Positions 1 through 48,488 of a stretch of DNA of 48,488 bases are shown here, piece by piece (the first letter of the stretch is position 1; each line of letters starts with the position of its first letter). Origin of the DNA: Akkermansia muciniphila (lineage in GTDB: Bacteria > Verrucomicrobiota > Verrucomicrobiia > Verrucomicrobiales > Akkermansiaceae). Below the pieces are notes generated by a model. It had not been told where the DNA came from, searched no databases, and was given only the letters and a program-made list of their open reading frames with translations. The stretch spans positions 1 to 48,488 of the forward strand of contig CAMCYK010000016.1 in assembly GCA_945883695.1 (NCBI GenBank), given 5' to 3'. The translations under genes were made by a program, and so were the position numbers.

Positions 1-112
1 TACCATCTACCATCTACCATCTACCATCTACCATCTACCATCTACCATCTACCATCTACCAACTACCATCTACCATCTACCATCTACCATCTACCATCTA
101 CCATCTACCATC
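1..112. repeat. Heptanucleotide tandem repeat (TACCATC)n
   Basis: Sixteen consecutive 7-bp units of TACCATC run from the window edge to about 112, so the array may continue to the left. Unit 9 (57-63) is the only variant (TACCAAC). The array ends 8 bp before the start codon of the aldo/keto reductase and therefore occupies the place of its promoter or leader. A degenerate form of the same heptad flanks the response regulator near 46.2-46.3 kb. Confidence 0.95.
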
Positions 113-120
113 TGCCTTCC

Positions 121-1137
121 ATGTACTCCGCCGACCCCACCCGCTACGACGCCCGCATGCCTTACCGCCGCTGCGGAGATTCCGGCCTGCTGCTCCCCGA
201 AATCTCCCTCGGCTGCTGGCATAACTTCGGCCACGTCGACGACCAGCACGAGGCCCGCGCGATCCTGCGCCGCGCCTTCGACCGCGGCGTGACCCATTTC
301 GACCTCGCCAACAACTACGGCCCGCCGGCCGGCAGCGCCGAGGAGAATGTCGGCCGCTACCTCGCGGAGGACTTCGCGGCCCACCGCGACGAGCTGGTCA
401 TCTCCTCCAAGGCCGGCCACGACATGTGGCAGGGACCCTACGGCGAATGGGGCTCGCGCAAGCACGTCCTCGCCTCGCTCGACCAGTCGCTCAAGCGCCT
501 GCGCCTCGACTACGTCGACATCTTCTATTCGCACCGCCCGGACAAGGACACCGCGCTGGAGGAAACCATGTCGGCCCTCGCCACCGCCGTGAACTCCGGC
601 CGCGCGCTCTACGTCGGCTTGTCGAAATATCCGCCGAAAATGCTCAAACGCGCGGTCAAGATCCTCAAGGAGATGGGCATCCGATGCCTGATCTACCAGC
701 CCCCCTACTCCATCCTCAACCGCTGGCCGGAAGCCGAGGGGATCCACGACTGGCTTGAGGAAAAAGGGATCGGCTCCGTCGTCTTCAGCCCGCTCGCCCA
801 GGGCATGCTGACCGGCAAGTATGTCGACGGCATTCCCGACGGCTCCCGCGCCGCCCGCGCCGAAGGCTTTCTCCAGGCCGCCCAGGTCGAAGCCCAGCTC
901 GTGAAGATCCGCGCCCTCCACCAGCTCGCCGGCGAACGCGGCCTCAGCCTCCAGCACCTCGCCCTGCGCTGGGTGCTCGACCAGAGCGCCGTCACCTCCG
1001 CGATCATCGGTGCGCGCACCGTCGCCCAGCTCGACGACTCGCTGGCAGCGTTGCAAACCCCGGCGCTCGACGAGGAGACGCGCGACATCATCGACGCGAT
1101 TTCCCCCGCGGTAAAAAAGGACGATGCGGAAGGCTGA
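121..1137 (+). CDS. gpr: Aldo/keto reductase, L-glyceraldehyde-3-phosphate reductase type
   Basis: A 338-residue cytosolic NADPH-dependent aldo/keto reductase. The sequence resembles E. coli YghZ/Gpr along its whole length, including the N-terminal RYDARMPYRRCG segment, which supports the ATG at 121 over the internal ATG at 157. The AKR tetrad is visible as D61, Y66 (in HFDLANNYGPP), K97 (SSKAGHDM) and H138 (FYSHR). The C-terminal SAIIGARTVAQL segment is the usual cofactor-phosphate binding region. Family members reduce glyceraldehyde 3-phosphate and toxic aldehydes such as methylglyoxal. The gene is convergent with the DUF218 gene, with a 2-bp gap. No Shine-Dalgarno is present because the heptad repeat occupies the leader. 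Function by family is firm; the physiological substrate is not shown. Confidence 0.9.
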   Translation: MYSADPTRYDARMPYRRCGDSGLLLPEISLGCWHNFGHVDDQHEARAILRRAFDRGVTHFDLANNYGPPAGSAEENVGRYLAEDFAAHRDELVISSKAGHDMWQGPYGEWGSRKHVLASLDQSLKRLRLDYVDIFYSHRPDKDTALEETMSALATAVNSGRALYVGLSKYPPKMLKRAVKILKEMGIRCLIYQPPYSILNRWPEAEGIHDWLEEKGIGSVVFSPLAQGMLTGKYVDGIPDGSRAARAEGFLQAAQVEAQLVKIRALHQLAGERGLSLQHLALRWVLDQSAVTSAIIGARTVAQLDDSLAALQTPALDEETRDIIDAISPAVKKDDAEG

Positions 1138-1139
1138 AC

Positions 1140-1751
1140 TCACTTCCCCGTCAACCAGTAGCCGTGCAGGAACACCACCTCGCGCGCCAGGAAGCCCGCC
1201 TTCGCGCCGAACGAGCGGTAAAGCGAGGTCGGGGTCGGCGAAGTCACCGCGTCGATTCCTGCGTCCGCCGCCATCGACGCCGCCCGCTTGAGGTGGGGCG
1301 GGTCGCTGACGATGACCGCGCTGTTCAGCCCCCGTTCCCCCATCACCCGCTTGGCCTCCCGCAGGTTCTGGGCGGTGGTGCGGGAAATGTCCTCGGTCAG
1401 GATGTCCGCGGCCGGGACGCCGGCGGCGATCGCGTGGGACCTTGCCACCGCGCTTTCCGACTTGTCGGCCGGGGTGACCCGCCCGCCGGTGAACAGGAGG
1501 TATTTCACGACACCGGCGCGATGCAGTTCCACCGCGTGGTTGATCCGCTCGGCGAAGACCGGCGACGGCTTGCTGCCGTAAGCCGCCGCGCCGAGCACGA
1601 TCGCGCAGTCCGACGGCCGCGCGTGGTCCTTGCCGCCGAACGCCGCGATCCACCCGGCGACGGCCGCCAGCCAGAGCGCGATCGCCAGAACGGCCATCCC
1701 GAACCCCCGCCGCAAGCGACGCCCCCTGCCTCGTTTCAGTTTTTCCGCCAC
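1140..1751 (-). CDS. DUF218 (YdcF/SanA/ElyC-like) membrane-anchored protein
   Basis: About 203 residues. I place the start at GTG 1751 because a GGAGGG stands 7 bp upstream; a longer reading frame back to 1862 would overlap the leader of the next gene and adds only low-complexity sequence. The N-terminus is basic and followed by one transmembrane helix (about residues 17-37), leaving the DUF218 domain probably in the periplasm. Family landmarks are DCAIVLGAA, VKYLLFTGG, a segment around SRTTAQNLREAKRVM, and VIVSDPPHLKRA. E. coli relatives (SanA, ElyC, YdcF) are linked to envelope integrity and peptidoglycan or enterobacterial-common-antigen metabolism, but their biochemistry is poorly defined. 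No substrate can be named here. Confidence 0.85.
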   Translation of the reverse strand: MAEKLKRGRGRRLRRGFGMAVLAIALWLAAVAGWIAAFGGKDHARPSDCAIVLGAAAYGSKPSPVFAERINHAVELHRAGVVKYLLFTGGRVTPADKSESAVARSHAIAAGVPAADILTEDISRTTAQNLREAKRVMGERGLNSAVIVSDPPHLKRAASMAADAGIDAVTSPTPTSLYRSFGAKAGFLAREVVFLHGYWLTGK

Positions 1752-1881
1752 AAGTCCGCCCTCCGGTAGTCGACTCCCGCCGGGTGGTCGACGAAAAACA
1801 TCCTCTTCCTTGGCACTTGAACCGAGCGAAGCGAGATGGAAGCACACGAATTCCGCTGACAAACTACTTCAAACTTTTCAC

Positions 1882-2829
1882 TTGGAACTTCAGCCTCGCC
1901 CCGTGCTCGCTTTTTCGACCTGCTGGAACAACTCCCGTCACCACGATGGCGAGGAGATGATCGACGAGATCGTGGACCTCGGGTTCTCGAACATCGAGCT
2001 GTCGCACGGGATGACGATCGCCAAGCTACCGGGGATCAAGAAGGCCTTCGCGTCGGGCAAGTTCACCTGCTCTGGCGTGCACAATTTCTTCCCCTCGCCG
2101 GTCGAGGTGATGATCGACGCGCCGGACGCCTACGAGTTCACCTCGCACCGTCCCTTCGACCGCCAGCGGGCGATGGAGATGACCTTCAAGACGTTGGAGA
2201 TCGCGGCGGATTTCCAGGCCGGCTACCTGGTGCTCCACATGGGATCGGTGCCGATGAACCACCGCAAGTGGACCCGGCGGTTGACCGCCATCGTCGAGGA
2301 AAACGGACGCAACGGCGCGGACTACGCGACCGAGAAGATCGCCTTCGTGAAGAAGCGCGAGAAGATCGCGCCGCTCTATTTCCAGCGGGCGGTCGATGCG
2401 CTCGGCCAGATCGCGGACAGGGCGGCGACGCTCGGGGTCAAGCTGGCCGTCGAGTCGCGCTCGCGCTTCGAGGACGTGCCGACCGAGCGCGAGATGATCC
2501 GCTTGCAGGAACAGTTCGCGGAACACCCGTGGGTCGGCTACTGGCACGACTTCGGCCATGTCCAGTTGAAGCACAACCTCGGGCTGCTCGACCACGTCGA
2601 GTGGCTGCGGCGCATTTCGCCGCACCTCATCGGCGGTCACGTCCACGACGTGCAGTGGCCGGCCCGGGACCATCGCACGCCCTACACCGGAACGCTCGAA
2701 TACCAGGAACTGCTGCCATTTTTCCCGGCCGGCTGCCCCTTGATCTGGGAACTCAGCCCAACCCGCAAAAGCGAGGAAATCCGGGAAGCGTTGAAGGTCT
2801 GGCAGCACCAGTTCCCGGAGCGGAGCTGA
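1882..2829 (+). CDS. Sugar phosphate isomerase/epimerase-like TIM-barrel protein
   Basis: About 315 residues from a TTG at 1882; a GTG at 1903 is an equal candidate, and no ribosome site decides between them. The open frame extends back to 1630, but that part is antisense to the DUF218 gene and unlike the family. The fold is the AP-endonuclease-2/xylose-isomerase-like TIM barrel. Probable divalent-metal ligands are E191 (AVESR), D223 and H226 (YWHDFGHVQ), H253/H255 (GGHVHD) and E290 (IWELSP). Such enzymes isomerise or epimerise sugars or their phosphates, but substrate cannot be read from sequence. It stands alone, tail-to-tail with the large secreted protein. Confidence 0.82.
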   Translation: MELQPRPVLAFSTCWNNSRHHDGEEMIDEIVDLGFSNIELSHGMTIAKLPGIKKAFASGKFTCSGVHNFFPSPVEVMIDAPDAYEFTSHRPFDRQRAMEMTFKTLEIAADFQAGYLVLHMGSVPMNHRKWTRRLTAIVEENGRNGADYATEKIAFVKKREKIAPLYFQRAVDALGQIADRAATLGVKLAVESRSRFEDVPTEREMIRLQEQFAEHPWVGYWHDFGHVQLKHNLGLLDHVEWLRRISPHLIGGHVHDVQWPARDHRTPYTGTLEYQELLPFFPAGCPLIWELSPTRKSEEIREALKVWQHQFPERS

Positions 2830-2839
2830 ACAATGGACG

Positions 2840-2871
2840 CGCGTACTGGACCGCGGACTTCAGTCCGCTCG
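2840..2871 (+). repeat. Dispersed REP-like palindromic element, copy 1
   Basis: A 32-bp sequence matching each arm of the 9144-9223 element with one mismatch. Its core GCGGACTTCAGTCCGC is a perfect 7-bp hairpin with a 2-nt loop. It sits between two convergent genes. A second, different hairpin-forming motif (CCGGCCTGAAGACCGG, near 2886-2901) follows at once, so the gap holds two unlike REP-type units side by side. Confidence 0.8.
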
Positions 2872-2944
2872 AAGCCCCCTGACTGCCGGCCTGAAGACCG
2901 GAGCTCCCGGCGGAGAGCCGCGAAGCGCTCAAGGTCGGGCAGCT

Positions 2945-5900
2945 CTACGGGGCGGCGGGCAACTCGAATTTCTCGAGCTCCTCGCTGCCGCTGTCGAACT
3001 CGTCCTTCCACACCATTTTCACCAGCCCGACCTTCGGCGCGTACCAGGCGGAATCGGTGACCCGGCCGACGACCCCGAACGACAGATAATCATACTCGCC
3101 GTCGATCCGGACGCAGTTCTCGAAAACGCCGGCCGGGACGGTGACGGTTTCGAGCCTGATGACTTTCGCGCGGACCTCGCCGATCTCGTGTGAGATCCCC
3201 TCTTCATCCTTCCGCTCGGACCGATGCTCGCCGCCGAACGCCAGGCCAGGCGCGAGTTTGGCCGGCAGAACGGGCATCATGCGACTGAAGGTCTTCACCG
3301 ACTCGCCCTGTTTCGAGCTCTGCAGGTGGTAACCCCCGTCGAGCAGGTGCTCTTCCTCGTGGACCTGAACCCCGTCTTCAGCGGGAAGCTTGGCGCTGAC
3401 CCGGCTGCGGATGACCGAGCCGCTTTTCACGGGCGTGACGGCGACCGTCTCGACGTCTTTCGTGTAGGGTCCCTCGGCGTAGGTCTCGGTCACCCGATAT
3501 CTCCAAGTTGTGCCAATTTGCGACTGGATCACATCTTGAAGCTGTGGAAATCCCGCGGGTATCGCAGGGTCGGCCGCCGGGGCCGGAGCCTCCGGCTCGG
3601 CCGGCCGCCGGTCCATCGAAAGCCGCAGGCGGAGCCCGTCGTCCTCGAAGTCGACGCCCGCGCGGACGCGGGAGAAGGCCCGGATGAGTTTGAGCGCCAC
3701 TTCATCGCCGCGCGGCTCGGCAGGATGGCCGAAGGCGACTGATTCCATGGTACCGGCCGCTTCGCTCCAGCGGTAGCCCTGGCCGCCGGGACAGTGGATG
3801 TCTTCGAGGAAATGACTCGCATGCAGGGCGACCGGATCCTTGCCCGGCATCAGGCGATGCCATTCGTTCAGGATCGGCAAGGCGGACCAGCTTTCGAGGC
3901 GCTGGCGATCCGCCAGGGTGGAGCCCAATGCTCCGCCGAGGCCCGCCAGTACGGACGGATCGGCCTCCGCGTGAACGTGCTTGCCGGTGGTCTCCATCTT
4001 CTCCGCCCGGTCGATCGCGCGCAGCAGGACCTTCTCGTCGAGCGCCAGCAGCAGCGAGTCCTTGAGTGCCGCGTAGTAGATGCCGCCTCGCATCGAAGGA
4101 TCCTCTTCGCCGCTACCGAGCACCGCGAGGTAGCTCTGGTCGCCGTGCTTGCGTCGCTCCCAATTCAAGAGGTCGGGCGCCGACTCGTCGATGTAGCCCC
4201 GCAGCGCGGCCAGGAAGAGTGCCAACCGGGCGCTGCTGCGGGAGGCGATGCGGACGCCGAGCGGCAGGCGCAGGAAGTTCGACTTCAGGATCTCCTCGGC
4301 CCCGCCGGCTTCCATCGCTTTCAGAAAGAAGCCGTCGTCGAGAAAGACCGATACCGAATCGCCCACCCACGCCAGCGGTTTGGCCTTGAGCGCGGGGATC
4401 ATGCTGAACGACCACTCGCCGAGCTCGCGGAAGTGTTGGCTCTCGGAATCGACCGCGAACGAAAAGAACAGGCGCGCTTCCGGATGGGCGGCCAGCGCGC
4501 CGCGCACCGGCGGGTTGGTGCCGGTGAGGTTCATCCACTCGCGGTAGTCGCTGTCGACCGTCAGCGGCAGGACCGAAAGGTCCATCTCGCGGCTGTCCTC
4601 ATTCAAACGCAGGCGGATCGCGATCGGATCGAAGGCCTGCGCCCAGCCGCTTTCGTAGCCGCCGCGCCAGCGTTCGTAGGCCGCCGCCTCGGCGGGCGTG
4701 GCGGTCTGGAGAGCGAGCTCGGAGGCCGGGGTCAGGAAGCCGAGAGTGTTGTAGGTTTCGCTGCGTACCGCGGGACCGCTGGAGTCGGTCTTTCCCAGCA
4801 GGCCGGCGAAGTCGTCGCCCGCCGGCTGGCCGTCGAGCTTGCGCGCGGTCAGCGCGCCCAAGGCCGCGGCGGCGCGGGTGCGGCGCGAGGCGGCGATGCG
4901 GACCTGCGGTCCCGCCCAGCGCCGGATGGTCGCGTCGGACAGGAACAAATAGGCGGTCTCCGCCTCGCCGAGCGGATAGCGCTGGCGGAAGAATTTGAAC
5001 TCGTCGAGCGACCCCAGCGCGGGCGTGCCCCCGCCCGCCACCGCGGCGATCCGCTCGAGTTGCCGCCGCGAATTGGCCACCACCACCGCGCCGTCGAACC
5101 TCGCGAGATAGGCCGAAAACACGCGGTCCGGCGTCTCGAATCCGCGATGACCCGGGGCCTCGACCGCCTTGGCCCCGCGCAGCTTCGCCTTCACCCCGAT
5201 CAGCGTCGCCAGGGTGTCGAGCAGCGCGTACGGGGACCGGGTCGCGAAGACCAGCGCGACATCGGTGCCGGAGGGAAAGAACGGATCGCCCCCGGTCACC
5301 GCCACGCCGTCCACCGGCAGCCGGGTGGCCAGCATTTCCGGCACGTCGAGACCCATCTGCGCCTGATAGCGGGACGACAGCTTGCGGTAGGGACTGCGGG
5401 CGTCGAAGGACTGCAGGACCGGCGCCCCTTCCTCGTCGATGAGTTTGATCAATTGGAACAAGGCGGCCATCGACGGCACGAACAGGGCGTGCTGGTCGTG
5501 CGGGACCAGCCGGGCCAGCGGGTCGGTCGCGACCTCGCCTGGCTTGAGCTTGCCGGTCCAGTCGATGGACCGGACGGTGACACCCTTCAGGCTGTCGATC
5601 GCCACCGCTTCGCCCTCGACTCCCTCGCCTAACAGCAAGTCGCGGCCGAGCGCGAGGTTCTCCGCCACCGCCCGGCTGCCGCTGACCAGGCGGAAGGTTT
5701 CGTCGAGGCTTTCCTCCGCCGGACGCGCCCGCACCTGGCCCGCGGCCATTCCATCGCCGGCCCGCTGACGAAACCACGCCGCCCCGGGCAGCGAGGCGCT
5801 GGCGAGCCGCAGGTAGTGGGCCTTGCGCACGGCAGCGAAGTCATCCTCGGTCGCCGGTTCCGACTTCGCGGGATCGAACTTGAAAGGGAACGGCGACAAG

Positions 5901-6235
5901 CGCGTGGCATCGGCCGTGCGAAGATAGACCACTCCTTCGACCGGCTTGTCATCCGGCAGGCGGAAGGCCACGCGGAGCGAGCCTTGCGCGGGGGAAAATT
6001 CGTTCACCTTCCCTTCCCCGGGCGGCGGGGCAAGATAGGCCATTCCCTCACCCGGAACCTTCACCGTGGGGAAAACCAGCGACGACTCCAGGTCGGCGGA
6101 CCACAGGTAAACTTGCTGCTGCAAGGCTTCACCGGCGTTCGCGCCGACCAGATCGCGGACCTCCACCACCCGCAGGGATTCGGCGGCCAACGGTGACAGC
6201 GCGACACAGCACGCGAGCAGAAGACTGAGATTCAT
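2945..6235 (-). CDS. Large secreted protein with C-terminal TapB/DUF3108-like domain
   Basis: 1096 residues from the ATG at 6235, chosen because it puts a typical signal peptide (MNLSLLLACCVALSPLAA) at the very start; the frame also has an ATG at 6259. The product should be periplasmic or outer-envelope. The body, with many DUF-like acidic and hydrophobic stretches, is not a family I recognise. The last 190 or so residues (from about YRVTETYAEG to WYAPKVGLVKMV) resemble small exported domains of the TapB/DUF3108 type, with the signature VTVPAGVFENCVRI. It is the last gene of the MoxR/DUF58/BatA run, starting 30 bp after batA, so it is probably a partner or substrate of that system. Function unknown. 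Confidence 0.75.
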   Translation of the reverse strand: MNLSLLLACCVALSPLAAESLRVVEVRDLVGANAGEALQQQVYLWSADLESSLVFPTVKVPGEGMAYLAPPPGEGKVNEFSPAQGSLRVAFRLPDDKPVEGVVYLRTADATRLSPFPFKFDPAKSEPATEDDFAAVRKAHYLRLASASLPGAAWFRQRAGDGMAAGQVRARPAEESLDETFRLVSGSRAVAENLALGRDLLLGEGVEGEAVAIDSLKGVTVRSIDWTGKLKPGEVATDPLARLVPHDQHALFVPSMAALFQLIKLIDEEGAPVLQSFDARSPYRKLSSRYQAQMGLDVPEMLATRLPVDGVAVTGGDPFFPSGTDVALVFATRSPYALLDTLATLIGVKAKLRGAKAVEAPGHRGFETPDRVFSAYLARFDGAVVVANSRRQLERIAAVAGGGTPALGSLDEFKFFRQRYPLGEAETAYLFLSDATIRRWAGPQVRIAASRRTRAAAALGALTARKLDGQPAGDDFAGLLGKTDSSGPAVRSETYNTLGFLTPASELALQTATPAEAAAYERWRGGYESGWAQAFDPIAIRLRLNEDSREMDLSVLPLTVDSDYREWMNLTGTNPPVRGALAAHPEARLFFSFAVDSESQHFRELGEWSFSMIPALKAKPLAWVGDSVSVFLDDGFFLKAMEAGGAEEILKSNFLRLPLGVRIASRSSARLALFLAALRGYIDESAPDLLNWERRKHGDQSYLAVLGSGEEDPSMRGGIYYAALKDSLLLALDEKVLLRAIDRAEKMETTGKHVHAEADPSVLAGLGGALGSTLADRQRLESWSALPILNEWHRLMPGKDPVALHASHFLEDIHCPGGQGYRWSEAAGTMESVAFGHPAEPRGDEVALKLIRAFSRVRAGVDFEDDGLRLRLSMDRRPAEPEAPAPAADPAIPAGFPQLQDVIQSQIGTTWRYRVTETYAEGPYTKDVETVAVTPVKSGSVIRSRVSAKLPAEDGVQVHEEEHLLDGGYHLQSSKQGESVKTFSRMMPVLPAKLAPGLAFGGEHRSERKDEEGISHEIGEVRAKVIRLETVTVPAGVFENCVRIDGEYDYLSFGVVGRVTDSAWYAPKVGLVKMVWKDEFDSGSEELEKFELPAAP

Positions 6236-6265
6236 GGCGGGATGAGGCAAGCGGAGCATACCCCG

Positions 6266-9094
6266 TCACTTCCGCGATGCCCAGACGGCATCTTGACCGA
6301 AGTCGACGCGCGTTTCCTCGCCGGCACGGCGGTTGCGCGAGACCCAGCGGGCGAGCAGGCTCTCCAAGAGAAACAGCACGAACGCCGCGACCGCCAGCAG
6401 CTTCCAGATCTCGCGGCCGAAGCCCTTGCCCTGCAGCACGCCGAGCAGGTCGCCGACCGACGACGGCTGGAGCAGGTCGACATGACCGCGGACCATCGCC
6501 AGGTCTTCTTCGGTGCGCGCTTCGAAGCGGCTTTCCGCGGGGTCCCGCAGCACCGCGACCGGCAGGGTTTGCCCCGTTTTCAAATCGAGCAGCGAGCGCA
6601 GGTCCTCGCCCGGCGTCACCTGATAGATCCCCGGCACCGCCGAGCCGTTGATCGCCAGTTCCCGGCCCTTGCGGACCGGCCGCAGCACCGCCTGACGCGG
6701 CAGCCCCAGCGGATCCATGACCTTCATCGGATCTCCGGCGACCTCGTTCTCCGGCCGGAAGGCGTGGCGGGGGATCAGCTGCCGGGTGCCGCCCGGCGGC
6801 GTCCAGTAGAGCCGCGCGCGGGCATCCCCACCCTCCTCGCGATACTTCGCCTCGAAATCCAGCGCTTTGCCGGCCTCCATGGCCAGCCTGCCCATCTCCT
6901 TGGTGCCATACTCCGCCCGCATCACCGGCGAATCCCCGATCTTGACCTCGATCACGTCGTCGACCTCCGCCGAAAACAAATATTCGCCGGTCGCCGGTGC
7001 CACCAGCTTGCCGCGCCACTCCACGGTGAAGCGGTCGCCGGGGAAGCGCTTGTCCGGCGCCTTCTCGCCCCAGCTGAAGTCGATGCCCGAATCGGTCCGC
7101 ACGACCGTCGGCGGACCTTTCCACTCGTTGTTCCTGAAATAGGATCCGGTCAAGCCGCCGCCCGAGCCGTGGAAGGCCACCGCCGGGCTCCAGGCGGACT
7201 CGACATTCAAGCCCGCGCCGTTGCCGGCGGTCCAGGCGACCAGTTCGTGCAGCAGCGGCACGAAGCTCCGCAGCGCGGGAAGGTTCCCCGAGCGTGCGTC
7301 GAAGGAACAGGTGGCGAGCAAACTACGACCGTTGCCGTAGTTCCGGGCCGCCAGGAAGGTCTCGCCGTTCCGGTAGGCGGCCGCCCGCACCGCGCCGTCC
7401 GCCGGCTCGCCGGTCTTGCGCCATTGCTTGACCAGGGCGCTGGCGAGGTCGGAGTTCCGGTCGTCCTTGAACAGCGCGACCGACTCGTGCAGGAAGGTCG
7501 ACGGTGCCGGCGGAACGCCTTCCGGATCGACCGCCATTTCACCCAGGGGCATCGGCAACAGCAGCCCGTCGCCGCCTTTCCAGTTGTTGAAAAACGCGGG
7601 ATCGGTCCGCGGCCCGGCGATCACCAGCAAGCCCGCGCCATCGGCCACCCGGGCCGCCAGGCGGCTGGCCAGCCGCTCCGGCAAGCGCGGCACGTCGGCC
7701 AGGATGATCACCGCGCGGCCCTCGAAATCCTCCTCCTTCAACTCCGGAGCCGGCACCACCTCGGGATCCATCAGATGATCCTTGCCGGCGACTTTGCCGT
7801 GACGCAGATCGGCCGAGGGTGCCAGGGCGAGCGCGGAGTAGCCCGCCGCGCGCTCGAAGAACGAGCCCGCCGGATTCCCGTCGACCAGCAGCACGGGCAA
7901 GCTGCCGCGCACCGTCACCACCCGCTCGGCCTTGTCGTCCGCCGCGAGATCGTCCTTCGCGTCCATCCGGGCGGCGATCACCTGCGGTCCCGCCTCGGCA
8001 AAGCGGTGGCGGAACTCGACGCTCTCCTTTTGCCCCGCAACCAGCAGCCCGACCGGCTTTTCGCCGACTTTCACGCCGCCGATCTCCAACGTCACCGGTC
8101 CCGGTGTCACCGCTTCGGTCCCGGTATTCTCGACGCCCACCCGCAGCGTCACCTCGCGATCGGTGCCGACCACCCGGCGCGACAACTCGATTCCGGAGAG
8201 CGAGACGTTCCGCAAGCTCGCCGGCACGCCGAAGTCGCGCAGCAGCAACTTCGGCTTCGCGGGCATCGCCTTCCACGCCTCCTCCAGGCCGTCCCACGCG
8301 TTCGGGTTGTCGAAGCGCCAGCCGCCGCGCTGGGCGTCGGTGAAGACCACGATCTCCTTCGGGGCGTTCGTCCCTTCGGCCAGCCCGAGCGTCGCGACGC
8401 CGAGCGCCTCGTGAGCGCGGAAGTTCCCGCCGACCGGCCGCAGGGCATCGAGCACGCCGAGGACATCGGCCCGATGGGTCAACGGCGATGCCGTCTTCGC
8501 CTCGGGTGCAGGGCCGCCGAGCACCACCAGGAACGCGGTGCCGCGCGGGGCTTCCTTGACCAGTTGCTTCGCCTCCTCGACCGCTTGCGCGAAGACCGTC
8601 TTGCCGTCGCGCGAAAGCTCCATCGAGGCCGAGGCGTCGATCACCAGCGCCACGTCGCGCCGGCCGCTGGCCTCGAAGCGCTTCAGGTTCAGGGTGCGCT
8701 CCAGGAAGATCAGGCCGGCCGCCGCGAGCAGCAGGGCGAGCGCCGACCCGCGGAGGATCCAGCGCATCTTGCCCGCCAGCACGAAGGAGCCGCCCAACAG
8801 CGCGATCCCGGCCAGCGCGGCCGGCAGCACGAACAGCCACGGCACGCTGGAGTCCGGCGGCACGAAGGGACGGGCCAGCGCCAGCGCGGCGAGGCCTAAC
8901 AGCAGGCAGCGCGCCGCCATGAGCAGCAGGTCCTCCCACTCCATCTTGCGCTTCCGCAGCGCCACCGTGTCGAACAGGAAACGCATCGCGCCCCAATCGA
9001 TCGGTTTCGCCGCTTGCCGGCGGACCAGGTGGATGATGACCGGGATCGCCACCCCCGCCAGCCCCGCGAGCAGCCATGGATTGAGAAAAAGCAT
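6266..9094 (-). CDS. BatA-type membrane protein with VWA and embedded PA14-like domain
   Basis: 942 residues. The N-terminus (FLNPWLLAGLAGVAIPVIIHL) is the BatA-type double-helix anchor, followed by two further hydrophobic segments near residues 60-120. A von Willebrand A domain begins around residue 145 with the metal-site motif DASASM. Residues of about 400-510 resemble a class-I glutamine-amidotransferase-like fold used in this family as a structural domain. Residues of about 645-775 look like a PA14 domain (LTGSYFRNNEW, EYLFSAEVDDVIEVKIGD, ARLYWTPPGG), a likely carbohydrate-binding module. A last transmembrane helix lies near residue 900. Bat proteins work with MoxR ATPases in envelope stress or aerotolerance, mechanism unclear. 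The PA14 insertion is unusual and suggests glycan contact. Confidence 0.85.
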   Translation of the reverse strand: MLFLNPWLLAGLAGVAIPVIIHLVRRQAAKPIDWGAMRFLFDTVALRKRKMEWEDLLLMAARCLLLGLAALALARPFVPPDSSVPWLFVLPAALAGIALLGGSFVLAGKMRWILRGSALALLLAAAGLIFLERTLNLKRFEASGRRDVALVIDASASMELSRDGKTVFAQAVEEAKQLVKEAPRGTAFLVVLGGPAPEAKTASPLTHRADVLGVLDALRPVGGNFRAHEALGVATLGLAEGTNAPKEIVVFTDAQRGGWRFDNPNAWDGLEEAWKAMPAKPKLLLRDFGVPASLRNVSLSGIELSRRVVGTDREVTLRVGVENTGTEAVTPGPVTLEIGGVKVGEKPVGLLVAGQKESVEFRHRFAEAGPQVIAARMDAKDDLAADDKAERVVTVRGSLPVLLVDGNPAGSFFERAAGYSALALAPSADLRHGKVAGKDHLMDPEVVPAPELKEEDFEGRAVIILADVPRLPERLASRLAARVADGAGLLVIAGPRTDPAFFNNWKGGDGLLLPMPLGEMAVDPEGVPPAPSTFLHESVALFKDDRNSDLASALVKQWRKTGEPADGAVRAAAYRNGETFLAARNYGNGRSLLATCSFDARSGNLPALRSFVPLLHELVAWTAGNGAGLNVESAWSPAVAFHGSGGGLTGSYFRNNEWKGPPTVVRTDSGIDFSWGEKAPDKRFPGDRFTVEWRGKLVAPATGEYLFSAEVDDVIEVKIGDSPVMRAEYGTKEMGRLAMEAGKALDFEAKYREEGGDARARLYWTPPGGTRQLIPRHAFRPENEVAGDPMKVMDPLGLPRQAVLRPVRKGRELAINGSAVPGIYQVTPGEDLRSLLDLKTGQTLPVAVLRDPAESRFEARTEEDLAMVRGHVDLLQPSSVGDLLGVLQGKGFGREIWKLLAVAAFVLFLLESLLARWVSRNRRAGEETRVDFGQDAVWASRK

Positions 9095-9143
9095 CGGAGT
9101 CAGGGTGCGGGTGGTTGAAACGGGACGTGTCGTGGAACAGGAG

Positions 9144-9223
9144 CGTGTACTGGACCGCGGACTTCAGTCCGCTCGAAATGCAAGGCCGACACGAGCGGAC
9201 TGAAGTCCGCGGTCCAGTACACG
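9144..9223. repeat. REPIN-like perfect inverted repeat inside the MoxR/DUF58/BatA operon
   Basis: Two 32-bp arms (9144-9175 and 9192-9223) are exact reverse complements around a 16-nt loop. Each arm has its own internal hairpin (GCGGACTTCAGTCCGC). This doublet of REP units in opposite orientation is the architecture called a REPIN. It lies in the 136-bp gap between the DUF58 and batA genes, where the transcript would carry a very stable stem that may change stability or relative expression. Copies or half copies occur at 2840 and 48426. Confidence 0.9.
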
Positions 9224-9230
9224 CAGCCCC

Positions 9231-10163
9231 TCATTTCCGGCCTCCCACGTAGCGCAGCAGGGTATCCCGCAGCGGGGCTTTGGTGTTCACGGCGACGTAG
9301 TCGGCACGCATCTTGCCGCAGGCCGCGTCGATCCGTTTCACGAAGTCGCGGATCTTCTCCAGATACGCGGCGCGCACCGCCTGCGGGTCGATCCGCAGCA
9401 TTGCCTCGACTCCTTCGAGGTCGCGGAAGCGCTGGAAATTCTTGAAGGGAAAAGTCAGTTCCTCCTCCGCCATCAGGTGGAAGATCACCAGCTCGTGCTG
9501 GCGGAAATCGAAATGGTGGAGCGCCTCGATGATCTTCGCGGGATCGTCGAACAGGTCGCTGATCAGGATCACCAGCCCGCGTTTCGGGATCCGCTCGGCG
9601 ACGCCGTGCAGGACGCTGCCGACATCGGTGTCCGCGCCCGCCTCGGTGGCGTGCAGGTCCTCCAGGATCCGCCGCACCTGGCTGGGTCGGCTGCCGGCGC
9701 GGATGAAACTGCGCACCGTCTTGTCGAAGGTCACGAGCCCCGCCGCGTCGCCCTGCTTGACGAAGAGATAGGCCAGCGCGGCGGCGAGGTGCTTGGCGTA
9801 TTCCAGCTTCGAGAGCGCCACCTCGCCGACCTTGGCGGCGGAGTCGCCGGTGTATTTCATCGAGCCCGAGACATCGATCGCCAGCGTCGCGCGGAGGTTG
9901 GTCTCCTCGATGTACTGGCGGATCACGTTGCGGTCGCTTTTCGCCATCACGCGCCAGTCAAGGTCCTTCGGATCATCGCCCGGCACGTATTCGCGGTGCT
10001 CGGCGAACTCGACCGAGAAGCCCTTGTCGGGAGAGCTGTGGCGCCCGGTTAGAGTCCCCTGCATCCGCCGCCGCGCGTACCATTCCAGCCGCCGCATCAC
10101 GCTCATCGTCTCCGGCGGGAGCAGACGCATGCATTCGGGGAGTTTCAACTCGTCGCCGGTCAT
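9231..10163 (-). CDS. DUF58 domain protein (MoxR-associated)
   Basis: 310 residues, cytosolic, no signal or membrane helix. The diagnostic DUF58 block is present (EYVPGDDPKDLDWRV followed by VIRQYIEETN), then a VWA-like half with the metal-site motif DVSGSM and VILISDLFDDP. It lies 29 bp downstream of the MoxR gene in the same direction, the common MoxR-DUF58-VWA arrangement. Family members are thought to be clients or partners of the MoxR AAA+ ATPase. Specific role here unknown. No clear Shine-Dalgarno precedes the ATG. Confidence 0.92.
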   Translation of the reverse strand: MTGDELKLPECMRLLPPETMSVMRRLEWYARRRMQGTLTGRHSSPDKGFSVEFAEHREYVPGDDPKDLDWRVMAKSDRNVIRQYIEETNLRATLAIDVSGSMKYTGDSAAKVGEVALSKLEYAKHLAAALAYLFVKQGDAAGLVTFDKTVRSFIRAGSRPSQVRRILEDLHATEAGADTDVGSVLHGVAERIPKRGLVILISDLFDDPAKIIEALHHFDFRQHELVIFHLMAEEELTFPFKNFQRFRDLEGVEAMLRIDPQAVRAAYLEKIRDFVKRIDAACGKMRADYVAVNTKAPLRDTLLRYVGGRK

Positions 10164-10193
10164 GGGAGATAGGTCTTGAGAGACGGCTGAGAC

Positions 10194-11201
10194 CTACACG
10201 ACCAGTTCCTCGCGCGGAGCCAGCACCTTGATCAGGCGCTGGATGACATCGTCGCTGGTGACCCCGGCGGCTTCGGCAGTGAAGGTGGTGAGCACGCGGT
10301 GGCGCAGCACCGGCGTCGCCACCGCGGCGACGTCGGAGGTCGTCGCGTGGAAGCGGCCGCGGAGTACGGCATGGGCCTTGGCGGCGGAGATCAGGCTGAT
10401 CCCGGCGCGCGGGCCGGCGCCCCAGCCGACCATTTCCTTGACGAAGTCCGGCGCGGAGATGTCCTTCGGCCGGGTCGCGCGGGCGAGCTTGGCGGCGAAG
10501 TCGATGACGTGGTCGCCGACCGGCACCCGCTTGACGACCTGCTGGAGGTGGATGATTTCCTCGGCGTTCATCAGCGGGGTGATGGTGGCCTCGCCCGGGC
10601 TGGTCACCCGGCGGATGATCTCGCGCTCCTCGGCCTCGCTCGGGTAGTCGACCACGATGTTGAACAGGAAGCGGTCGAGCTGGGCTTCCGGCAGCGGGTA
10701 GGTGCCTTCCTGCTCGATCGGGTTCTGGGTCGCCAGGACGAAGAAGGGCTTCGGCAGGTCCAGCGTGTGCTCGCCGACCGTGACGTGGTGTTCCTGCATC
10801 GCTTCCAACAGGGCGGCCTGGGTCTTCGGCGGGGTGCGGTTGATTTCGTCCGCCAGCACCAGGTTTGAGAAGATCGGTCCGTGGACGAAGCGGAAGCCGC
10901 GGCGGCCGGTCTCGGGATCGACCTCCAGCACGTCGGTGCCGGTGATGTCGGCGGGCATCAGGTCGGGGGTGAACTGGATCCGCTTGAAGCCGAGGTCGAG
11001 GGCGCGCGACAGGGTCGAGACCAGCAGGGTCTTGGCAAGTCCGGGCACTCCCACCAGCAGGGCGTGGCCGCGGCAGAAGATGGCCATCAAGGCCTGTTCG
11101 ACCACCTGGTCCTGGCCCACGATCACGCGGCCGAGTTCTTCCTTCATCCGCCCGTAGGTCGAGTGGAGCTTCTCGACCGCCGCCTTGTCGTCATTGCTCA
11201 T
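10194..11201 (-). CDS. MoxR-family AAA+ ATPase
   Basis: About 335 residues from ATG 11201 ([12 protein letters not shown]); an in-frame ATG at 11213 adds four residues (MARD) and cannot be excluded. The frame stays open far upstream to 11813 but that part is antisense-frame shadow over rho. Motifs: Walker A region [10 protein letters not shown] (the Walker glycine-rich loop in its MoxR form), Walker [22 protein letters not shown], sensor 1 [10 protein letters not shown], arginine finger region LPEAQLDRF. MoxR ATPases act as chaperones that load metal or remodel VWA-containing partners. The downstream DUF58 and BatA genes fit this role. Confidence 0.93.
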
Positions 11202-11281
11202 ATCCCGGGCCATACGCCGTGGCCCGGCGGCAAATTGCAGGGAATGAAATGCGATGCGTGATTTCTCCGGCATCGGGCCTC

Positions 11282-13126
11282 TCAGCCCTTGATCTCGAGC
11301 AGCATCTGCGGGTTGTTGGGGAAGCGCTTGAGGAAGAACAGCAGGCGTTCCATCGCCTCGACCGGGCGGTGTCCGGAGAGGCCGCGGCGGATCAGGTGGA
11401 TCTTGTGCAGCATGTGCTCGGGGAGCAGCAGCTCCTCGCGGCGGGTGCCCGACTTGAAGATGTCGACCGCCGGGTAGATGTAGTTTTCGGCGATCTTGCG
11501 ATCGAGCACGAGCTCCATGTTGCCGGTGCCCTTGAACTCCTGATAGATCGCCTCGTCGGCGCGGCTGTTGGTCTGGATCAGGGCGGTGGCGAGGATGGTC
11601 AGCGAACCGGCCTCGCGGGTGTTGCGGGCGGCGGCGAAGAGGCGGCGCGGGACTTCCAGCGCGCCGACCATGACCCCACCGGTGCCGATGCCGCGGCCGC
11701 GGTCGCGTTGGCCGGATCCGCTGTTGTAGGCGCGGGCCAGCCGGGTGATCGAGTCCATCAGGAGAAAGACATGCTTGCCGCCCTCGACCAGCCGTTTGGC
11801 GCGCTCGATGCACATCTCGGCGATGCGGCAGTGGTTGCGGGCCCCTTCGTCGTTCGAGCTGGCGTAAATCTCGGCCCCGGGCAGGGTGCGCCGGAATTCG
11901 GTGACCTCCTCCGGACGCTCGTCGACCAGCAGGATCATCAGGTGCATCGTCTCGTCATGCAACTCGCGGACCGCTTCGGCGATGTGGAGCAGCAGCGTGG
12001 TTTTGCCCGAGCGCGGCGGCGAGACGATCAGCCCGCGCTGGCCGCGGCCGACCGGGGCCATCAGGTCGAGGACCCGGGTGGTGAAGCGTTCGGGCACGGT
12101 TTCCAGGCTGATCCGCTTGCCGGGATTGACCGCCTTGAGTTCCTCGAAGGCCGGCAGCTTCTTCGCTTGATCGGGAGTCAGGTCGTTGATCGTGGTGAGT
12201 TCAATCAATTGCTGCCCGCGCGGTCCTTCCTGGGCGATCCCGTGGATCCAGACATTCGGTCGCAGACCGTGGCGGCGGATCATTTCCGGCGCGACGAAGA
12301 CGTCGTCGCGGGCCTGTTCAAAATTTTTGCCGGGCACCCGCAGGAAACCGAATCCCTTCGGGGCGAGTTCGAGCATCCCGTTGACCTCGACCTTGGGACC
12401 GCTGAAGGTGGGAGGTCGTTCGGCCGGCTCGGGCTGGATCCGCTCGCGCTCCGGAGCAGGCCGGTCGGGACCGCGTTCGGGCTGCGGGCGCTCGCCCTGC
12501 GGCTCCGGGCCACGACCGTCGCGATCCCGCTCGCGGCGGCGTTTCCGGCGGCGCTTGCGGCGCTCCCGGTTGGCATCGGTCCGTTCACCACCGCCACCGC
12601 CACCGCCGCCGCCGCCGCCTTCGGGCCGCGGCTGTTGCTGCTGCTGGGGACGCTGGGCTTCACGGGGCTCCCGCGGTTCGCGAACCTGGCGGGGCTCCCG
12701 CTCCTCGCGCGCTTGCACGGGGCCACCGCCGGGAACCCGGCCGAAAGCGATCGGCCGGGACTCTTCCGCGGAGGCGGAATCGCGCGGCGGACGAACCTCG
12801 GCGGCCGGAGCCGTCACGGGCGGCGGCGTCACGGTCTCGGCAAGCGCGAACGACTTCTCGGCCGCGGGTGCCTTCTTGCGTGCCGCTTTCTTCGCCTTGG
12901 CGGGCGCTTCCGACGGTAGGTCCAGCGGCAACACCGCCTGGGCCGGGACAGAGTCCACGCCGGTTTCTTTCGCCGGTTTGCGGGCCGCTTTCTTGGCGAC
13001 GGCTTTCTTCGCGGTTTTTTTGGCGGCCTTCTTGGCGGCCTTGCGGGCAGCGGGCTTTGCGCTTGCGGACGGGGTTTCCGCGGCGGATTCGTATCCGGCG
13101 GTGTCCTGGGTATGGGGATCGCTCAT
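11282..13126 (-). CDS. rho: Transcription termination factor Rho with long low-complexity N-terminus
   Basis: 614 residues against about 420 in E. coli. Residues 246-614 hold the cold-shock-like RNA-binding domain ([13 protein letters not shown]) and hexameric ATPase: Walker [10 protein letters not shown] at 369-377, Walker [16 protein letters not shown], and the Q/R-loop region [16 protein letters not shown]. The first 245 residues are intrinsically disordered in character: a lysine/alanine histone-like tract (residues 25-52), a second K/A tract near 75-87, REPREPREA repeats, five glutamines, eleven glycines (170-180) and a strongly basic [10 protein letters not shown] segment. I see no ordinary Rho N-terminal helical domain. 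It is 34 bp downstream of the YebC gene; a GCCGGA/TCCGGC hairpin lies in that gap. Confidence 0.96.
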
Positions 13127-13160
13127 TCAGAGAGGGGGCAAGCCGGAATCCTCCGGCGGG

Positions 13161-13913
13161 TCAGTCGTCGAGCGCCGCGAAAATCTCGTCGGCAATCTCG
13201 AAATTGGTGAAAATGTTGATCGTGTCGTCGTAGCCGTCCAACAGGTCGTAAAGTTTCATGACCTGCCGGGCGATTTCGGGGTCGGACACCACGGCGGGGG
13301 TCTGCGGGATGGAAACCAGTTTTTCGGAGCTGATGGCAAACCCCGAGCCTCGCAGTTCGCTGGCGACGGCCGCCAGTTCGGTCGGCGAGGTGTAGATCAG
13401 GTGCACCGCCTCGTCCCGCTGGACGTCGTCGGCACCGGCGAGGATCGCGGCTTCCATCATGCGGTCGTCGTCGATCCCGTCGGCCGCCACCTGGAGTTCG
13501 CCCTTGCGGTCGAACTGATAGGCGACACTGCCCGGGGTGGCGACGCTGCCGCCGTTGCGTGAGAAAATCGTGCGGAAATCCGCGGCGGTGCGGTTGAGAT
13601 TGTCGGTGGCCGCCTCGATCAGGAAGGCGATGCCGGACGGGCCGTAGCCTTCGTAGGTGACCTCCTGGATCGCCTCGCCACCCAGTTCACCCAGGCCTTT
13701 CTTGATGGCCCGGTCGATATTTTCCTTCGGCATCGAGACCGACTTGGCGTTGTCCACGGCGGCCCGCAGCCGGTGGTTCATGCCGATATCCCCCCCGCCG
13801 GAGCGGGCTGCCAAGGCGATTTCGTGGGCACACTTGCTGAACACCCGGCCGCGGATGACATCGACGCGTGCCTTGATGTGTTTGACCTTCGACCACTTGT
13901 TGTGACCAGCCAT
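13161..13913 (-). CDS. YebC/PmpR (TACO1) family protein
   Basis: 250 residues with the invariant start MAGHNKWSKVKHIKARVD, the KENIDRAIKKG motif and YEGYGPSGIAFLIE. Family length and order are complete. The family has been described both as DNA-binding regulators and as ribosome-associated translation factors (mitochondrial TACO1), so the exact role is open. It is upstream of rho on the same strand with a 34-bp gap, so the two may be co-transcribed. No Shine-Dalgarno is obvious. Confidence 0.94.
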   Translation of the reverse strand: MAGHNKWSKVKHIKARVDVIRGRVFSKCAHEIALAARSGGGDIGMNHRLRAAVDNAKSVSMPKENIDRAIKKGLGELGGEAIQEVTYEGYGPSGIAFLIEAATDNLNRTAADFRTIFSRNGGSVATPGSVAYQFDRKGELQVAADGIDDDRMMEAAILAGADDVQRDEAVHLIYTSPTELAAVASELRGSGFAISSEKLVSIPQTPAVVSDPEIARQVMKLYDLLDGYDDTINIFTNFEIADEIFAALDD

Positions 13914-14269
13914 TCGCTTGGTGAGGGAGAGAGGGAGCGGGAGCAGGGCGATCCGCGGCGGTGCGTGCCACGTCCCTGCAGGGACAGACGGGAACGGATT
14001 GGGAAGAACGAAGTGACCGGGTATCGCGAATCCATGCCAATTGCGAAACCGATCGCGACAAGGTCTTCAAACCCGGGGCGGCTGCAACTTTCGCTACTAC
14101 CGACGTCCCTCGAACTGGAGCAACTGTGCCTCCCCCGGGGCGTTTGGCAAAGCAAAAAATTCGGCCGCGTGCCGGGGGACCGGGCGCGACTCCCCCACCC
14201 GTTTCTTTTTAAAATTCCAGACCATCGGATAGCACTTTTCTGCTGTCCTGCTTCGCTATCACCGATCTA
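13914..14269. other. 356-bp non-coding gap upstream of the YebC gene
   Basis: No credible gene on either strand. It contains a perfect 14-bp palindrome GTCCCTGCAGGGAC (13972-13985), 59 bp upstream of the YebC start, which could be an operator for the YebC-rho unit. After trpS, the minus strand shows a stem of GATAGC/GCTATC (near 14224-14260) that may end trpS transcription, though its T run is poor. A GGGGGA/TCCCCC hairpin (14174-14196) followed by T-rich sequence is readable on the plus strand, but no plus-strand gene precedes it. Confidence 0.5.
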
Positions 14270-15238
14270 TCAGGCCAGCCCCACCGCCGTGCGCACGCGG
14301 TCGAGCACCACCGCCGCGGCGGCCCGGGCTTTCTCCGCCCCGCGGGCCAGCACCTCGTCGATGTATCCGGAATCCGCGAGGATCTCGGCGCGGCGCGCGC
14401 TGATCGCTTGGAAACGCTCGAGATAGGCCTCCAGCAAACGCTTCTTGAACTCGCCGTAGCCGATGCCGCCGCGGTCGAAGTCGGCCTCCATCGCGGCGAC
14501 TTCCGCCTCCCCCGCCAGCAAGCGGTAAAGCGCCAGCAGCGTGGAGTTCTCCCTGGGCTTCGGCGCTTCGAGCGGGGTCGCATCGGTGACCAGCTTTTTC
14601 ATGATCAGCTTCTTCGCCTCGTCCGGCGTCGCGAACAGCGGCAAGGTGTTGCCGTAGCTCTTGCTCATCTTCAGCCCGTCGAGGCCGGGCACCACGGCGG
14701 TCGCTTCGCGGATCATCGGCTCCGGTACCACCAGCGTGCCCTCGCCGAAGGCCTCGTTGATCTTGCCGGCCAGGTCGCGGGTGATTTCCAGGTGCTGCTT
14801 CTGGTCCTTGCCGACGGGGACGAGATTCGAATCGTAGAGCAGGATGTCGGCGGCCATCAGCACCGGGTAGGCGAAGAGTCCGTGGCTCGGCGAGAAGCCG
14901 TGGGCCACCTTGTCCTTGTAGGAGTGGGCCTTCTCCAACTGGCTGACCGGACAAACCGTCGAGAGGATCCAGGCGAGTTCGTTGACTTCGGGCACGGCGC
15001 TCTGGAGGAAGAAGACCGAGCGGCCGGGGTCCAGGCCGCTGGCGAGGAAATCCACCGCCAGCTCGCGGGTGTAGGCGCGCAGCTCGCCGGGGCTTTTGAC
15101 GGTGGTCATCGCGTGGTAGTTGGCGATGAAATAGAAAGCCTCGCCCTCGTCCTGCAGCCGCACCGCCGGCTCCATCGCCCCGAAATAGTTGCCGACATGG
15201 AGTTTGCCGCTGGGTTGCAGCCCGGTTAAAATGCGCAT
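14270..15238 (-). CDS. trpS: Tryptophanyl-tRNA synthetase
   Basis: 322 residues, normal for bacterial class I TrpRS. It charges tRNA-Trp with tryptophan using ATP. The HIGH-type motif is HVGN at 14-17 within PSGKLHVGNY, and the KMSKS signature is exact at 190-194. GKDQKQHLEITRDLA is the conserved tryptophan/tRNA site region. The gene is divergent from the SelL-like gene, with 90 bp between the two starts holding both promoters. Confidence 0.97.
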   Translation of the reverse strand: MRILTGLQPSGKLHVGNYFGAMEPAVRLQDEGEAFYFIANYHAMTTVKSPGELRAYTRELAVDFLASGLDPGRSVFFLQSAVPEVNELAWILSTVCPVSQLEKAHSYKDKVAHGFSPSHGLFAYPVLMAADILLYDSNLVPVGKDQKQHLEITRDLAGKINEAFGEGTLVVPEPMIREATAVVPGLDGLKMSKSYGNTLPLFATPDEAKKLIMKKLVTDATPLEAPKPRENSTLLALYRLLAGEAEVAAMEADFDRGGIGYGEFKKRLLEAYLERFQAISARRAEILADSGYIDEVLARGAEKARAAAAVVLDRVRTAVGLA

Positions 15239-15328
15239 GGCCGGGAAGATGGACAGGACCGCCCCGGCCGGTCAAGGGTGCCGGTTTTCGCCCCCTTGCG
15301 GGATCCGGATTTCCCGCTAGCATCGTCC

Positions 15329-16309
15329 ATGACTTTCGAATGCAACGGTCCGGGCTGCAAGGTGCCCGCCTGGATGCCCCGCGTGCTCTTCATCGCCGGG
15401 ATCTACCATCTGATGGTCGCCATCGCGGCGAACGCGTGGCCCCATTTCTGTTTCGACTGGGTCGGCATTCCCCGCCCGAACCACCCGATCCTGTGGCGCG
15501 CCGCCGGCTTGATTTCCGCCCTGTTCGGTGTCGGCTTCCTGATCGCCGCCCGCGATCCGATCCGCCACTGGCCGCTGGTCCTGCTCGGCTTCGCCAAGGC
15601 GACGCTGGTCATCGCGCTGCTGCTCACCTCGATTTTTGCCGACGAACTGCCGACCAAGGCGCTCTGGCTGGTTTTCTTCGATGACTTCATCTGGTGGTTC
15701 CCGCTCGCCGCCATCCTCTGGGCGACGGTGCAGGCCCACGTCGGCCGTCCGCCGACCCGCGACGAGCCGCTGACCATCGCCGAGGCCTGCCGATCGTACA
15801 GCCTGTCTTCCGGTGAGACCCTGGCGGAAGCCTCGTCCCACCAGACCCTCGCGCTCGTTTTCCTGCGCCATTTCGGCTGCACCTTCACCCGCCAGATCCT
15901 GCGCCACTTGCAGGACCTGCAAAAGGAGGCCGACCGCCACGACGCGCGGCTGGTGCTGGTCCACATGCTGCAAAAGGGCCGCGAGACCCACTATCTCGGC
16001 CAGCGCAGCGGGGTCGCCCGCATCGCCGACCCGATGTGCGAGCTCTACCGCGCCTTTGGCCTGGGCAAGGGCGGCTTCCTCGAACTCTTCGGCCCCCGCG
16101 TCTGGCTGCGCGGGGCGGTCTCGGTCTTCAAAGGCTGCGGCGTCGGTCATCTCGCCGGCGACGGCCTGCAAATGCCGGGCGCTTTCCTGCTCCGCGACTC
16201 CAACGTGATCTCCCGCCAACCGGCCCGCACCGCGTCCGACCTGCCCGACCTCCCCCGCCTGTTCGAAGGCATGCACCCGGTGTCACCAGCGGACGAATTG
16301 ACCGCGTGA
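15329..16309 (+). CDS. Membrane protein fused to AhpC/TSA_2 (SelL-related) redox domain
   Basis: 326 residues from ATG 15329; an upstream in-frame ATG at 15278 lies closer to trpS and adds unconserved sequence. Residues of about 15-135 hold several hydrophobic helices (LFIAGIYHLMVAIAANAW, LISALFGVGFLIAA, LVLLGFAKATLVIALLLT, FIWWFPLAAILW). The C-terminal half is a thioredoxin-fold domain of the AhpC/TSA_2 type, with the active-site region FLRHFGCTFTR. The usual CxxC (or UxxU in SelL) is C184-x-x-T187 here, so the resolving residue is threonine. Probably a peroxiredoxin-like or thiol-redox protein held at the membrane. It is convergent with the sulfatase operon, with an 18-bp gap and no visible terminator. 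Confidence 0.78.
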   Translation: MTFECNGPGCKVPAWMPRVLFIAGIYHLMVAIAANAWPHFCFDWVGIPRPNHPILWRAAGLISALFGVGFLIAARDPIRHWPLVLLGFAKATLVIALLLTSIFADELPTKALWLVFFDDFIWWFPLAAILWATVQAHVGRPPTRDEPLTIAEACRSYSLSSGETLAEASSHQTLALVFLRHFGCTFTRQILRHLQDLQKEADRHDARLVLVHMLQKGRETHYLGQRSGVARIADPMCELYRAFGLGKGGFLELFGPRVWLRGAVSVFKGCGVGHLAGDGLQMPGAFLLRDSNVISRQPARTASDLPDLPRLFEGMHPVSPADELTA

Positions 16310-16327
16310 GGGTCGGTCGATCCGGGA

Positions 16328-17851
16328 TCATTTGGCCTTGGGATTCCTTTTGTTGCGCGCCTTGCCGCCCTGCGGCGGAGTCAAGCCGTCATCGGGTTGG
16401 TTGGAAAGTCGCCACGGGTCCCCGAGGCGGCGCATCTCGGCGAGGAGGAGCGCCCGCATTTCCGCGAGCTTGGCGGCGTGCCGCGGGTCGCCGGCGAGGT
16501 TGACCTGGTGCTTCGCCGGCGGGGCCCCGGTGAGGGCGGCGACCTTCGGGTCATGGTGTCCGGCGAGGAATTCGTGGGGATTGTCCTTGAGGTTGAAGAG
16601 CTGGGTCTCGCGCGTGCCGGGGGATTCGTATTCGATGAGCTTCCAGTCGCCCCGTTTGACGCAGCGCATGCCCGGCTTGGCGCCACCGTTGTAAACGCCG
16701 TAGAGCGTGTCCCGGATGCTTTGTTCCTCGCCGAACAGGACCGGCTTGAAGCTGCCGCCCTCGTTGCTATCCGGCGACGTGACACCGGCGAGGTCGCAGA
16801 AGGTGGCGAGGAGGTCGCCGAGGTAAACGTTGCCGGGGGCGCGGACGCCGGGCTTGATGCCCGGGCCCTTGACGATCATCGGCACGCGCCAGGTGTGCTC
16901 GTAGAGGTTCTGCTTCCCCTGCAATCCGTGGCGGCCGATGGCCATGCCGTGGTCGGCGGTGTAGAAGATATACGTGTTCGCGAGTTCTCCCGTTTTCTCG
17001 AGCCTCGCGAGGACGCGGCCGATCTGGATGTCGATGTTCTCCGAGCAGGCGTATTCGCGGCCGATCTCGTTGCGGATCGTCGCCTCGTCGCGCCGGTTCC
17101 ACACGCCGCTGACCGCCACCTCGTCGCGGACGTCCATGTGGCTGTTGTCGAAGGGGTGCGCGGGCAGCCAGTTCGGCGGCAGCGGCGCTTGCTTGGGATG
17201 GGCGGGCGGCGCGGCCGACTTGTCCTTGTGGTTGGCGGCACCGTACTTCGCGAGCAATTCCGGAGTCCCGTCGCGGACATCATGGGGATGCGAGAAGCCG
17301 AAGTAGATGAAGAACGGCCTCTCGTCCTTCTTCGCTTGCCGCTCGCCGAGGTAATCGAGCACCCGGTCGGCATGCCACGCGCTGCCGGTTTCGCGGGTGC
17401 CGCCGCGCTTCGTCTGGTCGTGGACGACGCTGAACTGCCGGTTCGCGGCGGCGTAGCTGTTGCCCTGCTTGCAGGTGCGCATGGTGGCGTACCCGGCGCG
17501 GTTGAAGACGGCACCCACGGTGTTCTTTTCGAGGTCCGGCGGGCAAGCGGCCGCACCCGGGCCGATCGGCAGGTGCCAGACCGTGCGGCCGCTCATGATC
17601 ATGTGCCGCGAGGGCGTGCAGACCGCGCCGCTGAAGGACCCCATGTGGTAGGCGCCGTCGATGACCATGCCGCCGGCGGCGAGGCGGTCGATGTTCGGCG
17701 AATCCAGGGTGGATTGCGGGTTGTGGAACTTGAAATCGAAGGGCGACTGGTCGTCGACGAGAATGAAGAGAATGTTAGGCCGGCGCGAGTCCGCGGCATC
17801 GGACGGGACGGCAAGGGCGAAGGCTGCCAGCAAGGCGGGGAGATGTTTCAT
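16328..17851 (-). CDS. Exported S1-type sulfatase (operon gene 10)
   Basis: 507 residues with signal peptide (MKHLPALLAAFALAVPSDAA). Hydrolyses sulfate esters in the periplasm if matured. Calcium-site motif LVDDQSPFDF, sulfatase signature CTPSRHMIMSGR with formylglycine precursor C78, later YTADHGMAIGRHGLQGKQNLYEH (metal D/H pair) and RVPMIVKGPG. The expected GKWH block is not of the usual form: the corresponding stretch reads MRTCKQGNSYAA, so its substrate pocket differs from its neighbours. A formylglycine-generating enzyme is needed but is not in this window. Last gene of the ten-gene run; 33 bp after the preceding sulfatase. C-terminal tail is basic (GGKARNKRNPKAK). Confidence 0.9.
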   Translation of the reverse strand: MKHLPALLAAFALAVPSDAADSRRPNILFILVDDQSPFDFKFHNPQSTLDSPNIDRLAAGGMVIDGAYHMGSFSGAVCTPSRHMIMSGRTVWHLPIGPGAAACPPDLEKNTVGAVFNRAGYATMRTCKQGNSYAAANRQFSVVHDQTKRGGTRETGSAWHADRVLDYLGERQAKKDERPFFIYFGFSHPHDVRDGTPELLAKYGAANHKDKSAAPPAHPKQAPLPPNWLPAHPFDNSHMDVRDEVAVSGVWNRRDEATIRNEIGREYACSENIDIQIGRVLARLEKTGELANTYIFYTADHGMAIGRHGLQGKQNLYEHTWRVPMIVKGPGIKPGVRAPGNVYLGDLLATFCDLAGVTSPDSNEGGSFKPVLFGEEQSIRDTLYGVYNGGAKPGMRCVKRGDWKLIEYESPGTRETQLFNLKDNPHEFLAGHHDPKVAALTGAPPAKHQVNLAGDPRHAAKLAEMRALLLAEMRRLGDPWRLSNQPDDGLTPPQGGKARNKRNPKAK

Positions 17852-17884
17852 GAGGCGGGTCGGGTCGAAGGTTTCCAGGGTGCG

Positions 17885-19240
17885 TCACTTTTTCGGTTCC
17901 AAGGCCGGCCAGCGCGCGGATTTCCCGGCGGGCTGCCTCGCGCCGGGCGTGCTGCGGCCTTGCTCCACCTGGCGCTTCATCAGTGCCGCCAGTTTCTCGA
18001 CGACCTCCGGGTTTTCCCGGGAAACGTCCTTGGTCTCGCCGAGGTCGGATTCGAGTTGGTAAAGTTCGCGTTTCCCGCCCTTGAGGAAAACGAGTTTCCA
18101 CGGCCCTTGGCGGATGGCGAGGTCGCCTCCCGCCGACTGGTGGACGGTCGCCTCGCGCAGGGGGGGCCTGGCGGTGCCGGTCAGGGCGGGCAGGATGCTC
18201 ACGCTGTCCTCGCCGGCGTTGTCGGGGAGTTGCTCGCCGATGATGTCAGCGCACGTGGCGATGAGGTCGTTGAGGCAGATCGTCTCGGCGCACACCGCGC
18301 CGGGTGCGATCCTCCCCGGCCAGCGGGCGAGGAAGGGCACGCGGTGCCCGCCTTCGTAAATGCTGGATTTCGAGGCGCGCAGCGGGGCATACGGCCGTCC
18401 CGCCGCGCCGTTGTCGGCGGTGGCGATCACCAGGGTGTTGCCGGCGAGGCCCTTCCTCTCGAGGGCGTCGAGCAATTGTCCGAGCATGTGGTCGCCCTGA
18501 TAGACCCAGTCGCCGTACGCGGGATCCTTCTTCACCTCGTCGACCGCGCCGCTCTTGCCGGCGAATTCGGGTGCCGGGACGACCGGGGTGTGCGGCGGGC
18601 ACATCGGGAAATAGAGGAAGAACGGCTTGCCGGCCTCGCGCCCCTCGATCCACTCGACCGCCTTGGCGATCATGCGCGGCTGGTTCTCCACGTCCTTGAC
18701 GTTCTCGACCACGCGATCCTGCGCGAGGATCGTGCCGATATTGCGGGCATGGGTGAACCCGTAAAAGTAGTCGAAGCCGAGGTCGTTCGGCCCGCTGAGC
18801 AGGCGCGAGCCGACGGGAACAAGCTTCTGATCTCCCGGCTTGCCCTCCCATTTCATGCCGAGGTGCCATTTGCCGATGCAGGCGGTCTGGTAGCCGTGCT
18901 GTTTGAGGAACGACGCGACGGTGAGGCGCGATTTCGGAATGATGGGCGGGTTGTAGGTGGTGAGCACTCCGTATTGCCCGATGCGCGAGGGATAGCGCCC
19001 GGTCAGCAAGCCGTAGCGGGTAGGCGTGCAGACGGCGGAGGCGGAGTGGGCGTCGGTAAAACGCATGCCCGCGGCGGCCAGCCGGTCGATGTTCGGGGTT
19101 TTGAGCCGGCTGGCGGCGCGATAGCTTTGCGGCTCGCCGTAGCCCATGTCGTCGAACAGCACGAAGACGATGTTGGGTTTTTCCGCGGCGGGTGCCTTGC
19201 AACCGAGGGCGCAAACGAGGAGGGCGGCGAGGATTCTCAC
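17885..19240 (-). CDS. Exported S1-type sulfatase (operon gene 9)
   Basis: 451 residues starting at GTG 19240. N-terminal hydrophobic signal MRILAALLVCALGCKAPAA; the ALGC at 11-14 is an imperfect lipobox, so a lipoprotein is possible. Calcium site FVLFDDMGYG, signature CTPTRYGLLTGR with C71 as formylglycine precursor, GKWHLGMKW, and ATADNGAAG. The GYGEP and FTDAHS text resembles arylsulfatase-A/N-acetylgalactosamine-6-sulfatase-like members, but substrate cannot be assigned. 28 bp after operon gene 8. Confidence 0.92.
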   Translation of the reverse strand: MRILAALLVCALGCKAPAAEKPNIVFVLFDDMGYGEPQSYRAASRLKTPNIDRLAAAGMRFTDAHSASAVCTPTRYGLLTGRYPSRIGQYGVLTTYNPPIIPKSRLTVASFLKQHGYQTACIGKWHLGMKWEGKPGDQKLVPVGSRLLSGPNDLGFDYFYGFTHARNIGTILAQDRVVENVKDVENQPRMIAKAVEWIEGREAGKPFFLYFPMCPPHTPVVPAPEFAGKSGAVDEVKKDPAYGDWVYQGDHMLGQLLDALERKGLAGNTLVIATADNGAAGRPYAPLRASKSSIYEGGHRVPFLARWPGRIAPGAVCAETICLNDLIATCADIIGEQLPDNAGEDSVSILPALTGTARPPLREATVHQSAGGDLAIRQGPWKLVFLKGGKRELYQLESDLGETKDVSRENPEVVEKLAALMKRQVEQGRSTPGARQPAGKSARWPALEPKK

Positions 19241-19268
19241 GGGGCGGCGGGTCGGGTGGTTTCAGGGA

Positions 19269-20810
19269 TCAACGGGTATTGCGTGGGAAGCGGCGCACTT
19301 CGACGTCATTCTTTTGCGGCGCGCCCGGCGTGCTGCGACCGTCGGTGATGAGCTTTTCAAGCAGCGCTTTCATGGAAGCGACTTTTTCAGGCATCGAGGC
19401 GGCGAGGTTCTTCGTTTCGCCGAGGTCGTCGGCGAGTTGATAGAGATGGACGGGTTGCTTTCCCTGCGCGCTCGCGGTGCGCCCCGGCGGGCCGAGGATC
19501 AGCTTCCAAGGGCCGTCCCTCACGGCGGGAACGCCCGTTGCCGAGCAGTTCACGGCATGCGCGCGCACCGGTTGGTCCCCGCCCGTCAGCAGCGGGACCA
19601 GGCTGAAGCTGTCCTCGCCGGCGTTGTCGGGAAGTTTCGCTCCGAGGACATCGGCGAAGGTGGCCATGAGGTCGGCCTGCTGCACGAGCTGGTGGTTGAC
19701 GCTGCCGGGTTGGACGCGACCCGGCCAGCGCACGATGAAAGGAACACGGTGGCCGCCTTCCCACACGTCGAACTTGATCCCGCGCAAAGGGCCGCTCGGG
19801 AAGTGGCCTTGCCCTTGGAGACCCGGCACATCGGCGGGGGGCGCGCAACCGTTGTCGCTGGTGAGGATGACCAGCGTGTTGTCCGCCGCCCCGCTTTGTT
19901 CGAGGGCGGCGAGCACACGGCCGATCATGGCGTCGGTTTCCATCACAAAGTCGCCGTAGGGGCCGATACCGCTCTTGCCCTGCCACTCCTGGTTGACGGC
20001 AATCGGCGTGTGCGGGGAGGTCAGCGGCAGGTAAAGGAAGAAAGGCGGGTCGCCCGCCGCAAGCTCGCGGATCCATCCGCACGCGCGGTCGATGATGGCG
20101 GGCAGGATCGGCTCGAGCTTCCAGCCCGCCAAGGACGGCCCCTGAACACTGGCCTGCTGCCGTTCGAGCAGGTTCGCGGGCAGGAATTCGCTGGGAATGC
20201 CGACCGTGCGCCGGTTCTCGATGAAACAGAAGGGCGGCCAGTTGGGAACGCAGGTACCGAAATAGCGGTCGAACCCGCGGTCCACGGGGCCGCCGGGAAT
20301 ATCGCGGGAGAACAACTCCCTCCAAAACGCCTTCTGCTCGCCGCTGGCGGGGCCGTTCTTCTTCGCGGGTCCTGACAGGAGATCCCCCTTCCCTTCCGGG
20401 ACCGGCCAGTCCCAACCGAGATGCCACTTGCCGGCCATGGCCGTGCGGTAGCCATGCTGGCGGACGAGACTGCCGAGAGTCAGGCGGTCGGGAGCGATCA
20501 GGGAGTCCTTCCAGGTTCCGACAATGCCGCTTTGCAGCCGGCTGCGCCAATGGTAGCGGCCGGTGAGCATCGAATAGCGCGAGGGCGAACACACGCTCGA
20601 CGAGGAGTGGGCGTCGGTGAACCGCATGCCTTGGGCGGCGAGCTGGTCGATGTGGGGCGTGGGGATTTTGCCGCGCCCGGGATTGTAGCAAGCGACGTCG
20701 CCGTAGCCGAGGTCATCGGCGTAGATCAGCAGGATGTTGGGCTTCGCCGCCGCGGCAGTCAGGGACAGGACGAACACAGAGGCGGCGATGGCGAGCAATC
20801 CGGGTTTCAT
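19269..20810 (-). CDS. Exported S1-type sulfatase (operon gene 8)
   Basis: 513 residues with a clear signal peptide (MKPGLLAIAASVFVLSLTAAAA). Calcium site [10 protein letters not shown], signature CSPSRYSMLTGR with C74, GKWHLGWDW, and LTSDNGCAPP. Closely similar in layout to operon gene 2 (27309-28805): shared [42 protein letters not shown] and GWDW segments, which points to gene duplication within the operon. 52 bp downstream of the MocD/MocE fusion. Confidence 0.93.
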   Translation of the reverse strand: MKPGLLAIAASVFVLSLTAAAAKPNILLIYADDLGYGDVACYNPGRGKIPTPHIDQLAAQGMRFTDAHSSSSVCSPSRYSMLTGRYHWRSRLQSGIVGTWKDSLIAPDRLTLGSLVRQHGYRTAMAGKWHLGWDWPVPEGKGDLLSGPAKKNGPASGEQKAFWRELFSRDIPGGPVDRGFDRYFGTCVPNWPPFCFIENRRTVGIPSEFLPANLLERQQASVQGPSLAGWKLEPILPAIIDRACGWIRELAAGDPPFFLYLPLTSPHTPIAVNQEWQGKSGIGPYGDFVMETDAMIGRVLAALEQSGAADNTLVILTSDNGCAPPADVPGLQGQGHFPSGPLRGIKFDVWEGGHRVPFIVRWPGRVQPGSVNHQLVQQADLMATFADVLGAKLPDNAGEDSFSLVPLLTGGDQPVRAHAVNCSATGVPAVRDGPWKLILGPPGRTASAQGKQPVHLYQLADDLGETKNLAASMPEKVASMKALLEKLITDGRSTPGAPQKNDVEVRRFPRNTR

Positions 20811-20862
20811 ACGGGCATTCCAGATTCCATGAGCGCAAAAAGTGACACGCGTTGTCCAACCC

Positions 20863-22350
20863 CTAATTTCCGCCGCCCTTCGCCCGCGGGTTGTTCACCA
20901 TCTTCAGCTCATGGCTCCCGCGGTGCTTGACCACGTTCAACCAGATCCTGCCGTGGCGCTCCTCGATCGGATAGGTTGCCAGCCCGCGGCAGACCGGGGC
21001 CCTCGCCGGCGAGCCGTCCCCCAGGTTGAAGCGGCCGTTGTGTTTCGGGCACTCGATGATCTTGCCCTTCACCAGACCCGTCGCCAGATGGGTCTTGCCG
21101 TGGGTGCAGATTCCGTCCGTGGCATGCAGGACACCTTCGTCATCGCGCGCGACGGCGTAAGTCCGCGTGCCGTGATCGAAGCGGATCACTTCCTCGATGC
21201 CCAGGTCGCCTCCCGCACAGACCTCCAGCCAGCCCCCGCCATCGGGCTCCGCGTCGGATGCCGCCGGCCGGGCTTCCATCCGGGCGACCGCTTCCGGCAA
21301 CCGGCGCTTCACGTGATACGCCGGATCCTTCACCTGCCGGAGCACTGCGGGAATGATCTCCTTCCACGTTTCCCACAATCCCGGATAAGGCTCCGGACAA
21401 TCCTCCTTGACCGCCTCGTGGAGTACCGGGAGCGCGTGATATGGCACCAGGGGGAACATGTGGTGCTCGAGGTGATAGTTCATGTTCCAATAAAGGAAAC
21501 GGTTCAGACGGTTCATCCTCACCGTCCGGCAGTTCAAGCGGTGGTCCAGCACGTTCTCCGCCAGTCCGCTGTGCTGGGTCAGCCCGTAGACCGACATCAG
21601 CCAGCTCCCGAACAGGTTCGGCAGCCCGACAAACATCAGCGGCAGGATGCTGCGGGTGCCGATCGCCAGCGCCACCACCCCGGCATAAATCGCGAGGTGG
21701 ATCCGCGCCTTGCGGGAGATCTTCCCGAACTCGCCCGCGGGGATGAACTGCATCTCATCCTCCGCCATTTCCCCGAACGAGTGCATCACCAGCCGCCGGA
21801 AATACTTCGGGTAAACCGGCAGCCCGAAGAGCGAGAGGATCATGCCCTTCACATTCGGCGGACGCGGCACCGCGATCTCCGGATCGCGACCCACGATGAT
21901 GGTGTCGCTGTGATGGCGCGTGTGGCTCCACCGCCACACCGTCGACTCCCGCATCACCATGAACGACGCCACTTCGTAGAGGGCGTCGTTCATCCAATCG
22001 GTCCGGAACGCCGTGCCGTGGCCCGCTTCATGCCAGCGCGAGTCGGCGGTGGAAGCATAGAGCGCGGCGTAGGCCAGATACGGCGGCACCGCCCACCACG
22101 AACCCCACAGCATCCCGGTAAGAACGGCCGTTCCGAGAATCAGGCCGAACCAGACGGCCGTATCCCGGATCGCCGGTCCGTCCTTGCGGACCAGCAGGTG
22201 CCGCAGGGTCTCGCGCGGAACCGGGCACTGGTACCAATCCGCCTCGGCCAGGCCGAGCTCGACCGCGCGATCCGAATTCTCGCGGTTCAACGTGTAGCCC
22301 AAGCGGTCGGGGGGGCGTGAAAACGTCGGGGTTTCGTGAGCGTGATCCAT
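20863..22350 (-). CDS. MocD-MocE fusion: membrane di-iron oxygenase (desaturase fold) plus Rieske ferredoxin
   Basis: 495 residues in the cytoplasmic membrane. Residues of about 40-330 are a fatty-acid-desaturase-fold di-iron enzyme with three histidine boxes HEAGH (107-111), HTRHH (143-147), HLEHH (293-297), plus the accessory H260 (TQHSG), and several membrane helices. Residues of about 375-480 are a Rieske [2Fe-2S] ferredoxin: C415-x-H417, sixteen residues, C434-P-K-H437. In Rhizobium, MocD and MocE are separate proteins of a ferredoxin oxygenase complex that demethylates the rhizopine 3-O-methyl-scyllo-inosamine. Here electron carrier and oxygenase are one chain. Start is firm: AAGGAG stands 8 bp before the ATG. 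It is 12 bp after a MocC-like gene and near a MocA-like gene. No MocF-type reductase is visible. A lipid desaturase is the alternative. Confidence 0.87.
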   Translation of the reverse strand: MDHAHETPTFSRPPDRLGYTLNRENSDRAVELGLAEADWYQCPVPRETLRHLLVRKDGPAIRDTAVWFGLILGTAVLTGMLWGSWWAVPPYLAYAALYASTADSRWHEAGHGTAFRTDWMNDALYEVASFMVMRESTVWRWSHTRHHSDTIIVGRDPEIAVPRPPNVKGMILSLFGLPVYPKYFRRLVMHSFGEMAEDEMQFIPAGEFGKISRKARIHLAIYAGVVALAIGTRSILPLMFVGLPNLFGSWLMSVYGLTQHSGLAENVLDHRLNCRTVRMNRLNRFLYWNMNYHLEHHMFPLVPYHALPVLHEAVKEDCPEPYPGLWETWKEIIPAVLRQVKDPAYHVKRRLPEAVARMEARPAASDAEPDGGGWLEVCAGGDLGIEEVIRFDHGTRTYAVARDDEGVLHATDGICTHGKTHLATGLVKGKIIECPKHNGRFNLGDGSPARAPVCRGLATYPIEERHGRIWLNVVKHRGSHELKMVNNPRAKGGGN

Positions 22351-22362
22351 AACATCTCTCCT

Positions 22363-23184
22363 TTATCCGCGGAGACCGCACAACTTCATGATCCTGTCGG
22401 TCTCGCGGTACGCTTCCTCCACCCATTCGACGATCCGCGACGGATCCGGGGAGTATTCCAGTTCGATCGAAACCACCCCGTCGATCTCCAGTTCCTTGAT
22501 CGCGTTCAGATAGGGTGAAAATTTGACCACGCCGCGCCCCGGCGGCAGATCGCCATGGACCTTGCCGTCGCAATCGCTGATGTGCACATGGATCGCCTTG
22601 CCCCTGAGATTCGCCAACTCTTCCGGCCCCACATCGGCCAGGGTGAGGTGCGAAATGTCGATGTTCGCGCGGACCTGCGGGTGGTCGCAGTCGTCGATGA
22701 ACCGCACCATTTCCCTGACGTTGTTGAGCAAGCTCAGACGGAAAGGCTCCAGCTCCAGCGCGACCTCCACCCCCTTGCGGCCGGCGTGGTCGCCGATCTC
22801 GCGGCAGGTGTCGATGCCCCATTGCCACTGCGCCTCGGGCGGGATCACCTCCCGCTGCCAGATGTACTCGCCGAGCACCAGCAGGATATTCCTCGCGCCC
22901 CAGTCCGCCGCGAGATCGATGAACTTCTTGCAGCGCTCCACATGGAACTCGCGGACCGGTTCGTTGAAATCGATCAGCCCCGCGGCGACGACCGGCAGCG
23001 AGATGATCGGCAGGTTTCTCCTCTCACAGACCGCTGCGATGTTCCGCCGTTCGTCGTCGCCGACCTTCATCGCCTCGATGAAGATATCCACACAGTCGAA
23101 CCCGATGCGGGCGATGTGTTCCAAGCCGGTGATCCGGTCCACCCCCGCCTGCCCGAACGCGCTGTCGATGATTCCCAGTTTCAT
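22363..23184 (-). CDS. MocC/IolE-like TIM-barrel sugar isomerase/epimerase
   Basis: 273 residues from ATG 23184; the frame is open to 23310 but that overlaps the end of the preceding gene and is not family-like. Cytosolic xylose-isomerase-like TIM barrel with probable metal ligands E144/E146 (ALELEPF), D176 and H179 (NIDISHL), H199/H201 (AIHVHISD), E241/E243 (SIELEY). Related folds include IolE (inosose dehydratase), MocC and sugar 3-ketoepimerases. It lies between a MocA-like dehydrogenase (17-bp gap) and the MocD-MocE fusion (12-bp gap), so it probably handles the keto-sugar or inosose made by the dehydrogenase. Exact reaction is inference. Confidence 0.85.
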   Translation of the reverse strand: MKLGIIDSAFGQAGVDRITGLEHIARIGFDCVDIFIEAMKVGDDERRNIAAVCERRNLPIISLPVVAAGLIDFNEPVREFHVERCKKFIDLAADWGARNILLVLGEYIWQREVIPPEAQWQWGIDTCREIGDHAGRKGVEVALELEPFRLSLLNNVREMVRFIDDCDHPQVRANIDISHLTLADVGPEELANLRGKAIHVHISDCDGKVHGDLPPGRGVVKFSPYLNAIKELEIDGVVSIELEYSPDPSRIVEWVEEAYRETDRIMKLCGLRG

Positions 23185-23201
23185 GTTCTGTCGTTTGCCA
23201 T

Positions 23202-24254
23202 TCAGGAAATGATCTCTTGTAGCGCCACCGACCGCCGCTCCCTCACGCTCAGTTCCGCCGCCTCGATCAACGCGAGGGTCCGCAGGTTGTCCTCGCCGGC
23301 GAGGACGCACGGGTCACCGCTGGCCAGGGCTTGCAACAAGTCGCCCATGGTCCCGGCAAAGGCGTCCGGAAACCAGGCACCTTCGAGCGCGGCCACCTGC
23401 ATCGCCGGATCGCCCTTGCGCCCGTATCGCATCGTCGAGGGCGAGGTGTAGGGGTCCTTGCACCAGCCGATCTCACCGATCGCGAGGCCGTCGAGTCCCT
23501 CGATCCGCCACTCGATCCGGATCTCCCCCGGAGCGCCCTCTCTCACCGGTCCGGTCCAGACATCGTCGATGATCACCGCCCGCATTCCGTCGGCATATTC
23601 CAGCACGTAGGTGCAGATCCCGTCCTGATGGGGAAACCCGGTCCGCGGATCCGGCCTCACGCTGCAGAACAAACGTTCCGGATCCCCGAACCAGTGGCGC
23701 ATGCAGTCGAGGTGGTGGATCGACATGATCTTCATCGTCGCGCCTCCCGTCTCCGCCTGCCACGGCTGCCAGTGGGGGACGCCACGCATGTCGATCGTCG
23801 CGAACACCATGTCGCCCAGCTCACCGCGCCCGATCAAACCCTTCGCCGCCTTCACCGACGGATCGTGGCGCATGTTCTGGTTCACGGCCAGCAGGATGCC
23901 CGCCTCCCGGCAACATTTCACCAGGTCCTGCGCGACGGCGAAATCGAGGGCCAGCGGCTTCTGGGCGAGAATCGCCTTGGCCGTTCCCTTGGCGCAAGCC
24001 GCACGGATCAGGTCCGGCTGATGCTGCGGCGGCACCGCGATATCCAGCACCTCGAGCGACGGGTCGCCGAGCAACGTGTCGTAATCCTCATGCACCACGG
24101 GGATCCCGAAACGTTCCGCGACCGCCGCGGCCTTCGCTTTCGTCCGTGAAGCGATCGCCGCCACCTCGTAGCCGGCTTTGGCATAGCTCACCAGATGGCA
24201 CTCGCTCACGATGAAGCCGCTGCCCAGCACGCCGATCCGGTAGTTTCTCCTCAT
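23202..24254 (-). CDS. Gfo/Idh/MocA family oxidoreductase (cytosolic)
   Basis: 350 residues without signal peptide. N-terminal Rossmann fold GVLGSGFI (G8-G13), the family lysine K99 in AQKPLAL (the usual EKP has Q here), and H180/H181 in SIHHLDCMRHW, the catalytic region. NAD(P)-dependent dehydrogenase of a sugar or cyclitol by family. Tightly packed: 9 bp after a sulfatase gene and 17 bp before the MocC-like gene. In rhizopine catabolism MocA is the equivalent dehydrogenase, so a cyclitol or keto-sugar-forming step is the best guess. Confidence 0.9.
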   Translation of the reverse strand: MRRNYRIGVLGSGFIVSECHLVSYAKAGYEVAAIASRTKAKAAAVAERFGIPVVHEDYDTLLGDPSLEVLDIAVPPQHQPDLIRAACAKGTAKAILAQKPLALDFAVAQDLVKCCREAGILLAVNQNMRHDPSVKAAKGLIGRGELGDMVFATIDMRGVPHWQPWQAETGGATMKIMSIHHLDCMRHWFGDPERLFCSVRPDPRTGFPHQDGICTYVLEYADGMRAVIIDDVWTGPVREGAPGEIRIEWRIEGLDGLAIGEIGWCKDPYTSPSTMRYGRKGDPAMQVAALEGAWFPDAFAGTMGDLLQALASGDPCVLAGEDNLRTLALIEAAELSVRERRSVALQEIIS

Positions 24255-24263
24255 CGCGTTTGC

Positions 24264-25832
24264 CTACTTGGGCAGGCCCTCCGGGACTTTGTAGCGGCCG
24301 CGGAGATCCTTGTAGCGGGTTTTCATCTCCGCGAAGACCTCGGCGTAGGCGGGGTCGGCGTGGACGCTGCGCTGTTCGTTTGGATCCTCGGCGAGGTCGA
24401 AAAGCTGCCACTCGTCGGTGCGCGGGAGGTGGAAGATCTTGTGACGGCCGGTGCGGACGCCGTCGTGGGCGGCGACCTGGTGGACGCCCTCGCCGGAGTA
24501 GAAATAGTAGATGGAGTCGCGCCAGTCCGCGGGGGCCTTGCCTTCGTTCTTGAGGATGGGGAGCAGGCTGCGGCCCTGGATGTCGGCGGGGATCTCGAGC
24601 CCGGCGGCATCGAGGAAGGTGGGGGCGTAGTCGATGTTCTGGATGAGCGCCGCGGGGCGGATGCCGGGCTTCACGACACCCGGCCAGCGGAGGAGGAAGG
24701 GCATGGTGAGGGATTCCTCGAACATCCAGCGCTTGTCATACCAGCCCTTCTCGCCGAGGTAGAAGCTCTGGTCGGACGAGTAGATGACGATGGTGTTTTC
24801 CGCGAGGCCGGCTTCGTCGAGGTAGGCGAGCAGACGGCCGACGTTCTCGTCCACGGCGCGGATGGTGCGGAGATAGTTCTTGATGTATCTCTGGTATTTC
24901 CAGCTCGTGATCTCCTTATCACTGAGCTTGCCGGCGGCGAGATCGTCGAGGAACCGCTGTTGGCGCGGGCCGTAGGCGAAATCGAACGAACGCTGCTGAA
25001 GGGGCGTCATACGGCCATACTCGCTGTTCGGCAGGCCGTCCATCAAGCCGGCGGCGGCGGGCGGGGCATCGTGGAAGAACATGTCCCAGCCCCAGTAGAA
25101 GTGGTCGGAGATGGTCATGGCCTGCTTCTTGAGGACCTGGCTGCGGTTGGCGTAGTCGTCGAAGAGGGTCTCGGGCTCCGGCAGGTCGATGTCCTCGAAC
25201 ATCATGAGATGGCGCTCGGCGGGCATCCAGTTGCGGTGCGGGGCCTTGTGCTGGCTCATCAGAAGGAACGGGCGGTCCTTGTCGGCGCGGTTCTCGAGCC
25301 ATGCGAGCGTCTTGTCGGTGATGATGTCGGTGACGTAGCCCTCGAAGCGCTCGGTGGTGCCGTCCATCTGGATGAAGTCGGGGTTCCAGTAGCTGCCCTG
25401 GCCCGGGAGGATTTCCCAGTGGTCGAAGCCGACCGGATCGGTGCCGAGGTGCCATTTGCCGATGACCGCGGTCTCGTAGCCGGCGGCGCCGAGGTACTTG
25501 GCGACGGTCGGTTGGGAGCTGTCGAAGCGCGAGCTGTTGTCGAGGAAGCCGTTGACGTGCGAGTGCTTGCCGGTGAGCACGCAGGCGCGCGACGGGCCGC
25601 AGATCGAGTTGGCGCAGAAGGAATTCACGAACAAGGCGCCTTGCTTGGCGAGGCGGTCGATGTTCGGTGTCTGGAAATGCTTGGCATAGCGGCTGTTGCC
25701 GTATGCGGTGATCGCCTGGAGGGCGTGGTCGTCGGAGAAAATGAACAGGATGTTCGGCTGCCTCGCTTTCTCCGCAGCGAGCGGGGCGACGGCAAGGACG
25801 AGGGTGGCAAGGCAGGTCGGGAAGGTGCGCAT
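24264..25832 (-). CDS. Exported S1-type sulfatase (operon gene 4)
   Basis: About 522 residues from ATG 25832, where a signal peptide (MRTFPTCLATLVLAVAPLAA) begins; the frame is open to 25907. Calcium site IFSDDHALQAI, signature CGPSRACVLTGK with C78 as formylglycine precursor, GKWHLGTDP, and YSSDQSFYLGEKGWYDKRW, where Q replaces the common N/H after the aspartate. The CGPSRA...LTGK and SDQ/H...GEKGWYDKRWM form is typical of N-acetylglucosamine-6-sulfatase and related S1_11/S1_8-like members, so it belongs to a different subfamily from its five neighbours. Subfamily placement is by recall and not certain. Confidence 0.92.
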   Translation of the reverse strand: MRTFPTCLATLVLAVAPLAAEKARQPNILFIFSDDHALQAITAYGNSRYAKHFQTPNIDRLAKQGALFVNSFCANSICGPSRACVLTGKHSHVNGFLDNSSRFDSSQPTVAKYLGAAGYETAVIGKWHLGTDPVGFDHWEILPGQGSYWNPDFIQMDGTTERFEGYVTDIITDKTLAWLENRADKDRPFLLMSQHKAPHRNWMPAERHLMMFEDIDLPEPETLFDDYANRSQVLKKQAMTISDHFYWGWDMFFHDAPPAAAGLMDGLPNSEYGRMTPLQQRSFDFAYGPRQQRFLDDLAAGKLSDKEITSWKYQRYIKNYLRTIRAVDENVGRLLAYLDEAGLAENTIVIYSSDQSFYLGEKGWYDKRWMFEESLTMPFLLRWPGVVKPGIRPAALIQNIDYAPTFLDAAGLEIPADIQGRSLLPILKNEGKAPADWRDSIYYFYSGEGVHQVAAHDGVRTGRHKIFHLPRTDEWQLFDLAEDPNEQRSVHADPAYAEVFAEMKTRYKDLRGRYKVPEGLPK

Positions 25833-25903
25833 GGCGGGTGAAGGAACGGGTTTCAGGCGGGCAACGGCACGGTGTGGCTCGAAGCGATCCCGATAGGATG
25901 TCG

Positions 25904-27250
25904 TCAAGGGTCGAGCGCCGGATTGGGGAAGATGGGCGAGGGTTCGCGGTGGTCGTCCATCAGCTTGATCATCGCGGCGACGCGGTCGGGCTCCTGGCCG
26001 GCGAGGTCCTTGGTCTCCCCGGGATCGCGACCGAGGTGGTAAAGCTCGGGTTTGCCATTCTTGGACAGGTTGTAGTGCACGAGCTTCCAGTCGCCCTGGC
26101 GCAGCGCCCGGCGGGTCCCCTGTTCGTGGAACTCCCAGTAGAGAAAATCGTGCGCGCGTTGTGCGCCCGTGCCGGTGAGCGTCGGCAGGTAGGAGATACC
26201 GTCGAGGCCGGCGGGGGCATCGACCCCGGCGAGCTCGCAGGCGGTTGGCAGGAAATCCCAGAACGCGCCGACGTGATCGCGGGTGCCCGGCTTGCGGATC
26301 CCGGCGGGCCAGCGGGCGATCATCGGCACCCGGATCCCCCCTTCGTAAAGATCGCGCTTGCCGCCACGGAGCGGACCGGAGGAGTTGAACATCTCCGGCT
26401 TGTAACCGCCCTCGAAGTGGGGGCCGTTGTCGCTGGTGAAAATGACCAGGGTCTCGCGCGCGATGCCCTTCTTCTCCAGCTCGCCAAGCAGGCGGCCGAC
26501 GTAACCGTCCAGCGCCTCGACCATCGCGCGGTAATGCGCGGCGGGATCCTTGACCGGGGTGTAGTGGGCATTTCCCGGCTTCATTCCGGCCCCTCCCGGC
26601 ACGGAACCTTCCGGCCCCAGCACGGCGGCGTGGGGAATCGGATAGGAGAGGATCATCAGGAACGGGCCCTCGGTCTCCCGGATGAATCGCCCGGCCCGCG
26701 CGGTGTAAAGTTCGGCGTCGTAGGACTTTCCGTGGTGGAGGTGATTCCCCTCAAGTTCGACCCGCTTCTCCTGATCGTAAACGAAGCGCGGATAGCGGTG
26801 GTGACCGTCGCGGTGGTCGGTCGTGCCGTAGAACACGTCGAAACCCTTTTCCAGCACCCGCCGGGGGTTCTGCGTGTTCCCCCCGACGCATGACTTGCCG
26901 ATCATGGCCGTGCGGTAGCCCGCGCGTTTCAGCAAGGTCGCGACCGTGAGATCCTCCGGGTCGGGCCGCAATTCGAACTCACCGTTGCCGCGCAAGCGGG
27001 TGCTGCCGGTGTCCAGGCCGGTCATCAGGGCGCTGCGCGCCGGCGCGCAGACGGTCGAACCCGAATAATGGCGGGTGAAGCGGATGCCATCCGCCGCCAG
27101 CTTGTCGAGCACCGGCGTGCGGATCGTCTTTTGTCCGTAGCAGCCGAGATCGCCATAGCCGAGATCGTCGGCGATGATGAAGAGGATGTTCGGTTTCGCC
27201 GCCGCCAGAGGCAAAGCGCACGCGATAAGAATGGACAGGCATTTCACCAT
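25904..27250 (-). CDS. Exported S1-type sulfatase with altered GKWH block (operon gene 3)
   Basis: 448 residues from ATG 27250, chosen for its signal peptide (MVKCLSILIACALPLAAA); the frame is open to 27403. Calcium site [10 protein letters not shown], signature CAPARSALMTGL with C68, and FTSDNGPHFEGGYK. The segment that is GKWHLG in most S1 sulfatases reads GKSCVGG here: the lysine stays but the active-site histidine is a cysteine. Some S1 subfamilies also lack this histidine, so the enzyme may be active on a distinct substrate. 58 bp after operon gene 2 and 71 bp before gene 4. Confidence 0.92.
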   Translation of the reverse strand: MVKCLSILIACALPLAAAKPNILFIIADDLGYGDLGCYGQKTIRTPVLDKLAADGIRFTRHYSGSTVCAPARSALMTGLDTGSTRLRGNGEFELRPDPEDLTVATLLKRAGYRTAMIGKSCVGGNTQNPRRVLEKGFDVFYGTTDHRDGHHRYPRFVYDQEKRVELEGNHLHHGKSYDAELYTARAGRFIRETEGPFLMILSYPIPHAAVLGPEGSVPGGAGMKPGNAHYTPVKDPAAHYRAMVEALDGYVGRLLGELEKKGIARETLVIFTSDNGPHFEGGYKPEMFNSSGPLRGGKRDLYEGGIRVPMIARWPAGIRKPGTRDHVGAFWDFLPTACELAGVDAPAGLDGISYLPTLTGTGAQRAHDFLYWEFHEQGTRRALRQGDWKLVHYNLSKNGKPELYHLGRDPGETKDLAGQEPDRVAAMIKLMDDHREPSPIFPNPALDP

Positions 27251-27308
27251 GGTTCGGACAGGATTGGAGATCGAATGGCTGATCCGCAAAGAGTGATCTA
27301 GTGATCCA

Positions 27309-28805
27309 TCACTTGGCAAGCCGGGGCGCGGAGTGGCCCTGCCCGCGGATCTTTTCCAGCAAGGCCTGGAGTTCGGCGACGCGATCCGGGTGCTCGGCGG
27401 CAAGGTTGTGTTTCTGCGCGATGTCGGTCCTCAGGTTGTAGAGCTCGACCGGTCCTTTGTCATCGGGCTTGTAGCCGTGGCGGACTTCCCATTCCCGGTT
27501 GGCACCCGAGACGTATCCGCTTGCCGCGTCCACCAGCAACCAATCGCCATGGCGGATGGCATACCCCTTCGGATTCGTGTTGTGGATATGGGTGGTGCGG
27601 ACGGATTCGACCTCGCCTTTGAGCAGGGGCAACAGGTCGTGGGAGTCCTCGGCGGCGTTGGCGGGCAACTCGTGCCCGAGCGCGGCGGCGAGGGTGGCCA
27701 TCAAGTCGATCTGCGATACCAGCGCGCCGGAGACGGCACCGGCCTTGGCGACGCCGGGCCACCGGATGATCGTCGGCACGCGATGGCCGCCCTCGTAGAT
27801 GTCGCGCTTCAGGCCGCGCAGCGGGTGGGACGACCAATGGCCGAACTTCCCGTCGCGGGCATAGGCGTATTTCTCCGGCCCGTTGTCGGCGGAGAAAATG
27901 ACGATCGTGTTCCCCGCCTGGCCGGAATCCTCCAGCGCCTTGAGGAGCTGTCCGATCGAGTGATCGGTCTCCACCACGAAGTCGCCGAAAGGCCCGGCCT
28001 TCGATGTGCCGTCGAACTCGTCGTTCGGGATGATCGGCGCGTGCGGCGAGGGATAGGCGAAGTAAAGGAAGAACGGCTTTTCGGAATCCTTTTTCGAACG
28101 GATGTATTCAACACCGCGGCGGGTGGTCTCGGGGATATTCTGATAGGGATCCCAGCCGGTGACCATCGGGCCGGGACGGCATTCCCAAGCGCCCTCCTTG
28201 ATGGCCTTCCATTTCGCGGTGTCCATCATGGTGTCGGGGGCCTTGAGCACCTTTTCGTCCTCGATCCAGCAGTAGGGCGGGAAATTGATGACCGTGTCGC
28301 CGAAATAATGGTCGAAACCGTGCGCGAGCGGGCCGTCGGGTATGGACTTCGACCAGTCGAAGTCATCGGGCCTGATCCCGGCCGGCTTCGTGCCTGGCTT
28401 GCGGATCGCGTCCCAGTCCCAGCCGAGATGCCACTTGCCGATGCAGGCGGTCTGGTAACCCCGGGCCTGGAGCATCTCCGGAAGCGTCAGGCGTTCGGGT
28501 TTGAAAACCGACTTGCCGAAGGCGTTGACGATGCCGTGGAAGTCCCGCCAATGGTGACGCCCGGTGAGCATCGCGTAGCGCGACGGCGTGCAGATGCCGG
28601 AAGAGCTGTGGGCATCCGTGAAGCGCATGCCCTGCGCGGCGAGCTGGTCGAGATGAGGCGTGGGAATCTTGGAATCCGGGTTGTAGCAACCGAGATCCCC
28701 GTAACCGAGGTCGTCGGCGTAAAGGAGGAGGATGTTGGGCTTTTCCGCCGCGCGCAGGACCGCGGCGGTCGCGAGCAGCAGGAACAGGGATGTCAATCGT
28801 TTCAT
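27309..28805 (-). CDS. Exported S1-type sulfatase (operon gene 2)
   Basis: 498 residues from ATG 28805, which opens a clean signal peptide ([20 protein letters not shown]); the open frame extends to 29315 over the previous gene. Calcium site [10 protein letters not shown], signature [12 protein letters not shown] with C72, [21 protein letters not shown], and [10 protein letters not shown]. Sequence landmarks are shared with operon gene 8, suggesting paralogy. 56 bp downstream of the Tat-exported Gfo/Idh/MocA gene. Confidence 0.94.
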
Positions 28806-28861
28806 AGGTGGTTTCGAGCCAACGCCGACCGCAAGAAGGAGCGCTCCGGTTGAGGGAGACT

Positions 28862-30127
28862 TCACGCGTATTCCCAGCCCTGGCGCGGCTTGCGGGTGGT
28901 CAGGGCATTGGCCTCGGCATCGCCTGAAAACTGCTCCTTGGCGGGATCCCAGGTCAGCTTGCGCCGCAGCTTGTAGCCGATGTTCGCGAGATGGCAGACC
29001 GTCGCCGTGCGGTGGCCGGTTTCCGCCGTGCAGACCGGCTCCCCGCGGCTCTTGATGCATTCCAGCCAGTTGCGGAGGTGATCCGTGGCCGGGCCGGGCT
29101 TTGCACCCGGCGCGGTCGCGAGAATCTCCGGCGGATCGCTTTTGAGAAGATTCCGGTCCACCCGGATGGTGCCCGCCGTGCCCTCGAAGGTGCAGCCGCT
29201 GGGCCCGCCATGGAACATCTCCACGCCGTTGGCGTAGGTGAATTTCAAACCCGTCTCGCCTTCGGCCGGTGGCTCGATCGAGACCGGGCCGCTGGCGTCC
29301 ATGCCCATCGCCCACTGGGCGATGTCGAAGTGGTGCGCCCCCATGTCGGCCAGCATCCCGCCGGCGTACTCCTCATATTTGCGGAAGGCCGGAAAGTGGT
29401 TGTGGATCCCTTTCGGGCAGAGGTCCTCGTGATAGCCGCGCTGCGGCGCGGGGCCGAGCCAGAGCTCCCAGTTGACGTTCGCCGGTTGCTCCTGTTCCGG
29501 GAGATCGCAGGGGATCGGCGACCCGCCCACCCCAATCCGGATGGTCTTCAGCTCGCCCAGCTTGCCCGCCCGGATCGCCTCCACCGCCTGGCGGAACCGG
29601 CCGCCAAACTCGCTGCGCTGCTGGCTGCCGGTTTGGAACACGAGCTTGTTTTTCCGGACGGCATCCACCAGCAAGCGTCCTTCGGCGATATTCTGGGTAA
29701 GCGGCTTCTCGCAGTAGATATCCAGCTTTTTCGCGGCGGCGGCCAGCGCCGGATGGACGTGCATGTGGTCGGGCGTCATGATCACCACCGCGTCGAGATC
29801 GTCCCGTCCGAGCAGTTCCCGGTAATCGACATAGGTCGCACAACCCTTGTACTGCCCGGACTTCACGTCCTCGGCATAGCGCTTCTCCACCACCTCCTTC
29901 GCCCGCGCGAGCCGGGTTCCCTCGACCTCGCACACCGCGACAATCCGGACGCCGTCCACCCGCAAGGCATGATCCATCACCCCGAAGGCGCGCTTGCCGT
30001 AGCCGATGAACGCGAGATTCAGCCGGCCGTTCGCGGGCGCGGCTTTCAGCAGCGCCGGGCCGAGGGCGGCGGTGGCGGCGGCACCGGTGAGGAAACGGCG
30101 GCGGGACAAGGAGGTGAGGATTTGCAT
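28862..30127 (-). CDS. Tat-exported Gfo/Idh/MocA family protein (operon gene 1)
   Basis: 421 residues. Twin-arginine signal at the start ([23 protein letters not shown]), Rossmann segment [12 protein letters not shown], catalytic lysine K141 in YCEKPLT, and H265/H266 in [13 protein letters not shown]. The Tat route implies folding with its nucleotide cofactor in the cytoplasm and export as a holoenzyme. Exported Gfo/Idh/MocA members include glycoside-cleaving enzymes that use bound NAD (GH109-like) and many of unknown role, so it may act on the periplasmic glycan with the sulfatases. It is the first gene of the ten-gene minus-strand run. Confidence 0.92.
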
Positions 30128-30340
30128 GGTCGTGGACGGATTACGGGGTCACCCGCCCGATGTTTGCAGGGGGAAAACCGCTGCGTGGCGGCGAGGGTGA
30201 CCTGATGAGCACCGATCTTCCCCTTGAAGGGCGACCGGCGCAAGACCTTCAGCTGAACGGAATCCATCGGCGGCAGCACCACCGGCCCGGCCGATGACCG
30301 AAGGATTGCATCCGGCGGCCGGGACTGGAAAAGTCCACGC
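30128..30340. promoter_or_regulatory. Divergent promoter region of the sulfatase/moc-like operon and the SDR gene
   Basis: 213 bp between the two divergent starts must hold the promoters of the ten-gene operon and of the SDR gene. Two short palindromes stand out: TTCAGCTGAA (30248-30257) and CCCTTGAAGGG (30221-30231), about 100-130 bp upstream of the operon's first codon. They are candidate operators only; no regulator gene is present beside the operon. I cannot place -35/-10 boxes with confidence. Confidence 0.4.
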
Positions 30341-31045
30341 ATGAGCGACGCCCACGGCCCCATCGTGCTTCTCACCGGAGCTTCCAGCGGCATCGGCCGC
30401 GCCCTCGCGGTGATGCTGGTGGATCGCGGCGTGACGGTGCTCGGCGTGACCCGCCGGCCGGCCGCCCTCCCGCCCGGCGTGGTGCCGGTGCCGGCCGACC
30501 TGACCCAGCGGGAGGACATCCTCGCGGTCTTCCAGCAGCTCGGCCGGATCAACGCCCTGGTGAATTGCGCCGGCGTCGCCTACCTCTCGCGGATCATCGA
30601 CGGAAATCCCGCCGACTGGGAGGAAATGTGGCGCGTCAACGTGATGGCGCTCACCCTCTGCTGCCAGCTTTCCCTCCGCCACTTTCCGCGCGAGGGCGGT
30701 CGCATCGTCAATGTCTCGTCGATGAGCGGCCACCGCGTCCCGCCGACCGGCGGATTCTACGCGCCGACCAAGTTCGCGGTGCGGGCGGTCACCGACGCCC
30801 TGCGCGCCGAATTGAAGTCCGCCGGCTCGCCGGTCCAGGTCGCCTGCGTGTCCCCCGGCTTTGTCGACACCCCGCTGCTCGACCAGTATTTCCGCGGCCG
30901 CGAGGAGGTCCTGCAGAAGACCCGCGAAAGCATGACGATGCTGGCCCCGGAAGACGTCGCCGCCGCCATCCTGACCATCCTCGAAGCCCCGACCCACGTC
31001 GAGATCGGCGACATCCTGCTGCGAAGCAGCGACCAGCGGATGTGA
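30341..31045 (+). CDS. Short-chain dehydrogenase/reductase (SDR)
   Basis: 234 residues, classical cytosolic SDR. Cofactor motif TGASSGIG (12-19), NCAG at 75-78, catalytic S127 (NVSSMSG), Y140 and K144 (YAPTK), and PGFVDTPL after the active site. A basic residue pair (TRR) after the second strand favours NADP(H), by inference. The substrate is unknown. It is divergent from the sulfatase operon and is followed 74 bp later by a small secreted protein gene, so it may or may not belong to the same pathway. Confidence 0.92.
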   Translation: MSDAHGPIVLLTGASSGIGRALAVMLVDRGVTVLGVTRRPAALPPGVVPVPADLTQREDILAVFQQLGRINALVNCAGVAYLSRIIDGNPADWEEMWRVNVMALTLCCQLSLRHFPREGGRIVNVSSMSGHRVPPTGGFYAPTKFAVRAVTDALRAELKSAGSPVQVACVSPGFVDTPLLDQYFRGREEVLQKTRESMTMLAPEDVAAAILTILEAPTHVEIGDILLRSSDQRM

Positions 31046-31119
31046 TGACCCGCCCGCGCGGCCTCCGATTGCCGTCATTTTCCGGATGAAAACTCCGGCG
31101 GCGGTGCCAGGATGCCCTC

Positions 31120-31434
31120 ATGAGATGCTGGTCCCGCCTCCTGCTTGCGCTCCCGTTCATCGCCACCGTGTCTGCCGGGACCGTTCACGTCACGGTCGGG
31201 AACACCGGTTGCCGGACCAAGCAGCTCACCGTCCAGCGACTGTGGAAAGCCATGCCGGGCGTGAAATCGGTGGCGATCGTACCCCGCAAGTCGGGCGACC
31301 CCGCCAACCAGCGCGTCTTCATCGTCGCCACGACCGGTGCCGATCCCGATCTGGCGACCTTGTCCCGAGCCCTTGGCCGCCGCGCCGAACGCTATCCGAT
31401 TCTCGCCCATGCCGCCGCCGGCCCGGCCCGCTGA
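31120..31434 (+). CDS. Small secreted protein, possible HMA-like ferredoxin fold
   Basis: 104 residues. A signal peptide (MRCWSRLLLALPFIATVSAG) is followed by about 80 residues whose pattern (VHVTVG; LTVQRLWKAMPGVKSVAIVPR; RVFIVATTG; LATLSRALGRRAERYPIL) fits a beta-alpha-beta-beta-alpha order like heavy-metal-associated domains. The usual CxxC metal pair is missing; a single cysteine (GCRTKQ) is near its place. I do not recognise a named family. Codon use matches its neighbours, and the reading frame lies neatly between SDR and tcdA, which supports it as a real gene. Confidence 0.65.
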   Translation: MRCWSRLLLALPFIATVSAGTVHVTVGNTGCRTKQLTVQRLWKAMPGVKSVAIVPRKSGDPANQRVFIVATTGADPDLATLSRALGRRAERYPILAHAAAGPAR

Positions 31435-31544
31435 AGCCATGACCTGTCCGCCTGCGGCTTGATTTCTTCCGCCAGGTCGGAGCCCTCCCGCCCCTTTCGG
31501 AATCGGCATTTGCACCGCGCGGGTTCCCCGGATAGGAGCCAGCC

Positions 31545-32336
31545 ATGACCGCGCGCGACCCCTATCTCGACCGCTTCTCCGGGATCGGCCGGCTCTACGG
31601 CAGCGCCGCGCTCGAAAAATTCCGCCGCGCCCATGTCGCGGTCGTCGGGATCGGCGGCGTCGGTTGCTGGGCGGCCGAATGCCTCGCGCGCTCCGGGATC
31701 GGCAAACTCACGCTGGTCGATGCCGATGATCTCTGCGTCACCAACACCAACCGCCAGATCCACGCGCTCGACGGGACCTATGGCAAGCCGAAGGTCGGGG
31801 TGATGGCGGAACGCCTGCGCGCCATCCAGCCGGAGATCGTGGTCACCGAGCGCCTGGAGTTTCTCTCCGACCGCAATGTCGATGGCTTTCTCGACGGCGG
31901 CTTCGACGCGGTGATCGACGCGATCGACGCGGTCCGCGCCAAGTGCGTCCTGCTCGCCCGCTGCCGCGACCGCGCCATCCCGGTCATCGCCTGTGGGGCG
32001 GCCGGCGGCCGGCGCGATGTCACCTGCATCCGGGTGGCGGATCTCGCCCGGACCAAGGACGACGCTCTCCTGATGGCGGTCCGCAAGCGTCTGCGCGACG
32101 AGCACGGCTTCCCGAAAGCGCGGCCCGGCGAGAAGATCCGCAAGTTCCACATCGAGGCGGTCTTTTCCGACGAACCGCCGCTGTTCCCCACCTGCGACGG
32201 CGGCGTCAGCCACGACAAACCGGAAGAGGTTCCGGCGGGCATCCGCTGCGACGCCGGCTACGGCACCGCCACCCACGTGACCGCGGTCTTCGGCATGATC
32301 GCCGCGGGACGGGTGTTGGAGAAACTGGCCGGGTAG
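31545..32336 (+). CDS. tcdA: tRNA threonylcarbamoyladenosine dehydratase
   Basis: 263 residues of the E1-like ThiF/MoeB superfamily, matching TcdA (CsdL/YgdL). It uses ATP to cyclise t6A37 of ANN-reading tRNAs to ct6A. Motifs: nucleotide-binding VVGIGGVGCWAAE, LVDADDLCVTNTNRQ with the arginine/asparagine of the adenylation site, AIDAVRAK, and the C-terminal PTCDGGVSHDKPEEVP with the family cysteine region. Length is normal. It stands 108 bp after the small secreted protein gene and is convergent with the tRNA-Asp unit; a complex repeat lies just past its stop. Confidence 0.95.
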   Translation: MTARDPYLDRFSGIGRLYGSAALEKFRRAHVAVVGIGGVGCWAAECLARSGIGKLTLVDADDLCVTNTNRQIHALDGTYGKPKVGVMAERLRAIQPEIVVTERLEFLSDRNVDGFLDGGFDAVIDAIDAVRAKCVLLARCRDRAIPVIACGAAGGRRDVTCIRVADLARTKDDALLMAVRKRLRDEHGFPKARPGEKIRKFHIEAVFSDEPPLFPTCDGGVSHDKPEEVPAGIRCDAGYGTATHVTAVFGMIAAGRVLEKLAG

Positions 32337-32351
32337 CCCGGACGCTGCCAC

Positions 32352-32530
32352 CTTGGACTGCGGGCAGCCCGCTGCCGCTTTCCGTCCGTCAGCCTGCTGA
32401 CGAATCCATGGACTCCACAGCAGAGGCTCGACGCGCACGATCTTTTCCGAGCCGTCAGCCTGCTGACGAATCCATGGACTCCACAGCAGGCTGTGGCAAC
32501 AAAGCGGCAGCAGGCTGCCCGCAGTCCAAG
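32352..32530. repeat. Nested repeat element: 29-bp inverted ends enclosing two 38-bp direct repeats
   Basis: Outer arms 32352-32380 and 32502-32530 are inverted repeats with one mismatch in 29. Inside are two identical 38-bp direct repeats (32386-32423 and 32452-32489) separated by 28 bp; each contains the hairpin GTCAGCCTGCTGAC. Total 179 bp, no reading frame of its own, located between tcdA and the tRNA-Asp terminator. It resembles a small non-autonomous mobile or REP-cluster element. Two units only and one spacer make a CRISPR reading unlikely. Confidence 0.88.
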
Positions 32531-32609
32531 TTCCCCTCCCATCCCCAAAGCGGGATTCGGCAGGGTTCGAGCCCCGTCCGCTCCGCAGAAGGTCCGGGGA
32601 TACAGGCAC

Positions 32610-32633
32610 AAAAAAGCCGCCCCGCAGGGCGGC
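32610..32633 (-). terminator. Intrinsic terminator after tRNA-Asp
   Basis: On the minus strand GCCGCCC-TGCG-GGGCGGC forms a perfect 7-bp GC stem followed by six T. It lies 18 bp beyond the CCA end of the tRNA gene and would end its transcript. Confidence 0.93.
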
Positions 32634-32651
32634 ATTGCCACTCGTGAAGAG

Positions 32652-32728
32652 TGGCGGAGCGGACGGGACTCGAACCCGCGACCTCCGCCGTGACAGGGCG
32701 GCATTCTAACCAACTGAACTACCGCTCC
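32652..32728 (-). tRNA. tRNA-Asp (anticodon GTC), CCA encoded
   Basis: Reading the minus strand, the acceptor GGAGCGG pairs with CCGCTCC, the D arm is GTTCAGTTGGTTAGAAT, the anticodon loop CCTGTCACG holds GTC, and the T arm GGGTTCGAGTCCC is canonical. The discriminator is G and CCA is encoded (32652-32654). G10-type aspartate features and a clean cloverleaf make the call firm. The gene is 90 bp downstream of fabD on the same strand and has its own terminator, so read-through from fabD is possible. Confidence 0.97.
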
Positions 32729-32818
32729 AACTGGTAGTCTAACTCGCCTCGTGGCGTGGGCGGGAACCTAGGAGGAGCCCCCGACCCGCGCAACATCATT
32801 TTTCACTTTTTCTCGGCG

Positions 32819-33745
32819 TCATCCGAGAAGCTCGGTGACCGCTTCCAAGGAGGCCAGATCCTCGATCGAATGCACCGTCGCGTCCTTCTCGATCTTGGCC
32901 ACCAGACCGGCCAGAACCTTGCCCGGGCCGAGCTCGATGAAGGTGCGGTGGCCCATTTCACAGAGCAGGCGGATCGATTCGGTCCAACGGACCGACCCGG
33001 TCACCTGCTTCTCCAGCATCGCACGGATCTCGGCCGGATCGGACACGACCGACGCGCCGAAATTGCACACCACGGGGATCCCCGGCGGCTGCATCGCGAC
33101 GCCGGCGAGTTCGGTGGCGAGCTGGTCCTGCGCCGCCTGCATCAGGCGGCTGTGGTAGGCTCCCGCGACATTGAGTTTGATCGCCCGCCGGATCCCGTGG
33201 TCGCGGGCCTTCTCGACCGCGGCATCGATGCCCTCGACCGTCCCCGACAGCACGATCTGCCCCGGCGCGTTGAAATTCGCCACGTCCACCGCGCACTCGG
33301 CGGCCAAGGCTTTCACCGCCGCCTCCTCGCCGCCGATCAGCGCGGCCATCGCGCCCCGCGTCGCCTGGCAGGCTTCCTCCATGAACAGGCCGCGGCGGGC
33401 GACGAGCTTCAGCCCGTCCTCGAAAGAAAAAGTCCCGGCCGCCGAGTGCGCGGTGAACTCACCGAGCGAGAGCCCCGCGGCTGCCACCGGGTTGAGCCCG
33501 CCGACCCGCTCTTTCACCAGCGCCAAGGCAACCAGCCCGTGGAGATAAAGCGCCGGCTGGCAGCGCGAAGTGCGTGTCAGTTCGTCCTCCGGCCCTTCGA
33601 ACATCGTCGTCGAAAGCGGGAAACCAAGTACCTCGTCGGCCCGCTGGAACAGCGCCCTCGCCGTGTCCGAAGCCTCGTGGAAATCCTTGCCCATGCCCAC
33701 CTTCTGGGCGCCCTGTCCGGAGAATAGAAGAACGGCGTCGCTCAT
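32819..33745 (-). CDS. fabD: Malonyl-CoA:ACP transacylase
   Basis: 308 residues, standard FabD length. Transfers malonyl from CoA to acyl carrier protein for fatty-acid synthesis. GQGAQ (oxyanion region) at 10-14, nucleophile S93 in GLSLGE (leucine replaces the more common histidine before the serine), conserved arginine near 117-118 (ARRG), and general base H198 in GAYHSRLM. It follows the glycerate kinase gene by 12 bp on the same strand, without the usual fabH/fabG/acpP neighbours. Confidence 0.96.
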   Translation of the reverse strand: MSDAVLLFSGQGAQKVGMGKDFHEASDTARALFQRADEVLGFPLSTTMFEGPEDELTRTSRCQPALYLHGLVALALVKERVGGLNPVAAAGLSLGEFTAHSAAGTFSFEDGLKLVARRGLFMEEACQATRGAMAALIGGEEAAVKALAAECAVDVANFNAPGQIVLSGTVEGIDAAVEKARDHGIRRAIKLNVAGAYHSRLMQAAQDQLATELAGVAMQPPGIPVVCNFGASVVSDPAEIRAMLEKQVTGSVRWTESIRLLCEMGHRTFIELGPGKVLAGLVAKIEKDATVHSIEDLASLEAVTELLG

Positions 33746-33757
33746 GTCGGTCCTGTC

Positions 33758-34885
33758 CTAGCGGGCGACGAGCCCGCGGAGCAAGCCCTCATGCCCGGCG
33801 ACCAACCGCGCGACCAGTTCCGGCGCGCGGTCGATCGACTCCGCAATCGTCAGCCCGAAGCTCTCCAGCGACAGCGCGGCATCGAACAAGCCCGCCGCCC
33901 CATCCTCCACCCGCCCCGCCACCGCGACCACCGGAACCCCCGCCGCCCGCGCCAGCGCCGCCACCCCGGCCGGGCCCTTGCCGCCGAGCGTCTGCGCGTC
34001 CAGCGAGCCCTCGCCGGTGATCACCAGGTCCGCCGCCGCCACCCGCTCCGCCAGCCGCAGCGCCTCCGCCACCAGCTCGAAGCCCGGCACCAAGGTCGCG
34101 CCGGCGAAGCGGAGCAGCCCGAAGCCGAGCCCGCCGGCGGCACCGGCACCCGGCCGCGCCGCCATTTCCCGCGCCGCGCTCACCTCGGCCAGCAGGGTCA
34201 GGGCGGCATCCAGTGCTTCGATGTCGTCGGGCTCCGCTCCTTTCTGCGGACCGAAGATCGCGGAGGCACCGCGCGGGCCGGTCATGGGATGGTCCACGTC
34301 ACAGGCAGCGACGATCGCGGGCAAGGCGATCCGTCCCGTCTCACGGATCGAGTGGAGCGAAAGCAGGTCGCCGGGATCGCCCGACAGGGAACGTCCGGCC
34401 TCGTCGAGAAACTCGATCCCCAGGGCCTCCGCCATCCCGGCACCGCCGTCGTTGGTCGCGCTTCCCCCGATCCCGACGTAGATGCGTCCCGCCTTCGATA
34501 CCTCAACCGCATGCCGGATCAGTTCACCGGTCCCGAAGGTCGATGAGAGGAACGGCTGCCGCTCTCCGGGAGCAATCCGCCACAGCCCGCTCGCCGCCGC
34601 CATCTCGATCACCGCCACCATCTCGATCACCGCCACCATTTCCCCTCCGTTACGATAAACGCCGTAGTTCGCCACGATCGGCCGGCCGAGCGCGTCATGG
34701 CACGCGGCGGCGACCCGCTGGCCGCCGCTGGCCGCCAGCATCGCGTCGACGAAACCCTCGCCGCCGTCGGCGATCGGACACAGGTCGCACTCCCATTCCC
34801 GCGGCAGCCCGGCCCGCACCGCCTCGCAGGCCTCCACCGCGCCCAGCGATCCCTTGAACTTGTCGCACGCCAGCAGGACTCTCAT
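33758..34885 (-). CDS. Glycerate 2-kinase (GarK/GlxK type)
   Basis: 375 residues from ATG 34885; the open frame continues to 35107 but the family start is MRVLLACDKFKGSL. Phosphorylates D-glycerate, typically to 2-phosphoglycerate, linking glyoxylate or sugar-acid breakdown to glycolysis. Landmarks: CPIADGGEGFVDA, IYVGIGGSATNDGGAGM, CDVDHPMTGPRGAS and TGEGSLDAQTLGGKGP. The peptide MVAVIE occurs twice in a row before MAAASGL, from a perfect 18-bp tandem duplication (34603-34638); the repeat keeps frame and may lengthen a loop. The gene is upstream of fabD with a 12-bp gap. Divergent from the multiheme cytochrome with 133 bp between starts. Confidence 0.93.
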   Translation of the reverse strand: MRVLLACDKFKGSLGAVEACEAVRAGLPREWECDLCPIADGGEGFVDAMLAASGGQRVAAACHDALGRPIVANYGVYRNGGEMVAVIEMVAVIEMAAASGLWRIAPGERQPFLSSTFGTGELIRHAVEVSKAGRIYVGIGGSATNDGGAGMAEALGIEFLDEAGRSLSGDPGDLLSLHSIRETGRIALPAIVAACDVDHPMTGPRGASAIFGPQKGAEPDDIEALDAALTLLAEVSAAREMAARPGAGAAGGLGFGLLRFAGATLVPGFELVAEALRLAERVAAADLVITGEGSLDAQTLGGKGPAGVAALARAAGVPVVAVAGRVEDGAAGLFDAALSLESFGLTIAESIDRAPELVARLVAGHEGLLRGLVAR

Positions 34886-35018
34886 GGCGGAATCATGCGC
34901 CGGCGGGCGGACGGTGGAATCCCAAAGCGTGGACTCCAACCAATCCGTTACCATCGGCCGTTTGCCGGCGTCGCGACTCCCCGCGAGCATGTCACTGGCT
35001 TGGAACAGGCCGATTCTT

Positions 35019-37262
35019 ATGAAAGCCCTCGCGATCCTCCTCGCCCTGACCACCGTGGCATCCGCCCAGAAGCTCATCGGTTGGAACAATCTCGGGATGC
35101 ACTGCATGGACGACGACTACTCGGTCTTCGCCATCCTCCCCCCTTACAACACGGTCGATTGCCAGCTCATCAACGCGTCGGGAAAGCTGGTGCGCGACCC
35201 CGCCGGCTTCTCGCTCACCTATGAGGCGATCGCCGATCCCGATGGCTCGATCAACCGCCGCAGTCACGGCAAAACCAACTTCTGGGAGCACTCGCAGGCC
35301 CTCTTCGGGGCCAGCCTTCCCGCGGAAACCGGTCTCACCGGCAAGAAGATGCCCGGTCCGTTCAACGAGCCGCAGCCGCTCGACTTCAATGCCCTGATGA
35401 ACTGGTTCGAAGCCGCCGGGATTCCGATCACGCCGATCGACGACGCGGGACACCTGAACCCCTACCCCGTCCTGCGGCTGACCGCGAGATCCACGACGGG
35501 AACCTTGCTCGCGACTACCGACGTCGTGTTGCCGGTCTCCGCCGAGATGGATTGCCGGAAGTGTCACGCGTCGGATTCCGGACCGGCTGCCAAGCCCGCG
35601 GCGGGCTGGGTGAACGATCCGAATCCGGCGCGGGATCACCGGTTGAATATCCTGCGGCTCCACGACGAGAGACACCTCGGAACCACGGTGTACGCCAACG
35701 CTCTTTCCGCCGCCAAATACACGGCGGAAGGCCTCCATGCGAGCGTCGTCGTGCAGCAGAAGCCGGTCCTTTGCGCGGCGTGCCACGCCTCCGAGGCGCT
35801 CGGCACCGGCGGTGCCGAAGGCGTCAGTCCGCTCACCCGGGCGATGCACTCGCGGCATGCGAACGTGGTCGGGCCCGGCTCTCCCCTCACCCTCGATCAC
35901 TCGGCGAACCGGAGTTCCTGCTACCAATGCCATCCCGGCTCGGAGACCCGCTGCCTGCGCGGCGCGATGGGCTCCGCCGTGGCGGCGGACGGCTCGACGG
36001 CGATGCAATGCCAGAGCTGCCACGGCTCGATGAGCCAGGTCGGCGCGGCCGACCGCACCGGGTGGCTCGACGAACCGAACTGCCAGCAATGCCACACCGG
36101 CAGCGCGACTCTGAACAACGGCCAGATCCGCTACACGAGTGTCTTTGAAGCCAATGGCATTCCGCGCGTCCCGGCCAGCGCGCTGTTCGCGACCAATCCC
36201 GACACACCCGCGGCCGGCAAGTCGCTCTATCGCTTTTCGAAAGGTCACGGCGGACTTCAATGCGGCGCCTGCCACGGCTCGACCCACGCCGAATATCCGG
36301 CGCTCCACCGCAACGACAATTTGCAAAGCGTGAAGCTCCAGGGCCACGCCGGGGTGGTCGCGAATTGCACCGCCTGCCACTCCTCGATGCCGAACACCGT
36401 GTCCGGCGGCCCCCACGGCATGCACCCGACCGGCAGCGCCTGGATCAAGTCCCACGACGACCATGGCAAAAGCGCTTCTTGTCTCGCCTGCCACGGTTCC
36501 GACCGGCGCGGCACGGTCCTGTCGCGCTCCTTTTCCGACCGTGAACTCACTTTCAGCGACGATGGGGTCAGCCACAAGATCCCGCTCTTCCGCGGCGCGA
36601 ACGTGAGCTGCTTTCTCTGCCACAAGCGCGAGGACAACGGCGGCCTCGGGGGCATCTTCACCAACAACCTCCGACCGGTCGTCGCCAACGCGAGTCTCAC
36701 CACCGCGGCCGGCAGCGCCGGCACCCTTGCCCTTGCTTCCAGCGATGCCAACGGCAATTTCCGGACGCTGCGCATCGTGGGCCAACCGCAGCACGGCACC
36801 GCGACCTTGGCGGGAAACCTCGCCACTTACCGTCCCGAGATCGGCTTCTCGGGACCGGACTCGTTCACCTTCGCCGCATTCGACGGCTTCGCCGATTCGA
36901 ACCTCGGCGTCGTCTCGGTCACTGTTGGCGACCCGGCGACCGCGGATGCCCTCGACCGCGACCACGACCACTATCCGGACCTTGTCGAATACGCGCTGGG
37001 GCTTTCCCCGGACTTCCCGACATCGCCCGCCGCGCGCATCCCGTTCCTGAAAAATATCGGCGGCACGAACTATCTCACACTCAGCGTCCCGCGCTACCTC
37101 GCGCCAAGCGACGCGAGCGCGACCATTGAATTCAGTTCGGACTTTGAGTACTGGGTGCCCGGAGTGATTCTGGCCAACACCCCGTTCCTGCTCGAGGCCC
37201 GCGATCCGGATCCCGCCATGAGCCATGCGGGGAGATTCGTTCGGATCCGGGCGGAACGATAG
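35019..37262 (+). CDS. Exported nine-heme c-type cytochrome with Ig/cadherin-like and calcium-repeat tail
   Basis: 747 residues from ATG 35019, chosen because it begins a signal peptide (MKALAILLALTTVASAQ). Nine CxxCH heme sites stand near residues 179, 252, 301, 331, 355, 415, 450, 488 and 531. Before them is a heme-free N-terminal domain of about 160 residues with GWNNLGMHCMDDDYSVF and LPPYNTVDC. After them come a cadherin/Ig-like segment (about 555-645) and a short DRDHDHYPDLVEYALGLSP unit of the kind found in calcium-binding thrombospondin-3-like repeats. Probably a periplasmic or surface electron-transfer protein. The electron partner is unknown. Followed after 24 bp by the Tat protein gene. 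Confidence 0.88.
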   Translation: MKALAILLALTTVASAQKLIGWNNLGMHCMDDDYSVFAILPPYNTVDCQLINASGKLVRDPAGFSLTYEAIADPDGSINRRSHGKTNFWEHSQALFGASLPAETGLTGKKMPGPFNEPQPLDFNALMNWFEAAGIPITPIDDAGHLNPYPVLRLTARSTTGTLLATTDVVLPVSAEMDCRKCHASDSGPAAKPAAGWVNDPNPARDHRLNILRLHDERHLGTTVYANALSAAKYTAEGLHASVVVQQKPVLCAACHASEALGTGGAEGVSPLTRAMHSRHANVVGPGSPLTLDHSANRSSCYQCHPGSETRCLRGAMGSAVAADGSTAMQCQSCHGSMSQVGAADRTGWLDEPNCQQCHTGSATLNNGQIRYTSVFEANGIPRVPASALFATNPDTPAAGKSLYRFSKGHGGLQCGACHGSTHAEYPALHRNDNLQSVKLQGHAGVVANCTACHSSMPNTVSGGPHGMHPTGSAWIKSHDDHGKSASCLACHGSDRRGTVLSRSFSDRELTFSDDGVSHKIPLFRGANVSCFLCHKREDNGGLGGIFTNNLRPVVANASLTTAAGSAGTLALASSDANGNFRTLRIVGQPQHGTATLAGNLATYRPEIGFSGPDSFTFAAFDGFADSNLGVVSVTVGDPATADALDRDHDHYPDLVEYALGLSPDFPTSPAARIPFLKNIGGTNYLTLSVPRYLAPSDASATIEFSSDFEYWVPGVILANTPFLLEARDPDPAMSHAGRFVRIRAER

Positions 37263-37286
37263 ACTTCGCCCCGACCCCCGCTCGAA

Positions 37287-39557
37287 ATGCTTCCGCCCTT
37301 CGCTTCCTCGCGCCGTGACTTTCTCCGCCGCACCGCCCCCGGACTGGCCCTGCTGCCCTATCTGCCGTGGTCAGGCGGCGTGGCCGGGAAGCCGGTGGAG
37401 CTGCCGGCGGGCGCCGCGCCGGCAGCGCTCGAAGCCGCCTGGTTCCCAAGCCGGCTCCATGCCTTCGTATGGCGGAACTGGTCGCTGGTTCCACTGGAAC
37501 GGATGGCCGCGGTGGTCGGGGCGCGGAGCGAGGACCTGGCGCGGCTCGGGCAAGGCATGGGGCTGCCACCCGCGGCAGAACTGGACGACACGCGGTGGCG
37601 GCGGGCTCACCTGACGATCCTCCGGCGCAACTGGCATCTGCTGCCCTACGAGCAAATCCTGGAATTGCTCGGCTGGACCGGGGAACGCCTGGCCTACACC
37701 CTGCGCGAGGACGATTTCTTCTTCCACAAGGTCGGGAATCTCAAGCCGAAGTGCCTTCCCTTGCGCTGGTCTCCGCCGACCGCGGCGCAGCAGGAACGGA
37801 CGAGGGAGATCGCCGGAATCGTGCGCGAGTGCTTCCCGGGTGGTTCCCTGGAGGGAAAGGAGCCCTTGTTCTCGTTCATCGACACCTTGAAGACCCTGCC
37901 CGCGGCTAGCGCGGGCGCGACCGCGGCGGCTCCTTCCACCGCCTTGCGCATGGGCTACTCGTACTTCGCCTTGTGCGGGGACCCCTTGCTCGACCCCGCC
38001 TTGGATCCCTATCCCGACGGGCTGTTGGCCCGGCTCGCCGCGCTCGGCGAGAACGCGGTCTGGCTGCATGTGGAGCTGTCCCATCTGGCGGACCTGCCGT
38101 GGGCCCCGGATCCGCGGGTCGGCCAACGCCGCGCGGCCTTGGGAGCCCTGGTGAAACGGGCCGCCGCGCACGGCATGAAGATCTTCCTCTACCTGAACGA
38201 ACCGCGCTCGCTGCCCGCGGCCGCTCCGGTGTTCCAACGGCATCCCGACTGGCGGGGCGTCCCGGAAGGCGAATTCCACGCGGTCTGCACCAGCGCGCCG
38301 GCGGTGCGCGCCGCGTTGCGCGAGGCGATCGCCGGCCTCTGCCGCGAGCTGCCGGATCTCGGCGGATTCTTCACCATCACCGCCTCGGAGAACCTCACCA
38401 ACTGCTGGTCACACGGACAAGGCAGCCATTGCCCGAACTGTAAGGAACGCCCGCCCGCCGAGGTGATCGCGGAAGTCAGCGCGACCCTCGCGGCCGGCAT
38501 CCGCGACGCCGGCGGCAAGCAGCGCTATCTGGCGTGGGACTGGGGCTGGGCGGACGATTGGGCGCTGGACGTGATCGCGCGCCTGCCGCCCGAGGCGGAG
38601 CTGCTCAGCGTGAGCGAGTGGAGCCTGCCGATCGAGCGCGGCGGCGTGAATTCGACCGTCGGCGAATACAGTATCAGTTCGATCGGCCCCGGCCCGCGCG
38701 CCCTCCGCCACTGGGCGGCCGCGAAGCAACGAGGCCTGCGGGTGGCGGCGAAGATCCAATGCGGCAACACCTGGGAACTCAGCGCGGTGCCCTACCTGCC
38801 GGTGCTGGAGAACATCACGCGCCACGCCACCGCCCTGCGCGACGCCGGGGTGGGCGACATCATGCTCGGCTGGACGCTCGGCGGTCATCCTTCGCCGAAC
38901 CTGCAGGCGATCGGAGAGATCAACGCCGGCGGCACGCTCGACACCCTCGCGCTCAAGCGCCACGGCGCGCGCCACGCCGGCGCGATGGCCCGCTTCTGGC
39001 GCGACTGCAGCACGGCCTTCCGGGAATTCCCCTACCACATCGGCTGCGTTTACCACGCGCCGCTCCAGATGGGCCCCGCCAATCCGCTGTGGCCCGCCGC
39101 CACCGGCTACCGCGCGTGCATGGTCGGCATTCCTTACGACGACCTCGAATCCTGGCGCGCGATCTATCCGGCGGAGGTCTTTGCCAGCCAGTTGGACAAG
39201 GTCGCCCGCGGCTTCCAAGCCGCGATCACCCGGCTCCGGGCGGACATCGTCAGCACGCCGCCCGCGATCGCCGAAGAGCTCCGCTTCGCCGAAGCCGCGG
39301 CCATCCACTTCGCCAGCGTCGCCTGCCAATGCCGCGCCGTGGTCGCCCGCGACGCGAAGGACCACCCCGCCTTGAGCCGGCTCTGCAACGAAGAAGCCGG
39401 GCACGCGATCCGACTCCACGCCTTGCAGGGCGAGGACTCGCGGATCGGCTTCGAAGCCTCGAACCAGTATTACTACATTCCACTGGACCTCGTCGAAAAG
39501 GTCATCAACTGCCGCTGGCTGGCCCGCCACCTCGGTGCGTCGGAACCCGCCCGCTGA
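37287..39557 (+). CDS. Tat-exported TIM-barrel-like protein of unknown function
   Basis: 756 residues. A twin-arginine signal (SRRDFLRRTAPGLALLPYLPW) starts at residue 8. Residues of about 225-560 have the rhythm of a glycoside-hydrolase TIM barrel (MKIFLYLNEPR; LGGFFTITASENLTNC; YLAWDWGWADDW; LLSVSEWSLP). A cysteine cluster, NCWSHGQGSHCPNC, lies in the ITASENLTNC segment and may bind a metal or form disulfides. I cannot name a GH family or a catalytic pair; GH20-like is only a guess from overall form. The 24-bp gap to the cytochrome gene makes co-transcription likely, so a redox or glycan role at the surface is possible. Confidence 0.72.
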   Translation: MLPPFASSRRDFLRRTAPGLALLPYLPWSGGVAGKPVELPAGAAPAALEAAWFPSRLHAFVWRNWSLVPLERMAAVVGARSEDLARLGQGMGLPPAAELDDTRWRRAHLTILRRNWHLLPYEQILELLGWTGERLAYTLREDDFFFHKVGNLKPKCLPLRWSPPTAAQQERTREIAGIVRECFPGGSLEGKEPLFSFIDTLKTLPAASAGATAAAPSTALRMGYSYFALCGDPLLDPALDPYPDGLLARLAALGENAVWLHVELSHLADLPWAPDPRVGQRRAALGALVKRAAAHGMKIFLYLNEPRSLPAAAPVFQRHPDWRGVPEGEFHAVCTSAPAVRAALREAIAGLCRELPDLGGFFTITASENLTNCWSHGQGSHCPNCKERPPAEVIAEVSATLAAGIRDAGGKQRYLAWDWGWADDWALDVIARLPPEAELLSVSEWSLPIERGGVNSTVGEYSISSIGPGPRALRHWAAAKQRGLRVAAKIQCGNTWELSAVPYLPVLENITRHATALRDAGVGDIMLGWTLGGHPSPNLQAIGEINAGGTLDTLALKRHGARHAGAMARFWRDCSTAFREFPYHIGCVYHAPLQMGPANPLWPAATGYRACMVGIPYDDLESWRAIYPAEVFASQLDKVARGFQAAITRLRADIVSTPPAIAEELRFAEAAAIHFASVACQCRAVVARDAKDHPALSRLCNEEAGHAIRLHALQGEDSRIGFEASNQYYYIPLDLVEKVINCRWLARHLGASEPAR

Positions 39558-39815
39558 GCCGCAGCCTTGAGCGGACATCCCGACGGGCGGTTGGCACCCT
39601 TCCGGTTTGACCACGATCGGAGGACTTGTCAGGAATAGCTTGCCTCCCGGCGATTCCCCGCTATTGAAACCGCGCAGCCTCTTGGGCTGCGGGAGTCCTT
39701 CAACGGCTCCAGCCCTTTTCCGGTCTTCATCGATGAGAGATGGTTCGGGGATCTCCTGATAGCCTCATCGACACCGCCAGCCGCCGGGATTCCGTGCGGG
39801 CAGGCACCTGACAAC

Positions 39816-41195
<1,380 letters not shown>

Positions 41196-41213
41196 TCCAC
41201 GCATGCTTTCCCC

Positions 41214-41243
41214 AGGCCGCTCCCCACCGGGAGCGGCCTTTTC
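41214..41243 (+). terminator. Intrinsic terminator after the RNA helicase gene
   Basis: Perfect 11-bp stem AGGCCGCTCCC / GGGAGCGGCCT with a 4-nt loop (CACC), followed by a short T run, 18 bp after the helicase stop codon. Confidence 0.92.
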
Positions 41244-41304
41244 CGTCCCCCGGGACCGTTGGGCTGCTTCAGACCGGCTCGGGCCCCTTGAACCAAAGAC
41301 GGCC

Positions 41305-41440
41305 AACCACGGAACACACAGAACACACGGAAAATGACTAAATGATCCAGATTGGACCACTCATCCTCCGGGTGAGAGCAGTCACCAACCTACCTCTCTG
41401 ACCTTCCGTGTGTTCCGAGTGTTCCGAGTGTTCCGTGGTT
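41305..41440. repeat. Inverted nonamer-type repeat pair in the gap before the export operon
   Basis: The 397-bp gap 41196-41592 holds no gene. After the terminator it contains arm 1 (41305-41333) and arm 2 (41404-41440), inverted relative to each other and built from units like GGAACAC(A/T)C. Arm 2 has about one unit (9 bp) more than arm 1, as expected from slippage. About 70 bp of lower-GC sequence lies between. The rest of the gap (41441-41592) should hold the promoter of the export operon; I cannot mark it with confidence. Confidence 0.82.
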
Positions 41441-41592
41441 TTCATTTCTGAATATAGATTGCGCAGCCCCCTCAATCCCAATGCCTCCAGGATTTCACCC
41501 GACCCGGAAAAAGCAGGCGACTCGATCCGGCACTCCCCGCAAAATCCGTCCCCTTCACCTTTCCTAAAGGTCGCTCGTGCCAGCCTCGCGCC

Positions 41593-42990
41593 ATGAACGC
41601 ATTGATCCGCTCCCTCGGCGCGCTGGCCGGTATCGTCGCGCTGCTCCCCGGGTGCAGCGTGGCTCCCGGCGGCGGCACCCCTTCGGTCACCCTTCCTGTC
41701 GCCTGGCGGAACGCCGCGGACTTCCCGTCGGCCACCCCCGACGACGACCTCGCGACCTGGTGGTCGTCCTTCGGCGATCCGCAGATGACCCGGCTGATCC
41801 GCGAGGCCCTGGCCGGCAACCGCGACCTCGCCTCCGCCGTCGCCCGGGTCCGCCAGGCCCAGGCACAGCGGGATGCCCAGAAGGCATCGCTCTTCCCCTC
41901 GCTCGGCTACGATGGATCCCGTAGTTCGGGAAGATCGTGGATCGACGGCGGCGAAGACCGCTCCTTCACCTCCTACTCCGCCGGACTCGGCGCCTCGTGG
42001 GAGGCCGACTTCTTCGGCGGGAACCGCCAGTCCGTCCTCGCCGCCTCCGCCGATGCCGAGGCCGTCAAGGAGAACCTTCATTCCGCCCGCGCCGCCCTGG
42101 CCGCCGAGGTGGCGCTCGCTTACCTCGACCTCCGGGCGGCGGAAGAACGGCTCCGGATCGTCAACCGCACCCTGGTGACCCGCGAGGAAACCACCCAACT
42201 CGCCTCCTGGCGCGCCCAAGCCGGCGAGATCGACCAACTCGAACTGCGCCAGGCGGAATCCAGCCTCGAAAGCGCCCGCTCGCAGCTCGCCTCGCAGGAA
42301 CAGAATATCGCCCGGACCCGCAACCGGCTGGCCCTGCTCTGCGGCCGGGTGCCGGGCGGCATCCGCACCGGCTCCGGCGACGTCCCTTCGCCCGCCTACC
42401 GCCTCGCCGTCGGGATTCCCGCCGACACCATCCGCCAGCGCCCCGACGTCCGCGCCGCCGGCTACAACTGGGTGGCGGCCATCGCCCGCACGAAGTCCGC
42501 CGAGGCCGACCAACTGCCGAGCCTGCGCCTGTCCGGATCGCTCGGCGTGGACACCCTGAGCAGCTCCAAGCTCTTCAATCCGGAAACCCTCGCGGCAGGT
42601 CTGGTCGCCGGCATTTCCGGCCCGATCTTCGACGCCGGCCGCATCCGCGCGAACATCACCGCCCAGGGCGCGGCCGAAGAACAGGCGCTCCTTTCCTACG
42701 AGTCCTCCATTCTAACAGCCCTGTCCGAGGTGGAAGACTCCCTCATCGCCTGCCGCCGCTCGGCGGAACGGCTCGCCTCGCTGGAGAAAGCCGCCTTCGC
42801 CGCGAAAGAAGCCTCCAAGCTGGCCAACCAGAAATACCGCGCCGGCGTCATCGACATCACCACCGTGCTCGATACCCAGCGCAGCGACCTCGCCCTCGAG
42901 GAAAGCGTCACCGCCGTCCAGGCCGACCGCGCCGCCGCCCATGTCCAGCTTTACAAGGCGCTCGGCGGCGGTTGGTCCGCCGGCTCCTGA
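41593..42990 (+). CDS. Outer-membrane efflux lipoprotein (OprM/NodT, TolC-like)
   Basis: 465 residues. Lipoprotein signal with lipobox LLPGC (lipidated C21), then two outer-membrane-efflux repeats (roughly residues 65-255 and 275-460) with long coiled-coil helices such as LARVRQAQAQRDAQKASLFPS-type segments and the PDVRAA motif near the second repeat's start. Forms the outer-membrane channel of a tripartite exporter. First gene of a four-gene export operon, 11 bp before the adaptor gene. Confidence 0.95.
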   Translation: MNALIRSLGALAGIVALLPGCSVAPGGGTPSVTLPVAWRNAADFPSATPDDDLATWWSSFGDPQMTRLIREALAGNRDLASAVARVRQAQAQRDAQKASLFPSLGYDGSRSSGRSWIDGGEDRSFTSYSAGLGASWEADFFGGNRQSVLAASADAEAVKENLHSARAALAAEVALAYLDLRAAEERLRIVNRTLVTREETTQLASWRAQAGEIDQLELRQAESSLESARSQLASQEQNIARTRNRLALLCGRVPGGIRTGSGDVPSPAYRLAVGIPADTIRQRPDVRAAGYNWVAAIARTKSAEADQLPSLRLSGSLGVDTLSSSKLFNPETLAAGLVAGISGPIFDAGRIRANITAQGAAEEQALLSYESSILTALSEVEDSLIACRRSAERLASLEKAAFAAKEASKLANQKYRAGVIDITTVLDTQRSDLALEESVTAVQADRAAAHVQLYKALGGGWSAGS

Positions 42991-43001
42991 TCCCCATCTC
43001 C

Positions 43002-44303
43002 ATGAAGTCACCCGATTCCGCCCAAGACCTCGCCGCCATCCTCGATCGCGGCAAATCCCGGCCGATCCGCAAGTGGATCGCCATCGCGCTGCTCCTCGCC
43101 GCCCTCGGCGGCGGGGCCTACTACTATTTCAATCGCACCGGCAACGGCGAGACCGGCCCGGAATACGTGACGAGACCGCTGGAGAAGGGCGAGATCTCGA
43201 TCGAGATCACCGCCACCGGCAACCTCGCGCCGACCAACCAGGTCATCGTCGGCAGCGAGCTCTCCGGCACCGTCGCCGAGGTCTTCGTCGACACCAACGA
43301 TACCGTGACCAAGGGCCAGGAACTGGCAAAGCTCGACACCATCAAGCTGATCCAGCAGACCGAGCGCACCCGCGCCACCCTGCTCTCCACCAAGGCCCGC
43401 GTCAGCCAGGCGGAAGCCACCGTGCGCGAAACCGAGGCGTCGCACGACCGGCTGCTGGAACTCCACAAGCTGAGCGGCGGACAGACGCCGTCGAAGGCCG
43501 ACATGGACTCCTCGCTCGCCACCGTCGAGCGCGCGCGGGCCGAACTCGAGAGCACCAAAGCCTCGGTGGCGGAGGCCGAGGCGAACGTGAAGGCGATCGA
43601 GCGCGATCTCGAAAAGGCGGTGATCCGCTCGCCCGTCAACGGCACCATCCTCCTGCGCAAGCTGGAAGTCGGCCAGACCGTCGCCGCCTCCTTCACCGCG
43701 CCCGAGCTTTTCACCATCGCGGAAGACCTGCGGAAAATGGAGCTCGTCGTCGCGGTCGCGGAGTCCGACATCGCCCGGGTCGAGAAAGGCCAGGCCGTGG
43801 AGTTCGAGGTCTCCGCGTGGCCGAAGCGGATCTTCAACGCGACGGTGAAAAAGGTCTTCTTCGGGTCCTTGCTCACCAACAACGTCGTTACTTACAGCAC
43901 CGAGCTGGAGGTGAACAACGACGACCTCAGCCTGCGCCCCGGCATGACCGCCACCGCCGACATTTTCATCGAGCGCAAGCAGGACATCTTCATCGTGCCG
44001 AACTCCGCACTCCGCTTCGACCCCGCGGCGGCGGCGAAGCTGGGCCAGGATGAGGAGGGCGACCGCACCATCGTCCAGCAACTCTCGGGCAGCGGCCGCC
44101 GCTGGGGACGCGGCTCCGGCTCGACGGTGCCGGCCGGCCCCGAGAAGAAGGGCGCCAGCATCTGGGTGATGGAAAATGGCGCGCCGGTCGAGGTCAAGGT
44201 GAGCACGGGCCTCACCGACGGCAACCACACCGAGGTCACCGGGGAAGGACTCGCCGAAGGCGCGGAAATCATCGTCAGCGCCAAGCCCGTGATGAAGCCA
44301 TGA
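43002..44303 (+). CDS. Periplasmic adaptor (MacA/HlyD-type membrane fusion protein)
   Basis: 433 residues from ATG 43002; the frame is open upstream only because it runs antiparallel-free through the preceding gene. One N-terminal membrane helix (WIAIALLLAALGGGAYYYF), a biotinyl-lipoyl half before and after a coiled-coil hairpin (about residues 105-210), then beta-barrel and membrane-proximal domains (ELVVAVAESDIARVEKGQAVEF; SLRPGMTATADIFIERK). A glycine/serine/arginine-rich insert near residue 365 (SGSGRRWGRGSGS) is unusual. Its stop overlaps the ATPase start by 4 bp (ATGA), indicating translational coupling. Partner of the MacB-like ATPase and permease. Confidence 0.95.
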   Translation: MKSPDSAQDLAAILDRGKSRPIRKWIAIALLLAALGGGAYYYFNRTGNGETGPEYVTRPLEKGEISIEITATGNLAPTNQVIVGSELSGTVAEVFVDTNDTVTKGQELAKLDTIKLIQQTERTRATLLSTKARVSQAEATVRETEASHDRLLELHKLSGGQTPSKADMDSSLATVERARAELESTKASVAEAEANVKAIERDLEKAVIRSPVNGTILLRKLEVGQTVAASFTAPELFTIAEDLRKMELVVAVAESDIARVEKGQAVEFEVSAWPKRIFNATVKKVFFGSLLTNNVVTYSTELEVNNDDLSLRPGMTATADIFIERKQDIFIVPNSALRFDPAAAAKLGQDEEGDRTIVQQLSGSGRRWGRGSGSTVPAGPEKKGASIWVMENGAPVEVKVSTGLTDGNHTEVTGEGLAEGAEIIVSAKPVMKP

Positions 44304-45010
44304 GCAACCTGATCGAACTGCGCGGCCTGACCAAGACCTACGGCCGCGGCGACGCCGCCTTCCAGGCGCTTTGCGGCGTCGACATGGACATCGCCCGCGG
44401 CGAGTTCCTCGCGGTGATGGGCCCCAGCGGATCGGGGAAATCAACCCTGATGAACCTGTTAGGCTGCCTCGACACTCCGACTACCGGCAACTACCGCTTT
44501 GACGGGGTCGCGGTCGAGACCCTCAACAAGGACCAACGCTCCCTCCTCCGCCGCCAGGCCCTCGGCTTCATCTTCCAAGGCTTCAACCTGCTCGCCCGCA
44601 CCTCGGCGCTTGAAAACGTCGAGCTGCCCCTGCTCTACCGCGGCCACACCCGCAAGCAACGCCACGAGCTGGCGCGCCGGGCGCTGGCCAGCGTCGGGCT
44701 GCCCGACAAGGAGCGCAACACCCCGTCCGAACTCTCCGGCGGCCAGCAACAACGGGTCGCCATCGCCCGCGCGATCGTCACCAGTCCCGGCACGCTGTTC
44801 GCCGACGAGCCGACCGGCAACCTGGATTCCAAGACCACCGGCGAAGTGATGGAGCTGCTGTGCCGGCTCAACGAGGACCTCGGGATCACCGTCATCATGG
44901 TCACCCACGAGGACGAGGTGGCCCATTATGCCAAGCGGGTCATCCTCGTCCGCGACGGCCTGATCGGCTCGGACCGGCCCAACCCCAACCGCATCGAACG
45001 CAACCGCTGA
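44300..45010 (+). CDS. MacB/LolD-type ABC transporter ATP-binding protein
   Basis: 236 residues. Walker A GPSGSGKST, Q-loop FIFQGFNLL, ABC signature LSGGQQQR, Walker B LFADEPTGNLDS and H-loop VTHE. Hydrolyses ATP to drive the permease encoded 3 bp downstream. In MacB proper the ATPase and permease are fused; here they are two genes. Substrate may be an antibiotic, peptide or lipopeptide; the sequence does not tell. Confidence 0.97.
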   Translation: MSNLIELRGLTKTYGRGDAAFQALCGVDMDIARGEFLAVMGPSGSGKSTLMNLLGCLDTPTTGNYRFDGVAVETLNKDQRSLLRRQALGFIFQGFNLLARTSALENVELPLLYRGHTRKQRHELARRALASVGLPDKERNTPSELSGGQQQRVAIARAIVTSPGTLFADEPTGNLDSKTTGEVMELLCRLNEDLGITVIMVTHEDEVAHYAKRVILVRDGLIGSDRPNPNRIERNR

Positions 45011-45013
45011 GTC

Positions 45014-46219
45014 ATGTTCTGGAACGCCTTCGTCATCGCCCTCCGCGAGATCCGCCGCAACCTGACCCGCGCCTTCCTCACCGTCATCGGCGTGGTGATC
45101 GGCGTCGCCGCCGTGGTCACCCTGGTCACCCTCGGACGCGGTGCCACGGAGTCGGTGAAAGCCCAGATCGAGAAAGTCGGCAGCAACCTGCTGACCCTCC
45201 GTCCCGGCCAGGGCTGGGGCCCGCAATCCGCGCCGCTTTTCAGCATGGACGACGTGGAGGTCATCCGCCAACAAATCCCCGGCATCCGCTCGGTGGCCCC
45301 GATGGCAAGCACCAGCGTCCAGGCCGTGTCCGACGAGGAAGCCCGCCAGACCGACATCCAGGGCACCACGCCCGAGTACTTCCCGATCGGCAACTGGGAC
45401 ATCGCCGACGGCCGTTTCTTCACCGACGAGGAAGTCGTCGACGGCGCCACCGTCGCGGTCATCGGCGAGACGATCCGCAAGGAACTCTTTCCCGCCGGAG
45501 AAGCCATCGGCAAGAAGATCCGCCTGCTCAACACCGCCGTCACCGTGATCGGCGTGACCGGCATCAAGGGCCAGGCCGGCTGGGGAGACGACCTTGATGA
45601 CAACATCATCATCCCCCTCACCACCCTGCAACGACGCCTCAACGGCCAACTCTCCAAACAAAATCTCGGCCAGATCATGATCTCCACCGAGGACGGCTAT
45701 CCCAGTGAAGCGGTGGTGGCGGACCTGAACTCGATGATGCGCGAGCGGCGGAACCTCACCCGCAACCAGCAGAACAACTTCTCCGCCTTCGACAGCCGGC
45801 AAATCGCCGACGCGGTCAGTTCCAGCACCAAGGTGATGACCTCGCTGCTGGGCGCGGTGGCCGGCGTCAGCCTGCTGGTCGGCGGCATCGGCATCATGAA
45901 CATCATGCTGGTCTCGGTGACCGAGCGGACCCGCGAGATCGGCATCCGCATGGCCATCGGTGCCCGGGCCCGCGAGGTGATGCTCCAGTTCCTGGTGGAA
46001 GCCGTGACCCTCTCCTGCGTCGGCGGGCTGTTCGGCATCGCGCTGGCCTACGGGCTCTGCGTCTGGCTGGCCGAGCTGGTCGGCGCGCCCTTCACCTTCG
46101 ATCCGAAGATCAACGGCATCGCCTTCGTCTTCTCCGCCGCCATCGGCATCCTTTTCGGCTTCATGCCCGCCCGCCGCGCCGCCAGCCTCGACCCCATCGA
46201 AGCCCTGCGGCATGAGTAG
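45014..46219 (+). CDS. MacB-type ABC transporter permease
   Basis: 401 residues with four predicted membrane helices: one at the N-terminus (FLTVIGVVIGVAAVVTLV), then a periplasmic MacB domain of about 220 residues (QIEKVGSNLLTLRPG to QNNFSAFDSRQIAD), then three helices in an FtsX-like core (LLGAVAGVSLLVGGIGIMNIMLV; region SCVGGLFGIALAYGL; IAFVFSAAIGILFGFMPA). The VTERTREIGIRMAIGA coupling motif is present. Mechanotransmission exporter with the two preceding genes. Its stop codon lies within the start of the next heptad repeat. Confidence 0.96.
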   Translation: MFWNAFVIALREIRRNLTRAFLTVIGVVIGVAAVVTLVTLGRGATESVKAQIEKVGSNLLTLRPGQGWGPQSAPLFSMDDVEVIRQQIPGIRSVAPMASTSVQAVSDEEARQTDIQGTTPEYFPIGNWDIADGRFFTDEEVVDGATVAVIGETIRKELFPAGEAIGKKIRLLNTAVTVIGVTGIKGQAGWGDDLDDNIIIPLTTLQRRLNGQLSKQNLGQIMISTEDGYPSEAVVADLNSMMRERRNLTRNQQNNFSAFDSRQIADAVSSSTKVMTSLLGAVAGVSLLVGGIGIMNIMLVSVTERTREIGIRMAIGARAREVMLQFLVEAVTLSCVGGLFGIALAYGLCVWLAELVGAPFTFDPKINGIAFVFSAAIGILFGFMPARRAASLDPIEALRHE

Positions 46220-46330
46220 ATGGTGGATGGTAGATGGTGGATAGTAGATAAACAGCCGCCGACACCGGACATTTTCAACCAGCATCCACGATCCACGATC
46301 CACGATCTACCATCTCCCATCTGCCATCTC
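46216..46330. repeat. Degenerate inverted heptad repeats (CYACCAT type) before the response regulator
   Basis: Arm 1 (about 46216-46250) reads as the reverse strand of CTACCAT/CCACCAT heptads; arm 2 (about 46282-46330) reads CCACGAT, CTACCAT, CTCCCAT and CTGCCAT on the plus strand. The two arms can pair. Arm 2 ends 4 bp before the regulator's ATG and leaves no room for a Shine-Dalgarno. Same family as the 1-112 array, where the heptads also abut a start codon. Confidence 0.85.
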
Positions 46331-46333
46331 GAA

Positions 46334-46984
46334 ATGCGCCTCCTCGTCATCGAAGACGATCCGCTGCTCCGCCACAGCCTTTCCGAAGGGCTGCGGGAGG
46401 AACTCTACGCGGTTGACACGGCGGCGGATGGCGAGGACGGCCTGCTCAAGGCGCGGGAGACCGATTACGACTGCATCGTGCTCGATGGCATGCTGCCGGG
46501 CATCGACGGCTGGGAATTGCTCCGCCGCCTGCGCCAGGAGAAGACGACGCCGGTCCTGATGCTGACCGCCCGCGACGCCGTGCCCGACCGGATCCGCGGC
46601 CTCGACGCCGGGGCGGATGATTACCTGACCAAGCCCTTCGATTTCGAAGAATTGCTCGCGCGCTTGCGGGCCCTGATCCGCCGCAGTTCGGGCCTGGGAT
46701 CGAACGTGTTGGAGATCGACGGCATCGAGATCGACACCGCCGCGCGCACGGTCCGGCACGACGGCGAGGCGGTCCCGCTGACTCCGCGCGAGTATGGCCT
46801 CGTCGAATACCTCGCCCTCCACCGCGGCAGCGTGGTCAGCCGGACGGAACTTTACCAACACCTCTTCGACGAGAGCGACGACACGCTTTCCAACCTCCTG
46901 GACGTCCACGTTTCGAATGTCCGCAAGAAACTCGGTCCGTCCTTCATCTCCACCCGCCGCGGCCACGGCTACTGCATCGAATGA
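46334..46984 (+). CDS. OmpR/PhoB-family response regulator
   Basis: 216 residues from ATG 46334; the open frame extends to 46220 through the repeat. Receiver domain with acidic pair E7/D8, phospho-acceptor D51, T78 and K100 (LTKPF), then a winged-helix DNA-binding domain (LTPREYGLVEYLALHRGSVV to SNVRKKLG and RGHGYCIE). Its stop overlaps the kinase start by 4 bp. By position it probably controls the export genes upstream. Confidence 0.95.
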   Translation: MRLLVIEDDPLLRHSLSEGLREELYAVDTAADGEDGLLKARETDYDCIVLDGMLPGIDGWELLRRLRQEKTTPVLMLTARDAVPDRIRGLDAGADDYLTKPFDFEELLARLRALIRRSSGLGSNVLEIDGIEIDTAARTVRHDGEAVPLTPREYGLVEYLALHRGSVVSRTELYQHLFDESDDTLSNLLDVHVSNVRKKLGPSFISTRRGHGYCIE

Positions 46985-48396
46985 AGCGTCTCTTCCAATC
47001 GGTGCGCTGGCGGCTGCTACTGTGGTACGCGCTCATCCTGTTAGGCCTGATCACCGGCCTCTGCCTGTTGGCTTTCCGCCTCACCGCGGACGATCGCAAC
47101 GGCCAGCTCGACCGCGAGATCCGCAATTTCCAAGGCACTTTCTTCCGCAGCCTGTTCGCCTCGCGCCCCTTGCCGCGGCCGGACGATCCGCCAAGCCTCG
47201 ACGAGATCCGCGAACGGCTAAGGGATCCGGGCGACGTCTCCGCCTTCCCGCCGGAACTTCACGCGCTGTTCGAAGGCGGCGGCGGCGGATCCTATCTTGC
47301 CTGCTGGGACAGCGACGGATCCCCGCTCTTCGTCTCCGCGAATGCCCCGTCCGATCTCTCGCCCCCCGCGGCGGGTGGGGACAACTCGACCCGTTACGTG
47401 GAACGGGAAGGCCGCCGCGAACACCATCGCATCAATCCTTCGGGCATGAGTTCGATCATCGGCCGCGAGATCGCCGCCGAGCAAGCCGAGCTGCGGAACT
47501 TGGGGCTGCTGCTCGCCCTCGGCGGCGCCGCCGTCTGGCTCGCCGGACTGGGAGGCGGCTGGTGGCTCGCCGGCCGCGCCCTGCAGCCGATCGACACCAT
47601 CGGCCGCACCGCCTCGCGGATCGCCGCCGGCAACCTCGACGAACGGATCCGGATCGCGAACACCGACAACGAGCTCGACCGCCTCGGCCAGGTGCTGAAC
47701 GAGACCTTCGACCGGCTCGCCGCCGCGGTCGAACGGCAGAAGCGCTTCACCGCCGACGCGTCCCACGAGCTGCGCACGCCGGTCACCATCATCCTCGCGG
47801 AAACCCAGCGCGCCCTCAAGCGCGAGCGCGAGCCGGAACAATACCGCGAGATCCTCGCCAACTGCCGGACCGCCGCCGAGCGGATGCGGGCGCTGGTCGA
47901 GTCGCTGCTGGTGCTCGCCCGCCAGGATCTCCCGGCATCCGGAACCGAACCGGTCGCCTGCGATCTCGCGGAAATCGCCGCCGGCGTCGCGGAGCTGCTG
48001 CAACCTTTGGCCGACGAGCATTCGATCACCATCGAACGCGAGCTTTCCCCCGCCCCGCTCCATGGCGATCCTCATTCGCTGGCGATGATCGTCCAGAACC
48101 TCTTGTCCAACGCCATTGTTCACCCTCCCTCCGGCAGCAAGGTGCGGCTGACCACCACGACCACCGCCGACGCCGTCGTGCTCGACGTCAGCGACAACGG
48201 GCCCGGCATCGCCGCCGAGCACCTGCCCCGCCTCTTCGACCGCTTTTACCGCGCCGACCCGGCCCGCGGCCAGGCGACCGGGCACACCGGCCTCGGCCTG
48301 GCAATCGCCAAGACCATCGTCGGGAACCACGGCGGAAAGATCGAGGTGCGAAGCGCGAGCGGCACGACGTTCCGGGTAAGCCTGCCCCGCGGCTGA
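46981..48396 (+). CDS. Sensor histidine kinase
   Basis: 471 residues. First membrane helix at about 11-34 (LLLWYALILLGLITGLCLLAF), a periplasmic sensor region of about 135 residues with a GGGGGS stretch near 99-104, second helix at about 175-198, HAMP (LQPIDTIGRTASRIAAGNLDERI), phospho-acceptor H262 in DASHELRTPV, then ATPase motifs: N box QNLLSNAIVH, DNGPGIA and GLGLAI. Translationally coupled to the regulator. The sensed signal is unknown; location suggests envelope stress or the exporter's substrate. Confidence 0.96.
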   Translation: MKRLFQSVRWRLLLWYALILLGLITGLCLLAFRLTADDRNGQLDREIRNFQGTFFRSLFASRPLPRPDDPPSLDEIRERLRDPGDVSAFPPELHALFEGGGGGSYLACWDSDGSPLFVSANAPSDLSPPAAGGDNSTRYVEREGRREHHRINPSGMSSIIGREIAAEQAELRNLGLLLALGGAAVWLAGLGGGWWLAGRALQPIDTIGRTASRIAAGNLDERIRIANTDNELDRLGQVLNETFDRLAAAVERQKRFTADASHELRTPVTIILAETQRALKREREPEQYREILANCRTAAERMRALVESLLVLARQDLPASGTEPVACDLAEIAAGVAELLQPLADEHSITIERELSPAPLHGDPHSLAMIVQNLLSNAIVHPPSGSKVRLTTTTTADAVVLDVSDNGPGIAAEHLPRLFDRFYRADPARGQATGHTGLGLAIAKTIVGNHGGKIEVRSASGTTFRVSLPRG

Positions 48397-48425
48397 CCCT
48401 ACCGGAACGTTATGAGGGACCGCAG

Positions 48426-48488
48426 CGTGTACTGGACCGCGGATCTTTAGTCCGCTTGGACGGTCGGCGATTTCAAGCGGACTAAAGA
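48426..48488 (+). repeat. REP-like element, variant copy cut by the window end
   Basis: The first 18 bp match the 9144-9175 arm, then the core changes to GCGGATCTTTAGTCCGC. A second, inverted arm begins at about 48475 (AAGCGGACTAAAGA) and is cut by the window edge, so the full REPIN-like doublet probably continues to the right. It follows the histidine kinase stop by 29 bp. Confidence 0.82.

Follow-up and report, generated by a model that had tools for sequence, protein, structure and literature searches.

Why would six sulfatase genes share an operon with genes resembling those for the catabolism of rhizopine, which is O-methylated? The question is raised by a contig of Akkermansia muciniphila (CAMCYK010000016.1), whose 48,488 nucleotides make up the stretch analyzed here (the window). 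Ten genes, all on the minus strand, lie at positions 16,328 to 30,127, as the initial annotation had placed them (Table 1). With corrected starts for S6, S5, S4, and Iso (the upper coordinates in Table 1), the nine intergenic gaps from GfoTat to S1 are 56, 58, 71, 9, 17, 12, 52, 28, and 33 bp, which bears out the 9-71 bp first reported. Judged by this spacing and the shared strand, the ten genes probably form one operon. A scan of both strands for sigma-70-like promoters found 0 sites compared with 1.7 expected in shuffles, a result that says little in this phylum.

Table 1. Genes of the sulfatase operon, from GfoTat to S1
Gene	Position	Strand	Features
GfoTat	28862..30127	-	Gfo/Idh/MocA dehydrogenase; twin-arginine-like signal; PF01408/PF19051
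S6	27309..28805	-	Sulfatase; PF00884
S5	25904..27250	-	Sulfatase; PF00884; nearest PDB 7an1/7ana
S4	24264..25832	-	Sulfatase with SGSH_C; nearest PDB 7ebp/9s8y/5g2v
GfoA	23202..24254	-	Gfo/Idh/MocA dehydrogenase; signal not evident; trio gene 1
Iso	22363..23184	-	AP_endonuc_2; TIM-barrel sugar isomerase/epimerase-like; trio gene 2
MocDE	20863..22350	-	FA_desaturase-type di-iron oxygenase fused to Rieske ferredoxin; C-terminal reductase domain absent
S3	19269..20810	-	Sulfatase; near S1_15-type chains in PDB
S2	17885..19240	-	Sulfatase; PF00884
S1	16328..17851	-	Sulfatase; weakly like any solved structure

The operon encodes six formylglycine-type sulfatases, two Gfo/Idh/MocA dehydrogenases, one TIM-barrel isomerase, and one desaturase-Rieske (MocD-MocE) fusion. 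PF00884 matched six of the ten genes, with E between about 1e-35 and 1e-57, and the motif C-x-P-x-R is present in each of the six (CTPSR, CTPTR, CSPSR, CGPSR, CAPAR, and CTPSR), confirming the sulfatase class first assigned. The resemblances to MocA, an isomerase, and MocD-MocE also held, as two Gfo/Idh/MocA proteins and AP_endonuc_2, FA_desaturase, and Rieske domains were found. Export of the sulfatases, likewise proposed at the outset, is consistent with their hydrophobic N-termini, as judged solely by inspection. The six enzymes probably strip sulfate from a polysaccharide. A PDB comparison covered five of them (all but S2) and gave nearest chains rather than SulfAtlas subfamilies; those of S6 were 9s7x, 9s85, and 7oze, together with S1_15 enzymes. 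Sulfatase clusters are common in this genome, which has 85 PF00884 matches (some being pieces of one gene), yet six within ten genes are a real cluster. Neither a glycosidase nor a sugar or glycan importer was found among the scanned window ORFs, a subset of all ORFs, so within that subset the locus lacks the glycosidases and glycan importer beside sulfatases that mark a polysaccharide utilization locus.

What MocDE does was approached through its relatives. Its MocD half is 52-56% identical to seven mocD-position proteins of rhizobial and allied plasmids (the next gene in each case encodes a MocE-family ferredoxin, and none is a proven rhizopine MocD), compared with 22-30% for three other desaturases, one of which aligned over only 43 residues; these are pairwise identities rather than placements on a superfamily tree. 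The initial annotation had named firm grouping of the oxygenase half with lipid desaturases as a reason to abandon its proposal, and this is not what the identities show. No authentic rhizopine locus was found among the plasmids searched, where the whole window protein showed 47-54% identity to the first 26 rows of a listing of 40. The best NCBIfam model for the Rieske half was TIGR02377 ("MocE family") at 107.2 bits. Since this is below the cut-off of 136.15, we treat the window protein as a relative that possibly works like MocDE, not as MocE itself. The histidine boxes (H107, H111, H143, H146, H147, H293, H296, and H297) and the Rieske CxH...CxxH ligands (C415, H417, C434, and H437) are invariant in 41 aligned proteins. 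In the predicted structure (mean pLDDT 73), the first half is helical and of membrane type, and the C-terminal part matches Rieske ferredoxins; a single match, 8xqw_M (TM 0.42), spanned the remainder among the 50 of 355 matches listed (E up to 10). Relatives of the fusion are encoded in 462 candidate stretches of genome contigs and occur in 32 of 387 phylum genomes (E 1e-100), and we rejected the idea that it is uncommon or peculiar to operons of sulfatases. Among 17 other genomes of the genus, a full-length MocDE occurs only in G091, where Iso is absent.

In 78 of 80 relatives (the best 80 of the 462 stretches), the protein continues for more than 200 residues past the end of the window MocDE, and in the one relative scanned this extension is an NqrF-type reductase. 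By this comparison, the window MocDE is a shortened three-domain fusion (MocDEF) that has lost its reductase. The MocD-MocE pair first described thus stands as a desaturase-Rieske fusion but not as a plain two-domain one. The loss falls at the junction between MocDE and S3. A dedicated reductase, separate or fused, was not found in the window, and the genome has only distant ones: the best substitute is 25% identical to the lost domain, and the best counterpart of the rhizobial third-gene flavoprotein reaches 33%. No formaldehyde dehydrogenase exceeded the family cut-off in this genome. Such a reductase was also missing (E 1e-5) in nine of 11 chosen genomes, among which are seven of genus g13 with a short MocDE and one (G147) whose MocDE is cut by a contig end. 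Another genome (G219) has a broken MocDE copy with stops. We considered that the window MocDE may be a dead remnant after loss of its reductase.

Across relatives, the conserved unit is the trio GfoA-Iso-MocDE. GfoA partners adjoining MocDE in relatives are 61-85% identical to GfoA, and counterparts in sugar cassettes fetched from rhizobia and Variovorax are 48-49% identical. PDB searches with GfoA and Iso gave generic relatives only, those of Iso including D-tagatose 3-epimerase and TM0416. Iso orthologues occur in 35 of 254 family genomes (E 1e-40): MocDE adjoins Iso in 15, a PhyH dioxygenase in another 15, both in 0, and neither in 5. On an Iso tree that omitted duplicate loci, rows with stops, and hits below 300 bits, the PhyH label changed three times compared with 12.2 in shuffles; the label "none" includes one genome (G159) with MocDE on another contig. 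MocDE is replaced by PhyH beside Iso. GfoTat, the second dehydrogenase, has an SRRRFL twin-arginine-like motif at its N-terminus (seen by eye). Its nearest named models are glycoside 3-dehydrogenases, the best NCBIfam match being NF058561 (BT_2158_fam; 110.7 bits, below the cut-off of 750), and its best PDB matches, 8tdf and 8tdh, are dehydrogenases.

The neighborhoods of MocDE(F) were compared in 88 loci (77 of the best 80 stretches, three below 5 kb being dropped, plus 11 further stretches). The loci are interdependent and many are cut by contig ends; genes were called with a home-made codon-score caller, and neighbor families are single-linkage BLAST clusters with Pfam names from one or few members. 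The commonest neighbor found was an aldose 1-epimerase (Aldose_epim), present in 30 of the 88 loci and within 4.5 kb in 29; it is also present in each of the three retrieved cassettes of rhizobia and Variovorax that pair GfoA with an isomerase. An AraC regulator was found in 22 loci (on the opposite strand in 20) and a sugar transporter (Sugar_tr) in 14. Glycoside hydrolases and a lyase lie near MocDEF in some loci, for example a GH29 fucosidase and two GH43 (L151); GH35, GH43, PL11, and GH27 (L012); and GH2 with one GH43 just above the cut-off (L010). Genes for corrinoid methyl transfer occurred within 10 kb, namely URO-D in 10 loci, RACo in 6, DUF1638 in 5, MtaB in 4, and a B12-binding protein in 3, each family being named by Pfam from one to three members per cluster. 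RACo is uncommon, with 39 matches across 96 genomes of the phylum, so that about 0.2 of the 88 loci would be expected by chance to have one within 10 kb. The target of corrinoid gene sets is not necessarily a methyl ether: one report ties MtaA-like clusters to methyl-sulfur or methyl-selenium (PMC10418091), and MtaB is named for methanol. In Nitratireductor, one of seven annotated plasmid mocDEF loci, purU (formyl-THF deformylase) lies 3' of mocDEF. Together, the neighbors point to removal of a methyl group from a sugar, and the three-gene module probably does so with oxygen. The initial annotation had left the substrate as an O-methylated glycan or cyclitol; since the epimerase is found in 30 of 88 loci, a methylated aldose is favored over a cyclitol.

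Sulfatases proved not to be a constant partner of MocDE, and that general claim was rejected. One lies within 6 kb of MocDE(F) in 7 of 88 loci, with one more at about 9 kb (L056), and in the genome that holds the window up to 14.7% of the sequence is within 10 kb of a sulfatase (calculated from 81 of the 85 matches, second gene pieces omitted, with contig right ends unclipped). Sulfatases near MocDE are not above this background. The initial annotation would have given way had sulfatases not co-occurred with these genes in relatives, and such co-occurrence is nearly absent, save for an S6-type sulfatase about 5 kb from MocDE in two genomes (G118 and G116). S6 is near MocDE in 3 of 17 genomes with both (the window counted; picked by eye from two slightly differing sets of 260 and 254) compared with 0.085 expected for random placement in 4 Mb; without the window, the count is 2 of 16 (P 0.003). 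Orthologues of S1 (80% in L153, 79% in L180), S2 (74% in L153, 77% in L152), S3 (69% in L153, 75% in L180), and S5 (83% in L153, 78% in L152) were found, and one of S6 (83%, split over two frames) lies downstream of GfoA-Iso-MocDEF in L001/L117. Since the methyl module and the larger part of the sulfatases occur separately in relatives, the operon looks like two modules joined.

We give a probability of about 0.5 to a catabolic two-module operon that couples exported desulfation to cytoplasmic O-demethylation of a free aldose by MocDE. Exported S1-S6 and GfoTat would act on a sulfated glycan outside the cytoplasm, and the trio would act on the sulfatases' product. In the cytoplasm, the di-iron site of MocDE and its fused Rieske domain would hydroxylate an O-methyl group of the aldose at its methyl carbon, and the resulting hemiacetal would give sugar and formaldehyde. 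GfoA would oxidize a hydroxyl and Iso would isomerize or epimerize the keto sugar, in either order, with electrons for MocDE supplied by a reductase encoded elsewhere. Of the first proposal, degradation of a sulfated, O-methylated glycan, the methyl-sugar part is thus supported by the neighbors and the link to sulfatases is weak. It is possible, though doubtful, that MocDE is an O-demethylase whose trio is a passenger in a sulfatase operon with an unrelated substrate. This would fit the trio-free clusters of S1, S2, S3, S5, and S6 orthologues in a same-genus genome (G093) and in G254, where no S4 orthologue was seen, as well as the 12 of 16 trio loci without a sulfatase within 6 kb and the loss of the reductase domain at the junction with S3. 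However, the trio is embedded in the operon, its frames intact and its gaps 9-17 bp long, the S6-type linkage exceeds random expectation, and sulfatases lie within 6 kb of 4 of 16 trio loci compared with 3 of the remaining 72 MocDE loci (Fisher P 0.019, with interdependent loci).

The remaining alternatives concern the reaction itself. C-H hydroxylation in general is the chemistry of both MocD-like and PhyH enzymes, and the one PhyH scanned best matches ectoine hydroxylase, below the cut-off. The oxygenase could then hydroxylate a sugar or cyclitol carbon, with no demethylation, and the Gfo protein and Iso could process the product. We consider this improbable, as purU and the genes for corrinoid methyl transfer in the vicinity of MocDE(F) would be difficult to account for without a methyl group. 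Less probable still is the kind of substrate proposed for rhizobia, an O-methylated cyclitol resembling pinitol or rhizopine. The kinship with mocD-position proteins, the iolG and TIM-barrel genes near Nitratireductor mocDEF, and GfoA's best NCBIfam model, IolG (83 of 355 bits), would agree with such a substrate, but cyclitols have no anomers for the recurrent aldose 1-epimerase. If MocDE were a lipid desaturase with no connection to the glycan genes, the PF00487 match and the membrane-type first half would be accounted for. We rejected this reading as very improbable given the identities above, the recurrent sugar-gene neighbors, and the slot beside Iso held by PhyH in 15 genomes.

Sugar O-methyl groups hinder glycan use. 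If the demethylation proposed here is correct, MocDE(F) would account for a possible use of methylated plant and algal sugars by many Verrucomicrobiota and Acidobacteriota, and three-domain relatives with their own reductase make an assay practical. The exchange of MocDE and PhyH beside one isomerase, together with the corrinoid genes, would be an enzyme set for one reaction by different chemistries. Tentatively, and with somewhat less confidence than in the two-module operon, we suggest that MocDEF fusions are a widespread second O2-dependent route of methyl-sugar demethylation beside the P450 in these two phyla. A 2-oxoglutarate dioxygenase next to the same isomerase would be able to take over the O2 step, some loci would add a corrinoid set so that one methyl group could be removed both aerobically and anaerobically, and the window would couple the module to desulfation.

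Three known systems bear on the demethylation step and one on GfoTat. The corrinoid methyltransferases (MtaB, MtaA/URO-D, and RACo), which are oxygen-independent, are encoded in some MocDE(F) loci; no such genes were found in the scanned window ORFs, and RACo had 0 matches in the window's genome (E 1e-20). GfoTat resembles the BT_2158-type glycoside 3-dehydrogenases as its best NCBIfam match but reaches only 111 of 750 bits. Rhizobial mocDEF, which is reported to be needed, together with other genes, for rhizopine catabolism (PMC10107442), likewise combines a desaturase-type oxygenase with a MocE-family Rieske ferredoxin, and Acidiphilium mocDEF also has Gfo/Idh/MocA and TIM-barrel genes nearby. 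In rhizobia, however, the genes are separate and the third encodes an FAD-dependent oxidoreductase, whereas MocD and MocE are fused in the window, and its relatives add an NqrF-type reductase and have an aldose epimerase as commonest neighbor. No Rieske/di-iron methyl-sugar demethylase was recognized in the open-licence literature searched. The only enzyme we found described for demethylating a free sugar is the cytochrome P450 that acts on 6-O-methyl-D-galactose in porphyran users (PMC10033563). The proposed MocDE reaction would be the same oxidative O-demethylation, from methyl sugar to sugar and formaldehyde in a sulfated-glycan setting, but by an unrelated oxygenase with a desaturase-type domain and a Rieske ferredoxin.

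The ten genes, on the 48,488-base contig C16 that makes up the window, are transcribed in the order GfoTat, S6, S5, S4, GfoA, Iso, MocDE, S3, S2, S1. GfoTat and GfoA are Gfo/Idh/MocA dehydrogenases, Iso is a TIM-barrel isomerase, S1 to S6 are sulfatases and MocDE is a desaturase-Rieske fusion. The gaps between consecutive genes are 56, 58, 71, 9, 17, 12, 52, 28 and 33 bp, bearing out the initial annotation's ten-gene operon with gaps of 9-71 bp. All ten genes are alike in composition (GC 62-67%, third-position GC 83-91%). On the best reading of the synteny, the operon is two modules joined.

Coordinates of the operon, other genes of the window, the MocDE domains and one comparison locus
Feature	Sequence	Position	Strand	Remark
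Ten-gene operon	window	16328-30127	-	
Short-chain dehydrogenase	window	30341-31045	+	just upstream of operon, opposite strand
ThiF-family gene	window	31545-32336	+	just upstream of operon, opposite strand
Multihaem cytochrome	window	34854-37262	+	Cytochrome_C7 / c3 matches; Big_9 domain
BatA/VWA/PA14, DUF58, MoxR	window	6266-11813	-	genes in a row
Rho factor	window	11282-13126	-	long Lys/Ala/Pro-rich N-terminal extension
FA_desaturase domain	MocDE	residues 84-329		
Rieske domain	MocDE	residues 374-461		
Corrinoid methyl-transfer set	L043	6535-16179		one MocDEF amid URO-D, DUF1638, RACo, B12-binding protein and MtaB

The oxygenase was examined for its kinship. On plasmids of rhizobia, Acidiphilium and Nitratireductor, seven proteins whose genes directly precede one for a MocE-family ferredoxin share 52-56% identity with the MocD half of the window protein, whereas the three desaturases compared are distant: 30% for that of Phyllobacterium, 22% for the C10 desaturase of the window's own genome, and an alignment of only 43 residues for that of Roseibium. 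The proposed likeness to MocD-MocE therefore held. The histidine boxes and Rieske ligands are invariant across 41 aligned relatives. In the best 80 of 462 candidate stretches, the relatives are 63-80% identical by best segment; more than 200 residues lie beyond the matched part in 78 of the 80, and 194 in one. In L010, the one relative scanned, this C-terminal extension passes the 295-bit cut-off of the NqrF model with a score of 337. The window protein ends just within the reductase domain, and the next sulfatase gene begins 53 bases later. Thus, both domains of the plain MocD-MocE pair first described are present, but the relatives have three domains (MocDEF) and the window protein is without the reductase. 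The closest match to the lost domain in the window's genome has 25% identity. This loss is not unique, since seven genus-g13 genomes have MocDE open frames of 473-518 residues; a reductase of the lost type was absent from these seven at E 1e-5. MocDE is patchy within the window's genus: among 17 other genomes, only G091 has a full-length copy, and it does not have Iso.

GfoA and Iso accompany MocDE in 16 of 88 loci (77 of the best 80 stretches and 11 others, not independent), with Akkermansiaceae at one end of the range and an acidobacterial MAG (L061) at the other. In G118, GfoA and the S6 orthologue are each broken across two reading frames, by sequencing error or decay. In three rhizobial or Variovorax stretches, a GfoA relative at 48-49% precedes isomerase, aldose 1-epimerase and SDR genes in that order, and sugar ABC transporter genes lie on one flank or the other; in Variovorax, a Rieske protein gene lies a few genes upstream.

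Iso orthologues (E 1e-40) were found in 35 of 254 family genomes. MocDE(F) adjoins Iso in 15: G000, G118, G158, G159 (counted though split over two contigs), G176, G214 (counted at ~3 kb with two genes between), G218, G222, G229, G230, G232, G233, G234, G236 and G237. Another 15 (thirteen g11 genomes, G090 and G225) have a PhyH dioxygenase gene, identified by Pfam in three and by similarity in the others; the match in G200 is in two pieces. Neither adjoins Iso in the last five: G121 and G123 (each with MocDE elsewhere, on a different contig), G219 (a broken remnant), G224 (provisionally placed here, since Iso extends into contig ends) and G235. Loci with a PhyH-type 2-oxoglutarate dioxygenase in MocDE's place beside Iso/Gfo include L143-L146, L147 and L157. 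Mapped onto the Iso tree, PhyH requires three label changes (gains or losses) versus a mean of 12.2 when labels are shuffled. In G090, from the window's own genus, PhyH adjoins GfoA, one gene away from Iso. G090 is the cleanest swap, since it retains a 60% GfoA while the g11 Gfo is a different one (~31% to GfoA). That two unrelated oxygen-using enzyme types occupy one slot argues for hydroxylation of a small soluble sugar by the slot's enzyme.

Neighbour families in the 88 loci were defined as single-linkage BLAST clusters, named by Pfam of one or few members. They include aldose 1-epimerase (30/88), a TIM-barrel protein (24/88), an AraC regulator (22/88) and a sugar transporter (14/88), then URO-D (10/88), aldo/keto reductase (8/88), RACo (6/88), DUF1638 (5/88), MtaB (4/88), creatininase (4/88) and a B12-binding protein (3/88). 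With 39 RACo matches in 96 phylum genomes, about 0.2 of the 88 loci would have RACo within 10 kb by chance, versus six found; this estimate uses a mean genome of ~3.3 Mb, judged by eye, and a sample without Acidobacteriota, to which two of the six loci (L036, L074) belong. These corrinoid neighbours suggest that the oxidised carbon is a methyl group. The set may serve something other than a methyl ether, since MtaA-like corrinoid clusters have also been linked to methyl-sulfur and methyl-selenium (PMC10418091). Chosen examples have glycosidases or lyases by MocDEF: GH29 fucosidase and GH43 (L151), GH35, GH43, PL11 and GH27 (L012), GH2 and a marginal GH43 (L010), and PL8 (L013). In L081, L084 and L134-L136, the gene after the rhizobial mocDEF-like set carries the annotation ketopantoate hydroxymethyltransferase; enzymes of this type use a one-carbon folate.

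Co-occurrence of MocD-MocE fusions with sulfatases in relatives had been proposed as a check, and it held only in a few loci. Only 7 of the 88 loci have a sulfatase within 6 kb of MocDE; as background, the share of the window's 6.3-Mb, 391-contig genome (85 PF00884 matches) that lies within 10 kb of a sulfatase is up to 14.7%. L056 has one at ~9 kb, and L151, outside the 88, has two. Orthologues of S1, S2, S3, S5 and S6 form single clusters in the same-genus G093 (69-83% identity) and in G254 (75-79%), and the stretches examined around them do not contain the trio of GfoA, Iso and MocDE. G093 and G254 are both missing from the list of genomes with Iso, and the G093 desaturase match is only 31%. 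Sulfatases are therefore not a general partner of MocDE. The large clusters sharing these five sulfatases are L153, L177, L152 and L180.

Two points favour a local connection between sulfatases and the trio. An S6-type sulfatase lies ~5 kb from MocDE in G118 (83%) and G116 (62%) as well as in the window, making 3 of 17 genomes with both genes versus 0.085 expected at random (2 of 16 without the window, P 0.003). Also, a sulfatase is nearby in 4 of 16 trio loci versus 3 of 72 other MocDE loci (P 0.019; L121 and L122 are nearly identical copies). Among the nearest solved sulfatases are S1_15-type enzymes for S6 and S3, 7an1/7ana for S5, and GlcNAc-6- and L-galactose-6-sulfatases for S4; such likeness does not fix the substrate.

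Taken together, sulfatases outside the cytoplasm probably lay a sugar bare, MocDE would then probably oxidise its O-methyl carbon with release of formaldehyde, and GfoA and Iso probably process the sugar onward. A formaldehyde dehydrogenase above the family cut-off was not detected in the window's genome. A search of open-licence literature found no description of sugars as substrates of a MocDEF fusion, which is weak evidence of absence. The nearest precedents are rhizobial mocDEF (PMC10107442) and the porphyran P450 (PMC10033563). In plasmid mocDEF, the reductase is a separate FAD-dependent oxidoreductase gene after mocE, whereas in L010 an NqrF-type extension lies within the same polypeptide.
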